Below, piece by piece: positions 1 through 64,000 of a stretch of 64,000 bases of DNA. A program made the translations under genes and the position numbers. Origin of the DNA: Catenulispora acidiphila DSM 44928 (GTDB taxonomy: Bacteria; Actinomycetota; Actinomycetes; Streptomycetales; Catenulisporaceae); the NCBI RefSeq assembly GCF_000024025.1, contig NC_013131.1, forward strand, positions 7,564,001 through 7,628,000, read 5' to 3'. Position 1 is the stretch's first letter, and the number at the start of each line of letters is the position of its first letter. Below the pieces are notes generated by a model. That model was not told the origin of the DNA. It ran no database searches and was given only the letters and a program-made list of their open reading frames with translations.

Positions 1-2136
1 GTGGGTCTTGGTACCCGGTGCCGAAGGCGACGGGACCGGAAGCACGAGCGGCACACCCTCGCGGTCGCGCAGGTCCACGGCGAGCGAGGTGTGCGTGAGG
101 AAGTCCTGCGGGGCGTCCCGCGGGCCGTGGCCGTCACCGGGCAGCGTCCGTGCCGACACCGTGATGTCGAAGTCGAAGGAAGTCGGCCGGCCGGGCAGCG
201 GAACGGCCGGGTCGGGACCGTCGGGCCCGAGGTTCCCGTCCGGGGTGGCCAGCGGGGCGAACACCGCGGCGGCGCTGCCCGCCGCCAGGTCGCGGCGCAT
301 CGCCAGGACACCGGGCAGCGCGGCCGAGTCGACGCCGACCAGGCTGACCGGTTGGGTACCGGCCACCGCGTCCATATCGGCCCGAGGGGTCGCCGCGGCC
401 ACACCGGGCACCGCCAACATCGCAGAACGCTGATAGCTGTCGCCGACGGCCGAGGCGGTGACCTGGGCGTCGGCGCCGATCTGGAACGCCGCGCGGTCGG
501 CGGCCGAGCGGGAGCGCATCGCCGCCGCGGTCACCGTCATCGCGCCCACCGCCAAGGCCAGCACCAGCAGCAGGACGGTACCGGCGGTCCGGGCGACGCG
601 CCGGCTCACCTGCCACCCGCCCAGCGCCGCGGCCAGGTCCCGGCTGCGTTCCAGGTAGCGGTCCGCCAGCCGCGCGGCCGGCGGCAGCAGGCGCAGCGCG
701 AGCGCGGCCGCGGCGGCCGCGGTCACCGCCGGCGCCACGACCAGGACCGGGTCGATGCTGGGGACCGCGGATCCGGCCGACACCGGCGACCTGTCATGGC
801 GCAGCTGGAGGTAGCCGACGACGGCCAGGACGGCGAGCCCGGCGTCGACGCCGGCGCGCTGGAAGGCCGGGCCGCGGGCTCCCCGGACCCGCTGGCTCGT
901 CGGCCGTCCCCGCGAGCTCGTCCAGGCCACGAGCGCCTGGATCGCGATACAGGACACGGCCAGGAGGGTGTCGACTTCCAGGGCGATCCCGACCGGACGG
1001 CTCGGTTCCGGAAGTCCGTGCAGACCCGGCAGGTGACGCAGACCCCGCGCCAGCGGAGCCACGAACGGAGCGGCGATCAAAGCCGGCAGCACGAGCAGTA
1101 CGCCCTCGATCGCGGCCGTGCCCACCAGGAACCGCAGGGGCGCGCCCCGCGAGCGCATCAGGCGCGACTCCTCAGCGGTGTGCTCGCGGATCAGCCGCAG
1201 CGTCAGCACCAGGGCGAAGCCGGCGAGCACGGCCAGCAGCGTGGCGACGATGAGGAAGCCGGACAGGCCGACGGCCTCGGCGGACTTCACCAGCTGCACC
1301 TGCCGCGGCAGCGCCGACGTGACGGACAGCCCCGACACCGGTGGCGCGGTGCCGGAGAACGCGATCCGGTTCACGTCGCCGTTCTCGACCGCGACTACTC
1401 GGGTCGCCGCGGCGGTCACCCCCGCCAGAGTCGCTCGCGAGAAGTCAGGCTGCGCATACCAGAGCGCCTGGGAGATCGAGTCCAACCGGTCCGGCGCCGC
1501 GATGAAGTCCGGTGCCAGGAACATCAGGGGCGAACGCAGGCCGGTCGTCGGATCGGCGGCGGGCAGGACCGCGGTCCAGAACAGCGAGTCGCGGTCCGAA
1601 GGCTCGTAGACGCCGGACACGCGGTGGTCCTGCTTCTGGCCGTCGGCCAGCAGGTTCTGGACCACGGCGAGGTCGTCCCCGGCCCGCAGGCCGGCCGAGC
1701 GGGCCATCTCCGCCGGGACCAGGACGTCGCCGGGCTTGGTCGGCAGGCCGCCGGACAGCAGGCGCAGGTGTTTCTCATAGGTGTCGGCCACGGCGCCGGC
1801 CGCGGTGATGTCGCCGCCGGGCGTGGAGATGTGGATCCTCGCGACCGTCTCGACCCGGATGATCCGCGCCGGATAGGGACGCAGCAGCCGGCGCGTCGCC
1901 GTCGCCACGCCCCGGTCCGCCGCGGCAAGATCCGCGCTCAAGGAGGAGCTGAACATCAGCGTGGTGCTGTTGGCCGGCGCGGACGCCAGCGCCTGGCGGG
2001 TGCCGGCGTCGGCGACTCCGGCGGACTCCGTGCCGAGTACCGCGAGCGTCAAGGACGCCAGCAAGACGGTCAGGGCCGCGGCGGCGGCCACCGTGCGGTG
2101 AGCGGCGATGCGGCGCGCGGCCGCCAGGAGAGTCAC
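1..2136 (-). CDS. FtsX-like ABC transporter permease (3' end cut off by window edge)
   Basis: The minus frame is open from 2136 to the left edge (at least 712 residues, C-terminus missing). It begins with a basic N-terminus and a hydrophobic helix (about residues 14-34), followed by a periplasmic-type domain. An FtsX core follows near residues 287-350: a helix ending LVLTLRLIREHTAEESR, then the LMRSRGA turn typical of MacB/FtsX permeases. Another helix lies at about 513-532 and a second extracellular domain follows, so the architecture is a duplicated FtsX permease that would work with a separate ATPase. GTG 2136 is chosen; an in-frame GTG at 2208 is possible and neither has a strong ribosome site. 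It is divergent from the secreted protein at 2312. Confidence 0.8.
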   Translation of the reverse strand, partial: MTLLAAARRIAAHRTVAAAAALTVLLASLTLAVLGTESAGVADAGTRQALASAPANSTTLMFSSSLSADLAAADRGVATATRRLLRPYPARIIRVETVARIHISTPGGDITAAGAVADTYEKHLRLLSGGLPTKPGDVLVPAEMARSAGLRAGDDLAVVQNLLADGQKQDHRVSGVYEPSDRDSLFWTAVLPAADPTTGLRSPLMFLAPDFIAAPDRLDSISQALWYAQPDFSRATLAGVTAAATRVVAVENGDVNRIAFSGTAPPVSGLSVTSALPRQVQLVKSAEAVGLSGFLIVATLLAVLAGFALVLTLRLIREHTAEESRLMRSRGAPLRFLVGTAAIEGVLLVLPALIAAPFVAPLARGLRHLPGLHGLPEPSRPVGIALEVDTLLAVSCIAIQALVAWTSSRGRPTSQRVRGARGPAFQRAGVDAGLAVLAVVGYLQLRHDRSPVSAGSAVPSIDPVLVVAPAVTAAAAAALALRLLPPAARLADRYLERSRDLAAALGGWQVSRRVARTAGTVLLLVLALAVGAMTVTAAAMRSRSAADRAAFQIGADAQVTASAVGDSYQRSAMLAVPGVAAATPRADMDAVAGTQPVSLVGVDSAALPGVLAMRRDLAAGSAAAVFAPLATPDGNLGPDGPDPAVPLPGRPTSFDFDITVSARTLPGDGHGPRDAPQDFLTHTSLAVDLRDREGVPLVLPVPSPSAPGTKTH

Positions 2137-2311
2137 AGCAGACCTGACGTCGAACGGCTCCGATCGCGACGCAGCCGTTATGGAAGCGTGATTGTTTGTC
2201 TCGACCACCGGACGTTTGTCGTGGGGACCGGCGGGGTTGACCGCCGACCTTCGATCCCGCGAGACTCGTCGCGGCTTATCAGGGTGGGGTCACGGTCTAC
2301 GGGGGTCGGCT

Positions 2312-4951
2312 ATGCGCGCACGCCGGATCACAACCATGTCGATATCAGCGCTCTCCATTGCGGCGCTGGGCGCGCCGATGGCGGCTGCCGCCGACTCCGA
2401 TACGACTGCGCCAGTAACGCTTCGCGTCGGTTTCACCGGGACGTGCTCCGACGCCGCGCCGCGCGCCGACAGTGCTCTGTACTGCACGCTCGCCGGCGCG
2501 ACCGCCGCCGCCCAGCCCGGCGACTCGGTGCTGGTCGGCGAACTCGGAGCGACGGACAAGATCGCCGGCTCGGGCGCACCGGGCAAACCGATCACCGTCT
2601 TCAGCCACTACGCCGACCAGACGTTCACCGACAACAGCTGGCAGACCGTGGTGAGCGTCACCGGGCAGCACGACGTCGTGGTCCGTGACATCCGGCTGGG
2701 CGGGCTGGACGCTTCCGGCTCGTCGGCGCTGACCGTGAACCACGTCCTGGTCACGCCGCTGAACTCCGCCGCCGACAACCGCTTGGCTCCCTTCGGGATA
2801 CGGCTTTCCGCGACGACCGACTCGACCGTCACCGACAGTCACATCGACGCCGACAACACCGATGGCACCAACCTGGCCGTGGGCATCCTCGTTGAGAACG
2901 GGTCGGACCGCACGACGGTCAGCGGCACGATCATCGGCGAGGTCTATGGGACTGGTATCCAGGTCACCGACTCGAAAGACGTACGCCTCATCTCGGACAC
3001 GGCCGCCGACGACATCGCCGGCGTCGTCCTGTCCGGAGCCTCGACCGGCGCCGTGGTGGAGAACGACATCTTCGCCGACGGCGGCCCCCAACCGAGCCTC
3101 ACCGTGGCCGCCACGGCGATCGCCAACACTTTGGTGGGACACAACCTCTTTGGCAGCGGTAGTCCGACGACGTCGGTTCTTTGGGGAACCAGCGCCTACG
3201 CGACCGGCCAAGCTTTCGACAGCGCGCATCTGGGGTCGGCGGACCTGGACGGTGCGGCGCAGCTCGACACCTCCAACGACCCGGACTGGCCGGCCACGCC
3301 TCAGGAGTACTTCGTCGCGCCTTCCTACCGGCTGACGTGGAACTCCCCGGCCATCGACTCGGCCGACGCCGCCGTCCCGGGTGAGCCGGCCGTCGACCGG
3401 GTCGACGACCCCGACGTGGCGGACACCGGATCCGGACCGGCCGGCTACGTCGACCGCGGCGCCCGCGAGTTCACGGGCATGCAGATCAGGCCGTTCACCG
3501 CCACCGCAGCACTGGGCGTGTCACCGCAGGACTACTTGGACGCCACCGTGAACACCGACGGGATGTTCCAGTGGTCCGGCCCGGTGTCAGCCCTTTACTC
3601 CTACGGCGACGGTTCGGCCGCTACGAGTCAGAGCACTCACCACTACCCCGCAGCCGGGACCTACCACGGCACCGTGACGTTCACCGGCCAGAAGGGTGAG
3701 ACGGCGACAGCGAACTTCACCGCCTCCCCGGCCGCCACCAAGGTGACGCCGGCGGTGTCGGCCTTCCAACCGGACGCCAACGATCCGCACCTGGTCAGCG
3801 TCAGCGCTTCCTGGGGCCCGGGTGCGACATACGACTTCGAATTCGGCGACGGGCAGTCGGACAAGAACAACTACACCGGATACTCCGACCACCGCTACGC
3901 GGCATCCGGCACCTACACCGTCACCGTCACGGTCCGCGACCAGAACGGCTGGACAGGCACCGCGTCCACGCAGGTGACCGTCACCATCCCCGGCGGGACG
4001 CCACCGCCACCGCCGCCGGCCGGTGCGGGCGGGACCGTCACCCGCGTGGGCGGCCGGGACCGCTACGAGACCGCGATCGACGCCTCACTCCGCCAGTTCC
4101 CCGGCGGCACCGCGAAGGCTGTCGTCCTGGCCCGCGGCGACGCGTTCGCCGACGCACTAGCCGGCGGACCACTGGCCGCACGCGTCGGCGGCCCGCTCCT
4201 GCTGACCGATCCCAAGAACCTCGGCACGCCAACCGCGGCGGAGATCGACCGGGCCCTCGGCCACGACCACTCCCGCACCGTCTACCTCCTGGGCGGGGAG
4301 TCGGCGATCAGCCCGGCGGTGGAGAAGCAGGTGCGCGCACTCGGCTACCGAATCGTCCGCTACGGCGGCGCGAGCCGATACGACACCGCCCTGAAGATCG
4401 CGCAGGACGGCATGGGCGCCACCGCCACGGTCGTGGTCGCCCGCGGCGACGACTTCGCCGACGCGCTCGCGGCCGGACCGCTCGCGGCGAACCGCGGCGC
4501 CGTGCTCGTGCTCTCAAACAAGAATCGCTTGGATCCCGCCACAGCTGCCTTCGTGCAGGCACACCAGACCGTGATCGCGGTCGGCGGCCCGGCGTGGGAC
4601 GCCGTGGCGAAGCAGATCCCTGCCAAGGGCAAGCAGATCGAGACCGCCGTCGGCAACGACCGGTACGCCACAGCGGCGAACACCGTGCGGCTCTTCCATT
4701 TGAGCGCCGTAACCCTGTTCGGCGTGGCGACCGGAACGACTTTCCCAGACGCCCTGTCCGGCGGCGCACTGATGGCCGCCGCCGGCCAGCCACTACTCCT
4801 CACGAACCCGAACGTGCTGCCGCCCGACACCGCCCAACAGCTGACCGCCGACGGGAAGCGCAAGGAGAACGTCACCCTGTTCGGCGGCCAGGCGGCGATC
4901 TCCGACTTCGTCGAGGAGCAGATCGCCGCACTGGTGGAGCTGCGCCCCTGA
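2312..4951 (+). CDS. Secreted beta-helix / PKD / CWB2 cell-wall-binding protein
   Basis: 879 residues. ATG 2312 follows a GGGGGT stretch and gives a signal peptide (basic start, hydrophobic core, AAAAD cleavage region near residue 27). Residues about 75-330 look like a right-handed parallel beta-helix with repeated short strands and DS/DN turns. Two PKD-like domains follow (about 395-465 and 486-560), each with an FGDG- or YGDG-type motif and the HxYxxxGTY signature. After a proline-only linker, three CWB2 repeats (about 573-879) carry GGxxRYxTA and ARGDxFADALAxGPLA motifs. CWB2 repeats bind cell-wall anionic polymer, so this is probably a wall-attached adhesin or polysaccharide-binding protein. 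No catalytic residues were identified. Confidence 0.85.
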   Translation: MRARRITTMSISALSIAALGAPMAAAADSDTTAPVTLRVGFTGTCSDAAPRADSALYCTLAGATAAAQPGDSVLVGELGATDKIAGSGAPGKPITVFSHYADQTFTDNSWQTVVSVTGQHDVVVRDIRLGGLDASGSSALTVNHVLVTPLNSAADNRLAPFGIRLSATTDSTVTDSHIDADNTDGTNLAVGILVENGSDRTTVSGTIIGEVYGTGIQVTDSKDVRLISDTAADDIAGVVLSGASTGAVVENDIFADGGPQPSLTVAATAIANTLVGHNLFGSGSPTTSVLWGTSAYATGQAFDSAHLGSADLDGAAQLDTSNDPDWPATPQEYFVAPSYRLTWNSPAIDSADAAVPGEPAVDRVDDPDVADTGSGPAGYVDRGAREFTGMQIRPFTATAALGVSPQDYLDATVNTDGMFQWSGPVSALYSYGDGSAATSQSTHHYPAAGTYHGTVTFTGQKGETATANFTASPAATKVTPAVSAFQPDANDPHLVSVSASWGPGATYDFEFGDGQSDKNNYTGYSDHRYAASGTYTVTVTVRDQNGWTGTASTQVTVTIPGGTPPPPPPAGAGGTVTRVGGRDRYETAIDASLRQFPGGTAKAVVLARGDAFADALAGGPLAARVGGPLLLTDPKNLGTPTAAEIDRALGHDHSRTVYLLGGESAISPAVEKQVRALGYRIVRYGGASRYDTALKIAQDGMGATATVVVARGDDFADALAAGPLAANRGAVLVLSNKNRLDPATAAFVQAHQTVIAVGGPAWDAVAKQIPAKGKQIETAVGNDRYATAANTVRLFHLSAVTLFGVATGTTFPDALSGGALMAAAGQPLLLTNPNVLPPDTAQQLTADGKRKENVTLFGGQAAISDFVEEQIAALVELRP

Positions 4952-5448
4952 CGCCGCTGCGGGGCGGTCCCGCGATCGGGGCTGGTCGAATAACTCAGGC
5001 ACGCGGAACGCGACCTCTGCGTTCCGCCCTGACGCTGTGATTTCGCCGGTCTCAAAGTACGGCTTGTGGTCCGCGCGCCCGTAAGGCCACAAGTAGCGCC
5101 TGTGGTGGTCAGAAACTCGACCACATCCTCCCCCACTTGCGCGGACGATATTTCGACATTGACAGCGCTCACGCGGTCGCGACGGAGGTGGCGAGCAACC
5201 TTGGGAAAGGTAATTTCCAAGGTTTGACAGACGGCCGCCGACGACGCGGCACCCTGCTGTAGAGGGTCCTTGTAAAGGGGATGTCGACGACGCGGAAACC
5301 AATTGATTGCGGTACGGTCGATCTCCTTATTAACGGAAAGATAACAATCGCCACTCGAAGGCTGCGCTCGCGCAGTGAATTCGTACCCTTCGATACGGAG
5401 AGGGATCGACCAGCGCCACGATCTGTGTGAAAATCCTGGGGAGGGATC
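4952..5448. other. Intergenic region, 497 bp, with two hairpins
   Basis: No convincing gene lies here. The first half holds two inverted repeats (5003-5027 and 5064-5094) that may end transcription from the CWB2 gene. The second half is richer in A+T, especially 5280-5350, and probably contains the promoter of the membrane-protein gene at 5449. No clear -35/-10 pair was identified. Confidence 0.5.
5003..5027. terminator. Hairpin downstream of the CWB2 gene
   Basis: Perfect 9-bp stem, GCGGAACGC (5003-5011) and GCGTTCCGC (5019-5027), with a 7-nt loop. There is no U-tract, as is common for actinobacterial terminators. A second 7-bp stem follows (CTTGTGG 5064-5070, CCACAAG 5088-5094). Confidence 0.5.
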
Positions 5449-7239
5449 TTGCGCGCGATTGTTCGAGCGGCTCTAGCATTCATCATGCTATTGATACTGC
5501 CGCTTGGGATTCTACTGAACATCCCTGACGTGACGGATCGCGGCGGGCTCCCGAACGACGCCGCCTGGACACTCAGGCTCCTGTTAGGCATTTTGATCTT
5601 GCGCTTCCTGTCGCGGTATGTCAGGAAACGCGTCACTCAGCCACTTCGCGATTCGCACGTCTCGCGAGACATCGTGAGCCTCGATCGCGACCTCGCCTAT
5701 GAGCTGCAACGGGAGGCCGGGTTCGATCCGGTCAGCCGTCAGCAGGCGGCTCTTTTCATCATGGCACTGCGCACGCCCGCCAAGGTTCGGCAGCGCATTG
5801 TCGAGAAATACGTCCCAGGCCAGAGGAATCTTTCCAACACGGTATCCGTCGAGATCCAGGTTCCTCGCATTTTCCTGACGCGGAGACGGGAGCCTGATCC
5901 GGCGGGACCACCTGACGAGTCGTTCCCGTTTCCCATGGTCATATCGCCGAAGAGCATCATGTACGACAGCCTGGAGGTGTTCGACGAGGACGGCGCACGC
6001 CTTTCCACTCTGTCGTACCGGGAATACCTCACCATGATCGCCGGTGTCCTGCGCTACCTCCTGACCGGCGCCTACGGTGGTCGCATGCCGGAGGACGAGA
6101 AGCTCCTAGAACACGTCAAGTCGGTCGAGGCTGACGCATTGGAGCAGGTGTTCATGCGTCGTGACGACCGCCGCCTGTCGCTCCCGGAAGTTCAAGCTCT
6201 CGACGAGCGCACCCAGCAGGTAGTCATGAAGCTGCTGAGACTCAAGGGGGTCGACGACCGCCACCGACGCCAGTTGGAGCTGGCTGCCGACCTGGTGCGG
6301 ATCCTGGCCAAACGCTATGCCATCGTCGCCCCGCTCAAGATATCGACGAACGGGCGCGCGCTCGTGACCTACAAGCGCCTGATCGTCCCGACGGTCACCG
6401 ACGCCGACGACCAGCCGGCCGACGGCCGGGCCCGCACGTCCAAGGAGTACTTGAGGCACCTGCTCGGAGCGCGGCCGGTCGAGGTCCACGTCGCGTTGGA
6501 GAACGCCGGCATCTGCCATTCGTACCATCTATCGGTGCAGGGTCCAGAAGGGCTCTACCTGGCCAAGCAGGCTATAACCCCAGATCCGCCGGCTGGGCCG
6601 GACAACCGGACGTCCGGTGTCCACCAGCCCAACGACAGGTACGAATTCGCACCGCACTACCGGTTCAGGTCCCGCCGTGGCCAGTCCTACGCGCACTTCT
6701 ACGGCCGACACTTTCCCTTCGTCAGCGACCCCAAGGCCGTGCCGCGGCTGCAGTTCAGCTTCTACGAGGTCCCGCCGGGCTCGGACTTCCAGGCATCCAT
6801 CGCGGCGGCGAGTGCCGCCTTCCTGATCGGCCTCATCGGCTTCGTGCTGGCTCACTCCAGCCTGGACCAATTCGGCCGGATAACCCTGGCCTCTGACGCG
6901 CCGGTGCTGCTACTTGCTTTCCCTGGGGTCGCGGCCAGCTGGCTAGGCGTCGACAAGGCCGGCGCCCGACTCTTCGACAGCAGTCTGTCCGCGCGGCTAT
7001 CGCTGGTCATCACGGTCGTCGTCTCGGTGGCGGCAAGCGCCCTGTACATCATCAACGCCTCCAATGTGGAGCCAGGCGTGTTCGACGGCAAGCTCAATGC
7101 CGGAGTCTCATTGCTCGGCGTGCGCGGAAGCTGGTGGGCGGGACTCACGGCATTGGCGGTTGTCAACACACTGTGTATGGCCTATCGCTGGCTCTACAGA
7201 TCATGGCGATACGCCTACCTGGCACAACGTAACACCTGA
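5449..7239 (+). CDS. Polytopic membrane protein of unknown function
   Basis: 596 residues. The TTG start is chosen because a strong GGGGAGGGA ribosome site ends three bases upstream and the frame immediately encodes a hydrophobic helix. Two N-terminal helices (about 5-25 and 38-57) are followed by a soluble domain of roughly 390 residues rich in charged helices, then four C-terminal helices (starting near 447, 482, 520 and 560). No enzyme motif was recognised. It is followed by a small gene after a 77-bp gap. It may be associated with the conflict locus downstream, but nothing in the sequence proves this. Confidence 0.75.
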   Translation: MRAIVRAALAFIMLLILPLGILLNIPDVTDRGGLPNDAAWTLRLLLGILILRFLSRYVRKRVTQPLRDSHVSRDIVSLDRDLAYELQREAGFDPVSRQQAALFIMALRTPAKVRQRIVEKYVPGQRNLSNTVSVEIQVPRIFLTRRREPDPAGPPDESFPFPMVISPKSIMYDSLEVFDEDGARLSTLSYREYLTMIAGVLRYLLTGAYGGRMPEDEKLLEHVKSVEADALEQVFMRRDDRRLSLPEVQALDERTQQVVMKLLRLKGVDDRHRRQLELAADLVRILAKRYAIVAPLKISTNGRALVTYKRLIVPTVTDADDQPADGRARTSKEYLRHLLGARPVEVHVALENAGICHSYHLSVQGPEGLYLAKQAITPDPPAGPDNRTSGVHQPNDRYEFAPHYRFRSRRGQSYAHFYGRHFPFVSDPKAVPRLQFSFYEVPPGSDFQASIAAASAAFLIGLIGFVLAHSSLDQFGRITLASDAPVLLLAFPGVAASWLGVDKAGARLFDSSLSARLSLVITVVVSVAASALYIINASNVEPGVFDGKLNAGVSLLGVRGSWWAGLTALAVVNTLCMAYRWLYRSWRYAYLAQRNT

Positions 7240-7316
7240 GAGTGAACCATAAAGGTCCTTTGAGAGTTGAGCAGAACTCTGGGGGAGAGTAGTCTCCGAA
7301 GAAGGGGTATTCAACT

Positions 7317-7628
7317 GTGGCAATCGCGAGCATCGAAAGAAAAATGACGGCGATAGACGAACATCCGTCTCCAGACCAAGGCCGACGCCACCTGTTCGCC
7401 CGGTGGGTGGGTCGGCTTATCGGATCACCGCACCAGTCGGGGTTCCGGCAGGTCTATGTCGTCGAGAACCAGGACTGGCTGGCTCCGAAGAGCAACCTGT
7501 CCGACCAGGAGGCGTACGACGCGATCGTCGATCTCTATGAAAGCGTCACCGACGAGCAGTACGGCGTTGCGATCGCCGAACTGAAGAAGGCTCAGGCTCC
7601 GGAGAGCGACGACTCGCCGCCACATTGA
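7317..7628 (+). CDS. Small hypothetical protein
   Basis: 103 residues from a GTG start with a GAAGAAGGGG ribosome site about 8 bases upstream. The C-terminal half is acidic and helical (SDQEAYDAIVDLYESVTDEQ). There is no signal peptide or TM helix and no family was recognised. It lies between a membrane-protein gene and the CHAT/GTPase operon, separated from the latter by about 230 bp. Confidence 0.6.
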   Translation: MAIASIERKMTAIDEHPSPDQGRRHLFARWVGRLIGSPHQSGFRQVYVVENQDWLAPKSNLSDQEAYDAIVDLYESVTDEQYGVAIAELKKAQAPESDDSPPH

Positions 7629-7857
7629 TCCACCGAGGCGGTCACCGGACGAGCGCTCGGCGATGTGAGTGCAAGATTCGTCAGCGTTCTGCCACGACTG
7701 ACTCTGCCGGTCCCATCGCAGGCCCTGCACTGCTCTCGAGGCACGTCACTGCGGGACTGCGAACGACGGCATCCCGATCTTCATTCCGGCACCGGATCGC
7801 GGCGGCCGTGCCAGGCTGGTGGGGCTGAGTTTTGCGCTGGAATCCTTGGGGGGACTG

Positions 7858-10800
7858 ATGCGCGGGGACGAGACGGCGGCTGGTGCTGCCGCAGCCGACG
7901 AGGTCGAGGAGCTGGTTGGCAGATTCGCTCGCAGCGGTGACCGGGGTGCTATCGACAGGGCGGTCGCCGTCGCCGCGGCTGCCGTCGACGGGCTGGCGGA
8001 CGGTGATGTGGACCGTGCGGCGGCGCTGGCGAATCTCGCTGTGACGCTGATGCGGCGGTATGAGGCGCTCGGCGATGGCGCGGATCTCGAGCGGGCGCAC
8101 GAGTCGATCACGGTGGCCTGTGCTGAGGCGCCGCCTGGGAGTCCGCATGCCGAGGGTGTGCTGACCATCGCCGGCAGCGTCGCCATGACTCGGCATACGC
8201 GCTCCGGCGACGTCCAAGAGCTCAGGGAAGCGGTACGGATCACGCGCGCCTTGTGCGATGGGGCGGCTGAGTCCGCGCGGCGGCGCATGTATCTGAGCAA
8301 TCTGACCTTCATGCTCGTGCGGCTGGCTGAGGCTACCGATGACAGGGCTCTGCTTCTTGAAGCGGAGGCGGCTGGACGCGAGGCGGTCGTGTTGAGCGAC
8401 CCGGATGATCCGAGCAACGCGCTTGTCTACAACAACCTCGCCATCGCGCTGCACCGCCGCTACACCGTGTCCAATGATGTGGCGTTTCTGGCCGAGGCGG
8501 TCGAGTGGCAGGTCAAGACGCTGGCTGGGGTCGAGCCGGCGCACCAGGAGTATCGGAAGTGGCAATCCAACCATGGTGCGACGCTGCGCGAACTCCACGG
8601 TCGGACCGGCGAGGCGGAACTGCTGCGGCGGGCTGTCGAGGCCTGCCGGGCAGCGACTCAGGGGGCTGATCCCCGCCATCCCATGTTCGCCCACTGGCAG
8701 GCGAACCTTTCTGCGGCGCTGCTGCTCGCCTACCGGGAGTCGGGGGATTCCAGCCTGCTGAGGCAAGCGGTGACGGCCGGCCGTGCCGCGTACGAGGCGG
8801 CCGGGCCGGGGAGCCCTGATCTGCCGTTGTTGCTGACGGACCTCGGTGCGTTGCTCGACCAGGCGAGTCTGCGCACCAGCGACGCGGAGGAGCTGGCCCA
8901 GTCGGTGGAGATGCTGCGCCGGGCGGCGGTGACCGTGCCGCGCAAGCACGTGGCGTACTCCATCGTCCACACCAACTTGGCGATCGCCCTGCTGCGGACC
9001 GCCGAGGCGGACCCGGCCGGCGGATTCGTGCCGCTGCTCGCCGCGATCGGTCACGCGCGCAAGGCGCTCAAGCGGATCGGGCGCGACGATCCGCACCGGG
9101 CCGAGTTGCTGGGCGCCATGAGCGCCGCGCACCTTCGGCTGCACGGCTTCCGCGGCTTCGGCAGCGCTCTGATCCGCGCCGTCCGCGACGCGGAGGCGGC
9201 CTTGGCCGCCACGCCGAGCCGCCACCCGGACCGCGCGGTGCACCTGGGCCGGCTCGCCGTGGTGCGTTATACGCAGTACCAGCGCTACGGCGACCGGAAG
9301 CTGCTAATCGCGGCGCGCGACCTCCTGATCGAGGCGGGGCGGCAGCCGGGAGCCCGGCTGATGACCAGGATCGACGCGCTGCGCGGCGCGGGTGAGTACA
9401 GCGGCGAGGCCGGGCTCGGCAGCGACCGGCTCGGCCTGCTGGCGGAGGCCATCGACCTGGCGACCCGCGTCGCCCCGCGTACGCTGGCGCGGGTGGACCG
9501 CGAGCATCGGGTGAGCCTGCTGACGGGGCTGGCCACCGAGGTCGCGCAGGCCGCGTTGGACCAGGGGCAGCCTGAACGCGCGGTCGAGCTGTTGGAGCAG
9601 AGCCGAGGGCTGTTGGCCGCTGATGTGCTCGACGCTCGGGGCACGGATCTGGCGGCGCTGCGCGCGGTGCGGCCTGATGTGGCCGGAGAGGTCGTGGCCC
9701 TGCGAGCCCGGTGGGAGCGGCTGGATCGGGCGCAGCCACGACTCGGGGAGGTTACGGCGGATGCGCAGACCTCGGGCATACCAGCGGCTCAACCAGCGCC
9801 GTCGCAGTCAGCACCATCGGTGTCAGTGTCGGTGTCGGCGGCGGCGCCGACGGCATCACAGGCGTCAGCCGTCGACCTCCTCGAGGACCCCCAGCAGCTC
9901 TCCACTGAGCGGGCCGCCATCGGCGCCGCGTGGGACGCACTCGTCGCCGAGATCCGGACCCTGGTCGGCTTCGCCGACTTCATGCGGCCACCGCGCGTGC
10001 AGCGCCTGGTCGAGCAGCTTCCCGACGGTCCGGTCGTCTACGTCTACGCTGGATCGGAACGCAGCGACGCGCTGATCGTCTCCGGATCCGGCGTCGAGTG
10101 CGTGCGGCTGCCGAACCTCCGCGCAGCCGAGGCAACTACGCGCGCCGAACAGCTTCACGCCGCATTGGCCGACGCCGAGAGCGACTATGCGGACGTCGCC
10201 GAGGCTGCCCGGGAGAGTATGCGCGAGCTCCTGGTCTGGCTGTGGGACACCATCGCGCAACCGGTCGTGGCAGCCCTCGGATACGACGCCGCGCACGCTG
10301 ATCCCGCGAATCACGCCGATCCCGCCAATCCCGCCGATCTCCCGCGCATGTGGTGGTGTCCGGTCGGCGTGCTCAGCGAACTGCCGCTACACGCGGCCGA
10401 GTCCGGTCCGCACACCCTGCTCGACCGTGCCGTCCACTCCTACACTGCCACCTTGCGCGCGCTCGGTGACGCCCACTCCCGTCCCGTACCGCCGTCGCGC
10501 GCCGCGCTCGTCGTCGGCGCCCACGATCTCACCGGGTCCGGACGGCTACCGGCCGCCGAGCACGAAGTCCACACCGTAGGCCGCCTACTCCCCCACGCAA
10601 CGGTGCTCGACGCCCCGACCGCGGAGTCGGTGCGGACAGCCCTGCTCAGCCATCCGGTCGCTCACTTCGCCTGCCACGGCGTCGCCGATCGCAGCGACCC
10701 GGCCGCCGGTCTGCTGCTGCTCGCCGACCACGCCACCGATCCACTCACTGTCGCCGAAGTCAGTGCCCTGCGTCTGGACGGCCGGCTCGCGGTACTGACG

Positions 10801-11091
10801 GCGTGTCAGACCACTGTCTCCGCGCCCACGCTGGCCGACGAGTCGGTGCATCTGAGCGCCGCGTTCCAGTTGGCCGGGTACCGGGCCGTGGTGGGCACGC
10901 TGTGGTCGGTGTCCGACGAGGCCTCGGCCCGACTCGCCAAAGACTTCTACAACACGCTGACCGCCGAAGGTACCGCAGAGCTCGACACCGACCGCGCCGC
11001 GCGCGCCGTTCACGCCGCGGTACGCCGACTTCGCCGCCATTATCGGAACGCGCCGAAGGCCTGGGCCGGGTACGTCCATGTCGGCTGCTGA
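7858..11091 (+). CDS. TPR-CHAT caspase-like protein (first copy)
   Basis: 1077 residues. ATG 7858 is preferred over the in-frame GTG at 7819 because TTGGGGGGA sits just upstream. Residues about 20-620 are tandem alpha-helical TPR-like repeats (recurring NLAxxLxxRY patterns). After a Ser/Val/Ala/Pro linker (about 640-685), the C-terminal 350 residues form a CHAT domain, the caspase/separase-like peptidase fold. The catalytic pair is visible: His940 in HFACHG and Cys983 in LTACQT, and the PVGVLSELPLHAA and GTLWSVSDE motifs are also typical. It heads the operon with four GTPases (80-bp gap to the first). CHAT proteins of this form are usually proteases triggered through their repeats in bacterial conflict systems; the substrate is unknown. 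Confidence 0.9.
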   Translation: MRGDETAAGAAAADEVEELVGRFARSGDRGAIDRAVAVAAAAVDGLADGDVDRAAALANLAVTLMRRYEALGDGADLERAHESITVACAEAPPGSPHAEGVLTIAGSVAMTRHTRSGDVQELREAVRITRALCDGAAESARRRMYLSNLTFMLVRLAEATDDRALLLEAEAAGREAVVLSDPDDPSNALVYNNLAIALHRRYTVSNDVAFLAEAVEWQVKTLAGVEPAHQEYRKWQSNHGATLRELHGRTGEAELLRRAVEACRAATQGADPRHPMFAHWQANLSAALLLAYRESGDSSLLRQAVTAGRAAYEAAGPGSPDLPLLLTDLGALLDQASLRTSDAEELAQSVEMLRRAAVTVPRKHVAYSIVHTNLAIALLRTAEADPAGGFVPLLAAIGHARKALKRIGRDDPHRAELLGAMSAAHLRLHGFRGFGSALIRAVRDAEAALAATPSRHPDRAVHLGRLAVVRYTQYQRYGDRKLLIAARDLLIEAGRQPGARLMTRIDALRGAGEYSGEAGLGSDRLGLLAEAIDLATRVAPRTLARVDREHRVSLLTGLATEVAQAALDQGQPERAVELLEQSRGLLAADVLDARGTDLAALRAVRPDVAGEVVALRARWERLDRAQPRLGEVTADAQTSGIPAAQPAPSQSAPSVSVSVSAAAPTASQASAVDLLEDPQQLSTERAAIGAAWDALVAEIRTLVGFADFMRPPRVQRLVEQLPDGPVVYVYAGSERSDALIVSGSGVECVRLPNLRAAEATTRAEQLHAALADAESDYADVAEAARESMRELLVWLWDTIAQPVVAALGYDAAHADPANHADPANPADLPRMWWCPVGVLSELPLHAAESGPHTLLDRAVHSYTATLRALGDAHSRPVPPSRAALVVGAHDLTGSGRLPAAEHEVHTVGRLLPHATVLDAPTAESVRTALLSHPVAHFACHGVADRSDPAAGLLLLADHATDPLTVAEVSALRLDGRLAVLTACQTTVSAPTLADESVHLSAAFQLAGYRAVVGTLWSVSDEASARLAKDFYNTLTAEGTAELDTDRAARAVHAAVRRLRRHYRNAPKAWAGYVHVGC

Positions 11092-11171
11092 GCGCTCATA
11101 AGCACTTTTCGAGCAGGAAACAAGCGCCGGGCGATTTAACCGCGAGTAAGCCCTCTGGTCTGCTGAAACAC

Positions 11172-12896
11172 ATGGCAGACGACAACTCTTCCACCCTCGC
11201 GATCCTCACCGCGATCTTCCACGACCAGCCCGAGCTCCTCCGCGCGGTCAAGCTGGGCGACCTCCACTCGAGCCAGCTGCTCGAGGAGGTCCGCACCCAG
11301 AACAAGCTCTTCGGCGGCCCGGTCCGCCAGTTCGCGGTCGGGCGCACGGGAGCCGGCAAGACCACGCTCGGGAACCTGCTGTTCGGCGCCGAGGCGATGA
11401 AAGTGACCGGCTACAACGACTGCACCGACTACATCGGCCGGGTGCGCCTCAAGAGCGATATGTCCTACTTCGACACCCCTGGCGCCGGCGGCGACGACGA
11501 GTACGAGAACTACGCCCGCATGGCCCTGGGCCTGCCCCAGCTCAGCGTGCCCGAGGTCACCGAGTTCAGGCTGCTGGACTTCACCAACGCCACACTCGAC
11601 GCACGGCAAAGGGTCGAGAACGTCACCCAGACCGTGATCACCGCGGACGATTACGAGAAGGGGTTCGCGAAGAAGTATCCGCCCGACGTCCTCATGTATG
11701 TGGTGTCCCCGCACGTGCAGTTCGTGCGCACGGACCGTGAGTACCTCCAGGACATGCTCAAGCGGTACGGCGACCGGGTCGTCATCGCTCTCAACCGGTG
11801 GGACGGGATGACCGCCGAGAACCACGTGGAGAACGTGCGCCGGCAGATCGACACCGTCTACCGGCACGTGTCCCCTGACGGCTCGCTGCGCCCGCGGTAC
11901 GCCGAGTTCAACGCCCGCACCGGCTCCGGTATGGACGAGCTGACCCGGCACATCTGCGAGGTCATCGATCCGGCCAAGCTGGGCCGGATGCAGGCGGTGC
12001 TCGACGGCAGCCTGAAGGACCAGGCCCGCAAGGAGCGGGCCCGGCACTACCACCGCACTTTGGACCGGATCGCCGCACGCCTGGCCCTGCACACCGTCGA
12101 CCACCAGACCGCCGGGCTGGACCTGATCACGCTGGCCGCCGACGGCGTCGCCCAGTACGGCGTGCTGACCTTCGAGGCCGAGAACGAGGCCCAGGAGGTC
12201 CGCGACGAGTTGGCCCGCCACGTCGCGGACGAGGCCGAGCGAGTGCGCCGCGAGCGCACCGAGGACATCGTCACCCAGCAAGTGAAGACGGGCACCCGCG
12301 ACATCATCACCCAAGAGCCGGTCTACGACATCGAGGAGAAGATCGAGTACGAGACGCACCGGATCTCGGAGCAGATCAGCGAGAGCACCGGCGTCGGTTT
12401 GTGGAAGTCGATGGCGATCCAGACGGGCGCCGCCGTGGACCGCGCCGCCAACTGGCTGCAGGGCGGCACGCAGAAGGAGCGGGAGGCGATCAAGCACCAG
12501 GCGCGGAAGGACCAGGTCAAAATCACCACGCACATGGTGGAGAAGGACATCCAGGTCCCGGTCAAACGCTACGAGCAGAAGATCGCCAGTTATCAGGACA
12601 AGGTGATCGCCACCGTCACCGAGGTGGTCGGCATGACCGACACCGTGGTCGGCACCAGGGCCCTGCAGGGCGCGGTGCCGCTGATCGAACTGCTGCTGTC
12701 GATAGGGCACGGCGTCGAGCGGTTCTGCGTCGCGACCGGTGAGCGCAAGCCGATCGACGACTACGTCGCCGCCGCCCGCGACCAGATCGCCCTGGAGTTG
12801 GACCGGGTGCGCCGCCAGCTCGACCAGTTGATCGAGCGCGGCGCCCCGGCCGAGCAGCAGATCGCGGATCTGCTCGACTCCCTGTTCGCGAAGTAG
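11172..12896 (+). CDS. P-loop GTPase A of the CHAT operon
   Basis: 574 residues from ATG 11172; the longer upstream frame lies inside the CHAT gene and is not coding. The G1 loop is GRTGAGKT (57-64), G3 is DTPG (101-104), G4 is NRWD (208-211) and a G5-like NARTG lies near 248. Between G1 and G3 is a TGYNDCTD segment, probably switch I. After the GTPase domain comes a helical part, then charged repeats with VYDIEEKIEYETHRI, and a hydrophobic stretch near 500-515. The GNLL, DCTD, ALGLPQ and VYD elements are shared with GTPase B, so the two are paralogs. It is likely an NTP-dependent regulator or assembly factor for the neighbouring CHAT protein. The ribosome site is weak. Confidence 0.85.
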   Translation: MADDNSSTLAILTAIFHDQPELLRAVKLGDLHSSQLLEEVRTQNKLFGGPVRQFAVGRTGAGKTTLGNLLFGAEAMKVTGYNDCTDYIGRVRLKSDMSYFDTPGAGGDDEYENYARMALGLPQLSVPEVTEFRLLDFTNATLDARQRVENVTQTVITADDYEKGFAKKYPPDVLMYVVSPHVQFVRTDREYLQDMLKRYGDRVVIALNRWDGMTAENHVENVRRQIDTVYRHVSPDGSLRPRYAEFNARTGSGMDELTRHICEVIDPAKLGRMQAVLDGSLKDQARKERARHYHRTLDRIAARLALHTVDHQTAGLDLITLAADGVAQYGVLTFEAENEAQEVRDELARHVADEAERVRRERTEDIVTQQVKTGTRDIITQEPVYDIEEKIEYETHRISEQISESTGVGLWKSMAIQTGAAVDRAANWLQGGTQKEREAIKHQARKDQVKITTHMVEKDIQVPVKRYEQKIASYQDKVIATVTEVVGMTDTVVGTRALQGAVPLIELLLSIGHGVERFCVATGERKPIDDYVAAARDQIALELDRVRRQLDQLIERGAPAEQQIADLLDSLFAK

Positions 12897-12915
12897 CGGA
12901 GAGGACGCCTGACCG

Positions 12916-14628
12916 ATGCTCCGCGATCTCCACGAACCTTCGCTGGGCGCCGTGCGCGCCCGGCTGATCCAGCAGGAGCTGGCCGGCGGCGCCGCGTCCC
13001 GGCCGGTCGACGGCGCAGTTCCCGGCCTCGGAGGGGAGGGCCGGGGGCTGCCCCTGCTGGCCGCGACCGGCAAGACCCACAGCGGCAAGTCCACGCTCGG
13101 CAACCTGCTGGTCGGCATGGCAGGGCTGCTGCGTTCCACTGGCTTCCAGGACTGCACGGACGGCGCCGACGTGCTCCGGTTCCCGCGCGGGCTGCGCTAT
13201 TTGGACCTGCCGGGCGTGGCGAGCAGCGACATGCTGGAGAACGCCAACCGGGCCGTGCTCGGCCTGCCCCAGCATCCTGACCTCACACCAGTGCACGAGG
13301 TTCGGCTCCGTGGGTTCACGCCGGACGGGCCGGACCGCACCGACAGCCCGGCCGAAGCTCCCGGTGCGGCCGGAACCACGGAAGCTGCCGAAGCCGAAAA
13401 CGGGCGTATGTGGCCCGTCGATCGGCTCCGAACCGTGCTCCCCCGCCCCGACCTGGTGTTCTACGTCGTCGCCCCGCACCAGAACCTGAACCGGGCCGAA
13501 CAGCCCTACCTCGCCGACCTGCTCACGGCGTACGGCGCCGAACGCGTCCTGTTCGTCCTCAACATGTTCCACCGCGCCGACGGCACGCCCCAAGCCACCC
13601 CACAGAACCTCGACGACGTGCGCCGCAAGCTGGATCGAGCCTGCCGGGCCGTCGGCGCGGCACTGAAACCGGATCGGCTTGTCGCCCTCGACTGCCGCAC
13701 CGGCGAGGGCCTCGACCGGCTGCTGAGCGCCGCGCAACAGATCTTGGACGACGACGGCCTGCTCGCCGAGGTCGTGATCCGCCAGCAGCAGGAGGCGCCG
13801 GCCCGGTACCGAGCCGAAGTGGCAGCCGCGGTGGCCGACTACGTCACGCAGGCCGCCACCCTAACCCCGGGCCCTGACGGCACCGCGCACGAAGACCTTG
13901 AAACGGCCGCGAACCGGCTGCTCGCCTATGCCCGGCGGCTCGGGACCATCCCATCAGGGTTCGACGAGAACCGTTGGCGTACCTCCTTCCGCGCCGTCGC
14001 CGCCGCGGCGGCCGCCGAGCTGCGCAACGAAGCCACCGAACCGATCATCGAACGGCGCTCACGGGACGTCACCCGCACCGAGACCGTCTATGACTGGATC
14101 ACCGAGACCGACTACAGCCACCCCGTCTACGAGACCCGCCGAGTGCGGGTCGACTCGTCGATCGCAGATCTCGACGACCTGGTCACGGCCGTGAAGCGGG
14201 CGTGGCGCGGCGAACGCTTCGCCGCCGAGCGCTGGGAGAGCCAGCAGGTCGTCGTCGGCTACGCCAGCATCGAGCGCCAAGTGGCGGTCGGTACGCGCGA
14301 GGTCTACGACCACACCGAGCACTGGGAGGAGAACGTCGGGACGCGGGTCACCGCCGTCTACTACTCCCCCTACGGCGCGATCGGCCCGGCGCTGCTGCTC
14401 GCGGCCTGGGCGGCGGCGCTGCGCGGACGGAGGCCGGGCAAGGACCTCGGACCGGCGTCGGTTTACGGGCGTGCTCTTCAGGAAGCTGTCGCACATTCCG
14501 CGCCGGGCGCCCCAACGGAACCCTGGGCGATCTTCGCCCAGAACATCATGCCCGCTGCTTCTGTCCCCTTGTGGCACTCGGCGGCAGACCTCACAGACCG
14601 GCCCGACCTTCCGGAGGAAGCGTCATGA
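12916..14628 (+). CDS. P-loop GTPase B of the CHAT operon (divergent paralog of A)
   Basis: 570 residues. G1 is GKTHSGKST (52-60), an unusual Walker A with an extra inserted residue type; G3 is DLPG (97-100). G4 is degraded to NMFHRAD (216-222), so guanine specificity may be altered. The TGFQDCTD switch, VLGLPQ motif and C-terminal VYDWITETDY / VYETRRV repeats match GTPase A. A hydrophobic segment (AIGPALLLAAWAAAL, near 485) could touch membrane. It starts 19 bp after gene A and its stop overlaps the start of gene C by 4 bp (ATGA), so translation is coupled. A and B could form a heterodimer, one partner active and one partly degenerate; this is inference. Confidence 0.8.
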   Translation: MLRDLHEPSLGAVRARLIQQELAGGAASRPVDGAVPGLGGEGRGLPLLAATGKTHSGKSTLGNLLVGMAGLLRSTGFQDCTDGADVLRFPRGLRYLDLPGVASSDMLENANRAVLGLPQHPDLTPVHEVRLRGFTPDGPDRTDSPAEAPGAAGTTEAAEAENGRMWPVDRLRTVLPRPDLVFYVVAPHQNLNRAEQPYLADLLTAYGAERVLFVLNMFHRADGTPQATPQNLDDVRRKLDRACRAVGAALKPDRLVALDCRTGEGLDRLLSAAQQILDDDGLLAEVVIRQQQEAPARYRAEVAAAVADYVTQAATLTPGPDGTAHEDLETAANRLLAYARRLGTIPSGFDENRWRTSFRAVAAAAAAELRNEATEPIIERRSRDVTRTETVYDWITETDYSHPVYETRRVRVDSSIADLDDLVTAVKRAWRGERFAAERWESQQVVVGYASIERQVAVGTREVYDHTEHWEENVGTRVTAVYYSPYGAIGPALLLAAWAAALRGRRPGKDLGPASVYGRALQEAVAHSAPGAPTEPWAIFAQNIMPAASVPLWHSAADLTDRPDLPEEAS

Positions 14629-17105
14629 CCACGCCACAGGCTCGAGAAGCACAAACGAAAGTGCCGAAGCAGACAGCACCGCAGACGACGGAGCCGACCC
14701 GCCCTGCCGCCGACAACCACGCCGCCGCGCGCACAGCAGCACGCACCGAAGCCCGCATCGCCGCCGTGCTGGCCGCCCGCCGCGCGGGCCTCCCCCACCT
14801 GGCCGACGCCGTCGACCGCTGGCGCCACATCGCCGACAGCCTGGCCCAGCTCGACGCGGCGCTGACGGCGCTGAGCGAGCAGCCCGCCGTGCCCGAGCCG
14901 GCGAAACTCATCCTGAGCGCGCTCGCCGACACCGGCCCGGTGCGAGCCGAGATCGCCGCGCTGCGCGCCGACCTGCGCAACCTGCACGCCCGCCTGGGCC
15001 GGCAGACCCTCAACATCGGGATCTGCGGCCGGGCTCGGATGGGCAAGTCGACGTTCCTGCAATCCGCCAGCGGCCTGGGCGAGGAGCAAGTCCCCACCGG
15101 ATCCGGACTGCCGGTCACCGCCGTGCGCAGCCGTCTCTACCACAGCGCCACCGCCACAGGCGCGCGGGTCGAGCGGCTGAGCCCAGACCGCTTCGTCACC
15201 GAGGTGGTCCGTCCCTACTACCTCGCTCTGGGCCATCCACAACCCCCTGCGACACTGGACGCCTTCGCCGCCGACGACTCCATCGAACGGCTGGATCCGC
15301 AGCGGGTGCCGGACGGCACCAGCCTGCTGGACGATCTGCTCAAGATGCGCCGCTCGCTGCCGCGCTACCGCGAGGAGCTGGCCGGCGACGTGATCGATGT
15401 CGAGCTCGACACGCTGCGCCGCTACGTCGCCTATCCGACGCGCGAGGAACTGGCCGCCGAGCGTGACTCCGGCGCGGTCCTGGACCGGCACTACCTCGCC
15501 GTCGGCGACGTGCAGATCCGGTGCGCGTTCCCCCGCGCGGACGTCGCCGGGATCGGCCTGATCGACCTGCCGGGGCTGGGCGAGCTGGCCCCCGAGGCCG
15601 AGGCGCACCACCTCGGCGGGCTGGAGCACGAGGTGGACGCGGCGCTGATCATCGTGCGGCCCACCGACGTCAGCGCGTTCTGGGACGACTCGGCCAAGCG
15701 GGCGAAGCAGCTGATCGAGCGAGCCTGCGGCGACCTGCTCGACCCGCGGGACTTCGCGTTCATCGTGATCAACGACGACGGCGCCCGGCCGGACCTGTAC
15801 GCCGCGCTGCGCGACTCGATCCTGGACCGGGTCAACGGCGGTGTCGACGGGCGCAACTACACCGTGCTCACCGTCGACGCCAAGGACCCGGCCGCGGTCG
15901 GCGCGCAGGTGCTCGATCCGCTGCTGGACCACCTGGCCGCGCACGCCGGGCGGATGGACGCCGCACTGCGCCGCGGCCACCGGGACCGGGCCGAGCAGCT
16001 CGCCGCCCGGATCCGCGGGCATCTGGGCGAGATCGGGGAGGCGCTGCGGCGCGTGCCGCTGGCCAACTCCGCGCGGCTGCTGGAGAGCCAGTCCGAGACG
16101 CTGCACCGGCAGCTGGCCGCCGCGCTCAAGGAAGTGGTCGACGAATACGAGCGGCGGGCTCGGGAAAAAGATCAGGACTATCAGGCGAAGGTGGAGGTCG
16201 CTTATCTGGAGGTGGAGGCCTGGCGCGCCCGCGGTTTCGGGGTCGGAGAGGACGCGTGGCGGGCGAACGCGCTCGCCGAGGGGAAGGTGCGGGGCAACGT
16301 CGGCGGATTCGTGATCGACGAGCTGAACCGCATCCGCGTGGAGATGGGCGCGGGTTTCCGGCGGCTCGACGCGTACTTCGCCGACCGGGTCGCCGAGCTG
16401 CGCGGGGATGTGGCGGCTGCGCTTGAGGTGCAGCTCGGCGGATTGTGGAAGCGGACGATCAGCGGCACGGGGCACGGCTCCAGCGTGGAGGCGCTCGCCG
16501 GGCAGCCCGACGGAGAGTCTGCCGGAACGCCTGCCGAATCCTCCGCCGAGCCGGCGACGGGGTCGAGCGCCGAGCCCACCGGCGACGAGGCGCTCCGGAT
16601 GCTGGCCGAGCGCCTGCACGACGCGGCCGATCCCTGCCGGATCCTGGCCCGCGCCGTCGAAGACCTGCTGGACCTCACCCTCGACTACAACTCGCACGTC
16701 TACCCCTGGATCGCCCAGCACCTGCGCAAGCTCAACCAGGAGTACACCGACGACGCCGGGGTCCGGCGGACCCGCTTCGTCGTCGAACTCACCGAAAGCG
16801 GCACCGAGCGCCTCTACCAGGAGATCTTCAAGTTCACCGGGGAGGCCTCCTACGCGACCCGCAATGCTCTGCTGGACGGCGACACGCGCCCGGCGCAAGT
16901 GCTGGCGGCTGCGGCCGAGTACTTCGCCGACGCCTTTCTGCGATCCGGCGGGGTGCGGGCGGAGTTCGGGGCGCTGAGCCGCTCCTACCAGGACGAGCTG
17001 TGGCCCGGGCTGTTCGCCGAGCTCCAGCCGCAGAACGCGAATCTGACCCGGGTGCGGCTGCTGGCGCGCACCCTCGCCGAGTTGACGGAAGGAGCCCGGC
17101 TGTGA
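14625..17105 (+). CDS. Dynamin-like large GTPase C of the CHAT operon
   Basis: 826 residues; ATG 14625 has a GGAGGAAG site upstream and overlaps the previous stop. An Ala/Arg-rich helical N-terminus (1-125) precedes G1 GRARMGKS (135-142), a PTGSGLPVTAV switch I as in dynamin-like proteins, and G3 DLPG (314-317). A G4-like VINDD follows. Residues about 430-600 are predicted helical or coiled coil, then an Ala/Glu/Pro/Ser linker (about 620-660) and another helical domain. This matches a bacterial dynamin or GTPase-coiled-coil layout, likely self-assembling. It ends with a 4-bp GTGA overlap into gene D. Confidence 0.8.
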   Translation: MTTPQAREAQTKVPKQTAPQTTEPTRPAADNHAAARTAARTEARIAAVLAARRAGLPHLADAVDRWRHIADSLAQLDAALTALSEQPAVPEPAKLILSALADTGPVRAEIAALRADLRNLHARLGRQTLNIGICGRARMGKSTFLQSASGLGEEQVPTGSGLPVTAVRSRLYHSATATGARVERLSPDRFVTEVVRPYYLALGHPQPPATLDAFAADDSIERLDPQRVPDGTSLLDDLLKMRRSLPRYREELAGDVIDVELDTLRRYVAYPTREELAAERDSGAVLDRHYLAVGDVQIRCAFPRADVAGIGLIDLPGLGELAPEAEAHHLGGLEHEVDAALIIVRPTDVSAFWDDSAKRAKQLIERACGDLLDPRDFAFIVINDDGARPDLYAALRDSILDRVNGGVDGRNYTVLTVDAKDPAAVGAQVLDPLLDHLAAHAGRMDAALRRGHRDRAEQLAARIRGHLGEIGEALRRVPLANSARLLESQSETLHRQLAAALKEVVDEYERRAREKDQDYQAKVEVAYLEVEAWRARGFGVGEDAWRANALAEGKVRGNVGGFVIDELNRIRVEMGAGFRRLDAYFADRVAELRGDVAAALEVQLGGLWKRTISGTGHGSSVEALAGQPDGESAGTPAESSAEPATGSSAEPTGDEALRMLAERLHDAADPCRILARAVEDLLDLTLDYNSHVYPWIAQHLRKLNQEYTDDAGVRRTRFVVELTESGTERLYQEIFKFTGEASYATRNALLDGDTRPAQVLAAAAEYFADAFLRSGGVRAEFGALSRSYQDELWPGLFAELQPQNANLTRVRLLARTLAELTEGARL

Positions 17106-18319
17106 GCGACACGCAGCCTGTGACGTCCATACAGACGGACGACCTGGAGATGCGGGTGGTCCTGGTCGGTCCCATGGGCGTGGGCAAGACCTCGCTGATG
17201 ACCACCCTGGCCGACGGCGGCGCGGCGCTGCTCGGCGGCACCCGCGTCCTATTGGAGTTCGACGAGCCGACGGCCGAGATGATCCGTACCTGCAAGGCCG
17301 CGCTCGACGGCTCCCTGGCCACCGAGCAGTTTCAGGTCAACGCCATGCGTCCCTCGCAGGAGCTGACCGAGTACCGCTACGCCGTCAATCCGCGCATCAG
17401 CGGCGTGGACCGGTTCCGCTTCCCGCTGACCGTGCTGGACATGCCGGGCGGCTGGTTCGGCCCTTCCGGGATCCCGGCCAGCCTCGCGCGCAACCGGGAG
17501 ATCTTCGACGAGTTCCTCGGCAGCGCCTCCACCCTGCTGGTCCCGATCGACGCCACAGTACTGATGGAGGCCCGGCTCCAGCACCAGGTCGCGGCCCTGC
17601 CGGAGATCCTGCGGATCCAGGACGTGATGTCGGCGGTGGAGCGGTGGACGAAGGACCGGCGCGGGCTCGACGGCTCGCCGCTGCCGGCCACCGTCGTGCT
17701 GTGCCCGGTCAAGTGCGAGACGTACGTGCATCCGGTGGGCGGCCACGCCAATCCCGCCGCGGACAGCATGCGGGAGCTGGTGGACCGGTTCTACACCGCG
17801 GCGCTGCGCGAACTGCTGGAGACTCAGCAGGTGGCGCTGGGCCGCATCCTGTACTGCCCGGTCGAGACGATCGGCCCGGTCCGGCTGACCCGGGCCGACT
17901 GGGTCGAACGCGACGGGATGCTCGAATGCCGGCCGTCGTACGAGAAGGTGGGCGGTGCCACCCGGCGACTGCCGCACGGCGGAGAGGAGCTGTTCGCGTT
18001 CCTGTGCGCCGAGGTGCTCACCCGGCTGCGCTCGCACTGGTTCGAGGTCGCCGAGTGGGAGCGTACGCAGGCCGAGCGGCCGGTCGCGCCGCCGACGGGC
18101 GCCGGGCTGTTCGCCAAGGCGTGGTTCTACCTGGTCGATGCCTGGGACGAACGTACCGACCGGGTACTGCACCGGCAGCAGCAGTCCCGGCTGCTGTTGG
18201 AGCTGGCCCAGCTCGACAAGGCCGTCTCGGCGATCGCCGAGCGCGAGAAGCGGGCCTTCGAGAACCGGCCGGACAACCGGTTCGCCGTGTTGTATCAGGC
18301 CGCACCCGGCTGGATGTGA
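17102..18319 (+). CDS. Small P-loop GTPase D of the CHAT operon
   Basis: 405 residues from GTG 17102, which overlaps the upstream stop (GTGA). G1 is GPMGVGKT (23-30) and G3 is DMPG (113-116). Residues about 185-205 (TVVLCPVKCETY) occupy the place of G4, where K and E stand in for the usual NKxD. The rest is an alpha/beta GTPase core followed by a basic/helical tail ending near the membrane-protein gene (2-bp gap). The family looks like the TRAFAC GTPases seen in multi-GTPase conflict operons, but the exact family is uncertain. Confidence 0.75.
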   Translation: MSDTQPVTSIQTDDLEMRVVLVGPMGVGKTSLMTTLADGGAALLGGTRVLLEFDEPTAEMIRTCKAALDGSLATEQFQVNAMRPSQELTEYRYAVNPRISGVDRFRFPLTVLDMPGGWFGPSGIPASLARNREIFDEFLGSASTLLVPIDATVLMEARLQHQVAALPEILRIQDVMSAVERWTKDRRGLDGSPLPATVVLCPVKCETYVHPVGGHANPAADSMRELVDRFYTAALRELLETQQVALGRILYCPVETIGPVRLTRADWVERDGMLECRPSYEKVGGATRRLPHGGEELFAFLCAEVLTRLRSHWFEVAEWERTQAERPVAPPTGAGLFAKAWFYLVDAWDERTDRVLHRQQQSRLLLELAQLDKAVSAIAEREKRAFENRPDNRFAVLYQAAPGWM

Positions 18320-18321
18320 CC

Positions 18322-19308
18322 ATGGAGATCTTCGTACGGACGAAGTCGTACCGACAGGAGTACGGATTCCTGGGCGCGTCCCCGGACGACTGGTGGGTGG
18401 AGTACCGGCGGTTGACGACCGTCGAGCGGCCGGGGCTGATCGCGCGGGCCGAGGGTGGGGCGTGGCAGGTGCTGCTCACCGGGATCCCGACGCCGCGTAC
18501 CGATGCCGCGGACCGGCGGATCACGTACTCGGTGCTGTTCGAAGGATCCGGGGCGCCGCGCGGGGAGGATCGCGAGGTGCTGATACGGGTCGTGCGAGCC
18601 TGGCTGGACGCTCTGGCCGATCCGGAGGCCGTGGAGTCCGGGATCGGAGCCGGGCTCGACGAGCACCTCGCCGAGGAGAAGATCGTGCGGCTGCTCGCGG
18701 CGGGGGCACAGGGAGACGTGCGTCCCGGGGTCACCAGGATCCCGAGCCTCGTCGAGCAGCCCGGCCGCCCCGGGAGCGGGGGTCTCGTCGGCCGCTCCGG
18801 CCGGCCCGGACTGTCCGAACCGCCTGATCCGCCTGATCCGCTTGATCCGCCCGACGATCCGCTGACCGACGAGGAGCTCGCCGCTCCGGCGGTCGCGGTA
18901 CGGGCCGTCGCCGCGCAGCTGGATCCGGTGCCGCCGCCGGCAGCCGGGGCGTCGTCGGTATCCGTCGGGAGCGTGCGAACCGCGGAGGACCGACACCACC
19001 TCGTCGCGGCGGTGGAGTCCCTGGCCGCGAACCGGTCCGGATTCGCCGGCTATCTCAACATCCCGCGCAAGGCCGAGAGCGCGGCCCAGGCTTGGAACCA
19101 CCTCGCCAAACCCGGGCGGCTCTGCGTCGTGCTCGCCGATCTGCCCCACCAGGCGGTGCAGGAGGCAAAAAAACTCTTGGCGGTCCGGCCGGATCCCGAC
19201 CCCGAGCCGGATCGCAAACGCCTGGTTCGGGCGGCGGGCTGGCTGCTGGCGGCACTCGTCCTGGGAGTGGCGGCAGTGGCGGTGTGGTACCTGCTGCGCC
19301 GCCGGTGA
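18322..19308 (+). CDS. Tail-anchored membrane protein of the CHAT/GTPase operon
   Basis: 328 residues from ATG 18322, two bases after the stop of GTPase D. The N-terminal 140 residues look like a compact alpha/beta domain (MEIFVRTKSYRQEYGFLGAS at the start). A linker follows with repeated DPP units at about 170-182. A second small domain lies at about 215-290. A single helix (about 303-324, WLLAALVLGVAAVAVWYLL) is followed by three arginines, so most of the protein is probably cytoplasmic with a C-terminal anchor. It could tether the GTPases or the CHAT protein to the membrane. No family was recognised. Confidence 0.75.
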   Translation: MEIFVRTKSYRQEYGFLGASPDDWWVEYRRLTTVERPGLIARAEGGAWQVLLTGIPTPRTDAADRRITYSVLFEGSGAPRGEDREVLIRVVRAWLDALADPEAVESGIGAGLDEHLAEEKIVRLLAAGAQGDVRPGVTRIPSLVEQPGRPGSGGLVGRSGRPGLSEPPDPPDPLDPPDDPLTDEELAAPAVAVRAVAAQLDPVPPPAAGASSVSVGSVRTAEDRHHLVAAVESLAANRSGFAGYLNIPRKAESAAQAWNHLAKPGRLCVVLADLPHQAVQEAKKLLAVRPDPDPEPDRKRLVRAAGWLLAALVLGVAAVAVWYLLRRR

Positions 19309-19580
19309 CGTCGGCCTCGGAAGGACGCTCGGTACGCCCCACACCGCAGCCCCCGGACCTGATCCGATCACTCGACGCGCTGCGGGATTCGGTCAGCGGA
19401 GCGGCGGGCAGGGCGATCCGCAAGATCGGTTCAGAGATCACGAAGGAGGTGACCCGCCGTCTCGCCGACGATGCCAGTGACGTCGGCGACGCCAGTGACG
19501 TCAGTGACGATCCAGGGCACGCCCCGGACCATCCGCCCGGACCGCCACCGCGTCACGATGACGGGCAGGCCAAGGCATAA
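19305..19580 (+). CDS. Small acidic protein ending the CHAT/GTPase operon
   Basis: 91 residues. GTG 19305 overlaps the upstream stop by 4 bp (GTGA), the same coupling used elsewhere in this operon. An amphipathic helix (about 19-50, LIRSLDALRDSVSGAAGRAI and onward) precedes an Asp/Ser/Val repeat tract (DASDVGDASDVSDD) and a Pro/His tail. No family was recognised. It stops 17 bp before the convergent TIR gene. Coding status rests mainly on coupling and codon bias. Confidence 0.5.
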   Translation: MTSASEGRSVRPTPQPPDLIRSLDALRDSVSGAAGRAIRKIGSEITKEVTRRLADDASDVGDASDVSDDPGHAPDHPPGPPPRHDDGQAKA

Positions 19581-19597
19581 GGGCAGCCACGCCGTCG

Positions 19598-21355
19598 TCA
19601 GGGCCGGTCCGGCCGCCTTCCCTCCGCCGGACCGAAGTCGCCGGCCGTCTGCCAGGCGCCGTCCGGCGGCATGGACACGCGACAGTCCGCATAGCTCAGC
19701 CGTTTGCCGATTCGTTCCCGGAAGGCAGTGCCCTCAGCGACGCGGACGTAGTTGAAGCCGCCCAGGTCGGCGATCGGACGGTGGTCGCCGACCTGGAGGA
19801 TCAGCGTGGCGCGCGGGTGGTAGGCCAGGGCCATGCCGAGTTCGATCAGGACGTTGGGGCGGGCTTGCATGGAGTGGCCGGTCTCGAAGCCGGGCTCGGA
19901 CGGGCCGGCCAGTTCGGGATGCAGGCGGACGATGTCATCGGGCGTCATGATCACGACCACCGCCTTGGCCCGCGGGATCGCCTCCCGCAGCACCCGGCCG
20001 AGGAACGGCATCGGCTGCTGGAGCAGGCCCACCGCCTCGTCCCATTCCACCGGGTGCAGCCCGAACGCCCGCAGCAGGTCGAACGTGGCCACGCGGGCTC
20101 GTTCGTCGCGGCCGTGGATGACGAACACCGTGTCCTTGTCTGTGACCTGATAGGCGGCCTCCGGGTTCACCGGAGCTGCCGGGCCGGCGGAATCGACCGG
20201 AGCAGCGGAGGCGACCGAATGGGCCGAAGCGGCCGGCATGATCGGCAGCAAGCTCGCCGAACGCGCGGTCCGCGTGTCCAGGTAGGCGATCTGGTCGTCC
20301 AGGAGTTCCAGGAACTCCTGCGCGTCCGCAGCATCGCGCAGGAACGGATTCACCGCCCGCAGCTGCTCCGCTTCCGACAGCGCGCGCCGCATGTTGTCGT
20401 CCGCGATCTCGGCCGTCTGTCTCAGCAGTTTGAGATCCCCGAGCAACATCAGCGCCTGCCCGCTGCGCAGCCGCAGCAGCTCCGCCTTGGCACTGTCGGT
20501 CGCCCCGGTACGGATCAGCTCACTGCTGAGCGTGTCCAAGGCCTCGTTCAGCTCCCGGGCCTGCCCGTCGCGCCGCCACACCCTCATCTCATACCGGAGC
20601 TTCGCGGCGTGCAGCAGGTACCTGGCCAGTGGCGGGATCTCGGTACCGCCCGACGACCAGATCCACCGACTGGCCCGGGCGTCGGAGCCGGGACCGACAG
20701 CCAGCAGGAGGCGACGGTCCGGCGTGTACAAGGGACGAGCGAAGGGCTCCCACAGCTGAACCCCTCGGTCGAGCGTGGCGCCCAGGAGATCCGGCGGCTC
20801 CGTATTCGAAGCAGTCGAACTCGTAGAATCTGCCGCATCCGTCGCATCCGTCGCATCAGTCGCATCAGTCGGCACCAGCGTGGCCAGCCATCCGAGCAGC
20901 GAGGCGTCCGCGGGATCAGCCTCGGGCACTCCGGCCAGGAACAACCGCGCCTGTCCCAGCATGTGCGGCGCGTACCGGGCACTGATCGCGTTCCAGGTCC
21001 GGTCGAAGTCCCGCCACCATGTCCACTCCCCCTCCTTCGGCAGGCGAGTCTCAGGCGGCGCCAACGCGACGGACAGGTTGAAGACGTCGTGATGCTTCCG
21101 CAGCACCGCCTGGCTGTCCGCGAACGGCCGCTCCTGGAGTGCGAGCACGCCCTCGAACTCCTCCGGCACCCCCTCCGCCGCCGACGGCGGGACCTGCGGC
21201 ACATCGAACCCCTCGACCGCCTCGGTCATCTGGAACGCCAGCCGACACCCGCGCCAGATCTCACACAGTCCCCGGTACGCGGCCGGTGCCTCCGGACCGG
21301 TGGCGGGCGCGTAAAGATGAACGACGTACTGCTGATCAAGCAGCTGCGCCGTCAC
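19598..21355 (-). CDS. CATRA-like protein with C-terminal TIR-like NADase domain
   Basis: 585 residues; GTG 21355 overlaps the preceding stop (GTGA). The N-terminal 350 residues resemble the protein at 23602: both open with a VHxxxxxEG-type strand, contain a QARLFLA / EARLFLA motif and a GRYL(L/M)HxAKxRxE(M/L)R motif, and continue as helical repeats. I take this as a CATRA-type domain. Residues about 406-555 match the TIR-like nucleotide-binding family (PF10137): VFVIHGRDE, AVVVIMTPDD and RPNVLIELG, with likely catalytic Glu505. Such domains cleave NAD+ when activated. The linker holds TDATDATDAAD repeats. It is the likely toxic effector of the minus-strand module; no upstream activator other than the neighbours is visible. 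Confidence 0.85.
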   Translation of the reverse strand: MTAQLLDQQYVVHLYAPATGPEAPAAYRGLCEIWRGCRLAFQMTEAVEGFDVPQVPPSAAEGVPEEFEGVLALQERPFADSQAVLRKHHDVFNLSVALAPPETRLPKEGEWTWWRDFDRTWNAISARYAPHMLGQARLFLAGVPEADPADASLLGWLATLVPTDATDATDATDAADSTSSTASNTEPPDLLGATLDRGVQLWEPFARPLYTPDRRLLLAVGPGSDARASRWIWSSGGTEIPPLARYLLHAAKLRYEMRVWRRDGQARELNEALDTLSSELIRTGATDSAKAELLRLRSGQALMLLGDLKLLRQTAEIADDNMRRALSEAEQLRAVNPFLRDAADAQEFLELLDDQIAYLDTRTARSASLLPIMPAASAHSVASAAPVDSAGPAAPVNPEAAYQVTDKDTVFVIHGRDERARVATFDLLRAFGLHPVEWDEAVGLLQQPMPFLGRVLREAIPRAKAVVVIMTPDDIVRLHPELAGPSEPGFETGHSMQARPNVLIELGMALAYHPRATLILQVGDHRPIADLGGFNYVRVAEGTAFRERIGKRLSYADCRVSMPPDGAWQTAGDFGPAEGRRPDRP

Positions 21356-21690
21356 CGGGCCCGCCCCGGGTCGCCACCACCGCGCAGCATGTGAATCAGT
21401 TCATTGACGCGCTCCCGGATCTTCGGCGGCACCGGTATCCGCACGACACCGGTCAGCCCCGCCTCGGGCCGCGTGTTCCCTGCCCCGATCGGCGTAATCC
21501 GCATCGGCCCGGCCAGCTCCAGATCAGCGGTGGCCACCGCGATGGCGTCCACGTCATCGGCAGGAGCCGCGGCGAGCGCGTCCAGCATGCCTGCCAGCAG
21601 CTCCCACCGCGCCGGAGTCAGCTCCCAGTATTCGACATGACTCAGAGCCCTGACAGCTTCCGCGCGGATCTGCGCGAGGTCCTCACTCAC
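21352..21690 (-). CDS. CATASP-like small protein (first copy)
   Basis: 112 residues from GTG 21690, overlapping the stop of the regulator gene by 8 bp and the start of the TIR gene by 4 bp. A helical N-terminus leads to (V)ATxxLELAGP, then VPPKIRERVNELIHMLRG. The protein at 23225 shares the same order (VATMELLAPP, then APARVRERVNKLIERLV), so the two are homologs attached to the two CATRA-like genes. This fits the CATRA-associated small protein family described with CATRA conflict systems. It is probably a partner or inhibitor of the following CATRA protein; that role is inferred. Confidence 0.75.
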   Translation of the reverse strand: MSEDLAQIRAEAVRALSHVEYWELTPARWELLAGMLDALAAAPADDVDAIAVATADLELAGPMRITPIGAGNTRPEAGLTGVVRIPVPPKIRERVNELIHMLRGGGDPGRAR

Positions 21691-23056
21691 CGACGCGCCT
21701 CCCGTCCTCGTCCAGACCGCTCAGATACCGCTCCACCGCGGGCAGGTCCACCGTCTCAAGATCCTCCTGCCGCAGCACGATCCGCAGCTCCTGCGCGGCC
21801 ACCGAACCGGTCCAGCCCGCGCGCACGAACGTGTCCACGATCAGCAACAACAACTCGGTACCCGTCACCCCCGGCACCCGCGACAGCCGCGACCCGACCA
21901 GTGGAATCGCCACCGGCTTGAGCTGCCCGCGCCGCCCTATCGCAACCCACAGCTGCTCCAGACTGAGCCGGAGCTCCTCCCGGCTCGACTCGCCGACCAG
22001 ATCGTTGCGCTGCCGGGTGTAGGCGACGCCGAAGATCCACCGGTCCTCATGCGGCAGCGCCACCACGGTCCCGACCGGATAGCGGGTGCGCTTGCCCTTC
22101 GGCTTGTCCCGGGGACTCTCCCGGACCACCGGAACCACCCCGCGCAGCCCTCGCCGCAGCTCGCGGTCCAGCGTCTTCACGTCCCCGCCGTAGAGCCGGT
22201 GCAGCAGCTGGCCCTGCACGCTCTCGGCGCTGATCAGCTCATTGCGCTCGGTCGAGGTGTCGAAGGTGTCGCAGAACCCGACGACCAGGTTCGCCGCCTT
22301 CTGCTCGAACAGGTCGCCGCGCACCACCGACAGCCGGGCCCGCAGTCCCGTGAACTGCCGCTGTAACAGCTCATCGCCCCGCCGCGCCCGTAACCGCCCA
22401 CGCAGCTCCGCCACCTGTGCGCGGGCTTGGGGGTCCTGCGGCCGACGATCAGCGATCCGCACCGCGGTGGCCAGCGCCTCGTCGATCCGTCCCAGCTCGG
22501 TCTGGATCTGGATCAGCTCGCTGCAAGCGGACTCGTACAGCCCGTGCAGCCGCCGCATCCGATCGGCGACGAAACCGACCGGCTCGCAAGCCACCAGCGG
22601 ATCGCCGCGCCAGAGCTCCAGCGCCTCCTGCAGCAGTTCGCAGGAACGGCTCGCCGACTGCCCGGCCGCCATCGCATCGACCACCAGCCGTTCGAAGCGC
22701 ACGGCATCGATCTCATCGGGACCGCACACCAGGCGGTACGCGGACTCCGACTCCGAGCCGACGACCACCGGTTCGGTACGCACCACAGATTTCTCCGGAG
22801 CGACGCCCTCGGCGTCCAACAGCCGGCGCAGGGCCAGGATCCGCTGCTGGACCTCGGTACGGCTCGAACGATCGCGGCGGCTGTGGTGGCCCGAAGCCGG
22901 CCACAGCTCCTGGTGCATACGGCTGGAGGCCACCGAATCGCCGTCCGCGGCGACCAACAACGCCAGTGCCCGCGCCGACAGCGGAGGGACCCCGACCGGT
23001 TTCCCCTCCACCTCGAGCAGCAGCGGCCCGAGAACGTTGATCTGCAAACGTGCCAT
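21683..23056 (-). CDS. SARP-type regulator fused to a ThsA-like macro domain
   Basis: 457 residues from ATG 23056 with a GGGGAG site upstream; the longer frame to 23275 crosses the divergent promoter and is not used. Residues 1-110 form the winged-helix DNA-binding domain of SARP proteins (LGPLLLEVEGKP, ALALLVAADGD, then the RTEVQQRILALRRLL helix). Residues about 117-222 are the BTAD helical domain (ERLVVDAMAAG to DRRPQDPQARAQ). Residues about 240-430 differ from normal SARPs: RGDLFEQKAANLVVGFCDTFDT, later ISAESVQGQLL, VALPHEDRWIFGVAYT and VAIPLVGSRLSRVPG match the macro domain of Thoeris ThsA (DUF6430, PF20016). That domain binds ADP-ribose-type ligands. The gene heads the minus operon with a TIR gene, suggesting it senses a TIR product. 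Confidence 0.85.
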   Translation of the reverse strand: MARLQINVLGPLLLEVEGKPVGVPPLSARALALLVAADGDSVASSRMHQELWPASGHHSRRDRSSRTEVQQRILALRRLLDAEGVAPEKSVVRTEPVVVGSESESAYRLVCGPDEIDAVRFERLVVDAMAAGQSASRSCELLQEALELWRGDPLVACEPVGFVADRMRRLHGLYESACSELIQIQTELGRIDEALATAVRIADRRPQDPQARAQVAELRGRLRARRGDELLQRQFTGLRARLSVVRGDLFEQKAANLVVGFCDTFDTSTERNELISAESVQGQLLHRLYGGDVKTLDRELRRGLRGVVPVVRESPRDKPKGKRTRYPVGTVVALPHEDRWIFGVAYTRQRNDLVGESSREELRLSLEQLWVAIGRRGQLKPVAIPLVGSRLSRVPGVTGTELLLLIVDTFVRAGWTGSVAAQELRIVLRQEDLETVDLPAVERYLSGLDEDGRRVGE

Positions 23057-23224
23057 TGCGATCTCCCCTGCCGCCACGCCGCAATTTCCTTCGGCGAGGA
23101 AAAGTCTACGGACGATGATCTCCCCACTGCGGATAAGTCGGGGAAACCCTGAATACGTATTCTTATAGCGGTGTGACGTGCGGTTGTAGCCTGATAACGC
23201 GGAGCGCCGGCGCGAAGGGGCGGG
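23057..23224. promoter_or_regulatory. Divergent promoter region of the two CATRA-like operons
   Basis: 168 bp separate the two start codons. It contains a perfect 12-bp palindrome, GAATACGTATTC (23151-23162), followed by TTATAG. Local A+T content is higher than around it. The palindrome is a candidate operator for the regulator encoded at 21683-23056. Confidence 0.6.
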
Positions 23225-23605
23225 ATGAGCGGGAAACCGAGAAACTATCAGGGGATTGTCTACGCGGAGGCTCACGCACTGCTGCGGCGGACGCTTGAGT
23301 GGGAGTTTCCCGAACGCCGCTGGAATCGGGTCGACGATGCGCTGGCGGGAATGGAGTCAGCCCTCGACGGCGGCTCGTTGCAGACGTTCGAGGACACGGT
23401 CGCCACGATGGAACTGCTCGCCCCGCCACGAGTCTCCACGAGGCTCGGCGATCGGCCGGTGGTACCGGCTCCGGCTCGTGTGCGCGAGCGCGTCAACAAG
23501 CTGATTGAGCGGCTGGTGCGGCTGGTCGATGACGCTGATGCCGACGACGCCGAGGATGCCGCCGACGACACAGGGCTTTCGCAAACGGCTGACCCGGAAG
23601 CATGA
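23225..23605 (+). CDS. CATASP-like small protein (second copy)
   Basis: 126 residues from ATG 23225 with a GAAGGGGCGGG site. It shares VATMELLAPP and the ARVRERVNKLIERLVRL motif with the protein at 21352. The N-terminal part is helical (YAEAHALLRRTLEWEFPERR) and the C-terminus is an acidic Asp/Ala tract. The stop overlaps the next start by 4 bp (ATGA). It probably works with the CATRA-like membrane protein that follows. Confidence 0.75.
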   Translation: MSGKPRNYQGIVYAEAHALLRRTLEWEFPERRWNRVDDALAGMESALDGGSLQTFEDTVATMELLAPPRVSTRLGDRPVVPAPARVRERVNKLIERLVRLVDDADADDAEDAADDTGLSQTADPEA

Positions 23606-25278
23606 CGCCGCAGCCACGGCCGTCACCGTCGCCGACCGCCCAGGCACTGGCGGTCCATGTCTTCTTCTCCGCTGAGGGCGAACACGCCCGAGCCTCCTAC
23701 GCGCGCTTACGCGACCTATGGACGGCCTGCGGTGATTCGCTCGGCATGACGACGCCGGTCCCGCGGCTCGGTATGCCCGTCGAACTGCCGCCGACCTTGG
23801 CCGCGCCGTCCGTCCTCGGACCGGCGGCCGCGCGCCAATCGGTCGCGGAGGGGATCGTGCAGGCTTTCGTCGTCCGCGAGCGCGACGTCTACTGCCTCGC
23901 CGTCATGATCGCCCCCGATGCGGCCGAGCGGCTCGGGTGGAGCGAGTTGGAGGCACGGTGGTCGGCGGTGGTGACGGCAGGAGCAAGCGCGGGTGCGGGC
24001 ACGCCGAACGCTGTCCCGCTGGGCGAGGCCCGGCTCTTCCTTGCCCTGGTCAACACCATGCCCGACGGCGTCGCCGCACCTTCCGGAGTACGGGAGGCCA
24101 TGCCTCAGCATCCTGATACGGACGAGGCTTGGTGGCGGCGCGGCCATCGCACCGACTCGGGTCTGCTCCTGTGGGAGACCGCCTCGCGCCCCGACGACCG
24201 AGCTGTGCGCCGCTTCGCCGTCGTGGCCTCTCGCCGCGACGAGAAGCTGATGGACGCCTGGGTGTGGACGCGCGGCGAGGCTGAGGTGCCGCCGTTCGGG
24301 CGCTATCTGATGCACATGGCGAAGATCCGTCATGAGCTGCGCATCCATGCCGGCGGCGACGCTGTGCGCCGACTGCGCACGGAGGCGGACAGCCGGGTGG
24401 AACGTCTGCTGCAGCTGTTGGAGGGCGAGATCCCGGCCGGGCCCGCGGAGCTGGTCGCGGCCTCGACACGGCTGGCTGTACTACGGGTGCAGTCGGCGGG
24501 GCTGATCGCCGCGCTGACCAGGCTGCGCGAGATGCGGCGGACGGTACAGATCGCGCAGTGGAACATGGCGGCTGCGCTCGGCGAGGACGGCGGAATAGAA
24601 GGTCAAGCCTCGGCGGTCAGCGGACCTGGACACATCAGAGCTCGCGCGAGTGACAACGAAGTCGGCGGGCCTGTGTCTGGCCGGCCTGGCACGACGGGCA
24701 GCCGACCCGGCACTCCCCCGGCCACCCCGCTCACCGACGACCGAGCACTGGCCGACTGGTTCGCGACCCGTCTCGACGACGACGCCCTGTACGTGGCGGC
24801 GGCGTGCGATCGCACCCGCGACGTCGCGGAGATCACCGCGACGGTCGTCGAGCACGGCCTGCACGAGCACCGACAGGCCGCCGAGGACCACCGCGACCGT
24901 TTCAGCCTGCTCCAGACGGCGATCATCGGAGCCGTGCTCATGGTCCTGACCGCGGTGCAGGCGCTCGGCTACCGGGTCCCCGTGTCGGGACCGGTCAAAG
25001 CCCCGCTCGTCGCGGTCCTCGGCGCCGTGACCCTGTTCCTGGCCGCGTTCGTCCTGCGTTTGGCCACCGCGTCCGACCACCGCCCGCAGGCCTTGCTCAG
25101 CCATATCGCCGCCGGCCTGAGCGGCGCCGCGCTGGTCTGGTTGCTCGTCGCGATCGGCTGGACCGAGCAGGCCCACCACAGCTCGCCGCGCGGCCTGACC
25201 TGTCTGGTGTCAGGATTCGGATTCGTCGTCGGGGTAGCAGTCGCCCGCCTGCTGTCCCGCCGCGGTCTCGCCGCTTAG
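23602..25278 (+). CDS. CATRA-like protein with four C-terminal transmembrane helices
   Basis: 558 residues. The N-terminal 330 residues are homologous to those of the TIR protein at 19598 (VHVFFSAEGEHARASYARL, GEARLFLALV, GRYLMHMAKIRHELR), followed by helical repeats and a Gly/Pro linker. In place of the TIR domain, residues about 440-558 contain four hydrophobic helices (AIIGAVLMVLTAVQALG, VLGAVTLFLAAFVL, LSGAALVWLLVAIG, GFGFVVGVAVARLL). This suggests a membrane-disrupting or pore-type effector, by analogy with other TM effectors of conflict systems. A GGAGG site at its end serves the next gene. Confidence 0.8.
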   Translation: MTPQPRPSPSPTAQALAVHVFFSAEGEHARASYARLRDLWTACGDSLGMTTPVPRLGMPVELPPTLAAPSVLGPAAARQSVAEGIVQAFVVRERDVYCLAVMIAPDAAERLGWSELEARWSAVVTAGASAGAGTPNAVPLGEARLFLALVNTMPDGVAAPSGVREAMPQHPDTDEAWWRRGHRTDSGLLLWETASRPDDRAVRRFAVVASRRDEKLMDAWVWTRGEAEVPPFGRYLMHMAKIRHELRIHAGGDAVRRLRTEADSRVERLLQLLEGEIPAGPAELVAASTRLAVLRVQSAGLIAALTRLREMRRTVQIAQWNMAAALGEDGGIEGQASAVSGPGHIRARASDNEVGGPVSGRPGTTGSRPGTPPATPLTDDRALADWFATRLDDDALYVAAACDRTRDVAEITATVVEHGLHEHRQAAEDHRDRFSLLQTAIIGAVLMVLTAVQALGYRVPVSGPVKAPLVAVLGAVTLFLAAFVLRLATASDHRPQALLSHIAAGLSGAALVWLLVAIGWTEQAHHSSPRGLTCLVSGFGFVVGVAVARLLSRRGLAA

Positions 25279-25286
25279 GAGGCGAC

Positions 25287-28200
25287 GTGGGAGTACGCCG
25301 GGAACTGGTCGAGCCGGTTCAGGCACGACTTTTTCACGTCACCAAGACTGGAAGCCTGGCCTCCGTCATGGACCAGGAGGCGTTCGAAGAAGGCGGCCGG
25401 CTCGCGGACGCGCTCAACGAGCTGCTGACGGCCGGCTATGACGACCTTCAAGCCCGGCACGCGTTGGGCTACTTGTACTGGTTCCAGTCTCAGGGGATGG
25501 ACGACGAGCCGGGTCGGGCGGCACGCGCCGCAGCGGTCACCTTGTTCGCACCCTGTTTCCTGACCGGAGCGGGAATCCTGCCCGAACCGCTGCTGCCCGA
25601 ACTCCTCGAGCGGGCTGTGCCGGACGCGGTGGCGATGCTCCGACAGCTCCGGAGCCAGGCGCGCAAAGGCGTGGCAGAACCGCTCAATCCAGCGCGGCTC
25701 GACGAGGCCACGGTCTTGGCCTGGACGCAGATCACCACAGCCACGGCCGGGCGGCCGGCTCACGCCGCACATCTGCCGAATCTGTGCGGCGCGCTCCAGA
25801 TCCGCGCCGCGAGAACCGGCCTGCCGGAGGACTTGGACGCGGCGGTCGACGCCGGCCGGCGCTCCGTCACCGCCGCGCCGCCAGGCCATCCGGTCCACGC
25901 AAACGCCATGTCGAACCTGTCCGGCGCCTTGCGCGCCCGCTATGAGCACCAGCGTGATCCGCAAGACCTCGACGAGGCCGTCGACGCCGCGCGGCACGCC
26001 GTGGCCGCGACGCCCGAGCCGGGCCCGGACCGGTCCCGCTTCCTGGCCAACCTCGCGAGCGTCTCGCACATGCGTTACCACCGCACGGCCGACCTGGCGG
26101 ACCTGAACGCAGCCGTCGACGCCGCCCGGGCAGCCACTGCGGCCACGGACCCGCGCGCGGCGACCCGCGGGCACCGGTTCGCGACCCTCAGCGGCGTGCT
26201 GCTGGACCGCTACGAGCTCGGGGGCATGTCGGCGGATCTCGACGAGGCTGTCGACGCCGGGCTGCCGGCCGCAGCCGCGATGCCCGAGGACCATCCGGAC
26301 CTGCCGGCTCTGGTGGCCCGAGTCGGCGAGGCAATACGCAGACAGGCTGAGCGGACCGGGGATGCCGAACGGCTCGACGCTGCCGTCGCTCTGGCCCGGC
26401 GGGCGATCGATCTGACCCCCGAGACCGACCAGGCGGCAAAGGCGGCACGGCGGCTGAACCTCGCCGTGGCCCTCCTGCACCGTGCCGAGTCCTTCCCAGA
26501 CCGGCGTGCCGACCTGGACGAGGCGATCGCCGTCGGCCGGCAGGCGACCGCCGATCCGGGGTGGGCCCGAGTGCGAATCCTGGCTCTCACCAATCTCAGC
26601 ACCGCGTTGCGGAGGCGGTTCGAGCGCAGCGCCAACCGTGCCGACCTCGACGCGGCGGTAGCGGCCGGCCGCGAAGCGGTGCGGGTCGCAGGGCACGAGG
26701 TCACTGGCGGCTTCGAACATGCCGTGGCTCTCACCAACCTCGGCTCTACACTGGCAGTACGGCTTGAAAAGTCGGCGGAGGCTGGAGATCTGGCCGAGGC
26801 TGTACGCCTCTGCACGCAAGCGGCACACATGGCGACCGCGCCAGCGCTGCTCCGGACCAGGGCCGCAGCCACCGGCGGGCGCATGATCGCCCGCACTGAT
26901 CCGGCCCAAGGTGCCGCGCTGCTGGAGACCGCGGTGGCGCTGCTGCCGCTCCTCGCGCCCCGGCATAAGAACCGCGCGGACACGGCGTACGCACTCGGGG
27001 AGCTCACCGGCGTGGCCAACGACGCCGCTGCCGCGATACTGGCGGACGATCAGCCCCGGCCGTCATCGCCGCAAGCAGCGCGCGCCCTGGCGATCCTCGA
27101 ACAAGGCCGCGCCGTCCTCCTCGGCCGCGGCCTTGACGTCCGCGGCGATCAGGCCGCACTGGAACGTGAGCATCCCGCGCTGGCCGCCCGCCTCGACGAG
27201 CTGCGCATCCTGCTCGACGGCGAACGCACCGCGCTCCTGGAATCCGACCCTGACCTGCCCGCACCAGTCGAGCAGGACCGGATCTCGCTGACAGCCGACC
27301 TGCGACGGCTGCTAGACCACATCCGCTCCCAGGACGGATTCGCCACCTTCGGCCTGCCCCCGGACCCTACTGCGCTGGCGACTGCGGGCGCAGAGGGACC
27401 GGTCGTGGTCTTCGTCGTCACCTTGACGAGTGGTCACGCGCTCCTGCTGACCGCCGAGGGTATTCGTGCCCTGCCACTCCCCGGCCTCACGATCCACTCC
27501 GTGCTCGACCAAGGACACACCTTCTATTCGGCCTTGCAAGGGACTTCGCCGGGTATGTCCGAAGTCCTCGAATGGCTTTGGGACACCGTGGCCGGTCCGG
27601 TCCTCGACGCCCTCGGCATCCACACGCCGCCCGGCGCCGACGAACCCGCACCCCGCATTTGGTGGGTGACCGGCGGTGTCCTCGGCATGCTGCCGATCCA
27701 CGCGGCCGGCTACCACCGCGAAACCCCGGCCTCGGCCAGGCGCACCGTCCTGGACCGGACGGCCTCGTCCTACGTCCCGACAGTCCGCGCCCTCCTCCAA
27801 GCCCGAAACCAGCGCGACCGTGAACGCCGAAGCCGACAACAGTCCAGCACCCCTGTCCCAGCCCTCAGTTCTCTGATCGTCGCGATGCCCACGACTCCCG
27901 GAGCCGAAAAGCTCCCGGGCTCCGCCGCCGAGGCCGAAGCCCTCAGGCCGCTGCTCCCCGACCCCGCCACACTGATCGAGCCCGAACCAGGCACCGAAGG
28001 CGTACCCCCGACGAAGCCGCGAGTCCTCCAGGAACTCACCACGCGGTCGATAGCCCACTTCGCCTGCCACGGCCACCACGACCCCAACGATCCCGCCGCC
28101 GGCCACCTCCTCCTCCACGACCACCGACAGGACCCCCTGTCCGTGAAAGCCCTGGCCGCACTCGCCCTCGGCCACGCCAACCTGGCATACCTCTCCGCCT

Positions 28201-28517
28201 GCGACACCGCCCTCGGCCTGTCCCCCGGCCGCCTCATCGACGAGTCCCTCCACCTCGCGACCGCCTTCCACCTGGCGGGCTTCCAGCACGTGATCGGCAC
28301 TCAGTGGATGGCCAACGACCTGGTCGCCGTGAACGTTGCCAGCGCCTTCTATCGACAGCTGCTCAATCCCACAGCAGCACCAACCGACCTCGACCTCAAT
28401 CTCAATCTCAATCTCGACCGCTGCGCCCACGCCCTCCGCGAAGCCGTCCTGCGCCAGCGGAACCGTCACGCAGCACGCCCTCACCTCTGGGCGCCCTATA
28501 TCCACGTAGGTACGTGA
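25287..28517 (+). CDS. TPR-CHAT caspase-like protein (second copy)
   Basis: 1076 residues from GTG 25287, eight bases after the preceding stop with GGAGG in between. Residues about 40-800 are TPR-like repeats with a regular LDEAVDAxRxAVAA pattern roughly every 45-50 residues. The C-terminal CHAT domain has His928 in HFACHG and Cys972 in LSACDT, plus TGGVLGMLPIHAAG and GTQWMANDLVA motifs. Near the end there is an alternating Asp/Leu/Asn tract. It closes the plus-strand CATRA-like operon and is the natural candidate for the protease component. It is related to the copy at 7858 but clearly diverged, so it is not a recent duplicate. Confidence 0.9.
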   Translation: MGVRRELVEPVQARLFHVTKTGSLASVMDQEAFEEGGRLADALNELLTAGYDDLQARHALGYLYWFQSQGMDDEPGRAARAAAVTLFAPCFLTGAGILPEPLLPELLERAVPDAVAMLRQLRSQARKGVAEPLNPARLDEATVLAWTQITTATAGRPAHAAHLPNLCGALQIRAARTGLPEDLDAAVDAGRRSVTAAPPGHPVHANAMSNLSGALRARYEHQRDPQDLDEAVDAARHAVAATPEPGPDRSRFLANLASVSHMRYHRTADLADLNAAVDAARAATAATDPRAATRGHRFATLSGVLLDRYELGGMSADLDEAVDAGLPAAAAMPEDHPDLPALVARVGEAIRRQAERTGDAERLDAAVALARRAIDLTPETDQAAKAARRLNLAVALLHRAESFPDRRADLDEAIAVGRQATADPGWARVRILALTNLSTALRRRFERSANRADLDAAVAAGREAVRVAGHEVTGGFEHAVALTNLGSTLAVRLEKSAEAGDLAEAVRLCTQAAHMATAPALLRTRAAATGGRMIARTDPAQGAALLETAVALLPLLAPRHKNRADTAYALGELTGVANDAAAAILADDQPRPSSPQAARALAILEQGRAVLLGRGLDVRGDQAALEREHPALAARLDELRILLDGERTALLESDPDLPAPVEQDRISLTADLRRLLDHIRSQDGFATFGLPPDPTALATAGAEGPVVVFVVTLTSGHALLLTAEGIRALPLPGLTIHSVLDQGHTFYSALQGTSPGMSEVLEWLWDTVAGPVLDALGIHTPPGADEPAPRIWWVTGGVLGMLPIHAAGYHRETPASARRTVLDRTASSYVPTVRALLQARNQRDRERRSRQQSSTPVPALSSLIVAMPTTPGAEKLPGSAAEAEALRPLLPDPATLIEPEPGTEGVPPTKPRVLQELTTRSIAHFACHGHHDPNDPAAGHLLLHDHRQDPLSVKALAALALGHANLAYLSACDTALGLSPGRLIDESLHLATAFHLAGFQHVIGTQWMANDLVAVNVASAFYRQLLNPTAAPTDLDLNLNLNLDRCAHALREAVLRQRNRHAARPHLWAPYIHVGT

Positions 28518-28648
28518 ATCAGCGCGGGCGCTGCCCTTCGTTGGCCCACATGGAGTAGGGAGATCTTCGCCGGCCGGGCCGAGGCCGGGTTCCCTCGGAA
28601 TAATGGTGCGGAGATACCTGAAGCGCGATTCGGCCCGTTGGAGGTCCG

Positions 28649-29839
28649 ATGGCGTCGAAGTTCAACCCGCCGCCTGGCTGGCCGAAGCCGCCACCCGGCT
28701 GGACACTGCCGCCTGGCTGGCGACCTGATCCCTCGTGGCCCACTCCCCCGGCCGGCTGGCAGTTCTGGGTGGACGTCAGCGAGTCCGACGAGCCACCGTC
28801 CACCGATCCGACGTCCGCTGCCACGGGACTGCCGCCCGGCGCACCAGCAACACCTGGGCCGCCGCCACCGGGTTCAACGGCCTACGGTGCTGGAACACCG
28901 CCAGGGCCGAATCGCAAAAGACCGCGGTGGATGTGGGTGGCCGGCGGCGTCATCGCCCTTGTCGTCGTCGTCATACTCAGCACCGTGTTCGGCGCTAAGG
29001 ACACCACCAAGTCCGCGTCGAAAGCCTCGTCCACGCCGAGCTCTACCGCGACCAGCACGAGAGCCCCGGCGAAACCCAGTTCGACGACTCACTCTTCCAC
29101 CTCGACGCCGAGCCCGACGACTCACTCCTCCACCGCGACAGCTCACCCCGCGACCCACCCCTCGTCCACGACACCTCACCCCTCACCTCGCCCCTCCTCG
29201 ACCTCGAAGCCGCCGGCGACGACCACGACATCCCACGCCGCGACCGCCGCTCCCCCCGTGAAGGCCGCGGGACCGGCGCCCACGATCGCTCCGATCTCGC
29301 TCGCCGGCTCCGGCCAGCAGACCAGCCGGAAGTTCACCGTCGCAGGCGGACTCACCGAGTTCACCTCCTCGTGCGCCGACTGCGACGCCAACTTCGCCGT
29401 CGAACTCCTCGACGCCACCGGAAACGAAGTCGACCTGCTCGCCAACACGATCGGCACCTACACCGGCACCACGGCCGAAGGCCTGCCCGCAGGTGACTAC
29501 CTCCTGAACGTCACAGCAGACGCGGCCTGGAACATCACCATCACCCAGCCGCGCGCGGTATCACCCGTCGCGCTCCCCCAGGCCTACAACGGGAAGGGCG
29601 ACAAAGTCGTCGGACCGTTCAACGCCGGCGGCCCGTTCAAGGTCGACGGCACCAACAGCGGCCAAGCCAACTTCGCGGTCAAAGTCATCGACGCCAACGG
29701 AGACGACGTCGACCTCGTGTTCAACGAGATCGGAGACTTCACAGGCTCCGACGTCGCGCAGACGACCTTCTCATCAGGGCCCTACTACCTGGTGGTCACC
29801 AGCGACGGGACCTGGCGCCTGGCACTGTCGAACCCTTAA
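28649..29839 (+). CDS. Membrane-anchored protein with proline/tryptophan-rich N-terminus and duplicated outer domain
   Basis: 396 residues from ATG 28649 (GGAGG upstream). The cytoplasmic N-terminus repeats PPGW units (residues 8-40), a pattern common in actinobacterial membrane proteins. One helix (about 95-115) is followed by a long Ser/Thr/Pro stalk. The outer part holds two related copies of a beta domain, each with an ANFAV/NFAVK core, then a D(L/D)VDL strand and a final W strand (TAAWNITI, DGTWRLAL). No catalytic motif was identified. It lies 130 bp after the CHAT gene and probably has its own promoter. Confidence 0.75.
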   Translation: MASKFNPPPGWPKPPPGWTLPPGWRPDPSWPTPPAGWQFWVDVSESDEPPSTDPTSAATGLPPGAPATPGPPPPGSTAYGAGTPPGPNRKRPRWMWVAGGVIALVVVVILSTVFGAKDTTKSASKASSTPSSTATSTRAPAKPSSTTHSSTSTPSPTTHSSTATAHPATHPSSTTPHPSPRPSSTSKPPATTTTSHAATAAPPVKAAGPAPTIAPISLAGSGQQTSRKFTVAGGLTEFTSSCADCDANFAVELLDATGNEVDLLANTIGTYTGTTAEGLPAGDYLLNVTADAAWNITITQPRAVSPVALPQAYNGKGDKVVGPFNAGGPFKVDGTNSGQANFAVKVIDANGDDVDLVFNEIGDFTGSDVAQTTFSSGPYYLVVTSDGTWRLALSNP

Positions 29840-29853
29840 CACCGCAAGGGATG

Positions 29854-29892
29854 TCGACAGCCAGGTCAGAAAACCTCTGACCTGGCTGTCGA
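29854..29892. terminator. Bidirectional terminator, 17-bp stem
   Basis: Perfect inverted repeat: TCGACAGCCAGGTCAGA (29854-29870), loop AAACC, complementary arm 29876-29892. It lies between convergent genes and probably ends both the secreted-protein and the xylanase transcripts. Confidence 0.9.
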
Positions 29893-29933
29893 ACGGAAGA
29901 GTGGGACACGGACACGGACCCGGTGCGGTTCGG

Positions 29934-31061
29934 TCAGCTGCGGTGCTGGGCGCCGTGGGCGGCGAGTTTCAGGTCTTGCTGCAGGTCTGCGACGACGGGC
30001 TTGGGGGCGAGGTTGACGTCGTAGAGGTTTGCGTAGCCCTCGTTGGTGAACCAGCCGGGGATCCAGGAGTCGGTGTCGCCGAAGCCCCAGACTGTGAAGG
30101 AGATGCACTGCTTGACGGCTAGGCAGGCTTGGAGCATCTGGGAGTACTCGTATGGCTGGGCGAAGGTGGCCAGGTGGTCGGTGGGGACTTGGGTGGTGGG
30201 GCTGTCCACGAAGGTGCGGACGTCGGCTTCGGTGATGGCGGTCTTCAGGCCGAGGTTGGCGAAGCGCTGGAGGTCGTCGGTCATCTTTGTGGGGAAGCCG
30301 TACTGCGTGTCGAGGTGGCCCTGGTCGCCGACGCCGCTGATCGGGACGCCTTGGGCGACCAGCTGCTTGATGAAGGTGTAGGCGGCGTCGCTCTTGGCGT
30401 TGGTTCCGTCCTCGCCGGCGATGTTGTAGTCGTTGTAGAACAGGAGCGCCTTCGGGTCGGCGGCGTGGGCCCAGCGGAAGGCGTCGGCTATGACGCCGGT
30501 GCCCAGGTGCGAGATCCAGAAGTCGTTCGGGTTCAGCTGGGACGGGTTGTCGTCGGTGAAGAACTCGTTCGCGACGTCCCACTGCCAGATCTTGCCCTTG
30601 AAGTGCGTCACCTCGTCGGTGATGTGCTTGTGCAGCAGGTCGCGCAGCTGCGCGTCACTGATCGTGCCGTTGGTGACGCCGGTGGTCAGCCAGTCCGGAA
30701 GCTGGTTGTGCCACAGCAGGACGTGGCCGCGGACGAGTTGGTGATTCTGCTGCGCGAACTGCACCAGGCGGTCGCCGCCGGACCAGTCGTACGTGCCCTG
30801 CGTCGGCTCCACCACCTGCCACTTCATCTCGTTGCCGGGCGTGACCACCGAGAACTGGGTCGCGGCGATCTTGGCGTAGTCCGGGTTGTCGAGGTCATAG
30901 GGGACGACGGCGGTCCCGATATGCAGGTCGATCTTCGAGGCCAGCGCACGAAGCGAGTCGGAGGAGCTCGAGCTCGCCCCGGCGACGCCCGAGCCCGTGA
31001 TCGCGGCCGCGACGGCGGTCGCCACGGCGACGCCTACTGCGGCCAGACGGTGGAACCTCAT
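29934..31061 (-). CDS. Secreted endo-1,4-beta-xylanase, GH10
   Basis: 375 residues from ATG 31061 (AAAGGGG site upstream); the longer frame to 31133 adds a non-secretory extension. Signal peptide with AGAS cleavage region near residue 30. The GH10 fold is clear: TPGNEMKW, RGHVLLWHNQLPDW, then WDVANE with acid/base Glu166, and ITEAD with nucleophile Glu278. No carbohydrate-binding module is attached. It degrades xylan outside the cell. The upstream region carries repeated AGTTTCGAT elements, suggesting regulation by sugar. Confidence 0.92.
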   Translation of the reverse strand: MRFHRLAAVGVAVATAVAAAITGSGVAGASSSSSDSLRALASKIDLHIGTAVVPYDLDNPDYAKIAATQFSVVTPGNEMKWQVVEPTQGTYDWSGGDRLVQFAQQNHQLVRGHVLLWHNQLPDWLTTGVTNGTISDAQLRDLLHKHITDEVTHFKGKIWQWDVANEFFTDDNPSQLNPNDFWISHLGTGVIADAFRWAHAADPKALLFYNDYNIAGEDGTNAKSDAAYTFIKQLVAQGVPISGVGDQGHLDTQYGFPTKMTDDLQRFANLGLKTAITEADVRTFVDSPTTQVPTDHLATFAQPYEYSQMLQACLAVKQCISFTVWGFGDTDSWIPGWFTNEGYANLYDVNLAPKPVVADLQQDLKLAAHGAQHRS

Positions 31062-31100
31062 TGCGGAAACCCCTTTGCGCGAGAGCAGACAAGGACTCCG

Positions 31101-31276
31101 AGTTTCGATGAAGATACCGAAACTTTTTCGCAAAACTCGGCGATAGGGACTGTATCCGTGACCGGGCAGAAGTCAACCACCTGGGCCGTTCTGCTGCTTA
31201 TACGTGGCTTGATATCGTCGATGACCTGGCAGTGTTCTGTCGTGTGGGATTGCTTCGAGTTTCGATAAGTTTCGAT
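31101..31276. promoter_or_regulatory. Repeated AGTTTCGAT operator-like elements upstream of the xylanase
   Basis: AGTTTCGAT occurs at 31101-31109, 31258-31266 and 31268-31276, the last two in tandem with a 10-bp period. A reverse-oriented CGAAACT lies at 31118-31124, giving an AGTTTCG-N10-CGAAACT inverted repeat next to the xylanase start. The distal tandem pair lies closer to the divergent ligase gene at 31364. Confidence 0.65.
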
Positions 31277-31363
31277 GCTCTGAAGATGCTCTGATTTTCC
31301 CGCGCGATACTCGGCAGCGGAGCAAGACCCACCCACCTCGACGCAGCTAGGGCGGCGGCACGC

Positions 31364-32803
31364 ATGGCATTCCCAGACTCCGTTCTTCATGCGCTGGCGG
31401 CGCGGCCGGAACACGTCGCTGTGGAGGACGGTGACCTTGCGGTGACCGGCGGCGAACTGCTGCGCATGATCGGCACGATTGCCCGCGGACTGCGATCGAG
31501 TGGTATCGGTCCGGGCAGTGGAGTGGCGATGGAGTTGGGCGTCAGCGCTGAAGCGGTGGCTGCCTATTTCGCGGGTTACACGGTGGGCTGCCGGGTGATC
31601 GGCGTGCATCCCGGGTACTCGGCGCCGCAGCGCCGGCATGTGCTCTCGCGCGGCGTGGACGCAGTGCTCACCGGTGATCGGGTGGCTGAACTGCTGCGCG
31701 GTGAGGCGGCTGACCCTGTGGTGCTGGCCAGGCCGGACGATGTGGCGCGGGTGGCGTACACCAGCGGCAGTACCGGCCGGCCGAAGGGCTGCATGCAGAC
31801 GTACAAGGCGCTGTCCTCGCATTGGTCGTGGGATGTTGAGAACTGGTGCGCCGACACCGTCGAGCTGGCGCGGTGTACCGGTCGCTATCTGCTGTTCGGC
31901 ACGCTCGCCAGTGCCGTGGTGCAGGACTACCTGGCGCTGTGCCTGCTCTCCGGCGGCACCGCCGTGATCCCGCGGCTTCCCGCAGCCGGTGAGGGCCCGC
32001 TGTTTCCCGGGGTGTTCGAGCGGTTGCGCGCCAGTGCGACGATCATGAACGTGCCGCGCCTGTATCAGATGCTTGATGCGCTGAGGACGGCGGAGTATGA
32101 CATGTCCTCCGTAGCGGCGATCATGGTTGCCGGGTCGCCGCTGCCCGCGCACCGGCTGGCCGAAGCGGTCGAACTGCTCGGCCCGGTGGTCTACTCCTCC
32201 TACGGACTGACCGAGACCGGTGGGCTCACCGCGCTGACTCCGACGGACATCGCCCAAGGTGTGCTCGGCTCCGTGGGACGGCCGCTGCCCTCCGTGGAGG
32301 TGGACATCCGGGACGGCGAGATCTATGTGCGCACGCAGTACCAGATGTGCGGGTACTTCGACGAGCCCGAGCTGACCGCCGAGACCCTGACGGCCGATGG
32401 CTTTGTGCGTACCCGCGATCTCGGGAAGCTGGAGGACGGCTACCTGTCCCTGACGGGTCGCGCCCGCGAAATCATCATCGTGGATGCCCTGCCGGTGTAT
32501 GCGGGCCCGATCGAGCGCCTGCTGGCGGCGCAGGAGGACGTGGACCAGGCGTACGTGATCGGCGCCCCGAGCGACCAGCGCGGCGAGGCGGTGCACGCCT
32601 TCCTGGTTCCCCGCCCGGGACACAGCCTGGACCACGCGGGCCTGCGCCAAGCGGTCCGCGCCGACCTCGGCGAGCTCAGCGTGCCGGAGACCATCACCCA
32701 ACTCGCCGAGGTCCCGGTGGCCGCCAGCGGGAAACCGGACAAGGCCGCATTGCTCGGCTTGCTTCGAGGCGGCGTGCCTGAAGCCGCGAGCCGGGACCAC
32801 TAG
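31364..32803 (+). CDS. AMP-dependent synthetase / acyl-CoA ligase-like enzyme
   Basis: 479 residues from ATG 31364. The ANL core motifs are present: YTSGSTGRPKG (A3), SSYGLTETGG (A5), and the C-terminal catalytic lysine region SGKPDKAALL. The A8 region, usually GxNxxxxEIE, reads VDALPVYAGPIE, so the hinge is variant. The substrate is an unidentified carboxylic acid, activated to an acyl-adenylate and probably then to a CoA thioester. It is monocistronic and divergent from the xylanase. An in-trans partner is not visible. Confidence 0.85.
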   Translation: MAFPDSVLHALAARPEHVAVEDGDLAVTGGELLRMIGTIARGLRSSGIGPGSGVAMELGVSAEAVAAYFAGYTVGCRVIGVHPGYSAPQRRHVLSRGVDAVLTGDRVAELLRGEAADPVVLARPDDVARVAYTSGSTGRPKGCMQTYKALSSHWSWDVENWCADTVELARCTGRYLLFGTLASAVVQDYLALCLLSGGTAVIPRLPAAGEGPLFPGVFERLRASATIMNVPRLYQMLDALRTAEYDMSSVAAIMVAGSPLPAHRLAEAVELLGPVVYSSYGLTETGGLTALTPTDIAQGVLGSVGRPLPSVEVDIRDGEIYVRTQYQMCGYFDEPELTAETLTADGFVRTRDLGKLEDGYLSLTGRAREIIIVDALPVYAGPIERLLAAQEDVDQAYVIGAPSDQRGEAVHAFLVPRPGHSLDHAGLRQAVRADLGELSVPETITQLAEVPVAASGKPDKAALLGLLRGGVPEAASRDH

Positions 32804-33012
32804 TAGTCCAGTAGTGCTCAGCGGCACTCCAGCAATCGAGTACGCCGACTACGCCGAGCCTGGTCGATGCTGCCGTCGGCGAAGTCAAAACGGCGCTGGG
32901 GCGGCGGGGCGATGCCGGATTCCGTAGAGCACGCACCAGGTTTGGCCGCCTCCACTCTGGACATTCGGCGACCGGCTCAAGCGTCTGTCCGCCTAGTGGA
33001 GGGAGCCACTTC

Positions 33013-33924
33013 ATGACCTTTGATCCTGAAGCCCAGCTGGACACCAGCGATGTCCGTGACGAACGCGGGGGTGGTGGTGGCTTTTTGGGCGGTGGGTTTC
33101 CGGGAGGCCGGGGCGGTATCGCTGGGCTGATATTCGCCCTCATCGCGGCAGCGGTCGGAGTTCCGGTCGCCACGATGGGCGGTGGAGGCAACGGCAACGG
33201 CGGGACTTCGGCGTCGCCGGGGGGCGTTGATTCCTCGCTCGCCGCCAAGTGCCACACCGGTGCTGATGCCAATGCCAACGATGACTGCCGTGTTGTGGCC
33301 GTCGTCGACTCCGTGCAGAACTACTGGAGCACGGCGTTCGCTAACAGTGGCAAGACCTACCAGCGTGCGGCAACCGTGCTCTTCTCCGGTTCCACCTCCA
33401 CGGCTTGCGGCCCGGCGACCACCCAAGTCGGTCCGTTCTATTGTCCCGGCGATCGCACGGTGTACCTCGATCTGGGCTTCTGGCAGGAACTGCGTAGCCA
33501 GTTCGGAGCGAAGGGCGGTCCCTTCGCCCAGGCCTACGTCGTCGCCCACGAATACGGTCACCACATCCAGGACCTGCAAGGCACGCTCGGACGGGCCCAG
33601 CAGGGCGGCCAGGGTGCCACCGGCGGATCGGTCCGCACCGAACTACAGGCGGACTGCTACGCGGGTATCTGGGCGCACTGGGCCACCACCACCAAGGACG
33701 CCAGCGGCCATCCCCTCATCGACGCCCTCAGCCAGCAGAACATCGCCGATGCCCTCGACGCGGCGTCCGCGGTCGGTGACGACCGGATCCAGCAGGAGAC
33801 GCAGGGCAACGTCACGCCGGAGACATGGACCCACGGGTCGGCCGCCCAGCGCCAGAAGTGGTTCACGACCGGCTATCAGACCGGGGATCTGAAGGCGTGC
33901 GACACGTTCGCCGGCGGGATATGA
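33013..33924 (+). CDS. Membrane-anchored neutral zinc metallopeptidase (YpfJ-like)
   Basis: 303 residues, ATG 33013 with GGAGGG upstream. After a Gly-rich cytoplasmic start, a single helix (about 36-56) anchors the protein. The outer domain carries the zinc-binding HEYGHH (His179, Glu180, His183) and matches the PF04228 putative neutral zinc metallopeptidase family, including FYCPGDRTVYLDLGFW and ELQADCYAGIWA. It would act outside the membrane; the substrate is unknown. Confidence 0.9.
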   Translation: MTFDPEAQLDTSDVRDERGGGGGFLGGGFPGGRGGIAGLIFALIAAAVGVPVATMGGGGNGNGGTSASPGGVDSSLAAKCHTGADANANDDCRVVAVVDSVQNYWSTAFANSGKTYQRAATVLFSGSTSTACGPATTQVGPFYCPGDRTVYLDLGFWQELRSQFGAKGGPFAQAYVVAHEYGHHIQDLQGTLGRAQQGGQGATGGSVRTELQADCYAGIWAHWATTTKDASGHPLIDALSQQNIADALDAASAVGDDRIQQETQGNVTPETWTHGSAAQRQKWFTTGYQTGDLKACDTFAGGI

Positions 33925-33934
33925 CCGATCTGTG

Positions 33935-33972
33935 CTGAACCGTCGGGCGGCGCGGTTACGCCGGCGGTTCAG
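33935..33972. terminator. Hairpin between convergent genes
   Basis: CTGAACCG (33935-33942) pairs with CGGTTCAG (33965-33972); the stem extends inward by one G-U pair and three more pairs. It overlaps the last codons of the amidotransferase gene and may act on both strands. Confidence 0.6.
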
Positions 33973-34789
33973 GCGAGAAAGGGCGGAGCTCGTCGTTGCC
34001 CTTTTGCACCATGCCGTATGTGGCCTCGGGTATCTCGAGCCAGGCACCGGGCAGGTTGCCGATCGGTTCGGAGACGACCAACCGCGTGTCGTCGGAGACC
34101 TTCTGCATGATGGGCGCGTCGGGGTACTGCTCCCGCAAAGTCGGTACGTCGCGCGTGAGAAAGAGGGTTCGCGATTTGCCCTGGCTCGAATAGCGGAACG
34201 CCCATGTGGAATGGCCGTCGCTGGTCACGATCGTCCCCTGGAAGGGGTAGTCGATCCCGGCCTTCCGGCCCTGCGCCTCGACGAAGCCGATGGCCCGGGC
34301 CACGGCCTTCGCCGGATCGGTTTCGAGCCCGAAGGTGAGCGCCAGGTAGAACAGCAGCTCGGTGTCGGTCGTGCCCACGATGAGGGGGTAGAGCGAGGGG
34401 TCGACGGCGAAGGCCATGTCGCGCTTGATCTTCGCGAACCCGTCGATGAAGCCGTTGTGCATCCACAGCCACTTCCCGTAGCGGAAGGGATGGCAGTTCG
34501 TCTGTTGGACCGAGGACCCGATGGCGGCGCGGATGTGGGCGAAGAACAGGGGCGAGGTGACGTGCTCGGAGACCTCGCGCAGGTTCGTGTCGTTCCACGC
34601 CGGTTCGACGCCGCGGAAGATGCCGGGGGTGTCGCGGCCGTCGTACCAGCCGATGCCGAACCCGTCGCCGTTGGTGGTCTCGGCTCCGAGCTCGGAGTGC
34701 AGGCTCTGGTCGATGAACGAGCGGATCGGCGTGTACAGCACGTCGCTCAACAGGACGGGCGAGCCTGAGTAGGCGAGCCAGCGGCACAT
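33956..34789 (-). CDS. Class II glutamine amidotransferase
   Basis: 277 residues starting ATG-TGC at 34789 (GAGGAAG upstream); the ORF extends further, but Cys2 must be exposed after Met removal to serve as the nucleophile, and MCRWLAYSG is the family start. NGDGFGIGWY, FFAHIRAA and the MHNGFI region are also typical of GATase_6 / YafJ-like proteins. It releases ammonia from glutamine or cleaves a gamma-glutamyl bond. It is divergent from a GCS2-type ligase. In ergothioneine synthesis EgtA and EgtC belong to these same two families, but EgtB and EgtD are absent here. Confidence 0.88.
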   Translation of the reverse strand: MCRWLAYSGSPVLLSDVLYTPIRSFIDQSLHSELGAETTNGDGFGIGWYDGRDTPGIFRGVEPAWNDTNLREVSEHVTSPLFFAHIRAAIGSSVQQTNCHPFRYGKWLWMHNGFIDGFAKIKRDMAFAVDPSLYPLIVGTTDTELLFYLALTFGLETDPAKAVARAIGFVEAQGRKAGIDYPFQGTIVTSDGHSTWAFRYSSQGKSRTLFLTRDVPTLREQYPDAPIMQKVSDDTRLVVSEPIGNLPGAWLEIPEATYGMVQKGNDELRPFSPEPPA

Positions 34790-34937
34790 GGCGCTTCCTC
34801 TCACGTGAGTCCGGTCATATGCCATTGTCTACGGGTTCACGTCCGGGCGCACCGGCCCGTCCGGCGTGATCGGTCTTTCAGATCTAGCATCGTCACCAGA
34901 GAGTGCGAGCCATCGTCGTTCAGTGTGGGAGGACGCC

Positions 34938-36056
34938 ATGGCCTCGTCCGTGGAACAGATCCGGGACGTGCTGACGCTCGGCCTGGAGGAGGAGTTCGTC
35001 CTCGTCGACGGCCGCGAACCAGTCACGGTCCCCAGGGCCGAAGCCGTCCTGGCGCGGATCGGCGGCCGCCTGGATGGGCGAATGCACCGCGAACTCTTCC
35101 AGACCCAGATAGAGACCAACACGCTGCCCCGCGTGACGGCGGCTGAGCTGCGCGCGGACCTCGCCGAAACACGCGGGGCGGCCATCGAGGCCGCGGCCGG
35201 CCTCGACACGCGGCTGGTCGCCTCGGGCGCCGGAGTGCTGTCCCGGCGACCGCTGCCGGTGACGCAGTCGCCGCGTTATCTGGAGATAGCCCGCCGTTTC
35301 CCGGACGTGCTGGCCGAGTTCGAGAGCGAGCCCAGCGGCTGCCACATCCACCTGGGAACCCTGGACCGCGACAGGGCCGTGCTGCTGGGCACGCGGCTCC
35401 GGCCGTGGATGCCGCTGCTGCAGTCGCTCGCGGGCAACTCCCCGTTCGCTGCCGGACGCGACCGCGGCTGCGCCAGCTGGCGGTACTTCGAGTTCCAGCA
35501 CTGGCCCTCCGCCGGTCCGGCTCCGAGCTTGACCGGCGGCGGGTACGAGCGGGCTGTACGCCGCCTCATGGAGTCCGGGACCGTCATGGACCGCAAGATG
35601 ATCTACTGGTTCACCCGGCCCTCGGAACGCTGGCCCACCCTGGAGATCCGGGTCGCCGACGTGAACCCGGATCTGAACGTCCCGGTCTTGCTCGCGCTCC
35701 TGGTCCGGGGTCTGGCCGCGACGATCCTGGCCGCCCTGCAGGCCGACCAGCCGGTTCCGGGCACCGACGAACACCGGCTGATCGAGGACCACCGCCTGGC
35801 GGCCCGGTTCGGCCTGGCCGCCGAGGGACTGGATCCGGTGAGCGGCACGCTCGCGTCGGCCGAGGAGCGAGCGGCCAGTCTGCTGGAATTCAGCCGGCCG
35901 GGCCTTGAGCCCGGAGGCGATCTGGAGACCGCTGCCCTCCTGCTCGCCGAGGTGCGGGCCACCGGCGGCGGAGCCGCGCAGCAGCGGGCCGACTTCCAGG
36001 TCCGGGGGTCCTTGTCGGACGTGGTGGACGGGCTGGTGAAACGGACTGCTGTGTGA
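34938..36056 (+). CDS. GCS2-family carboxylate-amine ligase (YbdK-like), first copy
   Basis: 372 residues from ATG 34938 (GGGAGGA upstream). Family hallmarks: GLEEEFVLVD, ETNTLPR, SGCHIHLG, NSPFAAGRD, and MIYWFTRPSERWPTLEIRV. These enzymes form gamma-glutamyl amide bonds with ATP, typically glutamate with cysteine or another amine. It is about 40% similar by eye to the second copy at 59936. Partner gene at 33956 is divergent. The physiological amine is not known. Confidence 0.88.
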   Translation: MASSVEQIRDVLTLGLEEEFVLVDGREPVTVPRAEAVLARIGGRLDGRMHRELFQTQIETNTLPRVTAAELRADLAETRGAAIEAAAGLDTRLVASGAGVLSRRPLPVTQSPRYLEIARRFPDVLAEFESEPSGCHIHLGTLDRDRAVLLGTRLRPWMPLLQSLAGNSPFAAGRDRGCASWRYFEFQHWPSAGPAPSLTGGGYERAVRRLMESGTVMDRKMIYWFTRPSERWPTLEIRVADVNPDLNVPVLLALLVRGLAATILAALQADQPVPGTDEHRLIEDHRLAARFGLAAEGLDPVSGTLASAEERAASLLEFSRPGLEPGGDLETAALLLAEVRATGGGAAQQRADFQVRGSLSDVVDGLVKRTAV

Positions 36057-36128
36057 GGGGCGAGCCGCAGACTGATACGGGCCGCGCGGGCGCCGCCGGA
36101 GGCCTGCCAGCGCGGCCGTTCGCAGGTC

Positions 36129-36164
36129 GCCGATCCGCCGATCCGCCGATCCGCCGATCCGCCG
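36129..36164. repeat. 8-bp tandem repeat
   Basis: The unit CGATCCGC repeats about four times in the gap between the ligase and lipoprotein genes, followed by a run of six A. It lies outside coding sequence. Confidence 0.7.
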
Positions 36165-36245
36165 AAAAAACATAGTCGGCGATGGACGGGCTCCGGTCCG
36201 CTGCGGAACCGATCTTGGTCAGGTCAGTGGCGGAACCGACCCCGG

Positions 36246-36761
36246 TCAGTGCCGGACCGCAGCCGTGATCTTCGCGGCGATCGAGCCGGAGAGATCGCGG
36301 TTGCTGCGCGCGGTGGCGGTCGCCGTGCCGTTGGCGGGGACTGCCGAGACGGTGACGACCGTCGCGTCCAGGAGGTTGCCGTTCGGGTCGTCGAATGCCA
36401 CCGAGATCGTGTAGTCGTGGGGATCGGACGTCGGGTTGCGCACGGTCAGCGGGCACTCGGCACGGCCGTCCGAACCGGTGGTGGCCGGTCCGGCGGTCAC
36501 ATCGGAGGCCGCGGTGACGCCGTCGGTGACCTGGGCCAGGGCCGAGGAGGCGGCCGAAGACGCCGACGACGCGGCTTGGGAGGCGGCCGATCCGCCCTGC
36601 GAGGCCAGGCTGGAAGCAGCCGACGAGACCTGCGAGGAGGCGCTGGCGCCGGCTGAGGAGGAGCCGCTTCCGCATCCGGCCACCGACAGAGCCATCACGG
36701 CGAAGGCCGCGGCACCGACGGAAAGGCGCCGCCGGTGTACCGACGAGATCGTGGTCAGCAT
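36246..36761 (-). CDS. Lipoprotein with Ser/Ala-rich stalk
   Basis: 171 residues from ATG 36761 (GAGGG upstream). A lipobox (SVAGC, Cys30) marks lipid attachment and export. A long Ala/Ser-rich stalk (about 31-85) is followed by a small beta domain (CPLTVRNPTSDPHDYTISVA, then VVTVSAVPANGTATAT) resembling the FxLYD fold. Function is unknown; it sits on the outer face of the membrane. Confidence 0.8.
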   Translation of the reverse strand: MLTTISSVHRRRLSVGAAAFAVMALSVAGCGSGSSSAGASASSQVSSAASSLASQGGSAASQAASSASSAASSALAQVTDGVTAASDVTAGPATTGSDGRAECPLTVRNPTSDPHDYTISVAFDDPNGNLLDATVVTVSAVPANGTATATARSNRDLSGSIAAKITAAVRH

Positions 36762-36828
36762 GCCCTCAACGTCCACGCGACAGCGCGTGTCCGCCACCTG
36801 GTGGCAGCTGAAAGGGTGATGGCGCGGG

Positions 36829-37194
36829 CTACAGGCCTGCCCCGGTGGTGGGATGGCGAACTTTTCCGCTCTGCGTCGGCGAGCGTGGTCCGGCCTCGTC
36901 CCGGAGTCGCTGCATCGCGTGATGGGAACCCCAGGTCAGAGCGATGACCGAGCCCCATGCGAGAGCGAGCAGGATCCCGATTCCGCCGAAGATGGCCGCG
37001 TTGTCGGTGTTGCCCCTGATCAGCGCGCCGAGGCCCGAGAAAAGGAACGCGAACACGAAGAACGCGCAGAACACCCGGATCGATGTCGTGATCAGCTTCA
37101 CGGCGATCCGCTCCCGGACGGCGATCTCGGACAGCATCACGGAGATGCGCTCCATCCTTCGCCGAAAGTCCGGATCAGGGCTTTTGCCAGCCAT
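36829..37194 (-). CDS. Small membrane protein
   Basis: 121 residues from ATG 37194. Charged amphipathic N-terminus, then two hydrophobic helices (about 39-58 and 67-87) and a basic tail. No family was recognised. The ribosome site is weak. It is divergent from the SulP transporter. Confidence 0.65.
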   Translation of the reverse strand: MAGKSPDPDFRRRMERISVMLSEIAVRERIAVKLITTSIRVFCAFFVFAFLFSGLGALIRGNTDNAAIFGGIGILLALAWGSVIALTWGSHHAMQRLRDEAGPRSPTQSGKVRHPTTGAGL

Positions 37195-37331
37195 GATCCC
37201 ATTATCGGCCGCCGACGGTCACGCTGCATCCCCAAGGAGGTGCTGGCTGGCAGGGTGCGGGAGCCCGTGGTCGACTTGACGGACGCTGTCTGAATCGGCT
37301 CCTGGTCGCGGGCTCCTGGTGTGGAGGTACG

Positions 37332-39062
37332 GTGTCGGTCTTGCGCTCGGTGCCAGGCGTGCAGGCAGCTGCGACCTACCGGCGCCGCTGGCTCCTCAAG
37401 GACCTTGTCGCCGGAGTCGTTCTGAGCACCCTGCTCGTCCCGCAGGGCATGGCTTACGCGGAACTGGCCGGGCTGCCGCCGATCACCGGCCTCTACACGT
37501 CGATCACCTGCCTGCTCGCGTACGCGGTGTTCGGTCCCAGCCGGGTCCTGGTCCTGGGTCCGGACTCCTCGCTCGGGCCGATGATCGCCGTCGCCGTCCT
37601 GCCGCTGGCCGCCGGCGGCCAGGACAGCGCGCGCGCCGTCGCGCTGGCCTCGATGCTGGCGCTCATGGTCGCGGTGCTGCTGATCGCCGGCGCGGCCGCC
37701 CGGCTGGGCTTCGTGGCGGACCTGCTGTCCAAGCCCACGATCATGGGCTACCTGAACGGCCTGGCGCTCACCATCCTGGTCGGGCAGCTGCCCAAGCTGT
37801 TCGGCTTCAAGGTCAGCGCCGAAGGGCTCATCCGCGAGATCGGCGGCTTCCTGCGAGGGCTCGCGCGCGGCGAGGCGGTCGGGGCGGCCGCCGCCGTCGG
37901 GATCGTCGGGGTCGTGGTCATCCTCGTGCTGCAGCACTGGCTGCCGAAGGCGCCGGCCGTTCTGATCATGGTTCTGCTGTCCGTGGCCGCCGCCTCGGTG
38001 TTCGGCCTGGCCGGGCACGGGGTGAGCCTGGTCGGCGAGCTGCCCCGGGGGTTCCCCCCGCTGACGTGGCCGGACGTGCGCTGGTCCGACCTCGGCCCGC
38101 TGGCCGGCGCCGCCGCCGGCATCGTGCTGGTCTCGCTGGCCGACACCATCGCCACGGCCACGGCCTTCGCCGAGCGCACCGGCCAGGAGGTCGACGGCGG
38201 TAAGGAGATGCTCGGCATCGGGATGGCGAACCTGGCCGCCGGGCTCTTCCAGGGCTTCCCGGTCAGCACCAGCGGGTCCCGCACCGCGGTGGCCGAGCGC
38301 TCCGGCGCGCGCACCCAGCTGACCGGGGTGGTCGGCGCGGTGCTCATCACCTTGATGATCGTGCTGGCTCCGGGCCTGCTGCGGAACCTTCCCCAGCCGG
38401 CGCTGGCCGCCGTGGTGATCTGCGCCTCGCTGTCGCTGGCCGACATCCCCGGCACGATCCGGCTCTGGCACCAGCGCCGGGTCGAGTTCGCGCTCTCGGC
38501 GGTGGCGTTCCTCGGCGTCGCGCTGCTCGGCGTGCTTCCCGGCATCGGGATCGCGGTGCTGCTGTCGATCCTCAACGTCTTCCGGCGCGCGTGGCAGCCC
38601 GCCGAGGCCGAGCTCGGACGGATCCCCGGGCTTCGCGGATACTACGACCTGGACACCCATCCGACGGCGCGGCCCATCCCGGGCCTGGTGATCTACCGCT
38701 TCGCCGCGCCGCTGATCTTCGCCAACGTCAAGGCGTTCCGCAACCGGGTCACCCGGCTGGCCCGCACAGCTGACACCCGCTGGGTCCTGGTCGCGGCCGA
38801 GTCGATGACGGACGTCGACGTCACGGCATGCGACACGCTCAAAGAGCTCACCGAGAAGCTCCAGGAGCGGGGCGTCGAGCTGTTCTTCGCCGAGCTTCAG
38901 GAGCCGGTATGGCAGAAGATCGAACGGTTCGAGCCGGGGACGATCCGTCCGGACCACGTCTTCCCGACCGTCCACGCCGCGGAGGACGCCTTCCGGGCCG
39001 GACGGCCGAACTACCAGGCTCCCGATGCTGAAGAGTCCGGGCTCGCGGATGGAGAACGCTGA
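37332..39062 (+). CDS. SulP-family anion transporter with STAS domain
   Basis: 576 residues from GTG 37332 (GGAGG upstream). The transmembrane part starts with the SulP signature LLVPQGMAYAELAGLPPITGLYTS and contains about 12-14 helices. A C-terminal STAS domain (about 445-555) contains the DVDVTACDTLKEL helix. SulP proteins transport sulfate, bicarbonate or related anions. The next gene starts one base after its stop. Confidence 0.9.
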   Translation: MSVLRSVPGVQAAATYRRRWLLKDLVAGVVLSTLLVPQGMAYAELAGLPPITGLYTSITCLLAYAVFGPSRVLVLGPDSSLGPMIAVAVLPLAAGGQDSARAVALASMLALMVAVLLIAGAAARLGFVADLLSKPTIMGYLNGLALTILVGQLPKLFGFKVSAEGLIREIGGFLRGLARGEAVGAAAAVGIVGVVVILVLQHWLPKAPAVLIMVLLSVAAASVFGLAGHGVSLVGELPRGFPPLTWPDVRWSDLGPLAGAAAGIVLVSLADTIATATAFAERTGQEVDGGKEMLGIGMANLAAGLFQGFPVSTSGSRTAVAERSGARTQLTGVVGAVLITLMIVLAPGLLRNLPQPALAAVVICASLSLADIPGTIRLWHQRRVEFALSAVAFLGVALLGVLPGIGIAVLLSILNVFRRAWQPAEAELGRIPGLRGYYDLDTHPTARPIPGLVIYRFAAPLIFANVKAFRNRVTRLARTADTRWVLVAAESMTDVDVTACDTLKELTEKLQERGVELFFAELQEPVWQKIERFEPGTIRPDHVFPTVHAAEDAFRAGRPNYQAPDAEESGLADGER

Positions 39063-39063
39063 C

Positions 39064-39600
39064 ATGGAGCAGATCGACACCGACGAGACGAACGGTGAGG
39101 GCGGGTTGTCCGGCGCCGCGCCACACAACGTCGGGCGACGCCGGGCGTCCGGCATCTACGGAGCGATCGTCACCGCGGCGATCCTGGCGGCGACTTCCGG
39201 GCTGTCGACCGCGGCCCTCGTGGTCGCGGTGGTCGTCACCCTGGTGGTCTATTGGCTGGCCGAGGAGTACGCCGAACTGCTGGGCGAACAGATCGAAGAC
39301 GGACACCTGCCATCGATGCAGCACGTCAGGCACGCGCTCGCCGACACCTGGCCCATGGTCACGGCGTCGTTCATTCCGCTGGCGTCCGCGGTCGTCGCGC
39401 GCCTGGCCGGAGCCACGGAACTGACCGCCGCGAACCTCGGGCTCGTGGCCGTCGTGCTGCTGCTCGGGGTGCACAGCTGGTCGGCGGCCCGCGCGGCGCA
39501 CCTCACCGGCTGGCGCCTGGCCGGGGCAAGCGCGACCGCGGTGGGCCTCGGGCTGATCATGATCGGACTCAAGAATCTGGTGCTTCTGCACCTGCACTAG
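39064..39600 (+). CDS. Membrane protein coupled to the SulP gene
   Basis: 178 residues. ATG 39064 has GGAGAA inside the end of the SulP gene; ATGs at 39025 and 39049 are alternatives. Four hydrophobic helices alternate with charged loops, including a conserved-looking EEYAELLGEQIEDG loop. Its stop codon shares the CTAG tetranucleotide with the convergent kinase-like gene. Function unknown, possibly an accessory of the transporter. Confidence 0.7.
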   Translation: MEQIDTDETNGEGGLSGAAPHNVGRRRASGIYGAIVTAAILAATSGLSTAALVVAVVVTLVVYWLAEEYAELLGEQIEDGHLPSMQHVRHALADTWPMVTASFIPLASAVVARLAGATELTAANLGLVAVVLLLGVHSWSAARAAHLTGWRLAGASATAVGLGLIMIGLKNLVLLHLH

Positions 39601-40919
39601 GCCGCACCGGAAGACCCCGAACGGCCCAGCGCCAGCGCACCGAGCCGGCGCCAGTCGACCCTCTGCCGTGCCGGCGCCACCCCGGGACGTTCGCGCGGCA
39701 CCCGGACCCGCAGAGCTCCGGGCACGATGCGGCAGCGGACCGGAACGGCGAGCGTGAGGGCCTCGCCGTCCACCCCGACCCCGATCGTCTCGGTATCGGC
39801 GGTGACGACGACCTCCTGGGCCGTCATCGCGGTGAGGGTGCGGGACTGTTCGCCGAGCAGGGCCAAGTCCGCCGCCTGCGCCGCGGTGCGCACTGTCAGC
39901 CCGATGACACCGAGCTCTCCGGTGTCCAGCCTGGGGCGGCGGCCTGATCCGTACCACCCCGTGTCGTACGGGTTGCTGCTCACCAGCAGGGCCTGCGGCT
40001 CCGGCAGCACGACGCCGTCGACGCGCGCCGTGAGCTTGGCTCCGGAGTAACCCGTCAGCAGGTCCGGGAGTTCGGCGAGCGTGGTGGCGGCTTTGGCGTC
40101 CCGGTATTCCGGACGCTGCACGATCTCGGCGTAGACGCCGAAGGAGGCGTTGTTCACGAAGGTCCGCCCTGCCACCTCGCCGAGGTCGACGCGCAGTTCG
40201 ACGCCGTCGGCGAGGGCGTCCAGGCAGCGGCTCGGATCCTCGCGGTCCAGACCGAGGTCCAGGGCGAAGTGGTTGCGGGTGCCGGCCGAGATCACCAGGA
40301 AGGGCACGCCGTGCGCGGCGGCGACCCCGGCGACCAGGGCCTGCGTGCCGTCGCCGCCGGCCACACCGAGCAGGTCCGCGCCGTCGGCGAGCGCCTGCCG
40401 GGCGATGGCGGCGACGTCCTGGTGCTGCGAGACGTCCAGCAGCACCACCCGGCAGCCGAGCGCCTCGGCTCGCCGAACCAAATCGAACCGCCCGACCTTG
40501 CCGCCGCCGGAGGCCGGATTCATGATCAGCAGCGGACGGCGCGGCGGCGGCGTGGCCCGGCTCCCCGTGCCGTGGCCGGCGTGGTCGGCGCGCAGCGCGG
40601 CGCGGGCGCAGGCCAGAGCGGCGCACCAGACTACGGCGGCGCCCAGGACGACGAGCCAGCGGACGGTCGAGCCGGCGTAGAGCACGACCATCGCCACCAG
40701 CGCGCCGATCGCGATCACCAGGCCCGCGGCCCGCGCTATGCCGTGGTGGGTCAGCGCCCACCATCCGCCGACCGCGGCCAGCGCGAGCGCCGCGACCGCG
40801 ATCAGCGCGACGGCTACGGCGCCGCCGAGCCCCGTGGCCGTGATCAGGAGTCCTACGGCGGCGAGGCCGAGCGCGAAGGCGGTGCGGGCCAGCCGGTGTG
40901 CCCGCCGCTGGGAGCCCAT
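39597..40919 (-). CDS. Diacylglycerol kinase-family protein with N-terminal membrane helices
   Basis: 440 residues from ATG 40919; an in-frame ATG at 40985 would overlap the upstream gene. Four N-terminal helices (about 13-105) precede a DAGK catalytic domain: NPASGGGK (134-141) and GGDGT (188-192), with SAGTRNHFALDLG following. It is likely a lipid kinase or related YegS-type enzyme at the membrane. It follows the small DUF7144-like gene closely. Confidence 0.88.
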   Translation of the reverse strand: MGSQRRAHRLARTAFALGLAAVGLLITATGLGGAVAVALIAVAALALAAVGGWWALTHHGIARAAGLVIAIGALVAMVVLYAGSTVRWLVVLGAAVVWCAALACARAALRADHAGHGTGSRATPPPRRPLLIMNPASGGGKVGRFDLVRRAEALGCRVVLLDVSQHQDVAAIARQALADGADLLGVAGGDGTQALVAGVAAAHGVPFLVISAGTRNHFALDLGLDREDPSRCLDALADGVELRVDLGEVAGRTFVNNASFGVYAEIVQRPEYRDAKAATTLAELPDLLTGYSGAKLTARVDGVVLPEPQALLVSSNPYDTGWYGSGRRPRLDTGELGVIGLTVRTAAQAADLALLGEQSRTLTAMTAQEVVVTADTETIGVGVDGEALTLAVPVRCRIVPGALRVRVPRERPGVAPARQRVDWRRLGALALGRSGSSGAA

Positions 40920-40959
40920 CGATTCCGTCCGGCCCGAGGGGATGGCGCGCTGCGGGTTC

Positions 40960-41367
40960 TCAGTACCGTGCCGGCTCGTCGCCATGCCCGATGAGAGACC
41001 AGAGCGCGAAACCGTCGATCGCGAGGAGGGTCACGGCCCACCAGGGCTGATACGGCAGCCACAGGAAGTTGCCGAGCATCGCCACGCAGACGACGGCGAC
41101 ACCGGTGACGCGGGCCCAGCGGGCTCCGCTGTAGGCGCCCCAGCCGACGATCGCGACCGCGATACCGAGGATCAGGTGGATCCAGCCCCAGGAGGTGAGG
41201 GAGAACTTGTAGGCGTAGTTGCCGATGTGCACGTAGAAATCGTCTTTGGCGATCGCGGTGATCCCCTGGAGGACGTTCATCACCCCGGAGAGCATCAGCA
41301 GCACGCCGGCGAAGACCGCGCGGTGCGGGGTTGGGGACGCGGTGCGGGGAACCGTGGTTTGGCTCAT
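40960..41367 (-). CDS. Four-helix small membrane protein (DUF7144-like)
   Basis: 135 residues from ATG 41367 (GGAGAT upstream). Four hydrophobic helices with the SGVMNVLQGITAI and SWGWIHLILGI segments are typical of the actinobacterial DUF7144 family. Function is unknown. It probably shares a transcript with the lipid-kinase-like gene. Confidence 0.78.
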   Translation of the reverse strand: MSQTTVPRTASPTPHRAVFAGVLLMLSGVMNVLQGITAIAKDDFYVHIGNYAYKFSLTSWGWIHLILGIAVAIVGWGAYSGARWARVTGVAVVCVAMLGNFLWLPYQPWWAVTLLAIDGFALWSLIGHGDEPARY

Positions 41368-41510
41368 CGCTGGTTCATCTCCACTCGCGCACAAAGCGGG
41401 TGCGCGTAGCCGGGCCGCACCCGCGCGATCAGGTACGACTTCCCATGCTTCATCGGCTGCTGACGTCCAGCGAGTGATGGCGGACCATTCGTGTGAAAGG
41501 TGGGAAATTT

Positions 41511-42512
41511 TCATACCCGGTGAGGCTCGTGGCGGTGCCGGTGGTCGTGACGATGCCGGTGGCGGATGCGCCTGGCGTACCAGAGGAGACCGGTCGTCGC
41601 GGAGAAGGCGATCACCAGCGACAGCAGCGCGGGCCAGGAGTTCCCGCCGATCTGGATGTCCAGCGCCAGGAACAATGCGATCCCGCCCACGATCAGGGCC
41701 AGCGAGCCCAGCGCCCGCACCGTGGCCGCCGCCAGCCCTGGGACGTCGGAGGCCTTGCGGGGCAGGTGGATGACCCTGTCCGGTCCCCAGTAGAAGACCG
41801 ATACCCGTTCGGCCAGCTCGACGGTGCCGCGGTAGTACGACATGGACAGGTACGGAAGCCAGATCAGCGGCACCACCATGCCGACGGCGAAGGCCAGGCC
41901 GAGCAGCAGCCATCGTCCGAGGCGGACCAGCTTGCCCACCGGGGTGACCGCCGCCGGCGAGATCAGCCCGAGCAGCTTGGCCATGCGCCGGATCAGGTCG
42001 ACCATGGCGTAGACGGCACGGCGTCTTCTCCTGGCGGGAGTCCGCGCCGAGGGCAGGGCTTTCATCGCCGCCGCGGCTCGGCCCACGTCCGGATAGACGT
42101 CCATGATCACCAGCAGCTCGGCGGCGCGCTGCGGCTCTTGAGGATCGCGCTCCGACAGAGCGGCCATGCGCAGCATCATCTTGATCTGCGCCAGCAGCGC
42201 GGCGACGAAGGCCACGGGGACGAAGGCGATCATGGGCCCGCCGACGAATCCGCCTTCCCGCGAAGCCTCCCGTGCCCCTTGCTCGGCGACCATGCGCTGC
42301 AGCTCGAAGACGTCGGCATCCGGGTTCAGCTGACGCAGCTTGCTGACGTAGGCGGGGACACCTGGGCTCAGCATCTTCAGCGAGAAGTCCGCCAGGTTCT
42401 CCGGGAGGTGGCCGGGATCGCGCAGGACGATCCGCAGCAGCATGCGCGCCAGACCTCGATCCGGGTGCGCCCCGCCGTCGTCCACCGACGGCGCGCTCGC
42501 CCCGGCTGCCAT
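41511..42512 (-). CDS. Membrane protein of unknown function
   Basis: 333 residues from ATG 42512 (AAGGAG upstream); the longer frame up to 43022 is a shadow of the gene above it. The N-terminal third is soluble and helical, the rest holds four hydrophobic segments and a His/Arg-rich tail. No motif was recognised. Confidence 0.7.
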   Translation of the reverse strand: MAAGASAPSVDDGGAHPDRGLARMLLRIVLRDPGHLPENLADFSLKMLSPGVPAYVSKLRQLNPDADVFELQRMVAEQGAREASREGGFVGGPMIAFVPVAFVAALLAQIKMMLRMAALSERDPQEPQRAAELLVIMDVYPDVGRAAAAMKALPSARTPARRRRRAVYAMVDLIRRMAKLLGLISPAAVTPVGKLVRLGRWLLLGLAFAVGMVVPLIWLPYLSMSYYRGTVELAERVSVFYWGPDRVIHLPRKASDVPGLAAATVRALGSLALIVGGIALFLALDIQIGGNSWPALLSLVIAFSATTGLLWYARRIRHRHRHDHRHRHEPHRV

Positions 42513-42637
42513 GGTCGCTCCTTCGTCCGCGAGCCCGCCGGACCCGTGGCGCGGGCATCGCTGGAGGGGGATGTGCGGACGACCCCGGGCGCGCCGGCCT
42601 TTTCGGTGCGGCACACCCGGGGTCGTCGGCGTACGCG

Positions 42638-42967
42638 CTACTTCTTCATGGCGCCGTTCTCGTCCTCGGCCACCGTGATCGCGAAACCGAGAGCCTCGGT
42701 GATGTGGCCCGCGGCGGACATGACCCGCGCCGTGCCGACCACCGGGGCGATCGCGACGAGCAGGTCCTGGACCTGCTCGAGGGTCACGTTCGCCTCCTGG
42801 GCCGGCCCGACGTGGGCGAGGTAGGAGATCGGCGGGGCGTCCATGGCGCACAGCGCGGCCAGACGGGTGAGGACGAGCGTGCGGGGGTCCATGCTGCAGC
42901 GTTCGAGCGAGTCGATCGTCATCGCCGCGATGGTGTCCAGCACCGGGGTCGGGGATGTCATGGCCAT
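42638..42967 (-). CDS. Carboxymuconolactone decarboxylase-family protein lacking CxxC
   Basis: 109 residues from ATG 42967. It matches the CMD / AhpD helical fold (DPRTLVLTRLAALCAMDAPPISY, then LVAIAPVVGTARVMSAAG). The usual redox-active CxxC of AhpD-like enzymes is absent; only one cysteine lies at that site. It is therefore probably not an alkylhydroperoxidase. Confidence 0.8.
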   Translation of the reverse strand: MAMTSPTPVLDTIAAMTIDSLERCSMDPRTLVLTRLAALCAMDAPPISYLAHVGPAQEANVTLEQVQDLLVAIAPVVGTARVMSAAGHITEALGFAITVAEDENGAMKK

Positions 42968-43147
42968 GGTGGGCTGCCTTCTCTTCGAGGGTCGAACCGA
43001 CAGAAGTCGGAGAAAGGCGCAAGCCCTGTCGGCGGCTCGCGATTCGATGCTAAGAGCGCTTACGGCGGCCCGCACTTCGGGTATCGTCGCTGGTCAGGAC
43101 CCATTGCGGCGGGTCGCGACCGGCGAGCGGAGCGGCGGACCAGGTCT

Positions 43148-43441
43148 TCAGGTCCCCAGGATCTTCTGCTTCTGCGCTGCGAACTCCGCCTCGGAGAGAA
43201 CACCGCTTTCCTTCAGATCGCCGAGGTCCTTCAACTGGGCGAGCTTGTCGTCCATCGACGGCGCCTGGGGCGTCTGGGGTGCCGGAGCCGGCGCGGCGGC
43301 CGGCGGAGGCGCTTGCGCCGGCTGCGCCGCCGCCTCCTGCTGGGCCCAGCGCCCGCCCTGTCGCCGCGACACCCTGTTGGACACCGCTGTCGCCGTACCC
43401 GCGACCACCGCGGTGCGCGCGACTCCTCTGAGCAAACCCAT
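43148..43441 (-). CDS. Small SHOCT-domain protein
   Basis: 97 residues from ATG 43441 (AGGGAG upstream). Basic N-terminus, Ala/Pro linker, and a C-terminal SHOCT motif (LGDLKESGVLSEAEFAAQKQ). SHOCT domains are short helical hairpins found at the ends of membrane-associated and oligomerising proteins. It forms a run with the two genes that follow on the minus strand. Confidence 0.8.
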   Translation of the reverse strand: MGLLRGVARTAVVAGTATAVSNRVSRRQGGRWAQQEAAAQPAQAPPPAAAPAPAPQTPQAPSMDDKLAQLKDLGDLKESGVLSEAEFAAQKQKILGT

Positions 43442-43454
43442 GATCAGACTCCCT

Positions 43455-43895
43455 TCAGCCGCCGGAACCGGTGGTCTCGAGGGCTTCGAGCAGGTCGGTC
43501 ACCGGGATCCGGCCGGTGGCGACGACCTGCGCCCCGTTGCGCCGTAAAGCGCCGACGAACGGTGCGGCCCAGGTGTTCTCGTACACCAAGATCCCGGCCG
43601 AGGTCCCCGGCGTCATGACCGAGGTGGCTTCGGCGATCTCCTCCTCGCCGAGCAGCCCGGAGGCGGCGCCTTGGAAGACGGACAGTTCGAGCCGTCCGTC
43701 TGCGCCCTCGTCGGCGAGATCGAGCACCGTCACCGACCCGTCCTCGTCCTTGGCCACGAAGGTGAGGTCCAGGATCCGGATGATGCCGCGCTCCACCAGG
43801 TCGACCAGGAGCGGCATGCCTTCACCGTGCATGTCCGTGCGGGGGAACTCGACGACGAGATAGTCGACGGGTCCGAGTTCGAGATCGTCGCTCAT
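43455..43895 (-). CDS. DUF6325-like protein
   Basis: 146 residues, GGGAG upstream. The pattern LGPVDYLVVEFPR, GIIRILDLTFVAKDEDG and the VMTPGTSAGILVYENTWAAPF region matches DUF6325 / DUF1269-type proteins, often found beside SHOCT genes. Function unknown. Confidence 0.75.
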   Translation of the reverse strand: MSDDLELGPVDYLVVEFPRTDMHGEGMPLLVDLVERGIIRILDLTFVAKDEDGSVTVLDLADEGADGRLELSVFQGAASGLLGEEEIAEATSVMTPGTSAGILVYENTWAAPFVGALRRNGAQVVATGRIPVTDLLEALETTGSGG

Positions 43896-43945
43896 GCCGA
43901 CTCCCTAGATGGTCTTGTCCGTGCGGTCGGTCGTGCAGAGCCGCC

Positions 43946-44335
43946 TCAGGCGAGGATCTTCTGCTTGGCCTGCTGGAACTCCGCCTCGCTGAGGACGCCG
44001 TCGGCCTTCAGCGTGGCGAGCTTGGACAACTCCTCGGCGCTGTTGCTCGGGGTCGTCGAGGCGGTCTGGCGCACGTAGTCGTCGAACTGCTGCTGGTTCG
44101 CCTGGGCCCGCTGGATCTGCCGGGCGGTCATCGACTTCCCGCGGACGATGAGGTAGATGAACACGCCCAGGAACGGCAGGACGCACACGAAGATGATCCA
44201 GCCGGTCTTGGCCCAACCGCTCAGGTCGTGGTCCCCGAAGACGTCGGAGATGATGCGCCACAGCAGCATGAACCACATGATCCACAGGAAGAACCAGAAG
44301 ATCATCCAGAACGCGTTGAGCAGGGGATGAGACAT
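43946..44335 (-). CDS. PLDc_N / SHOCT membrane protein
   Basis: 129 residues from ATG 44335 (AAGGAG upstream). Two helices at the N-terminus (PLLNAFWMIFWFFLWIMWFM and IIFVCVLPFLGVFIYLIV) are followed by the SHOCT hairpin (LKADGVLSEAEFQQAKQ). This is the cardiolipin-synthase-N-terminal-like plus SHOCT architecture common in actinobacteria. No catalytic site is present. Confidence 0.85.
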   Translation of the reverse strand: MSHPLLNAFWMIFWFFLWIMWFMLLWRIISDVFGDHDLSGWAKTGWIIFVCVLPFLGVFIYLIVRGKSMTARQIQRAQANQQQFDDYVRQTASTTPSNSAEELSKLATLKADGVLSEAEFQQAKQKILA

Positions 44336-44620
44336 GTGTGAGCTCCTTTTCCACACCGGGGCAAGGCCTGGAACTCCTCTTCCACGCGGCACACGCACAC
44401 CGTGAGATCTAGTTCCATCCAGATCCCGCCGGCCGCGAACCGCAACCGCGCTGCGCCAGTCGGGCGACGGCTGCCGGCAGGGCCCGTACCGCCTGGCGGA
44501 GCGCTCGCAGCTGCCCATATGGCCCATTCCACGGCGCGAGCTTGAACGCGACTTCCTACTCTGACGTCAAAGGTCGATCAACCTCCTGCCTCCGCGGGCG
44601 GAGCGAGAACGGGAGAGCTG

Positions 44621-46093
44621 ATGACGTCGATGGATGTCCCCCTTGAGGGGGCGGGCGGGAGGCGGCGCGCAGCCGTCGCGAAGGCGGTCGCCAAGCCGCG
44701 CCTGACGTGGCTGACGCTCGCGTTCATGACCACCAGTTCGGTGGCCAGCCTGCGGGCCTCGCCGACGATGGCCGTCTACGGTCTGGCCTGCATCTTCCTG
44801 TACGTCGTGCCGGCGATCGTGTTCCTGCTGCCCACGGCGCTGGTCTCGGCCGAGTTGGCGTCGGGCTGGGACGGCGGGGTCTACAACTGGGTCGCCCAAG
44901 GCTTGTCGAAGCGGCTGGGCTTCCTGGCGGTGTGGTGCCAGTTCGCGATGACGATCTTCTACTATCCGACGCTGCTCGGGTATGTCGCCAGCACCATCGC
45001 CTACGTGATCAATCCCCAGCTGGCCGACAACGGCCTCTACACCGCGATCGTCATCATGGTCGTGTACTGGTCCGGGGTGTGGATCTCCTCGCGCGGGACC
45101 AGCGGGGTCGGCGGGATGGCCTCGTTCGGGCTGATCATCGGCACGCTGATCCCCGGCGTACTGCTGGTCGTGCTGGGCATCGTCTTCCTCGGCCAGGGCA
45201 ACCCCTCCGCCGCGCCGATGAACGCCGGCTCCATCTTCCCGCAATGGACGGGAGTGGCGAGCCTGGTGCTGATCGTCAACAACTTCCTGAGCTACTCCGG
45301 CATGGAGATGAACGCGGTGCACGTCTCCTCGCTGAAGAACCCGGGCAAGGAGTTCCCCAAGTCGATGTTCCTGGCGATGGGACTGGTGCTGCTGATCTTC
45401 ATCCTGCCGGCGCTGGCGATCAGCTGGGTGGTGCCCTCGGCGCAGCTGAGTCTCACGGCCGGCGTGATGCAGGCGTTCGACGCCTTCTTCCAGTACTTCA
45501 GCATCGGCTGGCTGACGCCGCTGGTGGCGGTCGGGCTGGTGGCGGCGTCCGTCGGCGGCATGCTGACCTGGCTGGCCGGACCGTCCAAAGGGCTGTTGAT
45601 GATCTCGCGCCAGGAGGGCTACCTGCCTCCGTACCTGCAGAAGCTCAACAAGAACGGCGTCCAGCAGAACATCCTGGTCGCCCAGGGCGCCGTGACCACG
45701 CTGATCGCGCTGATGTACGCGCTGATCCCGAGCGTGTCCGGGGCGTACTGGATCTTCTCGGTGATCACGACGCAGGTCTACCTGATCATGTACCTCCTGA
45801 TGTTCGTCGCGGCGATGCGCCTGCGCAAGCTGCAGCCGGACCATCCGCGCGGCTTCCGCGCCCCGCTGCTCGGACCCCTGTGCGTGATGGGTCTGCTCGC
45901 CTCGGCGGCGGCGATGGTCATCGGGTTCGTGCCCTCCTCGCAGTTCGGCAGCGGCAGCGTCTGGTCCTACGTGCTGATCATCGCCGGCGGCCTGCTCCTG
46001 CTCGGGTTCCTCATCCCGTTCGGGTTCCTCAAGGCGCGCAAACCCTCCTGGCGCCGCGCCGATGGGGAGCCGGCAGCCGAGGGCGGTGCGTGA
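44621..46093 (+). CDS. APC-family amino acid permease (glutamate/GABA-antiporter-like)
   Basis: 490 residues from ATG 44621 (GGGAGAG upstream). About 12 helices with the APC features near the start (FMTTSSVASLRASPTMAVYG) and the YSGMEMNAVHVSSLKNPG loop in the middle of the protein, resembling GadC-like transporters. It imports or exchanges amino acids. Its stop overlaps the next start by one base, and peptidase genes follow, so the run looks devoted to amino acid/peptide use. Confidence 0.85.
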   Translation: MTSMDVPLEGAGGRRRAAVAKAVAKPRLTWLTLAFMTTSSVASLRASPTMAVYGLACIFLYVVPAIVFLLPTALVSAELASGWDGGVYNWVAQGLSKRLGFLAVWCQFAMTIFYYPTLLGYVASTIAYVINPQLADNGLYTAIVIMVVYWSGVWISSRGTSGVGGMASFGLIIGTLIPGVLLVVLGIVFLGQGNPSAAPMNAGSIFPQWTGVASLVLIVNNFLSYSGMEMNAVHVSSLKNPGKEFPKSMFLAMGLVLLIFILPALAISWVVPSAQLSLTAGVMQAFDAFFQYFSIGWLTPLVAVGLVAASVGGMLTWLAGPSKGLLMISRQEGYLPPYLQKLNKNGVQQNILVAQGAVTTLIALMYALIPSVSGAYWIFSVITTQVYLIMYLLMFVAAMRLRKLQPDHPRGFRAPLLGPLCVMGLLASAAAMVIGFVPSSQFGSGSVWSYVLIIAGGLLLLGFLIPFGFLKARKPSWRRADGEPAAEGGA

Positions 46094-46566
46094 TGAGTCA
46101 GAACATGGCGACCCCGCCGCCCCAGACCCCTGACACCGGTCACCACAAAGAGCACAACAAGTGGCTGTTCATCGGCGGCATCGCAGTCTTCGTCATCGCG
46201 GCGATCGTCGCAATGGTGGTCTTCTCCCAGCATCAGAACGACGAGCAGGCGCGCGCCAAGGCGAAGGAGCTCCAGACCTTGATGGTCGCGGCCGGATATC
46301 CGCTGCCCGACGAGGAGACGGTCGTCGCGCTCCTGGGCACCAGCGGCGGTGCCGTGTGCAAGGACCCGACCGGAGCGCTGAGCAAGGCGCAGTGGCTGGA
46401 CAACATGTCCAACGGCGCCGCCGGGCCCGGCATGCGCCCGGTGATCGCCGACCGCAAGGCCGTGGCGGCCGAGGCGCTCGTGATCAAGGTCTACTGCCCG
46501 CAGCACCTGGACGCGTTCCAGGACAACGTCGACGACCTCAAGACCGGCACGACGGTGCGCCGGTGA
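46093..46566 (+). CDS. Small membrane-anchored protein
   Basis: 157 residues. ATG 46093 overlaps the permease stop (TGATG). A single helix (about 24-45) and an outer domain with two cysteines (AVCKDPTG and VYCPQHL), which may pair. Function unknown; it probably assists the permease or peptidases. Confidence 0.75.
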   Translation: MSQNMATPPPQTPDTGHHKEHNKWLFIGGIAVFVIAAIVAMVVFSQHQNDEQARAKAKELQTLMVAAGYPLPDEETVVALLGTSGGAVCKDPTGALSKAQWLDNMSNGAAGPGMRPVIADRKAVAAEALVIKVYCPQHLDAFQDNVDDLKTGTTVRR

Positions 46567-46600
46567 GGTACTCCGGGCACCTCCCCGGCCCAGGCACACC

Positions 46601-46629
46601 ACCAGGAGACCTTCAACCAGGAGACCTTC
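46601..46629 (+). repeat. Duplicated Shine-Dalgarno segment before the M20 gene
   Basis: ACCAGGAGACCTTC occurs twice with a 15-bp period (46601-46614, 46616-46629). The second copy is placed to serve ATG 46631 at short spacing and the first copy lies further upstream. Confidence 0.7.
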
Positions 46630-46630
46630 G

Positions 46631-47980
46631 ATGACCGACGACCTCGCCGGGCGGATCGCAGCGCTGATGCCCCGGGCCAAGAAGGATCTGGCCGAGCTGG
46701 TGGCCATCGCCTCGGTGGCCGATCCGCGACAGTACCCTGCGGAGAACTGCCGCCAAGCCGCCGACTGGCTGGTCGCGGCGTTCACCGAGGCCGGGCTGCG
46801 CGACGTCCGCTTGGAGCCGACCCCGGACGGCAGCCTCGCCGTCCTCGGCGAGCGCCCCGCGCCGCCCGGGGCTCCGACCGTGCTGCTGTACTGCCACTAC
46901 GACGTCCAGCCGCCGCTGGACGACGTGGCCTGGACCTCGCCGCCGTTCGAACTGACCGAGCGGGACGGCCGCTGGTACGGACGCGGATCAGCGGACTGCA
47001 AGGGCAACATCGTCATGCACCTGACGGCGCTGCGCGCTCTGGGCGAGGACATCGGGGTCGGCCTGAAGCTCGTCGCGGAGGGCTCCGAGGAGCAGGGCAC
47101 CGGCGGCCTGGAGGCCTTCGTCCCGCCGCATGCCGCCGAGCTCCACGCCGACACGCTCCTGATCTGCGACACCGGGAACGCCGCTGTCGGCGTCCCCACG
47201 GCGACCATCACGCTGCGCGGCATGGCCAACGTCGTGGTCACCGTCTCCACACTGGCCGGCGACGTCCACTCCGGAATGTTCGGCGGTCCGGCGCCCGACG
47301 CCCTCGCCGCGCTGATCCGCATGCTGGATTCGCTCCGCGGTCCGGACGGCGGCACCCGCATCGAAGGGCTGGACGGCGACGGAATCTGGGACGGCGTGCC
47401 CTATGACGAAGACCAGTTCCGGAAGGACGCGGGCGTCCTGGACGGCGTTCGGCTGACCGGCTCGGGGACCGTCGCCGACCGGGTCTGGGCGCGCCCGGCG
47501 GTCACCGTGCTCGGCATCGACTGCCCGCCTGTGGTCGGGTCCGCCGCCGCTGTGCCCGCGAAGGCGCGCGCCCGGGTGAGTCTGCGGGTGCCGCCGGGGA
47601 TCGATCCGCGGGCGGCCCGCGCCGCGCTCGACGCGCACCTGCGCAAAGCCGCTCCGTGGGGCGCCGTGGTGGACATCGAGGACGAGAGCTTCGGCTCGCC
47701 CTTCCGGGCGCGGACCGGCGGCAAGGCCTATGCCGCGCTGGATCGTGCGGCGCGGGAGGTGTACGACAAGCCTCTGGCATTCCTGGGCCAAGGCGGCTCG
47801 ATCCCGCTGTGCAACGTCCTGGCCGCGACCTATCCGGACGCCGAGATCATCCTGATGGGCGTCGAGGAACCCCGCTGCGCCATCCACGCCCCGAACGAGA
47901 GCGTCGACCCCTCGGAGATCGAGAACATGGCCCATGTCGAAGCGCTCTTCCTGCGCGACTACGGCAGCGGCCGGGACTAG
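46631..47980 (+). CDS. M20-family metallopeptidase (dipeptidase-like)
   Basis: 449 residues. Zinc-site features of M20: CHYDVQPP, GRGSADCKGN, EGSEEQGTGGL, and the dimerisation domain after residue about 190. The C-terminal ending IHAPNESV matches the last zinc ligand region. It hydrolyses short peptides or acylated amino acids. The start ATG 46631 follows a duplicated ribosome site. Confidence 0.88.
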   Translation: MTDDLAGRIAALMPRAKKDLAELVAIASVADPRQYPAENCRQAADWLVAAFTEAGLRDVRLEPTPDGSLAVLGERPAPPGAPTVLLYCHYDVQPPLDDVAWTSPPFELTERDGRWYGRGSADCKGNIVMHLTALRALGEDIGVGLKLVAEGSEEQGTGGLEAFVPPHAAELHADTLLICDTGNAAVGVPTATITLRGMANVVVTVSTLAGDVHSGMFGGPAPDALAALIRMLDSLRGPDGGTRIEGLDGDGIWDGVPYDEDQFRKDAGVLDGVRLTGSGTVADRVWARPAVTVLGIDCPPVVGSAAAVPAKARARVSLRVPPGIDPRAARAALDAHLRKAAPWGAVVDIEDESFGSPFRARTGGKAYAALDRAAREVYDKPLAFLGQGGSIPLCNVLAATYPDAEIILMGVEEPRCAIHAPNESVDPSEIENMAHVEALFLRDYGSGRD

Positions 47981-48000
47981 GGCGCAGGAGGCTTTCCACC

Positions 48001-49122
48001 ATGGCACGTCCCTTCACCGCCGACGACTTCGACGCCCGGATGCGCCGGGTCGCCGAGGACTGCACCGGCGCCGGACTGTCCGGGCTGATCATCACCCCCG
48101 GACCGGACCTGTACTACCTCACCGGATACCGGCCCGTGGCCATCACCGAGCGGATCACCGCCCTCGTCCTGGCTCCCGGGCGTCAGCCGGCCATGCTCAT
48201 GCCCAAGCTGGAGCGTCCCGACGTGGAACGGTCCGTCTCGGCCGACCGCCTGGAGCTGAGCGACTGGGCCGACGGCTCCGATCCGTCCACGGCGCTCGCG
48301 CCGCTTCTGCCGGACCCGCGCGGAAGGTACGGCATCTCCGACAGCTCCTGGGCGCTGCACCTGCTGGGCATGCAGGAGGCGCTGCCGGACAGTACCTACT
48401 CTCCGCTCACCAAGGCCATGCCCATGATGCGGGCCGTCAAGGACGAAGCGGAGCTGGAGCGCCTGGCCGCGGCTGGCAAAGCCGCCGACGACACCTACTT
48501 CGACATCCTCCAGGTTCCCTTCGCCGGCCGCCTGGAGACCGAGGTCGCCGCCGACCTCGCCGCCTCGCTCAAGCGGCACGGCCACTCTCAGGTCGACTTC
48601 ACCGTGGTCGGCTCCGGACCCAACGGCGCCAACCCGCACCACGAGGCCGGCGAGCGCCGCATCGAACCCGGCGACACGGTCGTCCTGGACTTCGGCGGCC
48701 TGATGGACGGCTACGGCTCGGACACCACACGCACCGTGCACGTCGGCGCGGACGTCCCCGACGAGGTGCGGAAGGTCCACGACGTGGTCCGGACCGCGCA
48801 GCAGGCCGCGTTCGAGGCCGTGCGTCCCGGCGTCGGCTGCCAGGAGATCGACCGAGCGGCCCGCAAGGTGATCACCGAGGCCGGATACGGCGACTACTTC
48901 ATCCACCGCACCGGCCACGGCATCGGCACGACGACGCATGAGCCTCCTTACATGGTCGAGGGTGAGGCGCAGGAGCTGGTCCCGGGTATGTGCTTCTCCA
49001 TCGAACCCGGCGTGTACCTGCCCGGCCGCTTCGGCGTCCGCATCGAGGACATCGTGACGGTGACCGAGACCGGCGGGCGGCGGCTGAACAACACGCCGCA
49101 CGAGCTCGGGACGGTGCGTTGA
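48001..49122 (+). CDS. M24-family aminopeptidase (Xaa-Pro peptidase-like)
   Basis: 373 residues from ATG 48001 (GCAGGAGG upstream). The pita-bread fold metal ligands are present in order: VLDFGG, GSDTTRT, HRTGHGIG, SIEPG and RIEDIVTV. The N-terminal domain contains GPDLYYLTGYRP. It removes the residue before proline or similar. Follows the M20 gene with a 20-bp gap, supporting a peptide-degrading operon. Confidence 0.9.
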   Translation: MARPFTADDFDARMRRVAEDCTGAGLSGLIITPGPDLYYLTGYRPVAITERITALVLAPGRQPAMLMPKLERPDVERSVSADRLELSDWADGSDPSTALAPLLPDPRGRYGISDSSWALHLLGMQEALPDSTYSPLTKAMPMMRAVKDEAELERLAAAGKAADDTYFDILQVPFAGRLETEVAADLAASLKRHGHSQVDFTVVGSGPNGANPHHEAGERRIEPGDTVVLDFGGLMDGYGSDTTRTVHVGADVPDEVRKVHDVVRTAQQAAFEAVRPGVGCQEIDRAARKVITEAGYGDYFIHRTGHGIGTTTHEPPYMVEGEAQELVPGMCFSIEPGVYLPGRFGVRIEDIVTVTETGGRRLNNTPHELGTVR

Positions 49123-49124
49123 GC

Positions 49125-50672
49125 ATGGGTGCCGGCGGCGGGTCCGCGGCGGCGGCTCCGTCCCGCGCGGCGGCGGGAGTGCTGGCAGCCACGTGCGTCT
49201 CGGCGTTCGTCGTGAACGCCAACACCTCGGCCGTCAGCATCCTGCTTCCCGCCATCAGCGCGGACACCGGCGCCTCCCTGTCCTCCCTGCAATGGGCCGT
49301 GACCGGCTATTCGCTGGTCGGCGCGGCGGTCATCGTCACCTCCGGCGCCCTGGGCGACATCTTCGGCCGGCGCCGGATCTTCCTCGGCGGGCTGCTGCTG
49401 TTCGTGGCCTCGTGCGCGATGATCGCGCTGGCCGGCAGCGGCGGCGTGGTGATCGCCGGCCGCGCGATCCAGGGCGCGGCCGGCTCCACGATCCTGGCCT
49501 GCGGCCTGAGCCTGTTGTCAGCCGGGATCTCCGGCCAGGCGCAGATGCGCTCGGTGTCGTTGTGGGGAGCCGCCTCGGCGGCCGGGGCGGCCGCCGGGCC
49601 GCTGCTCGGCGGCGTGTTCGTGAACATCACGGGCTGGCAAGGGCTGTTCTGGGTCGACGCCGGCATCGCCGCGGCCTGTGTCCCGCTGACCCTGCGCACG
49701 GTCTCCGAATCCAGGGACCCCAACCGTGCGAAGTCCGTCGACCTCGCGGGCACGGCGCTGATCGCCGCGGTGCTCGTCCCGTTCGTGTTCGCCGTGACCG
49801 AGGGAGCGGACTGGGGCTGGCTCAGCGCCGCGACCCTGGCGTGCTTCGCGATCTCGGCGGCGGCGGTGGCCGGCTTCGTCGTGGTCGAGAAGCGCGTGCG
49901 GGCGCCGCTGATCGACTTGGCGCTGCTGCGCAACAAATACCTGGTCGGCGCGAGCGTGGCGATTCTCGTGGTGGCGGGTTGCATCAACGGTGTCATGTAC
50001 ATCTGCAGTCTGTACTTCCAGAACCCCGCGGCGCTGGGCATGACTCCGCTGGAGGCGGGGTTCGCGACCCTTCCCGCCGCGGCCGGCATCGTCGTGACCG
50101 CGCCCCTGGTCACCCCGTTCGTCAACAAGCTGGGTGCCCGGACGGTGATCGCCGGAGGCTTCGGGATCGCGACGGCGGGATTCGCCGCACTCATCTTCGT
50201 CCACGCGTCCTGGGCCTACGCGGCGTTCGTCGCCCCGCTGGTCGTCCTCGCCGTGGGGATGGGGCTGGCCAACGGTCCCTCGTCCTCGGTCGCCACCAAC
50301 TGCGTCTCCCAGGAGCAGGTCGGTGCCGCCTCCGGGATCTCCAACATGGGCCGCTACGTCGGCGCGGCGGTCCTCACCGCCGTGACGGCGGCGATCTTCA
50401 ACTCGGTGCGCCTGCGCCACCAGGCGGCCGGCGCCTCCGCGGCGGACGCGCTGGCCAGCGGTTTCTCCCGCGCGGTCATCGGACTCGCGCTGTTCTGCGC
50501 CTTCGGCATCGTGCTGTCGCTGCTCGTCGGCCGTATCCGCCCGGCCGGCCCGCCGTCCGCGGTCCACTACGCCGCCGCCGCCGCGGCGACATCGCACACC
50601 ATCCCGACGACGCCGACCGGTCCGGGCGGCGCGCCGTACGTCGACGATCCCGGAGGCCGGCATGTCCACTGA
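49125..50672 (+). CDS. MFS exporter, DHA2-like (14 helices)
   Basis: 515 residues from ATG 49125, two bases after the upstream stop. The DHA2 pattern is visible: LQWAVTGYSLVGAAVIVTSGALGDIFGRRRIFL and many helices, with a Gly/Pro-rich C-terminus. Such transporters export drugs or metabolites with protons. The next gene overlaps it by 11 bp. Confidence 0.85.
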   Translation: MGAGGGSAAAAPSRAAAGVLAATCVSAFVVNANTSAVSILLPAISADTGASLSSLQWAVTGYSLVGAAVIVTSGALGDIFGRRRIFLGGLLLFVASCAMIALAGSGGVVIAGRAIQGAAGSTILACGLSLLSAGISGQAQMRSVSLWGAASAAGAAAGPLLGGVFVNITGWQGLFWVDAGIAAACVPLTLRTVSESRDPNRAKSVDLAGTALIAAVLVPFVFAVTEGADWGWLSAATLACFAISAAAVAGFVVVEKRVRAPLIDLALLRNKYLVGASVAILVVAGCINGVMYICSLYFQNPAALGMTPLEAGFATLPAAAGIVVTAPLVTPFVNKLGARTVIAGGFGIATAGFAALIFVHASWAYAAFVAPLVVLAVGMGLANGPSSSVATNCVSQEQVGAASGISNMGRYVGAAVLTAVTAAIFNSVRLRHQAAGASAADALASGFSRAVIGLALFCAFGIVLSLLVGRIRPAGPPSAVHYAAAAAATSHTIPTTPTGPGGAPYVDDPGGRHVH

Positions 50673-52074
50673 ACGGCGCTCACACCCGACTCCCGCCGAG
50701 CGCGTCAAGGCGGGCAAGTCCGCGCGCAAGGCGGCTCCCGTGGAGCAGAACGCGCAATTCCAGCCCGCCGCCGATCGCGCCGACCCGGTCGCGATCCTGG
50801 AGGACCAAGCCAGGACCCGGGTCCCCGAACTGATCCCCGTCCGGCACGGCCGCATGCTCGTCTCGCCGTTCACGTTCTTCCGCGGCGCGGCTGCGGGGAT
50901 GGCCGCGGACCTGGCGGCCACGCCCGACTCCGGACTGACGGTGCAGCTGTGCGGGGACGCGCACCTGTCGAACTTCGGCATGTTCGCCTCACCGGAGCGC
51001 AGCCTGGTCTTCGACGTCAACGACTTCGACGAGACCCACCCCGGGCCCTGGGAATGGGACGTCAAACGGCTGGCCGCCAGTCTGGAGATCGCCGGCCGGG
51101 ACAACGACTTCGGCCCGAAGAAGCGGCGCAGAGCCGTCATGGCCGCCGCCCGCGGATATCAGCAGGCGATGGCCGAGTTCGCCGGGATGAACCAGCTCGA
51201 CGTCTGGTACGCCCGGGCCGACATCGGGGAACTGCAGGACGCGCTGAAGGCGGGATTGACCAAGGCCAGGCAAAAGACCTTCGACAAAGCCCTGGCCAAG
51301 GCCCGCGGCCGGACCAGCGCGCGGGCCTTCGGCAGGCTCACCGGCCTGGTGGACGGCGAGCGCCGCATCCTGCCGGATCCGCCGTTGATCATGCCGGTCC
51401 GCGATCTGGTCCCGGACGTCGAACGCGCCGAGCTCGAGGAGTGGTTCCGCGAGTTGCTGGCCGGCTACCGCCGCACGTTGCAAAGCGATCGGGGCTGCCT
51501 GCTGGACGCGTTCGAGTTCGTGGACATGGCGCGCAAGGTCGTCGGGGTCGGCAGCGTCGGCACCCGGTGCTGGATCGTCCTGATGCGCGGACGCGGTCCC
51601 GACGACCCGTTGTTCCTGCAGATCAAGGAAGCGCAGCAGTCGGTCGTCGCCGAATACGGCGGCCGCCCCACCGCCGAGCCGCTCGGGGAGGGCGAGCGCG
51701 TGGTCCAGGGCCAGCGGCTCATGCAAGCCGTCAGCGACATCTTCCTGGGCTGGCAGACCGTCGAGGGGATCGACGGTCAGACGCGGGACTTCTACGTGCG
51801 CCAGCTCGCCGACTGGAAGGGCTCCGTGGTGATCGAAGGCCTGTCCCCGACCGAGCTGCCGGCGTACGGGCGGCTGTGCGGCTGGACCCTGGCCCGCGCG
51901 CATGCCCGGACCGGCGACCGGATCGCCATCGCCGCCTACCTCGGCGAGGACGAAGCCTTCCCCGAGGCCGTCGCCGACTTCGCCGCCCTGTACGCCGATC
52001 AGAACGAGCGGGACTACGCCGCTATGCAGGACGCCCGGCGCTCAGGCCGGATATCCGCCGAGTCCGGACTCTAG
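50662..52074 (+). CDS. DUF2252 protein (kinase-like fold)
   Basis: 470 residues, overlapping the MFS gene. LCGDAHLSNFGMF and VFDVNDFDETHPGPWEWDVKRLA are the DUF2252 core and resemble the catalytic and metal loops of aminoglycoside-phosphotransferase-like kinases. Biochemical role unknown. It lies between two MFS exporters in one strand run. Confidence 0.88.
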   Translation: MSTERRSHPTPAERVKAGKSARKAAPVEQNAQFQPAADRADPVAILEDQARTRVPELIPVRHGRMLVSPFTFFRGAAAGMAADLAATPDSGLTVQLCGDAHLSNFGMFASPERSLVFDVNDFDETHPGPWEWDVKRLAASLEIAGRDNDFGPKKRRRAVMAAARGYQQAMAEFAGMNQLDVWYARADIGELQDALKAGLTKARQKTFDKALAKARGRTSARAFGRLTGLVDGERRILPDPPLIMPVRDLVPDVERAELEEWFRELLAGYRRTLQSDRGCLLDAFEFVDMARKVVGVGSVGTRCWIVLMRGRGPDDPLFLQIKEAQQSVVAEYGGRPTAEPLGEGERVVQGQRLMQAVSDIFLGWQTVEGIDGQTRDFYVRQLADWKGSVVIEGLSPTELPAYGRLCGWTLARAHARTGDRIAIAAYLGEDEAFPEAVADFAALYADQNERDYAAMQDARRSGRISAESGL

Positions 52075-52082
52075 GAGCGCCC

Positions 52083-53741
52083 ATGGCCACCGGCACAGTC
52101 GGCTCGCCGTCCCGGGCCACGGCTGGCAAGACGGTCCTGGCCACGCTGGCGGCCGCGCAGTTCCTGATGGCGCTGGACTCCTCGGTCATGAACGTCTCGA
52201 TCGCGACGGTCGCCTCCGACGTCGGTACCACGGTGACCGGCATCCAGGGCGCGATCACCGCCTACACGCTGGTCATGGCCATGTTCATGCTCCCCGGCGG
52301 CAAGGTCGGGGCGATGATCGGCCGCAAGCGGGCGTTCACGATCGGCTGCGTGGTCTACGGCTGCGGGTCGCTGACCACGGCGCTCGCCCCGAACCTGACG
52401 GTCCTGCTGCTCGGCTGGTCGCTGCTGGAGGGCCTGGGCGCGGCCCTGATCCTGCCGGCGGTCGTGGCCCTGGTGGCGCTCAACTTCCCCACCGAACGCC
52501 GCCCGACCGCCTACGGGCTCATCGCGGCCTCCGCCGCCGTCGCCATCGGCCTGGGCCCGCTGATCGGCGGGATCGCCACGACGTACTTCTCCTGGCGCTG
52601 GGTCTTCGCCGGCGAGGTCGCCATCGTGGCCGTGATCCTGGCCCTGGCCCGGCACATCGCCGACCGGCCGAGCGAAGGCCGGCCGCGCTTCGACGTGATC
52701 GGCGCGGTCCTGTCCGCGACCGGGCTCGGACTGTTCGTCTACGGCGTGCTCCGCACCTCCGAATGGGGCTGGTTCGTCCCGAAGGCCGGGGCGCCGTCCT
52801 GGCTGGGGATGTCGGCGTCGATCTGGGTGATGCTGGCCGGGGTGCTGGTGGTGTGGCTGTTCCTGCTGTGGCAAAGCCGTGTGCTGCGCCGCGGCGGGGA
52901 CCCGCTGGTCGATCCGGGCCTGTTCGCCAACCGGCAGCTGTCCGGCGGCCTGATCATGTTCTTCCTGCAGTTCCTGGTCCAGATGGGCGTGTTCTTCGTC
53001 GTGCCGCTCTATCTGTCCGTGGCCCTGGGCCTGTCCGCGATCAGGACGGGTGTCCACATCCTGCCGCTGTCCCTGAGCCTGCTGGCCGCCGCGTCCTTGA
53101 TCCCGAAGCTGTTCCCTCGCGCCTCCCCGCGGCTGATCGTGCGCTTGGGCGTCCTGAGCCTGTTCGCCGGCGCCCTGTCCCTGGCCGCCGCGCTGAACGC
53201 CGACTCCAGCGCGGCCGTGGTGACCATCCCCCTGCTGCTGATCGGGCTGGGCATGGGAGCCCTGGCCTCCCAACTCGGCGCGGTCACCGTCTCCGCGGTC
53301 CCGGACAGCCGCAGCGCCGAGGTCGGCGGCGTCCAGAACACGGTCACCAACCTGGGCTCCTCCATCGGGACCGCCCTGGCCGGCTCCATCCTGATCGGCA
53401 CCCTGACGTCCTCGTTCCTGTCCAGCATCGAGAAGAACCCCGCGGTTCCGGCGAGTGTGAGCGCCCAGGCCTCGACCAAGCTGGCCGCCGGTGCGCCCTT
53501 CCTGTCCGACTCCCAACTCTCCGCCGCGCTCACCAAGGCGAACGTTCCTCCCGAGCAGGCGCAGGCCGCCATGCAGGCCAACTCGGCGGCCCGCCTGGTC
53601 GCGGTGCGGGCCGCGGTGGCGATCCTGGCTCTGGTGGCGTTGATCGCCATGGTCTTCACCGGCCGGATCCCGAACCGGCAGCCGGGGGCGCCGGGGGCGG
53701 ACTCCGCCCGGTCGAACAAGAGCACGAAGAATGTCACCTGA
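52083..53741 (+). CDS. MFS exporter, DHA2/EmrB-QacA family
   Basis: 552 residues from ATG 52083. About 14 helices with LDSSVMNVSIATVASDVG, GAMIGRKRAF (motif A-like) and GPLIGGIATTYFSWRWVF (motif C-like region). It probably exports a drug or metabolite. Sits 8 bp after the DUF2252 stop, completing the +strand run begun at 44621. Confidence 0.9.
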   Translation: MATGTVGSPSRATAGKTVLATLAAAQFLMALDSSVMNVSIATVASDVGTTVTGIQGAITAYTLVMAMFMLPGGKVGAMIGRKRAFTIGCVVYGCGSLTTALAPNLTVLLLGWSLLEGLGAALILPAVVALVALNFPTERRPTAYGLIAASAAVAIGLGPLIGGIATTYFSWRWVFAGEVAIVAVILALARHIADRPSEGRPRFDVIGAVLSATGLGLFVYGVLRTSEWGWFVPKAGAPSWLGMSASIWVMLAGVLVVWLFLLWQSRVLRRGGDPLVDPGLFANRQLSGGLIMFFLQFLVQMGVFFVVPLYLSVALGLSAIRTGVHILPLSLSLLAAASLIPKLFPRASPRLIVRLGVLSLFAGALSLAAALNADSSAAVVTIPLLLIGLGMGALASQLGAVTVSAVPDSRSAEVGGVQNTVTNLGSSIGTALAGSILIGTLTSSFLSSIEKNPAVPASVSAQASTKLAAGAPFLSDSQLSAALTKANVPPEQAQAAMQANSAARLVAVRAAVAILALVALIAMVFTGRIPNRQPGAPGADSARSNKSTKNVT

Positions 53742-53944
53742 TCGGCATGCCGCCTCGGGCCCGGCGCGGCACGCCGACTGGCTGCGGGGCTGGGTCGACC
53801 GTGTCACGCACGCCTGGCTGTCATCCCACCGGTGTAACACCGGTCGCAGGATTCGCATCCGGCAGTTCTCCTTGTATCCGGGACCGGTGTACCGATGCCG
53901 ACCTATGACCCTCGAAGGTGTTCGCGCGGAGACGGGAGTGCGTC

Positions 53945-55306
53945 ATGTCGGTCACGGGCCCTGCCTCCGCGCCTGAGCCCGGCGACGAGGAGGTCGCCGC
54001 ACTCCGCCGCCGCGTCGCGCAGCTGGAGGCCGAGGCCGCCGCCCCGGCCAAACGGCGCAAGGAGCACCACCGGATCCGCACGTTCTTCGCGACGCTGCTG
54101 ATCGTCCTGTCCTGTGTGCTGGCCCTGCTGTCGGTCGTGTCGGTGTGGGCCGCCAACACGGTGACCGACACCGACCGGTTCGTGGCCACCCTGGGTCCGC
54201 TGGCGAAGGACCCGGACGTGCAGGCCGGGGTGTCGAACCGGATCACCAACCTGGTGCTGGACCAGGTCGACGTCAACTCCGTGGTCGACCAGCTCTCGCA
54301 GGCCGCCGCCAACAGCAGCCTGCCGCCGGCGACCGCCTCCCTGCTCACGAGGGCGAACGGGCCGATCAGCAGCGGCCTGAAGAGCGTGGTGGGGACGGTC
54401 GTGGACAGGGTCGTGAGCAGCGACCAGTTCGCCACTATCTGGAACACCGCGCTGCGCGCGACACACACCGCGTTCGTGAGAGCCCTCACCGGCAAGGGCG
54501 GCGGCGCGGTCAAGCTGACCAACGGCGAGGTGCAGATCGACGTCGGACCGGCCGTGGCGATGGTGAAGGACCAGCTCGTCGATCAGGGCTTCTCAGCGGC
54601 GAGCAGGATCCCGACAGTGAACACGACCTTCACCGTCTACAAGTCCTCGAGCCTGGAGAAATTCAAGAACTACTTCCGCCTCCTGCAGATCGTCGGCGAC
54701 TGGCTGCCGGTCATCACGGTCCTGATCGCGGCCGCCGGGGTCTACCTGGCCCACAACCGCCGCCGGGCCCTGATCGGCACCGCGATCGGGTTCGCGGCGG
54801 CGATGCTGGTACTGGGCATCGCCCTGGCGGTCTTCCGGTCCTTCTTCCTCGACCAGCTCCCACCGGACGTCAACACCGGCGCCGCGGGCGCCACCTACGA
54901 CGCACTGGTGAGATTCCTGCGGATCACCACCCGCATGGTGGGCGCCCTAGCCGTCCTCGTGGCCCTCGGCGCCTTCCTGAACGGACCCACCCCCGTCGCC
55001 GTATGGATCCGCACAGGCAGCAGCAGCGTGATCGGCGCCATCCGCACAGTCGCCGACTCGGCCGGATTCCACGCCGGCCCGGTCGACCGCTTCACCACCC
55101 GCTACAAGCACTGGATCGGCATCGCGATCCTCCTGATCGCCTCAGTACTCTTCATCCTCTGGGACCACCCCACCGGCCTAGTAGTCTTCTGGTTCGCCTT
55201 CGTCATCGCCGCCGCCTTCGCCATCCGCGAGTTCTTCGCCCCCGGCCCAGGCCTGGTCCGCCGCGACCAGCTGCCTGTCGACGCGACAGGCACCGGGCCT
55301 GCGTGA
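53945..55306 (+). CDS. Polytopic membrane protein with coiled-coil N-terminus
   Basis: 453 residues from ATG 53945 (GGGAG upstream; a GTG at 53918 is an alternative). A Glu/Arg-rich coiled coil (about 15-45), one helix, a large outer domain (about 75-245), then five C-terminal helices. No recognised family or catalytic residues. Confidence 0.75.
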   Translation: MSVTGPASAPEPGDEEVAALRRRVAQLEAEAAAPAKRRKEHHRIRTFFATLLIVLSCVLALLSVVSVWAANTVTDTDRFVATLGPLAKDPDVQAGVSNRITNLVLDQVDVNSVVDQLSQAAANSSLPPATASLLTRANGPISSGLKSVVGTVVDRVVSSDQFATIWNTALRATHTAFVRALTGKGGGAVKLTNGEVQIDVGPAVAMVKDQLVDQGFSAASRIPTVNTTFTVYKSSSLEKFKNYFRLLQIVGDWLPVITVLIAAAGVYLAHNRRRALIGTAIGFAAAMLVLGIALAVFRSFFLDQLPPDVNTGAAGATYDALVRFLRITTRMVGALAVLVALGAFLNGPTPVAVWIRTGSSSVIGAIRTVADSAGFHAGPVDRFTTRYKHWIGIAILLIASVLFILWDHPTGLVVFWFAFVIAAAFAIREFFAPGPGLVRRDQLPVDATGTGPA

Positions 55307-55322
55307 TCGGGGTCTTTCTGGT

Positions 55323-55357
55323 GCGTGTCCGCGCCGAGCACGTCGACGCGGACACGC
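55323..55357. terminator. Hairpin, 11-bp stem
   Basis: GCGTGTCCGCG (55323-55333) pairs perfectly with CGCGGACACGC (55347-55357), 16 bp after the stop of the membrane-protein gene. No U-tract. Confidence 0.7.
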
Positions 55358-55482
55358 TGCCCCACTTCCGCGACTTCCGAAGCGTGATCGAACTGCGACC
55401 AGGAGAGGTAGTTCTCCGATCTCTCCGACAGGCCGATCGACTCACCGGACGAGATCGTCCAGCTAGGAGACGCCTCTTCTGG

Positions 55483-56655
55483 TCAGCCGGCGTGGCGAAG
55501 GACGCCGACCAAGCCGTGCGTCTCGCCGTCGATGCCGGCGCTGAACCAGAGGGCGTCGGTGCCGCCGGTGGTGGCGGTGCCGGGTAGCAGGGCCCACAGG
55601 CCGGGGATGGTGATGGGCTTGCCGGTTGAGGTGTCGGTCAGCTGGCCGGCGATCTGGTGGAACTGGCCGTGGTGGTCGGGCTTGAGGACGGTGATCTGGC
55701 CGCTGCCGAAGTTGCCGATCAGCAGGTCGCCGGCCAGGGCTCCCCAGGAGGCCGGCGCGATGGCCAGACCCCACGGGTCGTTGAGGCCGTCGCGGGAGTC
55801 CACGCGGGTGACCAGGCGGCCGTCGGGGGTGAATTCGTCCACGAAGCCGACGCCTGTGCCGGGAACCTCGCGGCTGGTCTTGGGGTCGATCTTGGCGTAG
55901 GTCACGTAGACGTCGCCGTTGATGTTCTGCGCGTTGAACGGGGCGTAGCCCTTGGGGATGCCGGCGTCGCGGAACGCCCACGACGGGGTGTGCACGAGGC
56001 CGAAGGAGGAGTCGAACACGTCGATCCGGCCCTGGCCGAAGTTGGCCGCGTACAGCTGTTGGGCGCCGGCGGCCGTGGTCGCGAGGGCCAGCCCGGTGTA
56101 CGCCGCACCGGGCTCGGTCGCCTTGATCTCGACGGCGCCCAGGTGCGGGTCGACGCTCGGGCTCCAGGCCGCGATCTCCCCGGTGATGGTGTCGAAGATG
56201 AACGCGGCCGGGGCGCTGGTCGTGCCGTTGCTGAGCACGAAGCCGCTGCCGCCGTTGAAGACCTGCCCGGTGGGCAGACCGACCGGCGAGTTTCCGGGGC
56301 CCGGAACGGTGACCCGGACCGTGGGAACCTTGGCGACCGCGCTCGAGTCCGGCGCGTCGGTGTACAGCGTGGAGGTGCTGGTGCCGGCGTTGGCCACCCA
56401 CAATGGCGACGTCGGGCTCAGCGCCAGACCCCACGGATTGACGGCGTCGGCGTCGGTCAGCACGGCCTGGCCGGGCACATCCGAGACGAGGTTGACCCGC
56501 TGGGTGGCCAACGGCGATCGGAGGTGCCCGTGCCCGTGATCGTGCCCGTACTCGTCGGCGCTCGCCACGCCAGGCGCCGCGATCACCAGCCCGGCCGCGG
56601 CGGCCATTGCGGCGACCGCAGCGAGGGGACGGACAGACAGTGCGTTGCTTTTCAT
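55483..56655 (-). CDS. Secreted TIGR03118-family protein
   Basis: 390 residues from ATG 56655 (AAGGAA upstream). Signal peptide ending near ASA, then a His-rich mature start. The body is a beta-propeller-like repeat with PWGLALSP, PVGLPTGQVFN, TGLALATT, and NDPWGLAIAP repeats, matching TIGR03118. Secreted, function unknown. Confidence 0.85.
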   Translation of the reverse strand: MKSNALSVRPLAAVAAMAAAAGLVIAAPGVASADEYGHDHGHGHLRSPLATQRVNLVSDVPGQAVLTDADAVNPWGLALSPTSPLWVANAGTSTSTLYTDAPDSSAVAKVPTVRVTVPGPGNSPVGLPTGQVFNGGSGFVLSNGTTSAPAAFIFDTITGEIAAWSPSVDPHLGAVEIKATEPGAAYTGLALATTAAGAQQLYAANFGQGRIDVFDSSFGLVHTPSWAFRDAGIPKGYAPFNAQNINGDVYVTYAKIDPKTSREVPGTGVGFVDEFTPDGRLVTRVDSRDGLNDPWGLAIAPASWGALAGDLLIGNFGSGQITVLKPDHHGQFHQIAGQLTDTSTGKPITIPGLWALLPGTATTGGTDALWFSAGIDGETHGLVGVLRHAG

Positions 56656-56859
56656 GTGGTTCCTTAGGTGAGGAGTCCGACCTCCCTAAGCACGAACACT
56701 TGATGGTCCCGGTTCAGCACTCATCGAAAATTCCGCGGATCGAGCTCAGAAGACGAGGCAAGTGAGGCAAGTGCGGGTGTTTCAGATCATCCGTCAAGCT
56801 ATGCCGACTCCGGGCCGCAGCGAACGCATGATCCAGGTTCAGCTGGTCATCAGAACACG

Positions 56860-57297
56860 ATGTCTGGTTTTCGTAAGTTCATCCTGCGCGGCAACTTGGT
56901 TGATCTGGCAGTGGCTGTGGTCGTGGGTTCGTTGTTCAGCTCGCTGGTCAAACAGTTCGTCGCATCGTTCATCACCCCGCTGCTGGGCACGATCGGCGCC
57001 ACTCCGAACTTCGACCATCTGAGCTTCACGATCAGGCGTCACGCGTTCGCCTACGGGGCGTTCCTCACCGAGGCGTTCTCGTTCGTGATAGCCGCCATCG
57101 TGATGTACTTCGCGATCGTCCTGCCGTTCAGCCGAATGATCCACCTTTTCGACGGAAATCAGGCGGCCACGGAGAAGGACTGCCCTGCTTGCACCATGCG
57201 GATCCCCGTATTGGCCAAGCGCTGTCCCGAATGCACCACCGTCCTCGACTCGGAGCACTCGTGGGATCATGGAACCACTGCCGAGGAGGAGCGATGA
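56860..57297 (+). CDS. mscL: Large-conductance mechanosensitive channel with C-terminal zinc ribbon
   Basis: 145 residues. MscL core: FRKFILRGNLVDLAVAVVVG and two helices, with LTEAFSFVIAAIVMYF. The cytoplasmic tail, normally a helical bundle, instead carries CPAC (108-111) and CPEC (122-125), a likely zinc ribbon. It relieves osmotic down-shock. The stop overlaps the dehydrogenase start (ATGA), an unusual pairing. Confidence 0.9.
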   Translation: MSGFRKFILRGNLVDLAVAVVVGSLFSSLVKQFVASFITPLLGTIGATPNFDHLSFTIRRHAFAYGAFLTEAFSFVIAAIVMYFAIVLPFSRMIHLFDGNQAATEKDCPACTMRIPVLAKRCPECTTVLDSEHSWDHGTTAEEER

Positions 57298-58478
57298 AAG
57301 CCTTGACCTGGCACGGAAAGCGGAATGTGCGGGTGGAGACGGTGCCCGATCCCGCCATCGAGGATCCGACGGACGTCATCGTCAAGGTCACCTCGACCGG
57401 GTTGTGCGGGTCCGACCTGCATCTCTACGAGGTTCTCGGCCCGTTCCTGAGCCGTGGCGACATTCTGGGCCACGAGCCGATGGGCACGGTCGCGGAGGTC
57501 GGCTCCGAGGTCACGTCGTTGCAGGTGGGCGACCGGGTGGTGGTGCCCTTCAACGTCTCGTGCGGCACGTGCTTCATGTGCCGGACCGGTCTGCACTCCC
57601 AGTGTGAGACGACCCAGGTCCGCGAGTACGGTTCGGGCGCCTCACTGTTCGGCTACACGAAGTTGTACGGCCAGGTACCGGGCGGTCAGGCGGAGTTGTT
57701 GCGGGTCCCGTTCGGCGACCACCTGCCGATCAAAGTGCCTCACGGACCGCCGGACGACCGGTTCGTGTTCCTGTCCGACGTCCTGCCCACGGCGTGGCAG
57801 GCCGTCCAGTACGCGGCCGTGCCGCGCGGGGGCAGCCTGGTCGTGCTGGGACTCGGCCCGATCGGGGACATGTGCACCCGGATCGCCCAGCATCTCGGCG
57901 CCGACCTGGTGATCGGTGTCGACCTGGTGCCCGAACGCCTGGCACGAGCCCGCACCCGAGGTGTGCGCGTCCTGGATCTCCAGGTCCACGGCAAGAAGCT
58001 CGCTGACGACATCCGCGACCTGACCGGCGGACGCGGACCGGACGCGGTCATCGACGCCGTCGGACTGGAGGCGCACGGCGCTCCGGCGACCAAGCTCGCC
58101 CAACAGGCGACCGCCCTGCTGCCCAGCGCACTGTCCGCCAAGCTGATGCAGGTCGTCGGAGTGGACCGGCTGACGGCCCTGCACCTGGCGATCGATGTCG
58201 TGCGCCGCGGCGGCACCATCTCGGTGGTCGGCGTCTACGGCGGCATGACCGACCCCATGCCCCTGATGACGATGTTCGACAAGCAGATTCAGCTCCGCAT
58301 GGGCCAGGCCAACGTCCGACGCTGGTCCGACGACATCCTGCCGCTGCTCACCGACGAGGATCCGCTCGGCGTCGACTCCTTCGCCACCCACCACCTCCCG
58401 CTGGACCAGGCGCCGGCCGCCTACGAGATGTTCCAGAAGAAGGAAGACGGCGCGGTGAAGATCTTGTTCAATCCGTGA
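57294..58478 (+). CDS. Zinc-dependent alcohol dehydrogenase
   Basis: 394 residues; GAGGAGG site and ATGA overlap with mscL. Catalytic zinc ligands: Cys38, His60, Glu61; structural zinc cysteines at 90, 93, 96 and 104. The NAD-binding motif is GLGPIG, with acidic GVDLVPER after it indicating NAD preference. It resembles the glutathione-independent formaldehyde dehydrogenase group. Substrate not known. Confidence 0.88.
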   Translation: MKALTWHGKRNVRVETVPDPAIEDPTDVIVKVTSTGLCGSDLHLYEVLGPFLSRGDILGHEPMGTVAEVGSEVTSLQVGDRVVVPFNVSCGTCFMCRTGLHSQCETTQVREYGSGASLFGYTKLYGQVPGGQAELLRVPFGDHLPIKVPHGPPDDRFVFLSDVLPTAWQAVQYAAVPRGGSLVVLGLGPIGDMCTRIAQHLGADLVIGVDLVPERLARARTRGVRVLDLQVHGKKLADDIRDLTGGRGPDAVIDAVGLEAHGAPATKLAQQATALLPSALSAKLMQVVGVDRLTALHLAIDVVRRGGTISVVGVYGGMTDPMPLMTMFDKQIQLRMGQANVRRWSDDILPLLTDEDPLGVDSFATHHLPLDQAPAAYEMFQKKEDGAVKILFNP

Positions 58479-58524
58479 CGCGCGTGCAGCTCTAGCGGTA
58501 CCGACCAGATGCGACAGCGGGAAG

Positions 58525-59418
58525 CTACTCAGAACCCGGCGTAGCGACGACCGACGCATCGAGCTGGTCGCGCAGAATCGCGGCCGCTCGCTGCGCGGTG
58601 CCCGCGCAGCACGTGTTCACCACGACGTGCACCTCATCGACGGACTCTCCGAGCCGGCGGCTTCGGTCCGCCCACGCCTTCAGCTCGGAAGCGGAGTATT
58701 CGTAGCGGTAGCGCTCTTCCTTTCCGCCTCGTGACCACGCGGCACTGTGGCCGTGCAGACGGATGACCGCCTTGTTCGCGGTGGCTGCGAGCAGCGCGGG
58801 AACGGCGCCGGGGTGGGACTGGGACATGTCGGCGCAGACGTAGGCAGCGTTGTGGGCGCGAAGCAACTGCCATGTCCGGTCACGCTGCTCCGGTTCCAGC
58901 CAGGAGCTGTGCCGGAACTCGACGGCTGCCGGGAACGGCGCGCATTGGCGCAGCGCGGCCCGGACCGCCGCCGACCCGGCGGCGTCCGCTCGGCATTGCG
59001 GCGGGAACTGGAGAAGCACCAGCCCGAGATGCCCTGATTCGAGCAGCGGCGTGAACGTCTGGTGGAAGCGGTGCCAGAGTTCTGCGACGAGTCCTGCCGG
59101 CGCCGACGACGCCGTCAGCCACGGGCCGCGAACACGGGTCCTGAGATCGGCGGGCAGCGTCGCGGTGCGCGTTCGATGGCCCGTGAACAGCGAGTACGCC
59201 TTGACATCCATGGTGAAACCGTCGGGCGCCGCGTCGATCCAGCCCGCCACGGTCGTGGCACTCGGCAGCGCGTAGTACGGCGCGTCGGCCTCGACGAGCG
59301 GGAACTGGCTGGCGTAATAGCGCAGCCGATCCGCCGCGGTCCTCGTTCCCGGCGGGTACCAACCGCTTCGAATCAGACTCGCGTCGGCCCACCCGGCAGT
59401 GCCTGTCAGGATTCGCAT
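58525..59418 (-). CDS. DUF72 protein (YecE-like TIM-barrel)
   Basis: 297 residues from ATG 59418; GGAGGTG upstream, and a GTG at 59427 is possible. Matches DUF72: GTAGWAD, YYASQFPLVEADAPYYALPS, FTMDVKAY, LVLLQFPP and EFRHSSW. Function unknown, though the fold is a barrel. Convergent with the dehydrogenase gene. Confidence 0.88.
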   Translation of the reverse strand: MRILTGTAGWADASLIRSGWYPPGTRTAADRLRYYASQFPLVEADAPYYALPSATTVAGWIDAAPDGFTMDVKAYSLFTGHRTRTATLPADLRTRVRGPWLTASSAPAGLVAELWHRFHQTFTPLLESGHLGLVLLQFPPQCRADAAGSAAVRAALRQCAPFPAAVEFRHSSWLEPEQRDRTWQLLRAHNAAYVCADMSQSHPGAVPALLAATANKAVIRLHGHSAAWSRGGKEERYRYEYSASELKAWADRSRRLGESVDEVHVVVNTCCAGTAQRAAAILRDQLDASVVATPGSE

Positions 59419-59606
59419 ACTCCACACCTCCGGGCCGCCGCATGCCCCGTCTCCGGGGCGTCACGCGCGCCTCACCGCACCGGGAATCTTCGGAGGATCG
59501 GCGGGTCCGCTGTTTGAAAACGCGGCACCTGGCCAGACGGCATTCCTGTCAAGACATCTCGCGGCTCCGCCAAGAGGGGCTTCGAAACACGAAACGGAGG
59601 GTGATC

Positions 59607-59876
59607 ATGGGCATCATCGCGTGGATCGTGCTGGGACTCGTCGTCGGTTTGATCGCCGACCGCATCATGGACAGCCCGCACGGGCTGATCGTCACGACCG
59701 TGGTCGGTATCGCCGGTGCGCTGCTCGGCGGCTGGCTGGCGCAGAAGATCTTCCACGTCGACAACATCCGCGGCTTCTTCAACCTGTCGACCTGGCTGAC
59801 CGCGCTCGTCGGGGCGATCGTGCTGCTGGGCGTTCTCCAGCTCGTCACCGGCAGCCGTCGAGGACTGCGCCACTAA
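59607..59876 (+). CDS. GlsB/YeaQ/YmgE-family small membrane protein
   Basis: 89 residues from ATG 59607 (GGAGG upstream). Three helices with the MGIIAWIVLGLVVGLIAD start and GIAGALLGGWLA pattern. This stress-associated transglycosylase-associated protein family is widespread; mechanism unknown. Confidence 0.9.
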   Translation: MGIIAWIVLGLVVGLIADRIMDSPHGLIVTTVVGIAGALLGGWLAQKIFHVDNIRGFFNLSTWLTALVGAIVLLGVLQLVTGSRRGLRH

Positions 59877-59935
59877 GGGAGCTGGGAAGCCGGACCGGGC
59901 GAGGCACGACACATCCCAAGGGACGGAAGACGGCC

Positions 59936-61057
59936 ATGACGCTCAAGGACTCGCGGGACCTCGAACTGCTCACTGTCGGGGTGGAAGAAGAGTTCATGCT
60001 GGTGGACCCCGTCAGCCGCTTCACCGTGCCGCGAGCGCCCGAAGTCCACGCGTTCGCCGCCGAGCGGCTCGGCGAGCAAGTCGCGCGCGAGCTCTACGCC
60101 ACCCAGGTCGAGATCAACAGCAGACCGGCGAAACAGGCTGAGGTGCTGCGGCAGGATTTGGTGGAGGCGCGGCGAGCGCTGGCTTCGGCGGCCGCTCACT
60201 TCGACTGCATGCTCGTCGCGTCCGGCACCGCGGTCCTGACGACCAAACCCTTTCCCATCACCGAGGGCGAGAGGTACGAGGAGATCGCCGAACGCTACTC
60301 GGCGGCGACGACCGACATCGACAGCGAGGCCAGCGGTTGCCACGTCCATGTCGGTGATCTGGAGTGCGACGAAGCCTTGGCACTGGCCGGTCATCTGCGA
60401 CCGTGGCTGCCTGTGCTGCAAGTCCTGGCCGTCAACTCGCCGTTCGCCGCCGGGTCGTTCCGGCGCGTCGCGAGTTGGCGGCACTACCAGCAGCAGGCTT
60501 GGCCGATCACCGGGCCCACCCCGATGATGACCGCCCTGGAATATGAGGCTCGCGCCCAGGAACTCGTCGACGCTGGAGTACTGATCGACAAGAGAATGAT
60601 CTACTGGTACGCCCGTCCGTCGGAACACCAGCCCACGCTGGAAATCAGGGTCGCCGACGTCTGCGCGGACGTCGACATCACCCTGCTCGTCGCCGTTCTC
60701 ACCCGCGCGTTGGCCATGGTGCTTCTTGCGGACGTCCGAGCAGATACGCCGGCTCCGCGAACCGAAGAGCTCGAGGTCCGCGAACATCACCGCGGAGCTG
60801 CCACCCTCGGGCCGGCCGGGCTGTGGACGCACCCGCTCAGCGGCGTTTCGATGCCGTTGTCAGCCGGTGTCGAAGCCCTCGTCGCGCACGCGAGACCGGC
60901 GTTGGAGATGCTCGACGAGACGCGGCTCGTCGCACAGCTGCTGCGGCGCGCATACCATCGCGGCACCGGGGCGCAACGCCAGCGTGCCGCGTACCGGCGG
61001 CGCGGACGCCTGGAGGATGTCGTCGACGAACTCGCCGCCCAGACCATCCGCGCCTGA
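59936..61057 (+). CDS. GCS2-family carboxylate-amine ligase (YbdK-like), second copy
   Basis: 373 residues from ATG 59936. GVEEEFMLVDP, QVEINSRP, SGCHVHVG, NSPFAAGSF and MIYWYARPSEHQPTLEIRV match the first copy at 34938 and the family. It forms a gamma-glutamyl-type amide. Follows a small membrane protein gene. Differences in the region after SGCHVHVG suggest a different amine substrate from the first copy. Confidence 0.88.
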   Translation: MTLKDSRDLELLTVGVEEEFMLVDPVSRFTVPRAPEVHAFAAERLGEQVARELYATQVEINSRPAKQAEVLRQDLVEARRALASAAAHFDCMLVASGTAVLTTKPFPITEGERYEEIAERYSAATTDIDSEASGCHVHVGDLECDEALALAGHLRPWLPVLQVLAVNSPFAAGSFRRVASWRHYQQQAWPITGPTPMMTALEYEARAQELVDAGVLIDKRMIYWYARPSEHQPTLEIRVADVCADVDITLLVAVLTRALAMVLLADVRADTPAPRTEELEVREHHRGAATLGPAGLWTHPLSGVSMPLSAGVEALVAHARPALEMLDETRLVAQLLRRAYHRGTGAQRQRAAYRRRGRLEDVVDELAAQTIRA

Positions 61058-61079
61058 GCAGCGGTACTCACGCCCCGTC

Positions 61080-61625
61080 TCACGCCCCGTTGGCCCGCCT
61101 GGCGCGGTACGCCGCAGCTTTGGCCTTGTCGCCGCAGGTGCTCATGCCGCACCAGCGGCGTCGGCGCGCGTGGCTCCGATCCAGAAACGGCCGGGTGCAG
61201 GTGGGCGCGGCGCACCAGCGGATGCTGTCGTGCTGTTCGTCCCGAGCCAGTAGCAGGCCTTCCTGTGCCAGAAGAGCCAAGGCCTGCGTCACGGTCCCTG
61301 TTCTGTGCACGTTCCCGTGTGCGTCGATGGACAGCCGTGGGCCGTCGTGGGCAGCGAATCGGGTGAGTGTCTCGCGCACCGCTGGAGTGAGCGCGGACCC
61401 GCCGGTGAGGCTGACCACCAGGGTGTAGAGGGACTCGCGGAGCTGGCGCGCCGCGAGCAGGTCGGCTTCGCCCGCCGTCGGTGGTGTATCGACGACACGG
61501 GCCTTGACCAGCCAGTCCGCCAGGTCCTCAGGCGTGCTGAGGCGCTCGAGGCGGGTCGTGGTGCGCTCCGCGACGGTCGCGACGTAGTCGAGCACCACAT
61601 GGCCGGCGACGAACTCGAATCTCAC
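61080..61625 (-). CDS. CGNR zinc-finger transcriptional regulator
   Basis: 181 residues using GTG 61625, which yields VRFEFVAGHVVLDYVAT, the usual start of the family; a GTG at 61679 is an alternative. No strong ribosome site, so the message may be leaderless. The N-terminal ABATE-like domain is followed by a C-terminal CGNR zinc finger (CAAPTCTRPFLDRSHARRRR, then WCGMSTCGDKAK). Divergent from an MFS exporter, whose expression it probably controls. Confidence 0.88.
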   Translation of the reverse strand: MRFEFVAGHVVLDYVATVAERTTTRLERLSTPEDLADWLVKARVVDTPPTAGEADLLAARQLRESLYTLVVSLTGGSALTPAVRETLTRFAAHDGPRLSIDAHGNVHRTGTVTQALALLAQEGLLLARDEQHDSIRWCAAPTCTRPFLDRSHARRRRWCGMSTCGDKAKAAAYRARRANGA

Positions 61626-61696
61626 GTCACCATATTGACCGGTGACGCGCTGGCGTGCAACGCTGACTTCTGGCGTCACCTGACTGACCGGTGACG
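61625..61696. promoter_or_regulatory. Two CGTCACC-N9-GGTGACG palindromic operators
   Basis: The pattern occurs at 61625-61647 and 61674-61696, with centres 49 bp apart; TGACCGGTGACGCG is identical in both right halves. The first overlaps the regulator start, the second lies toward the exporter. Likely binding sites of the CGNR regulator. Confidence 0.8.
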
Positions 61697-61723
61697 CGGA
61701 CAGGTCTCAGCCTCAGCCTCACC

Positions 61724-61760
61724 TCACCGATACACCGCACCGATACACCGATACACCGAT
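61724..61760. repeat. CACCGATA short tandem repeats
   Basis: The 8-mer CACCGATA recurs four times with slight spacing differences just before the exporter start (61780), within the leader of its message. Confidence 0.65.
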
Positions 61761-61779
61761 TCTTCAGGCGGGAGTCCCG

Positions 61780-63123
61780 GTGACCGACCGTGCCAGTGCC
61801 CTGACGTCCGCAACCGCTCGCGCGACCGAGCGTCTCGCCACAGCAGTGGCTCCCTCCAGCCCGCGCTATCTGGCCGTGGCCACACTGGTCCGCCTAGCGG
61901 ACGGCGGCTCGACCGTCGCGCTGGTGACGCTGGCGATCTCGCTGCGTCACGGCGCCGGAGGGGCGAGCGGCGGCATACTCACAGCGCTGCTTACCGCGCC
62001 CCATCTCCTGGGCCCGGTGGCCGCGGGCCCGCTGGCAAGAGCCAAAGACCCCCGTCGGGTTCTGGCCGCGGCGTTCGCAGGTTTCGGCATATGCCTGGCG
62101 CTTTGTGGCGTCCTGCTGCAACACGGCCACCTCATCCTCGCAGCAGCGGCAGCTTGTACCGCTGGCTGTAGCGGACCACTGCTCACCGGCGGCTTGAGCA
62201 CGCAAGTCAGCGCCCGCGCCGACGGCCTTGCGGAGCGACAACCGGGGACACCGCCGACACCGCCGCTTGATAAGAGTCCTGATATGCGGCGGGCAGAAGC
62301 CTGGGACGCGGCCACGTACGGCGTCGGGGCAACGCTGGGACCCACTGTCGTGGCAGGAATCGTGGCCCTCGCATCACCGGTGGTCTCGGTCGTGGCGCTC
62401 GGGGGCGCGGCGGTGGCCGCCGCGTTCCTGACCCTGAGGCTGCCGCGCGCCGCAGGGACCGGGCGCTCGGAGGCCGCGCAGATGCCGATGCGTAAGGTCT
62501 TCGCGGCGATCATGGCGGTTTCCGTACTCCGACGAACCCTCGCGGCCACGGTGCTCGCAGCCTTCGGCACCGGCGGCCTGCTGGTGGCCGCGGTGGTCTT
62601 CGGCACCCGTCTGGGTGGTCACACGGCCGACGGAGCCATGCTCGCCGCGGCCTTCGGCATCGGGAGCCTCACCGGATCGGCCGTGCTCATCATGCGGCCG
62701 TTGCGCAGCGAACCGGAGTCCGCGATGGTCGCTCTGCTAGCCGTCTCCGGCCTCCTGATCGCCTTGTCCGCAGCCGCACCCGATCTGGGCCTGGCAGCCG
62801 CCGCCTTCGCATCCGCCGGCGCGGCATCAGCCGCCCAATTCACCGCCAGCCTGGCAGTACGTTCCACCTACGCCCCACCCGGCACCCGAGCCCACGTGTT
62901 CGTGACGATGGCCGGCCTCAAGATGGGCTGCTCAGCCCTCGGCGCAGCCGTCGTCGGCACCGTCCTCACCATCGGACCACGCCCCGCACTGCTCCTGATC
63001 GCCTCCCTCGTCCTCAGCGGCGCGCTGATCGCGACCGTGATGAGGCGCCGGACTCGTTTCGGACCAGCGACTCAGGACTCTGTCGTGCCAGCGGCGAATG
63101 TTCCGAACGCTCGTGTCCGCTAA
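61780..63123 (+). CDS. MFS exporter controlled by the CGNR regulator
   Basis: 447 residues from GTG 61780 (GGGAG upstream). About 12 helices; a long Pro/Thr-rich loop (about 150-165) interrupts the middle. No specific substrate motif was recognised. Divergent from the CGNR regulator, which suggests regulation by an exported or incoming compound. Confidence 0.85.
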   Translation: MTDRASALTSATARATERLATAVAPSSPRYLAVATLVRLADGGSTVALVTLAISLRHGAGGASGGILTALLTAPHLLGPVAAGPLARAKDPRRVLAAAFAGFGICLALCGVLLQHGHLILAAAAACTAGCSGPLLTGGLSTQVSARADGLAERQPGTPPTPPLDKSPDMRRAEAWDAATYGVGATLGPTVVAGIVALASPVVSVVALGGAAVAAAFLTLRLPRAAGTGRSEAAQMPMRKVFAAIMAVSVLRRTLAATVLAAFGTGGLLVAAVVFGTRLGGHTADGAMLAAAFGIGSLTGSAVLIMRPLRSEPESAMVALLAVSGLLIALSAAAPDLGLAAAAFASAGAASAAQFTASLAVRSTYAPPGTRAHVFVTMAGLKMGCSALGAAVVGTVLTIGPRPALLLIASLVLSGALIATVMRRRTRFGPATQDSVVPAANVPNARVR

Positions 63124-63229
63124 GTCAGCCCGGTGACCGGCCAGCGCGCGCAACCTGCTTGTCTGTCCCAGACGTCATCCATACTGGCGGGGCATAGGCG
63201 AGGCATATCCACGGCGAGAAGGGGGAAAC

Positions 63230-64000
63230 GTGGCGCGATGGAGGCCGCTACCTGCGGGTCTGGCTCCGGCGGTGGTCAGGTTTGTCGTGCAGTTGCGGAA
63301 GCTGAAGGATGACAGTGGGCTGAGTCTTTCTCGGCTCGCGGCGAAGACCGGCTTCAGTGTCTCGTCCTGGGAGCGATACCTCGCGGGCAAGACGCTGCCG
63401 ACGGCGGCGGCGGTCGAGGCGCTCGCCGAGTTGGTCGGCGCCGATCCGGTGCGGATCGAAGCGCTCCGGGATGCCGCGGCCCAGGTTTGGACGGAGCAGG
63501 CAGAGCAGACGGAGCAGATAGAGAGCGATAAGACAGGCCTAGTCGAACAGCCCTCTGACACGCTCGAGCCGGACGACGAGCCCGGGCCTCCAGCAGGTTC
63601 CTCCCGTTCAAGGCGACTCCTGCGGACTGCCGCGACTGGGGCGGCCGGTGCCGTCGTCGGTGCGGCGGTCACGCTGCTGCTGGTCGGTCCGAGGAGCGGC
63701 GGTACCAAGCCGCAGGCCTTGGCGGTCACTCCGCGGGTCACCTACACCTGTACCTACACGCAGCGCGGCGGGCAGTGGTACGCCGGAAACAGCGCGACGA
63801 CCACCGACTTCCTTCAGGTCGACATGTGGGGTGCGGAAGTCGCCGAGCTCCAGTGCCTGCTGCAACGTGCGGGCTTCTCGCCGGGCGGTATCGACGGCAA
63901 CTTCGGCCCGCTCACCGAACTCGCCGTGATCAAGGCGCAGAAGGCAGACCAGTTGGACGTCGACGGTCAGGTCGGGCCGAAGACGTGGGCGGCTCTGCGC
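63230..64000 (+). CDS. HTH-TM-peptidoglycan-binding protein (3' end cut off)
   Basis: GTG 63230 has GAAGGGGGA upstream and the frame is open to the window end (257 residues seen). The N-terminus is an XRE-type helix-turn-helix (LSLSRLAAKTGFSVSSWERY). After an acidic linker, one helix (about 135-152) leads to an outer part with YTCTYTQRGGQWYAG and a peptidoglycan-binding_1 motif (VAELQCLLQRAGFSPGGIDG, FGPLTELAVIKAQ). This layout links DNA binding inside to wall binding outside. Only a short C-terminal end is probably missing. Confidence 0.85.
   Translation, partial: MARWRPLPAGLAPAVVRFVVQLRKLKDDSGLSLSRLAAKTGFSVSSWERYLAGKTLPTAAAVEALAELVGADPVRIEALRDAAAQVWTEQAEQTEQIESDKTGLVEQPSDTLEPDDEPGPPAGSSRSRRLLRTAATGAAGAVVGAAVTLLLVGPRSGGTKPQALAVTPRVTYTCTYTQRGGQWYAGNSATTTDFLQVDMWGAEVAELQCLLQRAGFSPGGIDGNFGPLTELAVIKAQKADQLDVDGQVGPKTWAALR

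Follow-up and report, generated by a model that had tools for sequence, protein, structure and literature searches.

Dynamin-like GTPases occur in Eleos, a small defence operon, and a CHAT peptidase occurs in the type III-E protease Csx29, a TPR-CHAT protein whose activation is RNA-guided. NTP-dependent conflict systems with multiple GTPases have been published as DO-GTPase/GAP1 systems (Kaur et al. 2020, PMC7159879), in keeping with the mention of multi-GTPase conflict operons in an earlier note on the DNA studied here; they rely on a TRAFAC-type GTPase switch that is often membrane-located, with variable partners and with caspase-superfamily peptidases among the effectors. CATRA systems, represented in Pfam by CATRA-N/C and CATASP, are linked to caspase-like proteins (PMC8195603). 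DynA of B. subtilis is a large membrane GTPase with population-level protection in phage resistance, and the abstract of the paper describing it names no protease (PMC8844932).

Here we describe a seven-gene operon in a window of 64,000 nucleotides from Catenulispora acidiphila DSM 44928 (all positions are those of the window). Its GTPase D belongs to a family distantly related to DO-GTPase2, but the operon has a dynamin-like GTPase and a C-terminally anchored protein (TA) in place of GAP1. We tentatively propose that it is a composite conflict module, in which a membrane GTPase switch formed by GTPases C and D and TA may be coupled to exchangeable caspase-like effectors; this is quite possible, if short of probable.

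Organization of the operon

Seven plus-strand genes lie head to tail between positions 7858 and 19580:

7858..11091, plus strand: CHAT (caspase-like) protein, 1077 aa, with a C-terminal CHAT domain and presumed dyad H940/C983 (Pfam CHAT 1.7e-44; motifs)
11172..12896, plus strand: GTPase A, 574 aa, with motifs GRTGAGKT / DTPG / NRWD (Pfam MMR_HSR1 3e-7, scanned with a longer reading of the frame; motifs)
12916..14628, plus strand: GTPase B, 570 aa, paralogue of A with a degenerate G4 motif (alignment, search, motifs)
14625..17105, plus strand: GTPase C, 826 aa, dynamin/IRG-like, first gene of the conserved core (relatives; Dynamin_N matches of the family)
17102..18319, plus strand: GTPase D, 405 aa, distant DO-GTPase2 relative with a PVKCE motif, second core gene (family profiles)
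18316..19308, plus strand: TA, 330 aa, with a tentative longin/TagF-like N-domain, a linker and a C-terminal TM helix, third core gene
19305..19580, plus strand: small protein, 91 aa, with an acidic tail, in a variable fourth-gene slot (4-bp overlap GTGA with TA)

In the sequence, 80 bp separate the CHAT gene from A and 19 bp separate A from B, and 4-bp overlaps follow at B-C, C-D, D-TA and TA-small. This confirms the gene order given in the earlier note (a CHAT gene, four P-loop GTPases, a C-terminally anchored protein and a small protein) and its 4-bp or near-zero junctions from 12916 on. A home-made codon-usage gene caller returned all of these genes but the small one, with a later start for C, at 14661. 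In a scan of 7240-19700 nothing resembled a promoter and a single minus-strand site resembled a terminator, a yield not above that of shuffles.

The first gene product scores 152.9 bits against the CHAT peptidase family (PF12770, cut-off 24) and carries the motifs HFACHG (936-941) and TACQT, the latter containing C983; H940, chosen by analogy with other CHAT peptidases, is presumably the dyad His. Like Csx29 it is thus a CHAT peptidase, and it matches the solved Csx29 weakly (1.1e-5). The description as a TPR-CHAT protein holds for the CHAT domain and Cys983 and is only partly supported for the TPR part: the N-terminal half has the look of helical repeats by eye only, and Pfam returned no TPR family at E values up to 0.1.

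GTPases A and B are orphans in the sampled genomes

Each of the four GTPases has a P-loop and a DxPG motif. To that extent the claim of four GTPases stands, but the G4-like motif of B (NMFH) is degenerate, so its guanine specificity is unsure. A and B form a tandem pair with 31-33% identity. Beyond these two genes, we found no relatives of A and B in samples, overlapping one another, of the order (197 genomes, E 1e-10), the phylum (396 genomes, E 1e-8) and, with an A/B profile, the class (394 genomes, E 1e-5), and no relative of A in plasmids (1e-5), phages (1e-3) or viral contigs. Within the genome of origin, the A/B profile matched A and B alone. The same two genes were the only matches when a genome collection was scanned with two peptide patterns from A/B; a distant relative may have been missed, because such collection scans rest on few short exact patterns.

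Against proteins of related loci, the profile gave, among the matches listed, one further weak match (L091, E 0.0045), and its link to C is weak (16.7%). The LeoA and LeoBC models of PADLOC, which we take to stand for the Eleos system, are matched by A (LeoBC, 4.2e-5) and B (LeoA, 1.4e-5) partially and weakly, each over about 60 residues, and by 2 of 10 members of the C family (LeoBC, best 8e-4), again weakly; in this weakness of match the operon differs from Eleos. Overall, the PADLOC matches were weak, and most of them were to these two models. The predicted structure of A (pLDDT 40.7) was left out of our conclusions.

A three-gene core recurs in six phyla

Relatives of C, taken as the best 80 of 108, place the window operon in a wider setting. 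Using our own gene calls together with iterated profiles, we located D and TA downstream of C, no more than four genes away and on its strand, at 63 of 87 deduplicated loci from six phyla; these counts omit L048, L056 and L070, near copies of L029, L031 and L030, and no C gene was called at L036 and L069. Of 34 listed actinobacterial loci, 28 have a C-D junction of either -4 or -1 bp. Conserved homologues thus lie near each other in distant phyla, and the adjacency of C, D and TA exceeds chance. The proposal that the four GTPases make up one system is not borne out: C and D pair with TA, and A and B are without relatives in the sampled genomes. Sequence comparison supports C-D-TA as a recurrent, predicted membrane-associated GTPase unit that forms the conserved core of the operon. 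A description of C-D-TA was not found in the titles and abstract starts of the top-ranked open-access results, and the unit is apparently widespread but unnamed so far.

Dynamin_N is matched by 8 of 10 members of the C family (E <= 0.01, best 1.6e-5), from which the window C itself stands apart, with 15.2 bits against a cut-off of 27; on a tree of C it sits on a long branch. These matches favour a different explanation, namely that C-D-TA serves general membrane upkeep, by dynamin-like remodelling under envelope stress, with CHAT a mere passenger. Of the same tendency are the large cyanobacterial share (39/87 deduplicated loci), with surrounding genes that look ordinary by eye at several loci, and the support that DynA gives B. 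subtilis membranes under antibiotics and phage (PMC8844932). We nevertheless consider upkeep unlikely. C is patchy: 9 of the 197 genomes sampled from the order, counting that of the window, have a relative at E 1e-5. This patchiness, the occurrence on plasmids, the mixing of phyla on the C tree and the variable fourth gene are unlike upkeep genes. In a phage collection C had no match at E 1e-3.

Evidence on D comes from its family: 3 of 10 members match DO-GTPase2 at E <= 1 (best 2.8e-11), and the profile-profile comparison gives 93.6% (E 2.2e-7); the window D itself is unmatched by DO-GTPase2 (PF19993). This relationship is the point in favour of taking the operon for a known DO-GTPase/GAP1 system, which we judge very improbable. 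At six DO-GTPase2 loci the GTPases adjoin a protein of 789-935 aa, whose position and length led us to regard it as GAP1, and none of the six has a C or TA match at E 0.01. TA reached a probability of 0.1 against a profile of these six presumed GAP1 proteins, which were chosen on those grounds and not by Pfam, and we rejected it as GAP1. The Pfam matches of the operon genes include no GAP1 family, and the word dynamin is absent from the text of PMC7159879.

TA is a C-terminally anchored protein with a possible longin/TagF-like domain

The computed topology of TA is a single hydrophobic helix at about 302-329. In its family 63 of 68 members have a hydrophobic stretch above the KD threshold, and the last such stretch ends within 40 residues of the C-terminus in 52 of 68. 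With the structure model of TA (pLDDT 82.5), Foldseek ranked TagF first (E 6e-3, probability 0.72), with no E below 1e-3 and with unrelated folds interspersed among the longin rows. The top rows of a second structure aligner were longin, DENN, GATOR1/SEAC and TagF chains, at a best Z of 4.1, which by the tool's own caution may mean a common arrangement only. Profile comparison of TA with TagF was weak (probability 0.9-2.0), and local hhalign, whose score of 17.65 compares with 17.62 for the highest of 60 column shuffles, is suggestive only. TagF_N was unmatched by 10 TA members at E <= 1 and was not among the 25 families listed, out of 71, for 51 members. We therefore suggest only tentatively, from the model, that the N-domain resembles the longin/TagF fold.

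Folds of this type are common among GTPase regulators. If the presumably cytoplasmic domain of TA does resemble them, TA may dock or regulate the GTPases. The small protein encoded after TA had no match among 32 fourth-gene products at E 0.01.

Caspase-like genes are found near the core more often than expected

We counted the neighbours of C in 29 actinobacterial genomes that carry it, a set that leaves out the window, the actinobacterial loci L033, L067, L069 and L074 and the plasmid records L023 and L024. In 7 of the 29 a CHAT gene is no more than 10 kb away from C (0.24 expected, Poisson 8e-9, about a 29-fold excess), and in 4 a CATRA gene is (0.03 expected, Poisson 2e-8). The expectation supposes that genes are spread uniformly over the genome, whereas defence genes cluster. 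About 5 lineages underlie the 7 CHAT loci, since L062 is nearly a duplicate of L043, and L049 groups with L052 as its sister on the tree. In several cases the joins are operon-like: L052 has a 4-bp overlap of the fourth gene with CHAT, in L043 and L062 the join is 12 bp, and CHAT ends 65 bp before C in L024. Caspases of the C14 family accompany CHAT by Pfam in L024, L043 and L063, and in L062 by blastp cluster only.

Across the C tree, CHAT is present in the examined stretch for 13 of 88 rows (window included) and absent for 75, so it is not required by the core. On this tree, built by a quick method, the CHAT label is scattered, with 11 changes against a shuffled mean of 12.3 (74 of 500 shuffles as low). 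The concern that the GTPases are usually found apart from CHAT genes therefore applies in part: C and D mostly are, but their proximity to CHAT is far above expectation.

The window also carries CATRA units next to the operon:

19598..21355, minus strand: CATRA-N/CATRA-C + CAP12 TIR protein, CATRA unit 1 (Pfam)
21352..21690, minus strand: CATASP small protein, CATRA unit 1 (Pfam)
21683..23056, minus strand: BTAD + ThsA-type macro protein, CATRA unit 1 (Pfam)
23351..23605, plus strand: CATASP small protein, CATRA unit 2 (Pfam, profile 29-83 of 86; start probably called too late)
23746..25278, plus strand: CATRA protein with C-terminal hydrophobic helices, CATRA unit 2 (Pfam; hydrophobicity)
25368..28517, plus strand: second CHAT protein, 1049 aa, CATRA unit 2 (Pfam 1.5e-42)

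Pfam found no CATRA-N/C domain in the proteins of 7858-19580. The operon is accordingly distinct from CATRA systems, whose proteins are here separate adjoining genes and not operon members.

With its two CATRA units and second CHAT gene beside the operon, the window is an island. Because defence genes gather in islands, two separate conflict units, CHAT-A-B and C-D-TA-small, could have come together here and share a transcript by accident. The many C rows without CHAT fit this explanation, as does a CHAT gene near one of the six DO-GTPase2 loci (L131). The 4-bp B-C overlap, however, binds A and B to the core, and neither the spacing of CHAT and core genes by at most 65 bp in L052, L043/L062 and L024 nor the excess of CHAT near C is what accidental co-location would favour. 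We think it rather unlikely that the operon is two units.

Possible mechanism of a GTPase-controlled protease

In the composite module that we propose, the conserved heart would consist of the large dynamin/IRG-like C, the smaller DO-GTPase-like D and the membrane anchor TA, to which evolution would repeatedly have added a caspase-like protease (CHAT, C14 caspase or CATRA-CHAT) as well as a small gene of variable kind. At rest, TA would hold C and D at the membrane. C/D would change in nucleotide state or in assembly upon membrane damage caused by phage, or upon an invader signal that variable components sense; in this operon A, B and the CHAT protein's helical repeats perhaps serve as such components. 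The CHAT protease could be released or clustered as a result and would then cut a cell target or a partner and stop the infected cell. Because related units lie beside such proteases in other bacteria far more often than expected, the operon is a candidate for defence of the cell-suicide type.

A bolder version, to which we give limited credence, is that C-D-TA is an undescribed ternary class of conflict system, with dynamin-like and DO-like GTPases under a membrane-anchored regulator of longin/TagF type. It would act as a plug-in trigger to which CHAT, caspase and CATRA effectors have been recruited time and again, plus two orphan GTPases here, and would be a GTPase-gated bacterial counterpart of caspase-activating platforms.

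If the module works in this way, a modular GTPase trigger, present in six phyla among the loci examined and apparently exchanged between them, activates caspase-like proteases at the membrane, and dynamin-type GTPases, whose known bacterial roles are chiefly in membrane work, would be tied to programmed cell death in multicellular bacteria. Point mutants in the C and D P-loops, the TA anchor and Cys983 would then bear directly on GTP control of a caspase-like protease.

CATRA adjoins the core in the window, L029, L049, L052 and L054, and in L049 the CATRA and CHAT genes stand on opposite sides of it.

Operon structure

The following plus-strand features are considered here; the host genome is a single contig of 10,467,782 bases.

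5449-7628, plus strand: 596-residue protein with hydrophobic helices, and a small ORF, upstream of CHAT
7858-19580, plus strand: operon of seven genes in the order CHAT, GTPases A, B, C and D, TA (a C-terminally anchored protein) and a 91-residue protein

The operon coordinates are those proposed in the earlier note, and both the gene calls and the junctions bear them out: CHAT and A are 80 bp apart, A and B 19 bp, and 4-bp overlaps are found at every junction from B onward. The first protein is CHAT by Pfam, with HFACHG and Cys983 both present, and A is MMR_HSR1 above the cut-off. B, C and D have GTPase-type Pfam matches below cut-offs; P-loop and DxPG motifs are found in all four GTPases. 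Neither TA nor the small protein has a Pfam match at E 0.1. The same is true of the 596-residue upstream protein, while the best Pfam match of the small ORF is at 0.019.

A and B share 31-33% identity, and B has a degenerate G4 motif. They have no relatives besides each other in the order, phylum and class genome samples or the own genome, nor, with A as the query, in the plasmid, phage and viral sets. Given the 4-bp overlap of B with C, A and B are probably produced together with the core genes.

C, D and TA form a conserved core

Within the order, 9 of 197 genomes have a C relative, counting that of the window; plasmid records from actinobacteria and cyanobacteria carry further ones. A same-genus genome has one on a 15403-base contig, and so does a Catenulispora record (L056) with a contig of equal length. 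The gene order around them is C, D, TA and often a small gene. A scan with the C alignment used one genome per species, and the best 80 of 108 relatives were taken. Of 90 loci in which C is called, 66 have D and TA downstream of it on the same strand; without near-copies the count is 63 of 87. Some loci scored as lacking them may reflect contig ends or gene-call failures.

D and TA after C, deduplicated loci
Actinomycetota: 22/24
Order mates of the window: 7/8
Pseudomonadota: 7/7
Spirochaetota: 2/2
Thermodesulfobacteriota: 1/1
Verrucomicrobiota: 1/1
Cyanobacteriota: 21/39
Bacillota: 0/1
Plasmid records: 2/4

A small gene follows TA in 32 loci, although in some of them, chiefly from low-GC genomes, it may be a gene-call artefact or a neighbour with no relation to the core. 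With a threshold of E 0.01 the products form 18 groups that show no similarity to one another, and none of these groups takes in the small protein of the window. The fourth slot is thus variable, as expected of a sensor or effector slot.

Dynamin_N is matched at E 0.01 by 8 of 10 members of the C family, the window C not being one of these. DO-GTPase2 is matched at E 1 by 3 of 10 D family members (best 2.8e-11), and profile-profile comparison of the D family with six PF19993-found proteins gives 93.6% (E 2.2e-7). Two D genes lie within the core at L060, L077 and L108, and L064 has an additional, longer D protein upstream of C; these doubled GTPases recall the doubling behind the name DO-GTPases.

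In the TA family, a hydrophobic helix is above threshold in 63 of 68 proteins and lies at most 40 residues from the C-terminus in 52 of 68. The window TA was modelled with pLDDT 82.5 and pTM 0.76. TagF heads its Foldseek matches (E 6e-3, probability 0.72), ahead of FLCN, GATOR1, SEAC and DENND10 chains with insignificant E values, which are interspersed with unrelated folds. A second aligner, which only re-ranked Foldseek's list, places DENND10, an archaeal longin domain, TagF and GATOR1/SEAC subunits at the top, all with Z ≤4.1, which may signify no more than a common arrangement. Longin and TagF folds often serve GTPases, and for this reason we treat the possible likeness of the TA model to them as a lead. 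TA was also compared with the large protein adjoining DO-GTPase2 genes, taken as GAP1 by place and size, and does not match it (probability 0.1). In the six annotated T6SS loci examined (L137-L142), tagF lies directly behind tssM, whose product is an NTPase, an adjacency resembling that of TA and D.

Caspase-like genes recur near the core

In 29 actinobacterial genomes with C, window excluded (239.7 Mb; 119 CHAT and 12 CATRA-N matches), CHAT lies within 10 kb of C in seven genomes, representing about five lineages, versus 0.24 expected; CATRA does so in four, versus 0.03 expected. CHAT overlaps the fourth gene by 4 bp at L052, is joined at 12 bp at L043 and L062, and lies 65 bp upstream of C at L024. 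Peptidase C14 caspases accompany CHAT at L024, L043 and L063. On a C tree made by a quick method (88 proteins), CHAT occurs in the stretch examined for 13 rows, window included, with the labels of cyanobacterial L073, L078, L100 and L103 based solely on our own profile. Eleven changes account for the label, nearly as many as the 12.3 averaged over shuffles: the CHAT-C pairing arose or vanished many times.

The best-supported reading is that C, D and TA together act as a membrane GTPase switch to which caspase-like effectors, differing between loci, were coupled. The effector here would be the CHAT protein, with A and B as possible additional components of the switch or as sensors; how a trigger would lead to the protease is inferred. 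The main rival is that two separate units were brought together in a defence island. Third comes a role of C-D-TA in membrane upkeep.

The membrane switch proposed here shares its overall grammar with the NTP-dependent conflict systems, which combine a GTPase switch, a constant partner, variable effectors and caspases (Kaur et al. 2020, PMC7159879). Compared with the systems as described there, the core differs in composition: no GAP1 was found with C-D-TA, one of its GTPases is dynamin-like, and its third protein is anchored at the C-terminus. No description of C-D-TA was found among the top-ranked titles and abstract openings of the open-access literature searched. Given this difference and these searches, there is a fair chance that C-D-TA merits a name of its own.

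Neighbouring and related loci

At L053 (15049-19296), a 1415-residue protein behind C, D, TA and the fourth gene has an N-terminus that is TIR/SEFIR-like by eye, and is perhaps another effector. In a same-genus genome, a CHAT gene (L131, 755-3451; own profile, 3.2e-48) adjoins a DO-GTPase2 locus. Downstream of the operon, two CATRA units lie back to back at 19598-28517.

Minus-strand unit: CATRA with CAP12-type TIR; CATASP; fusion of BTAD and a ThsA-type macro domain
Plus-strand unit: CATASP; a CATRA protein that has membrane helices; a second CHAT

The BTAD-macro fusion adjoins the TIR protein, which hints at nucleotide signalling.
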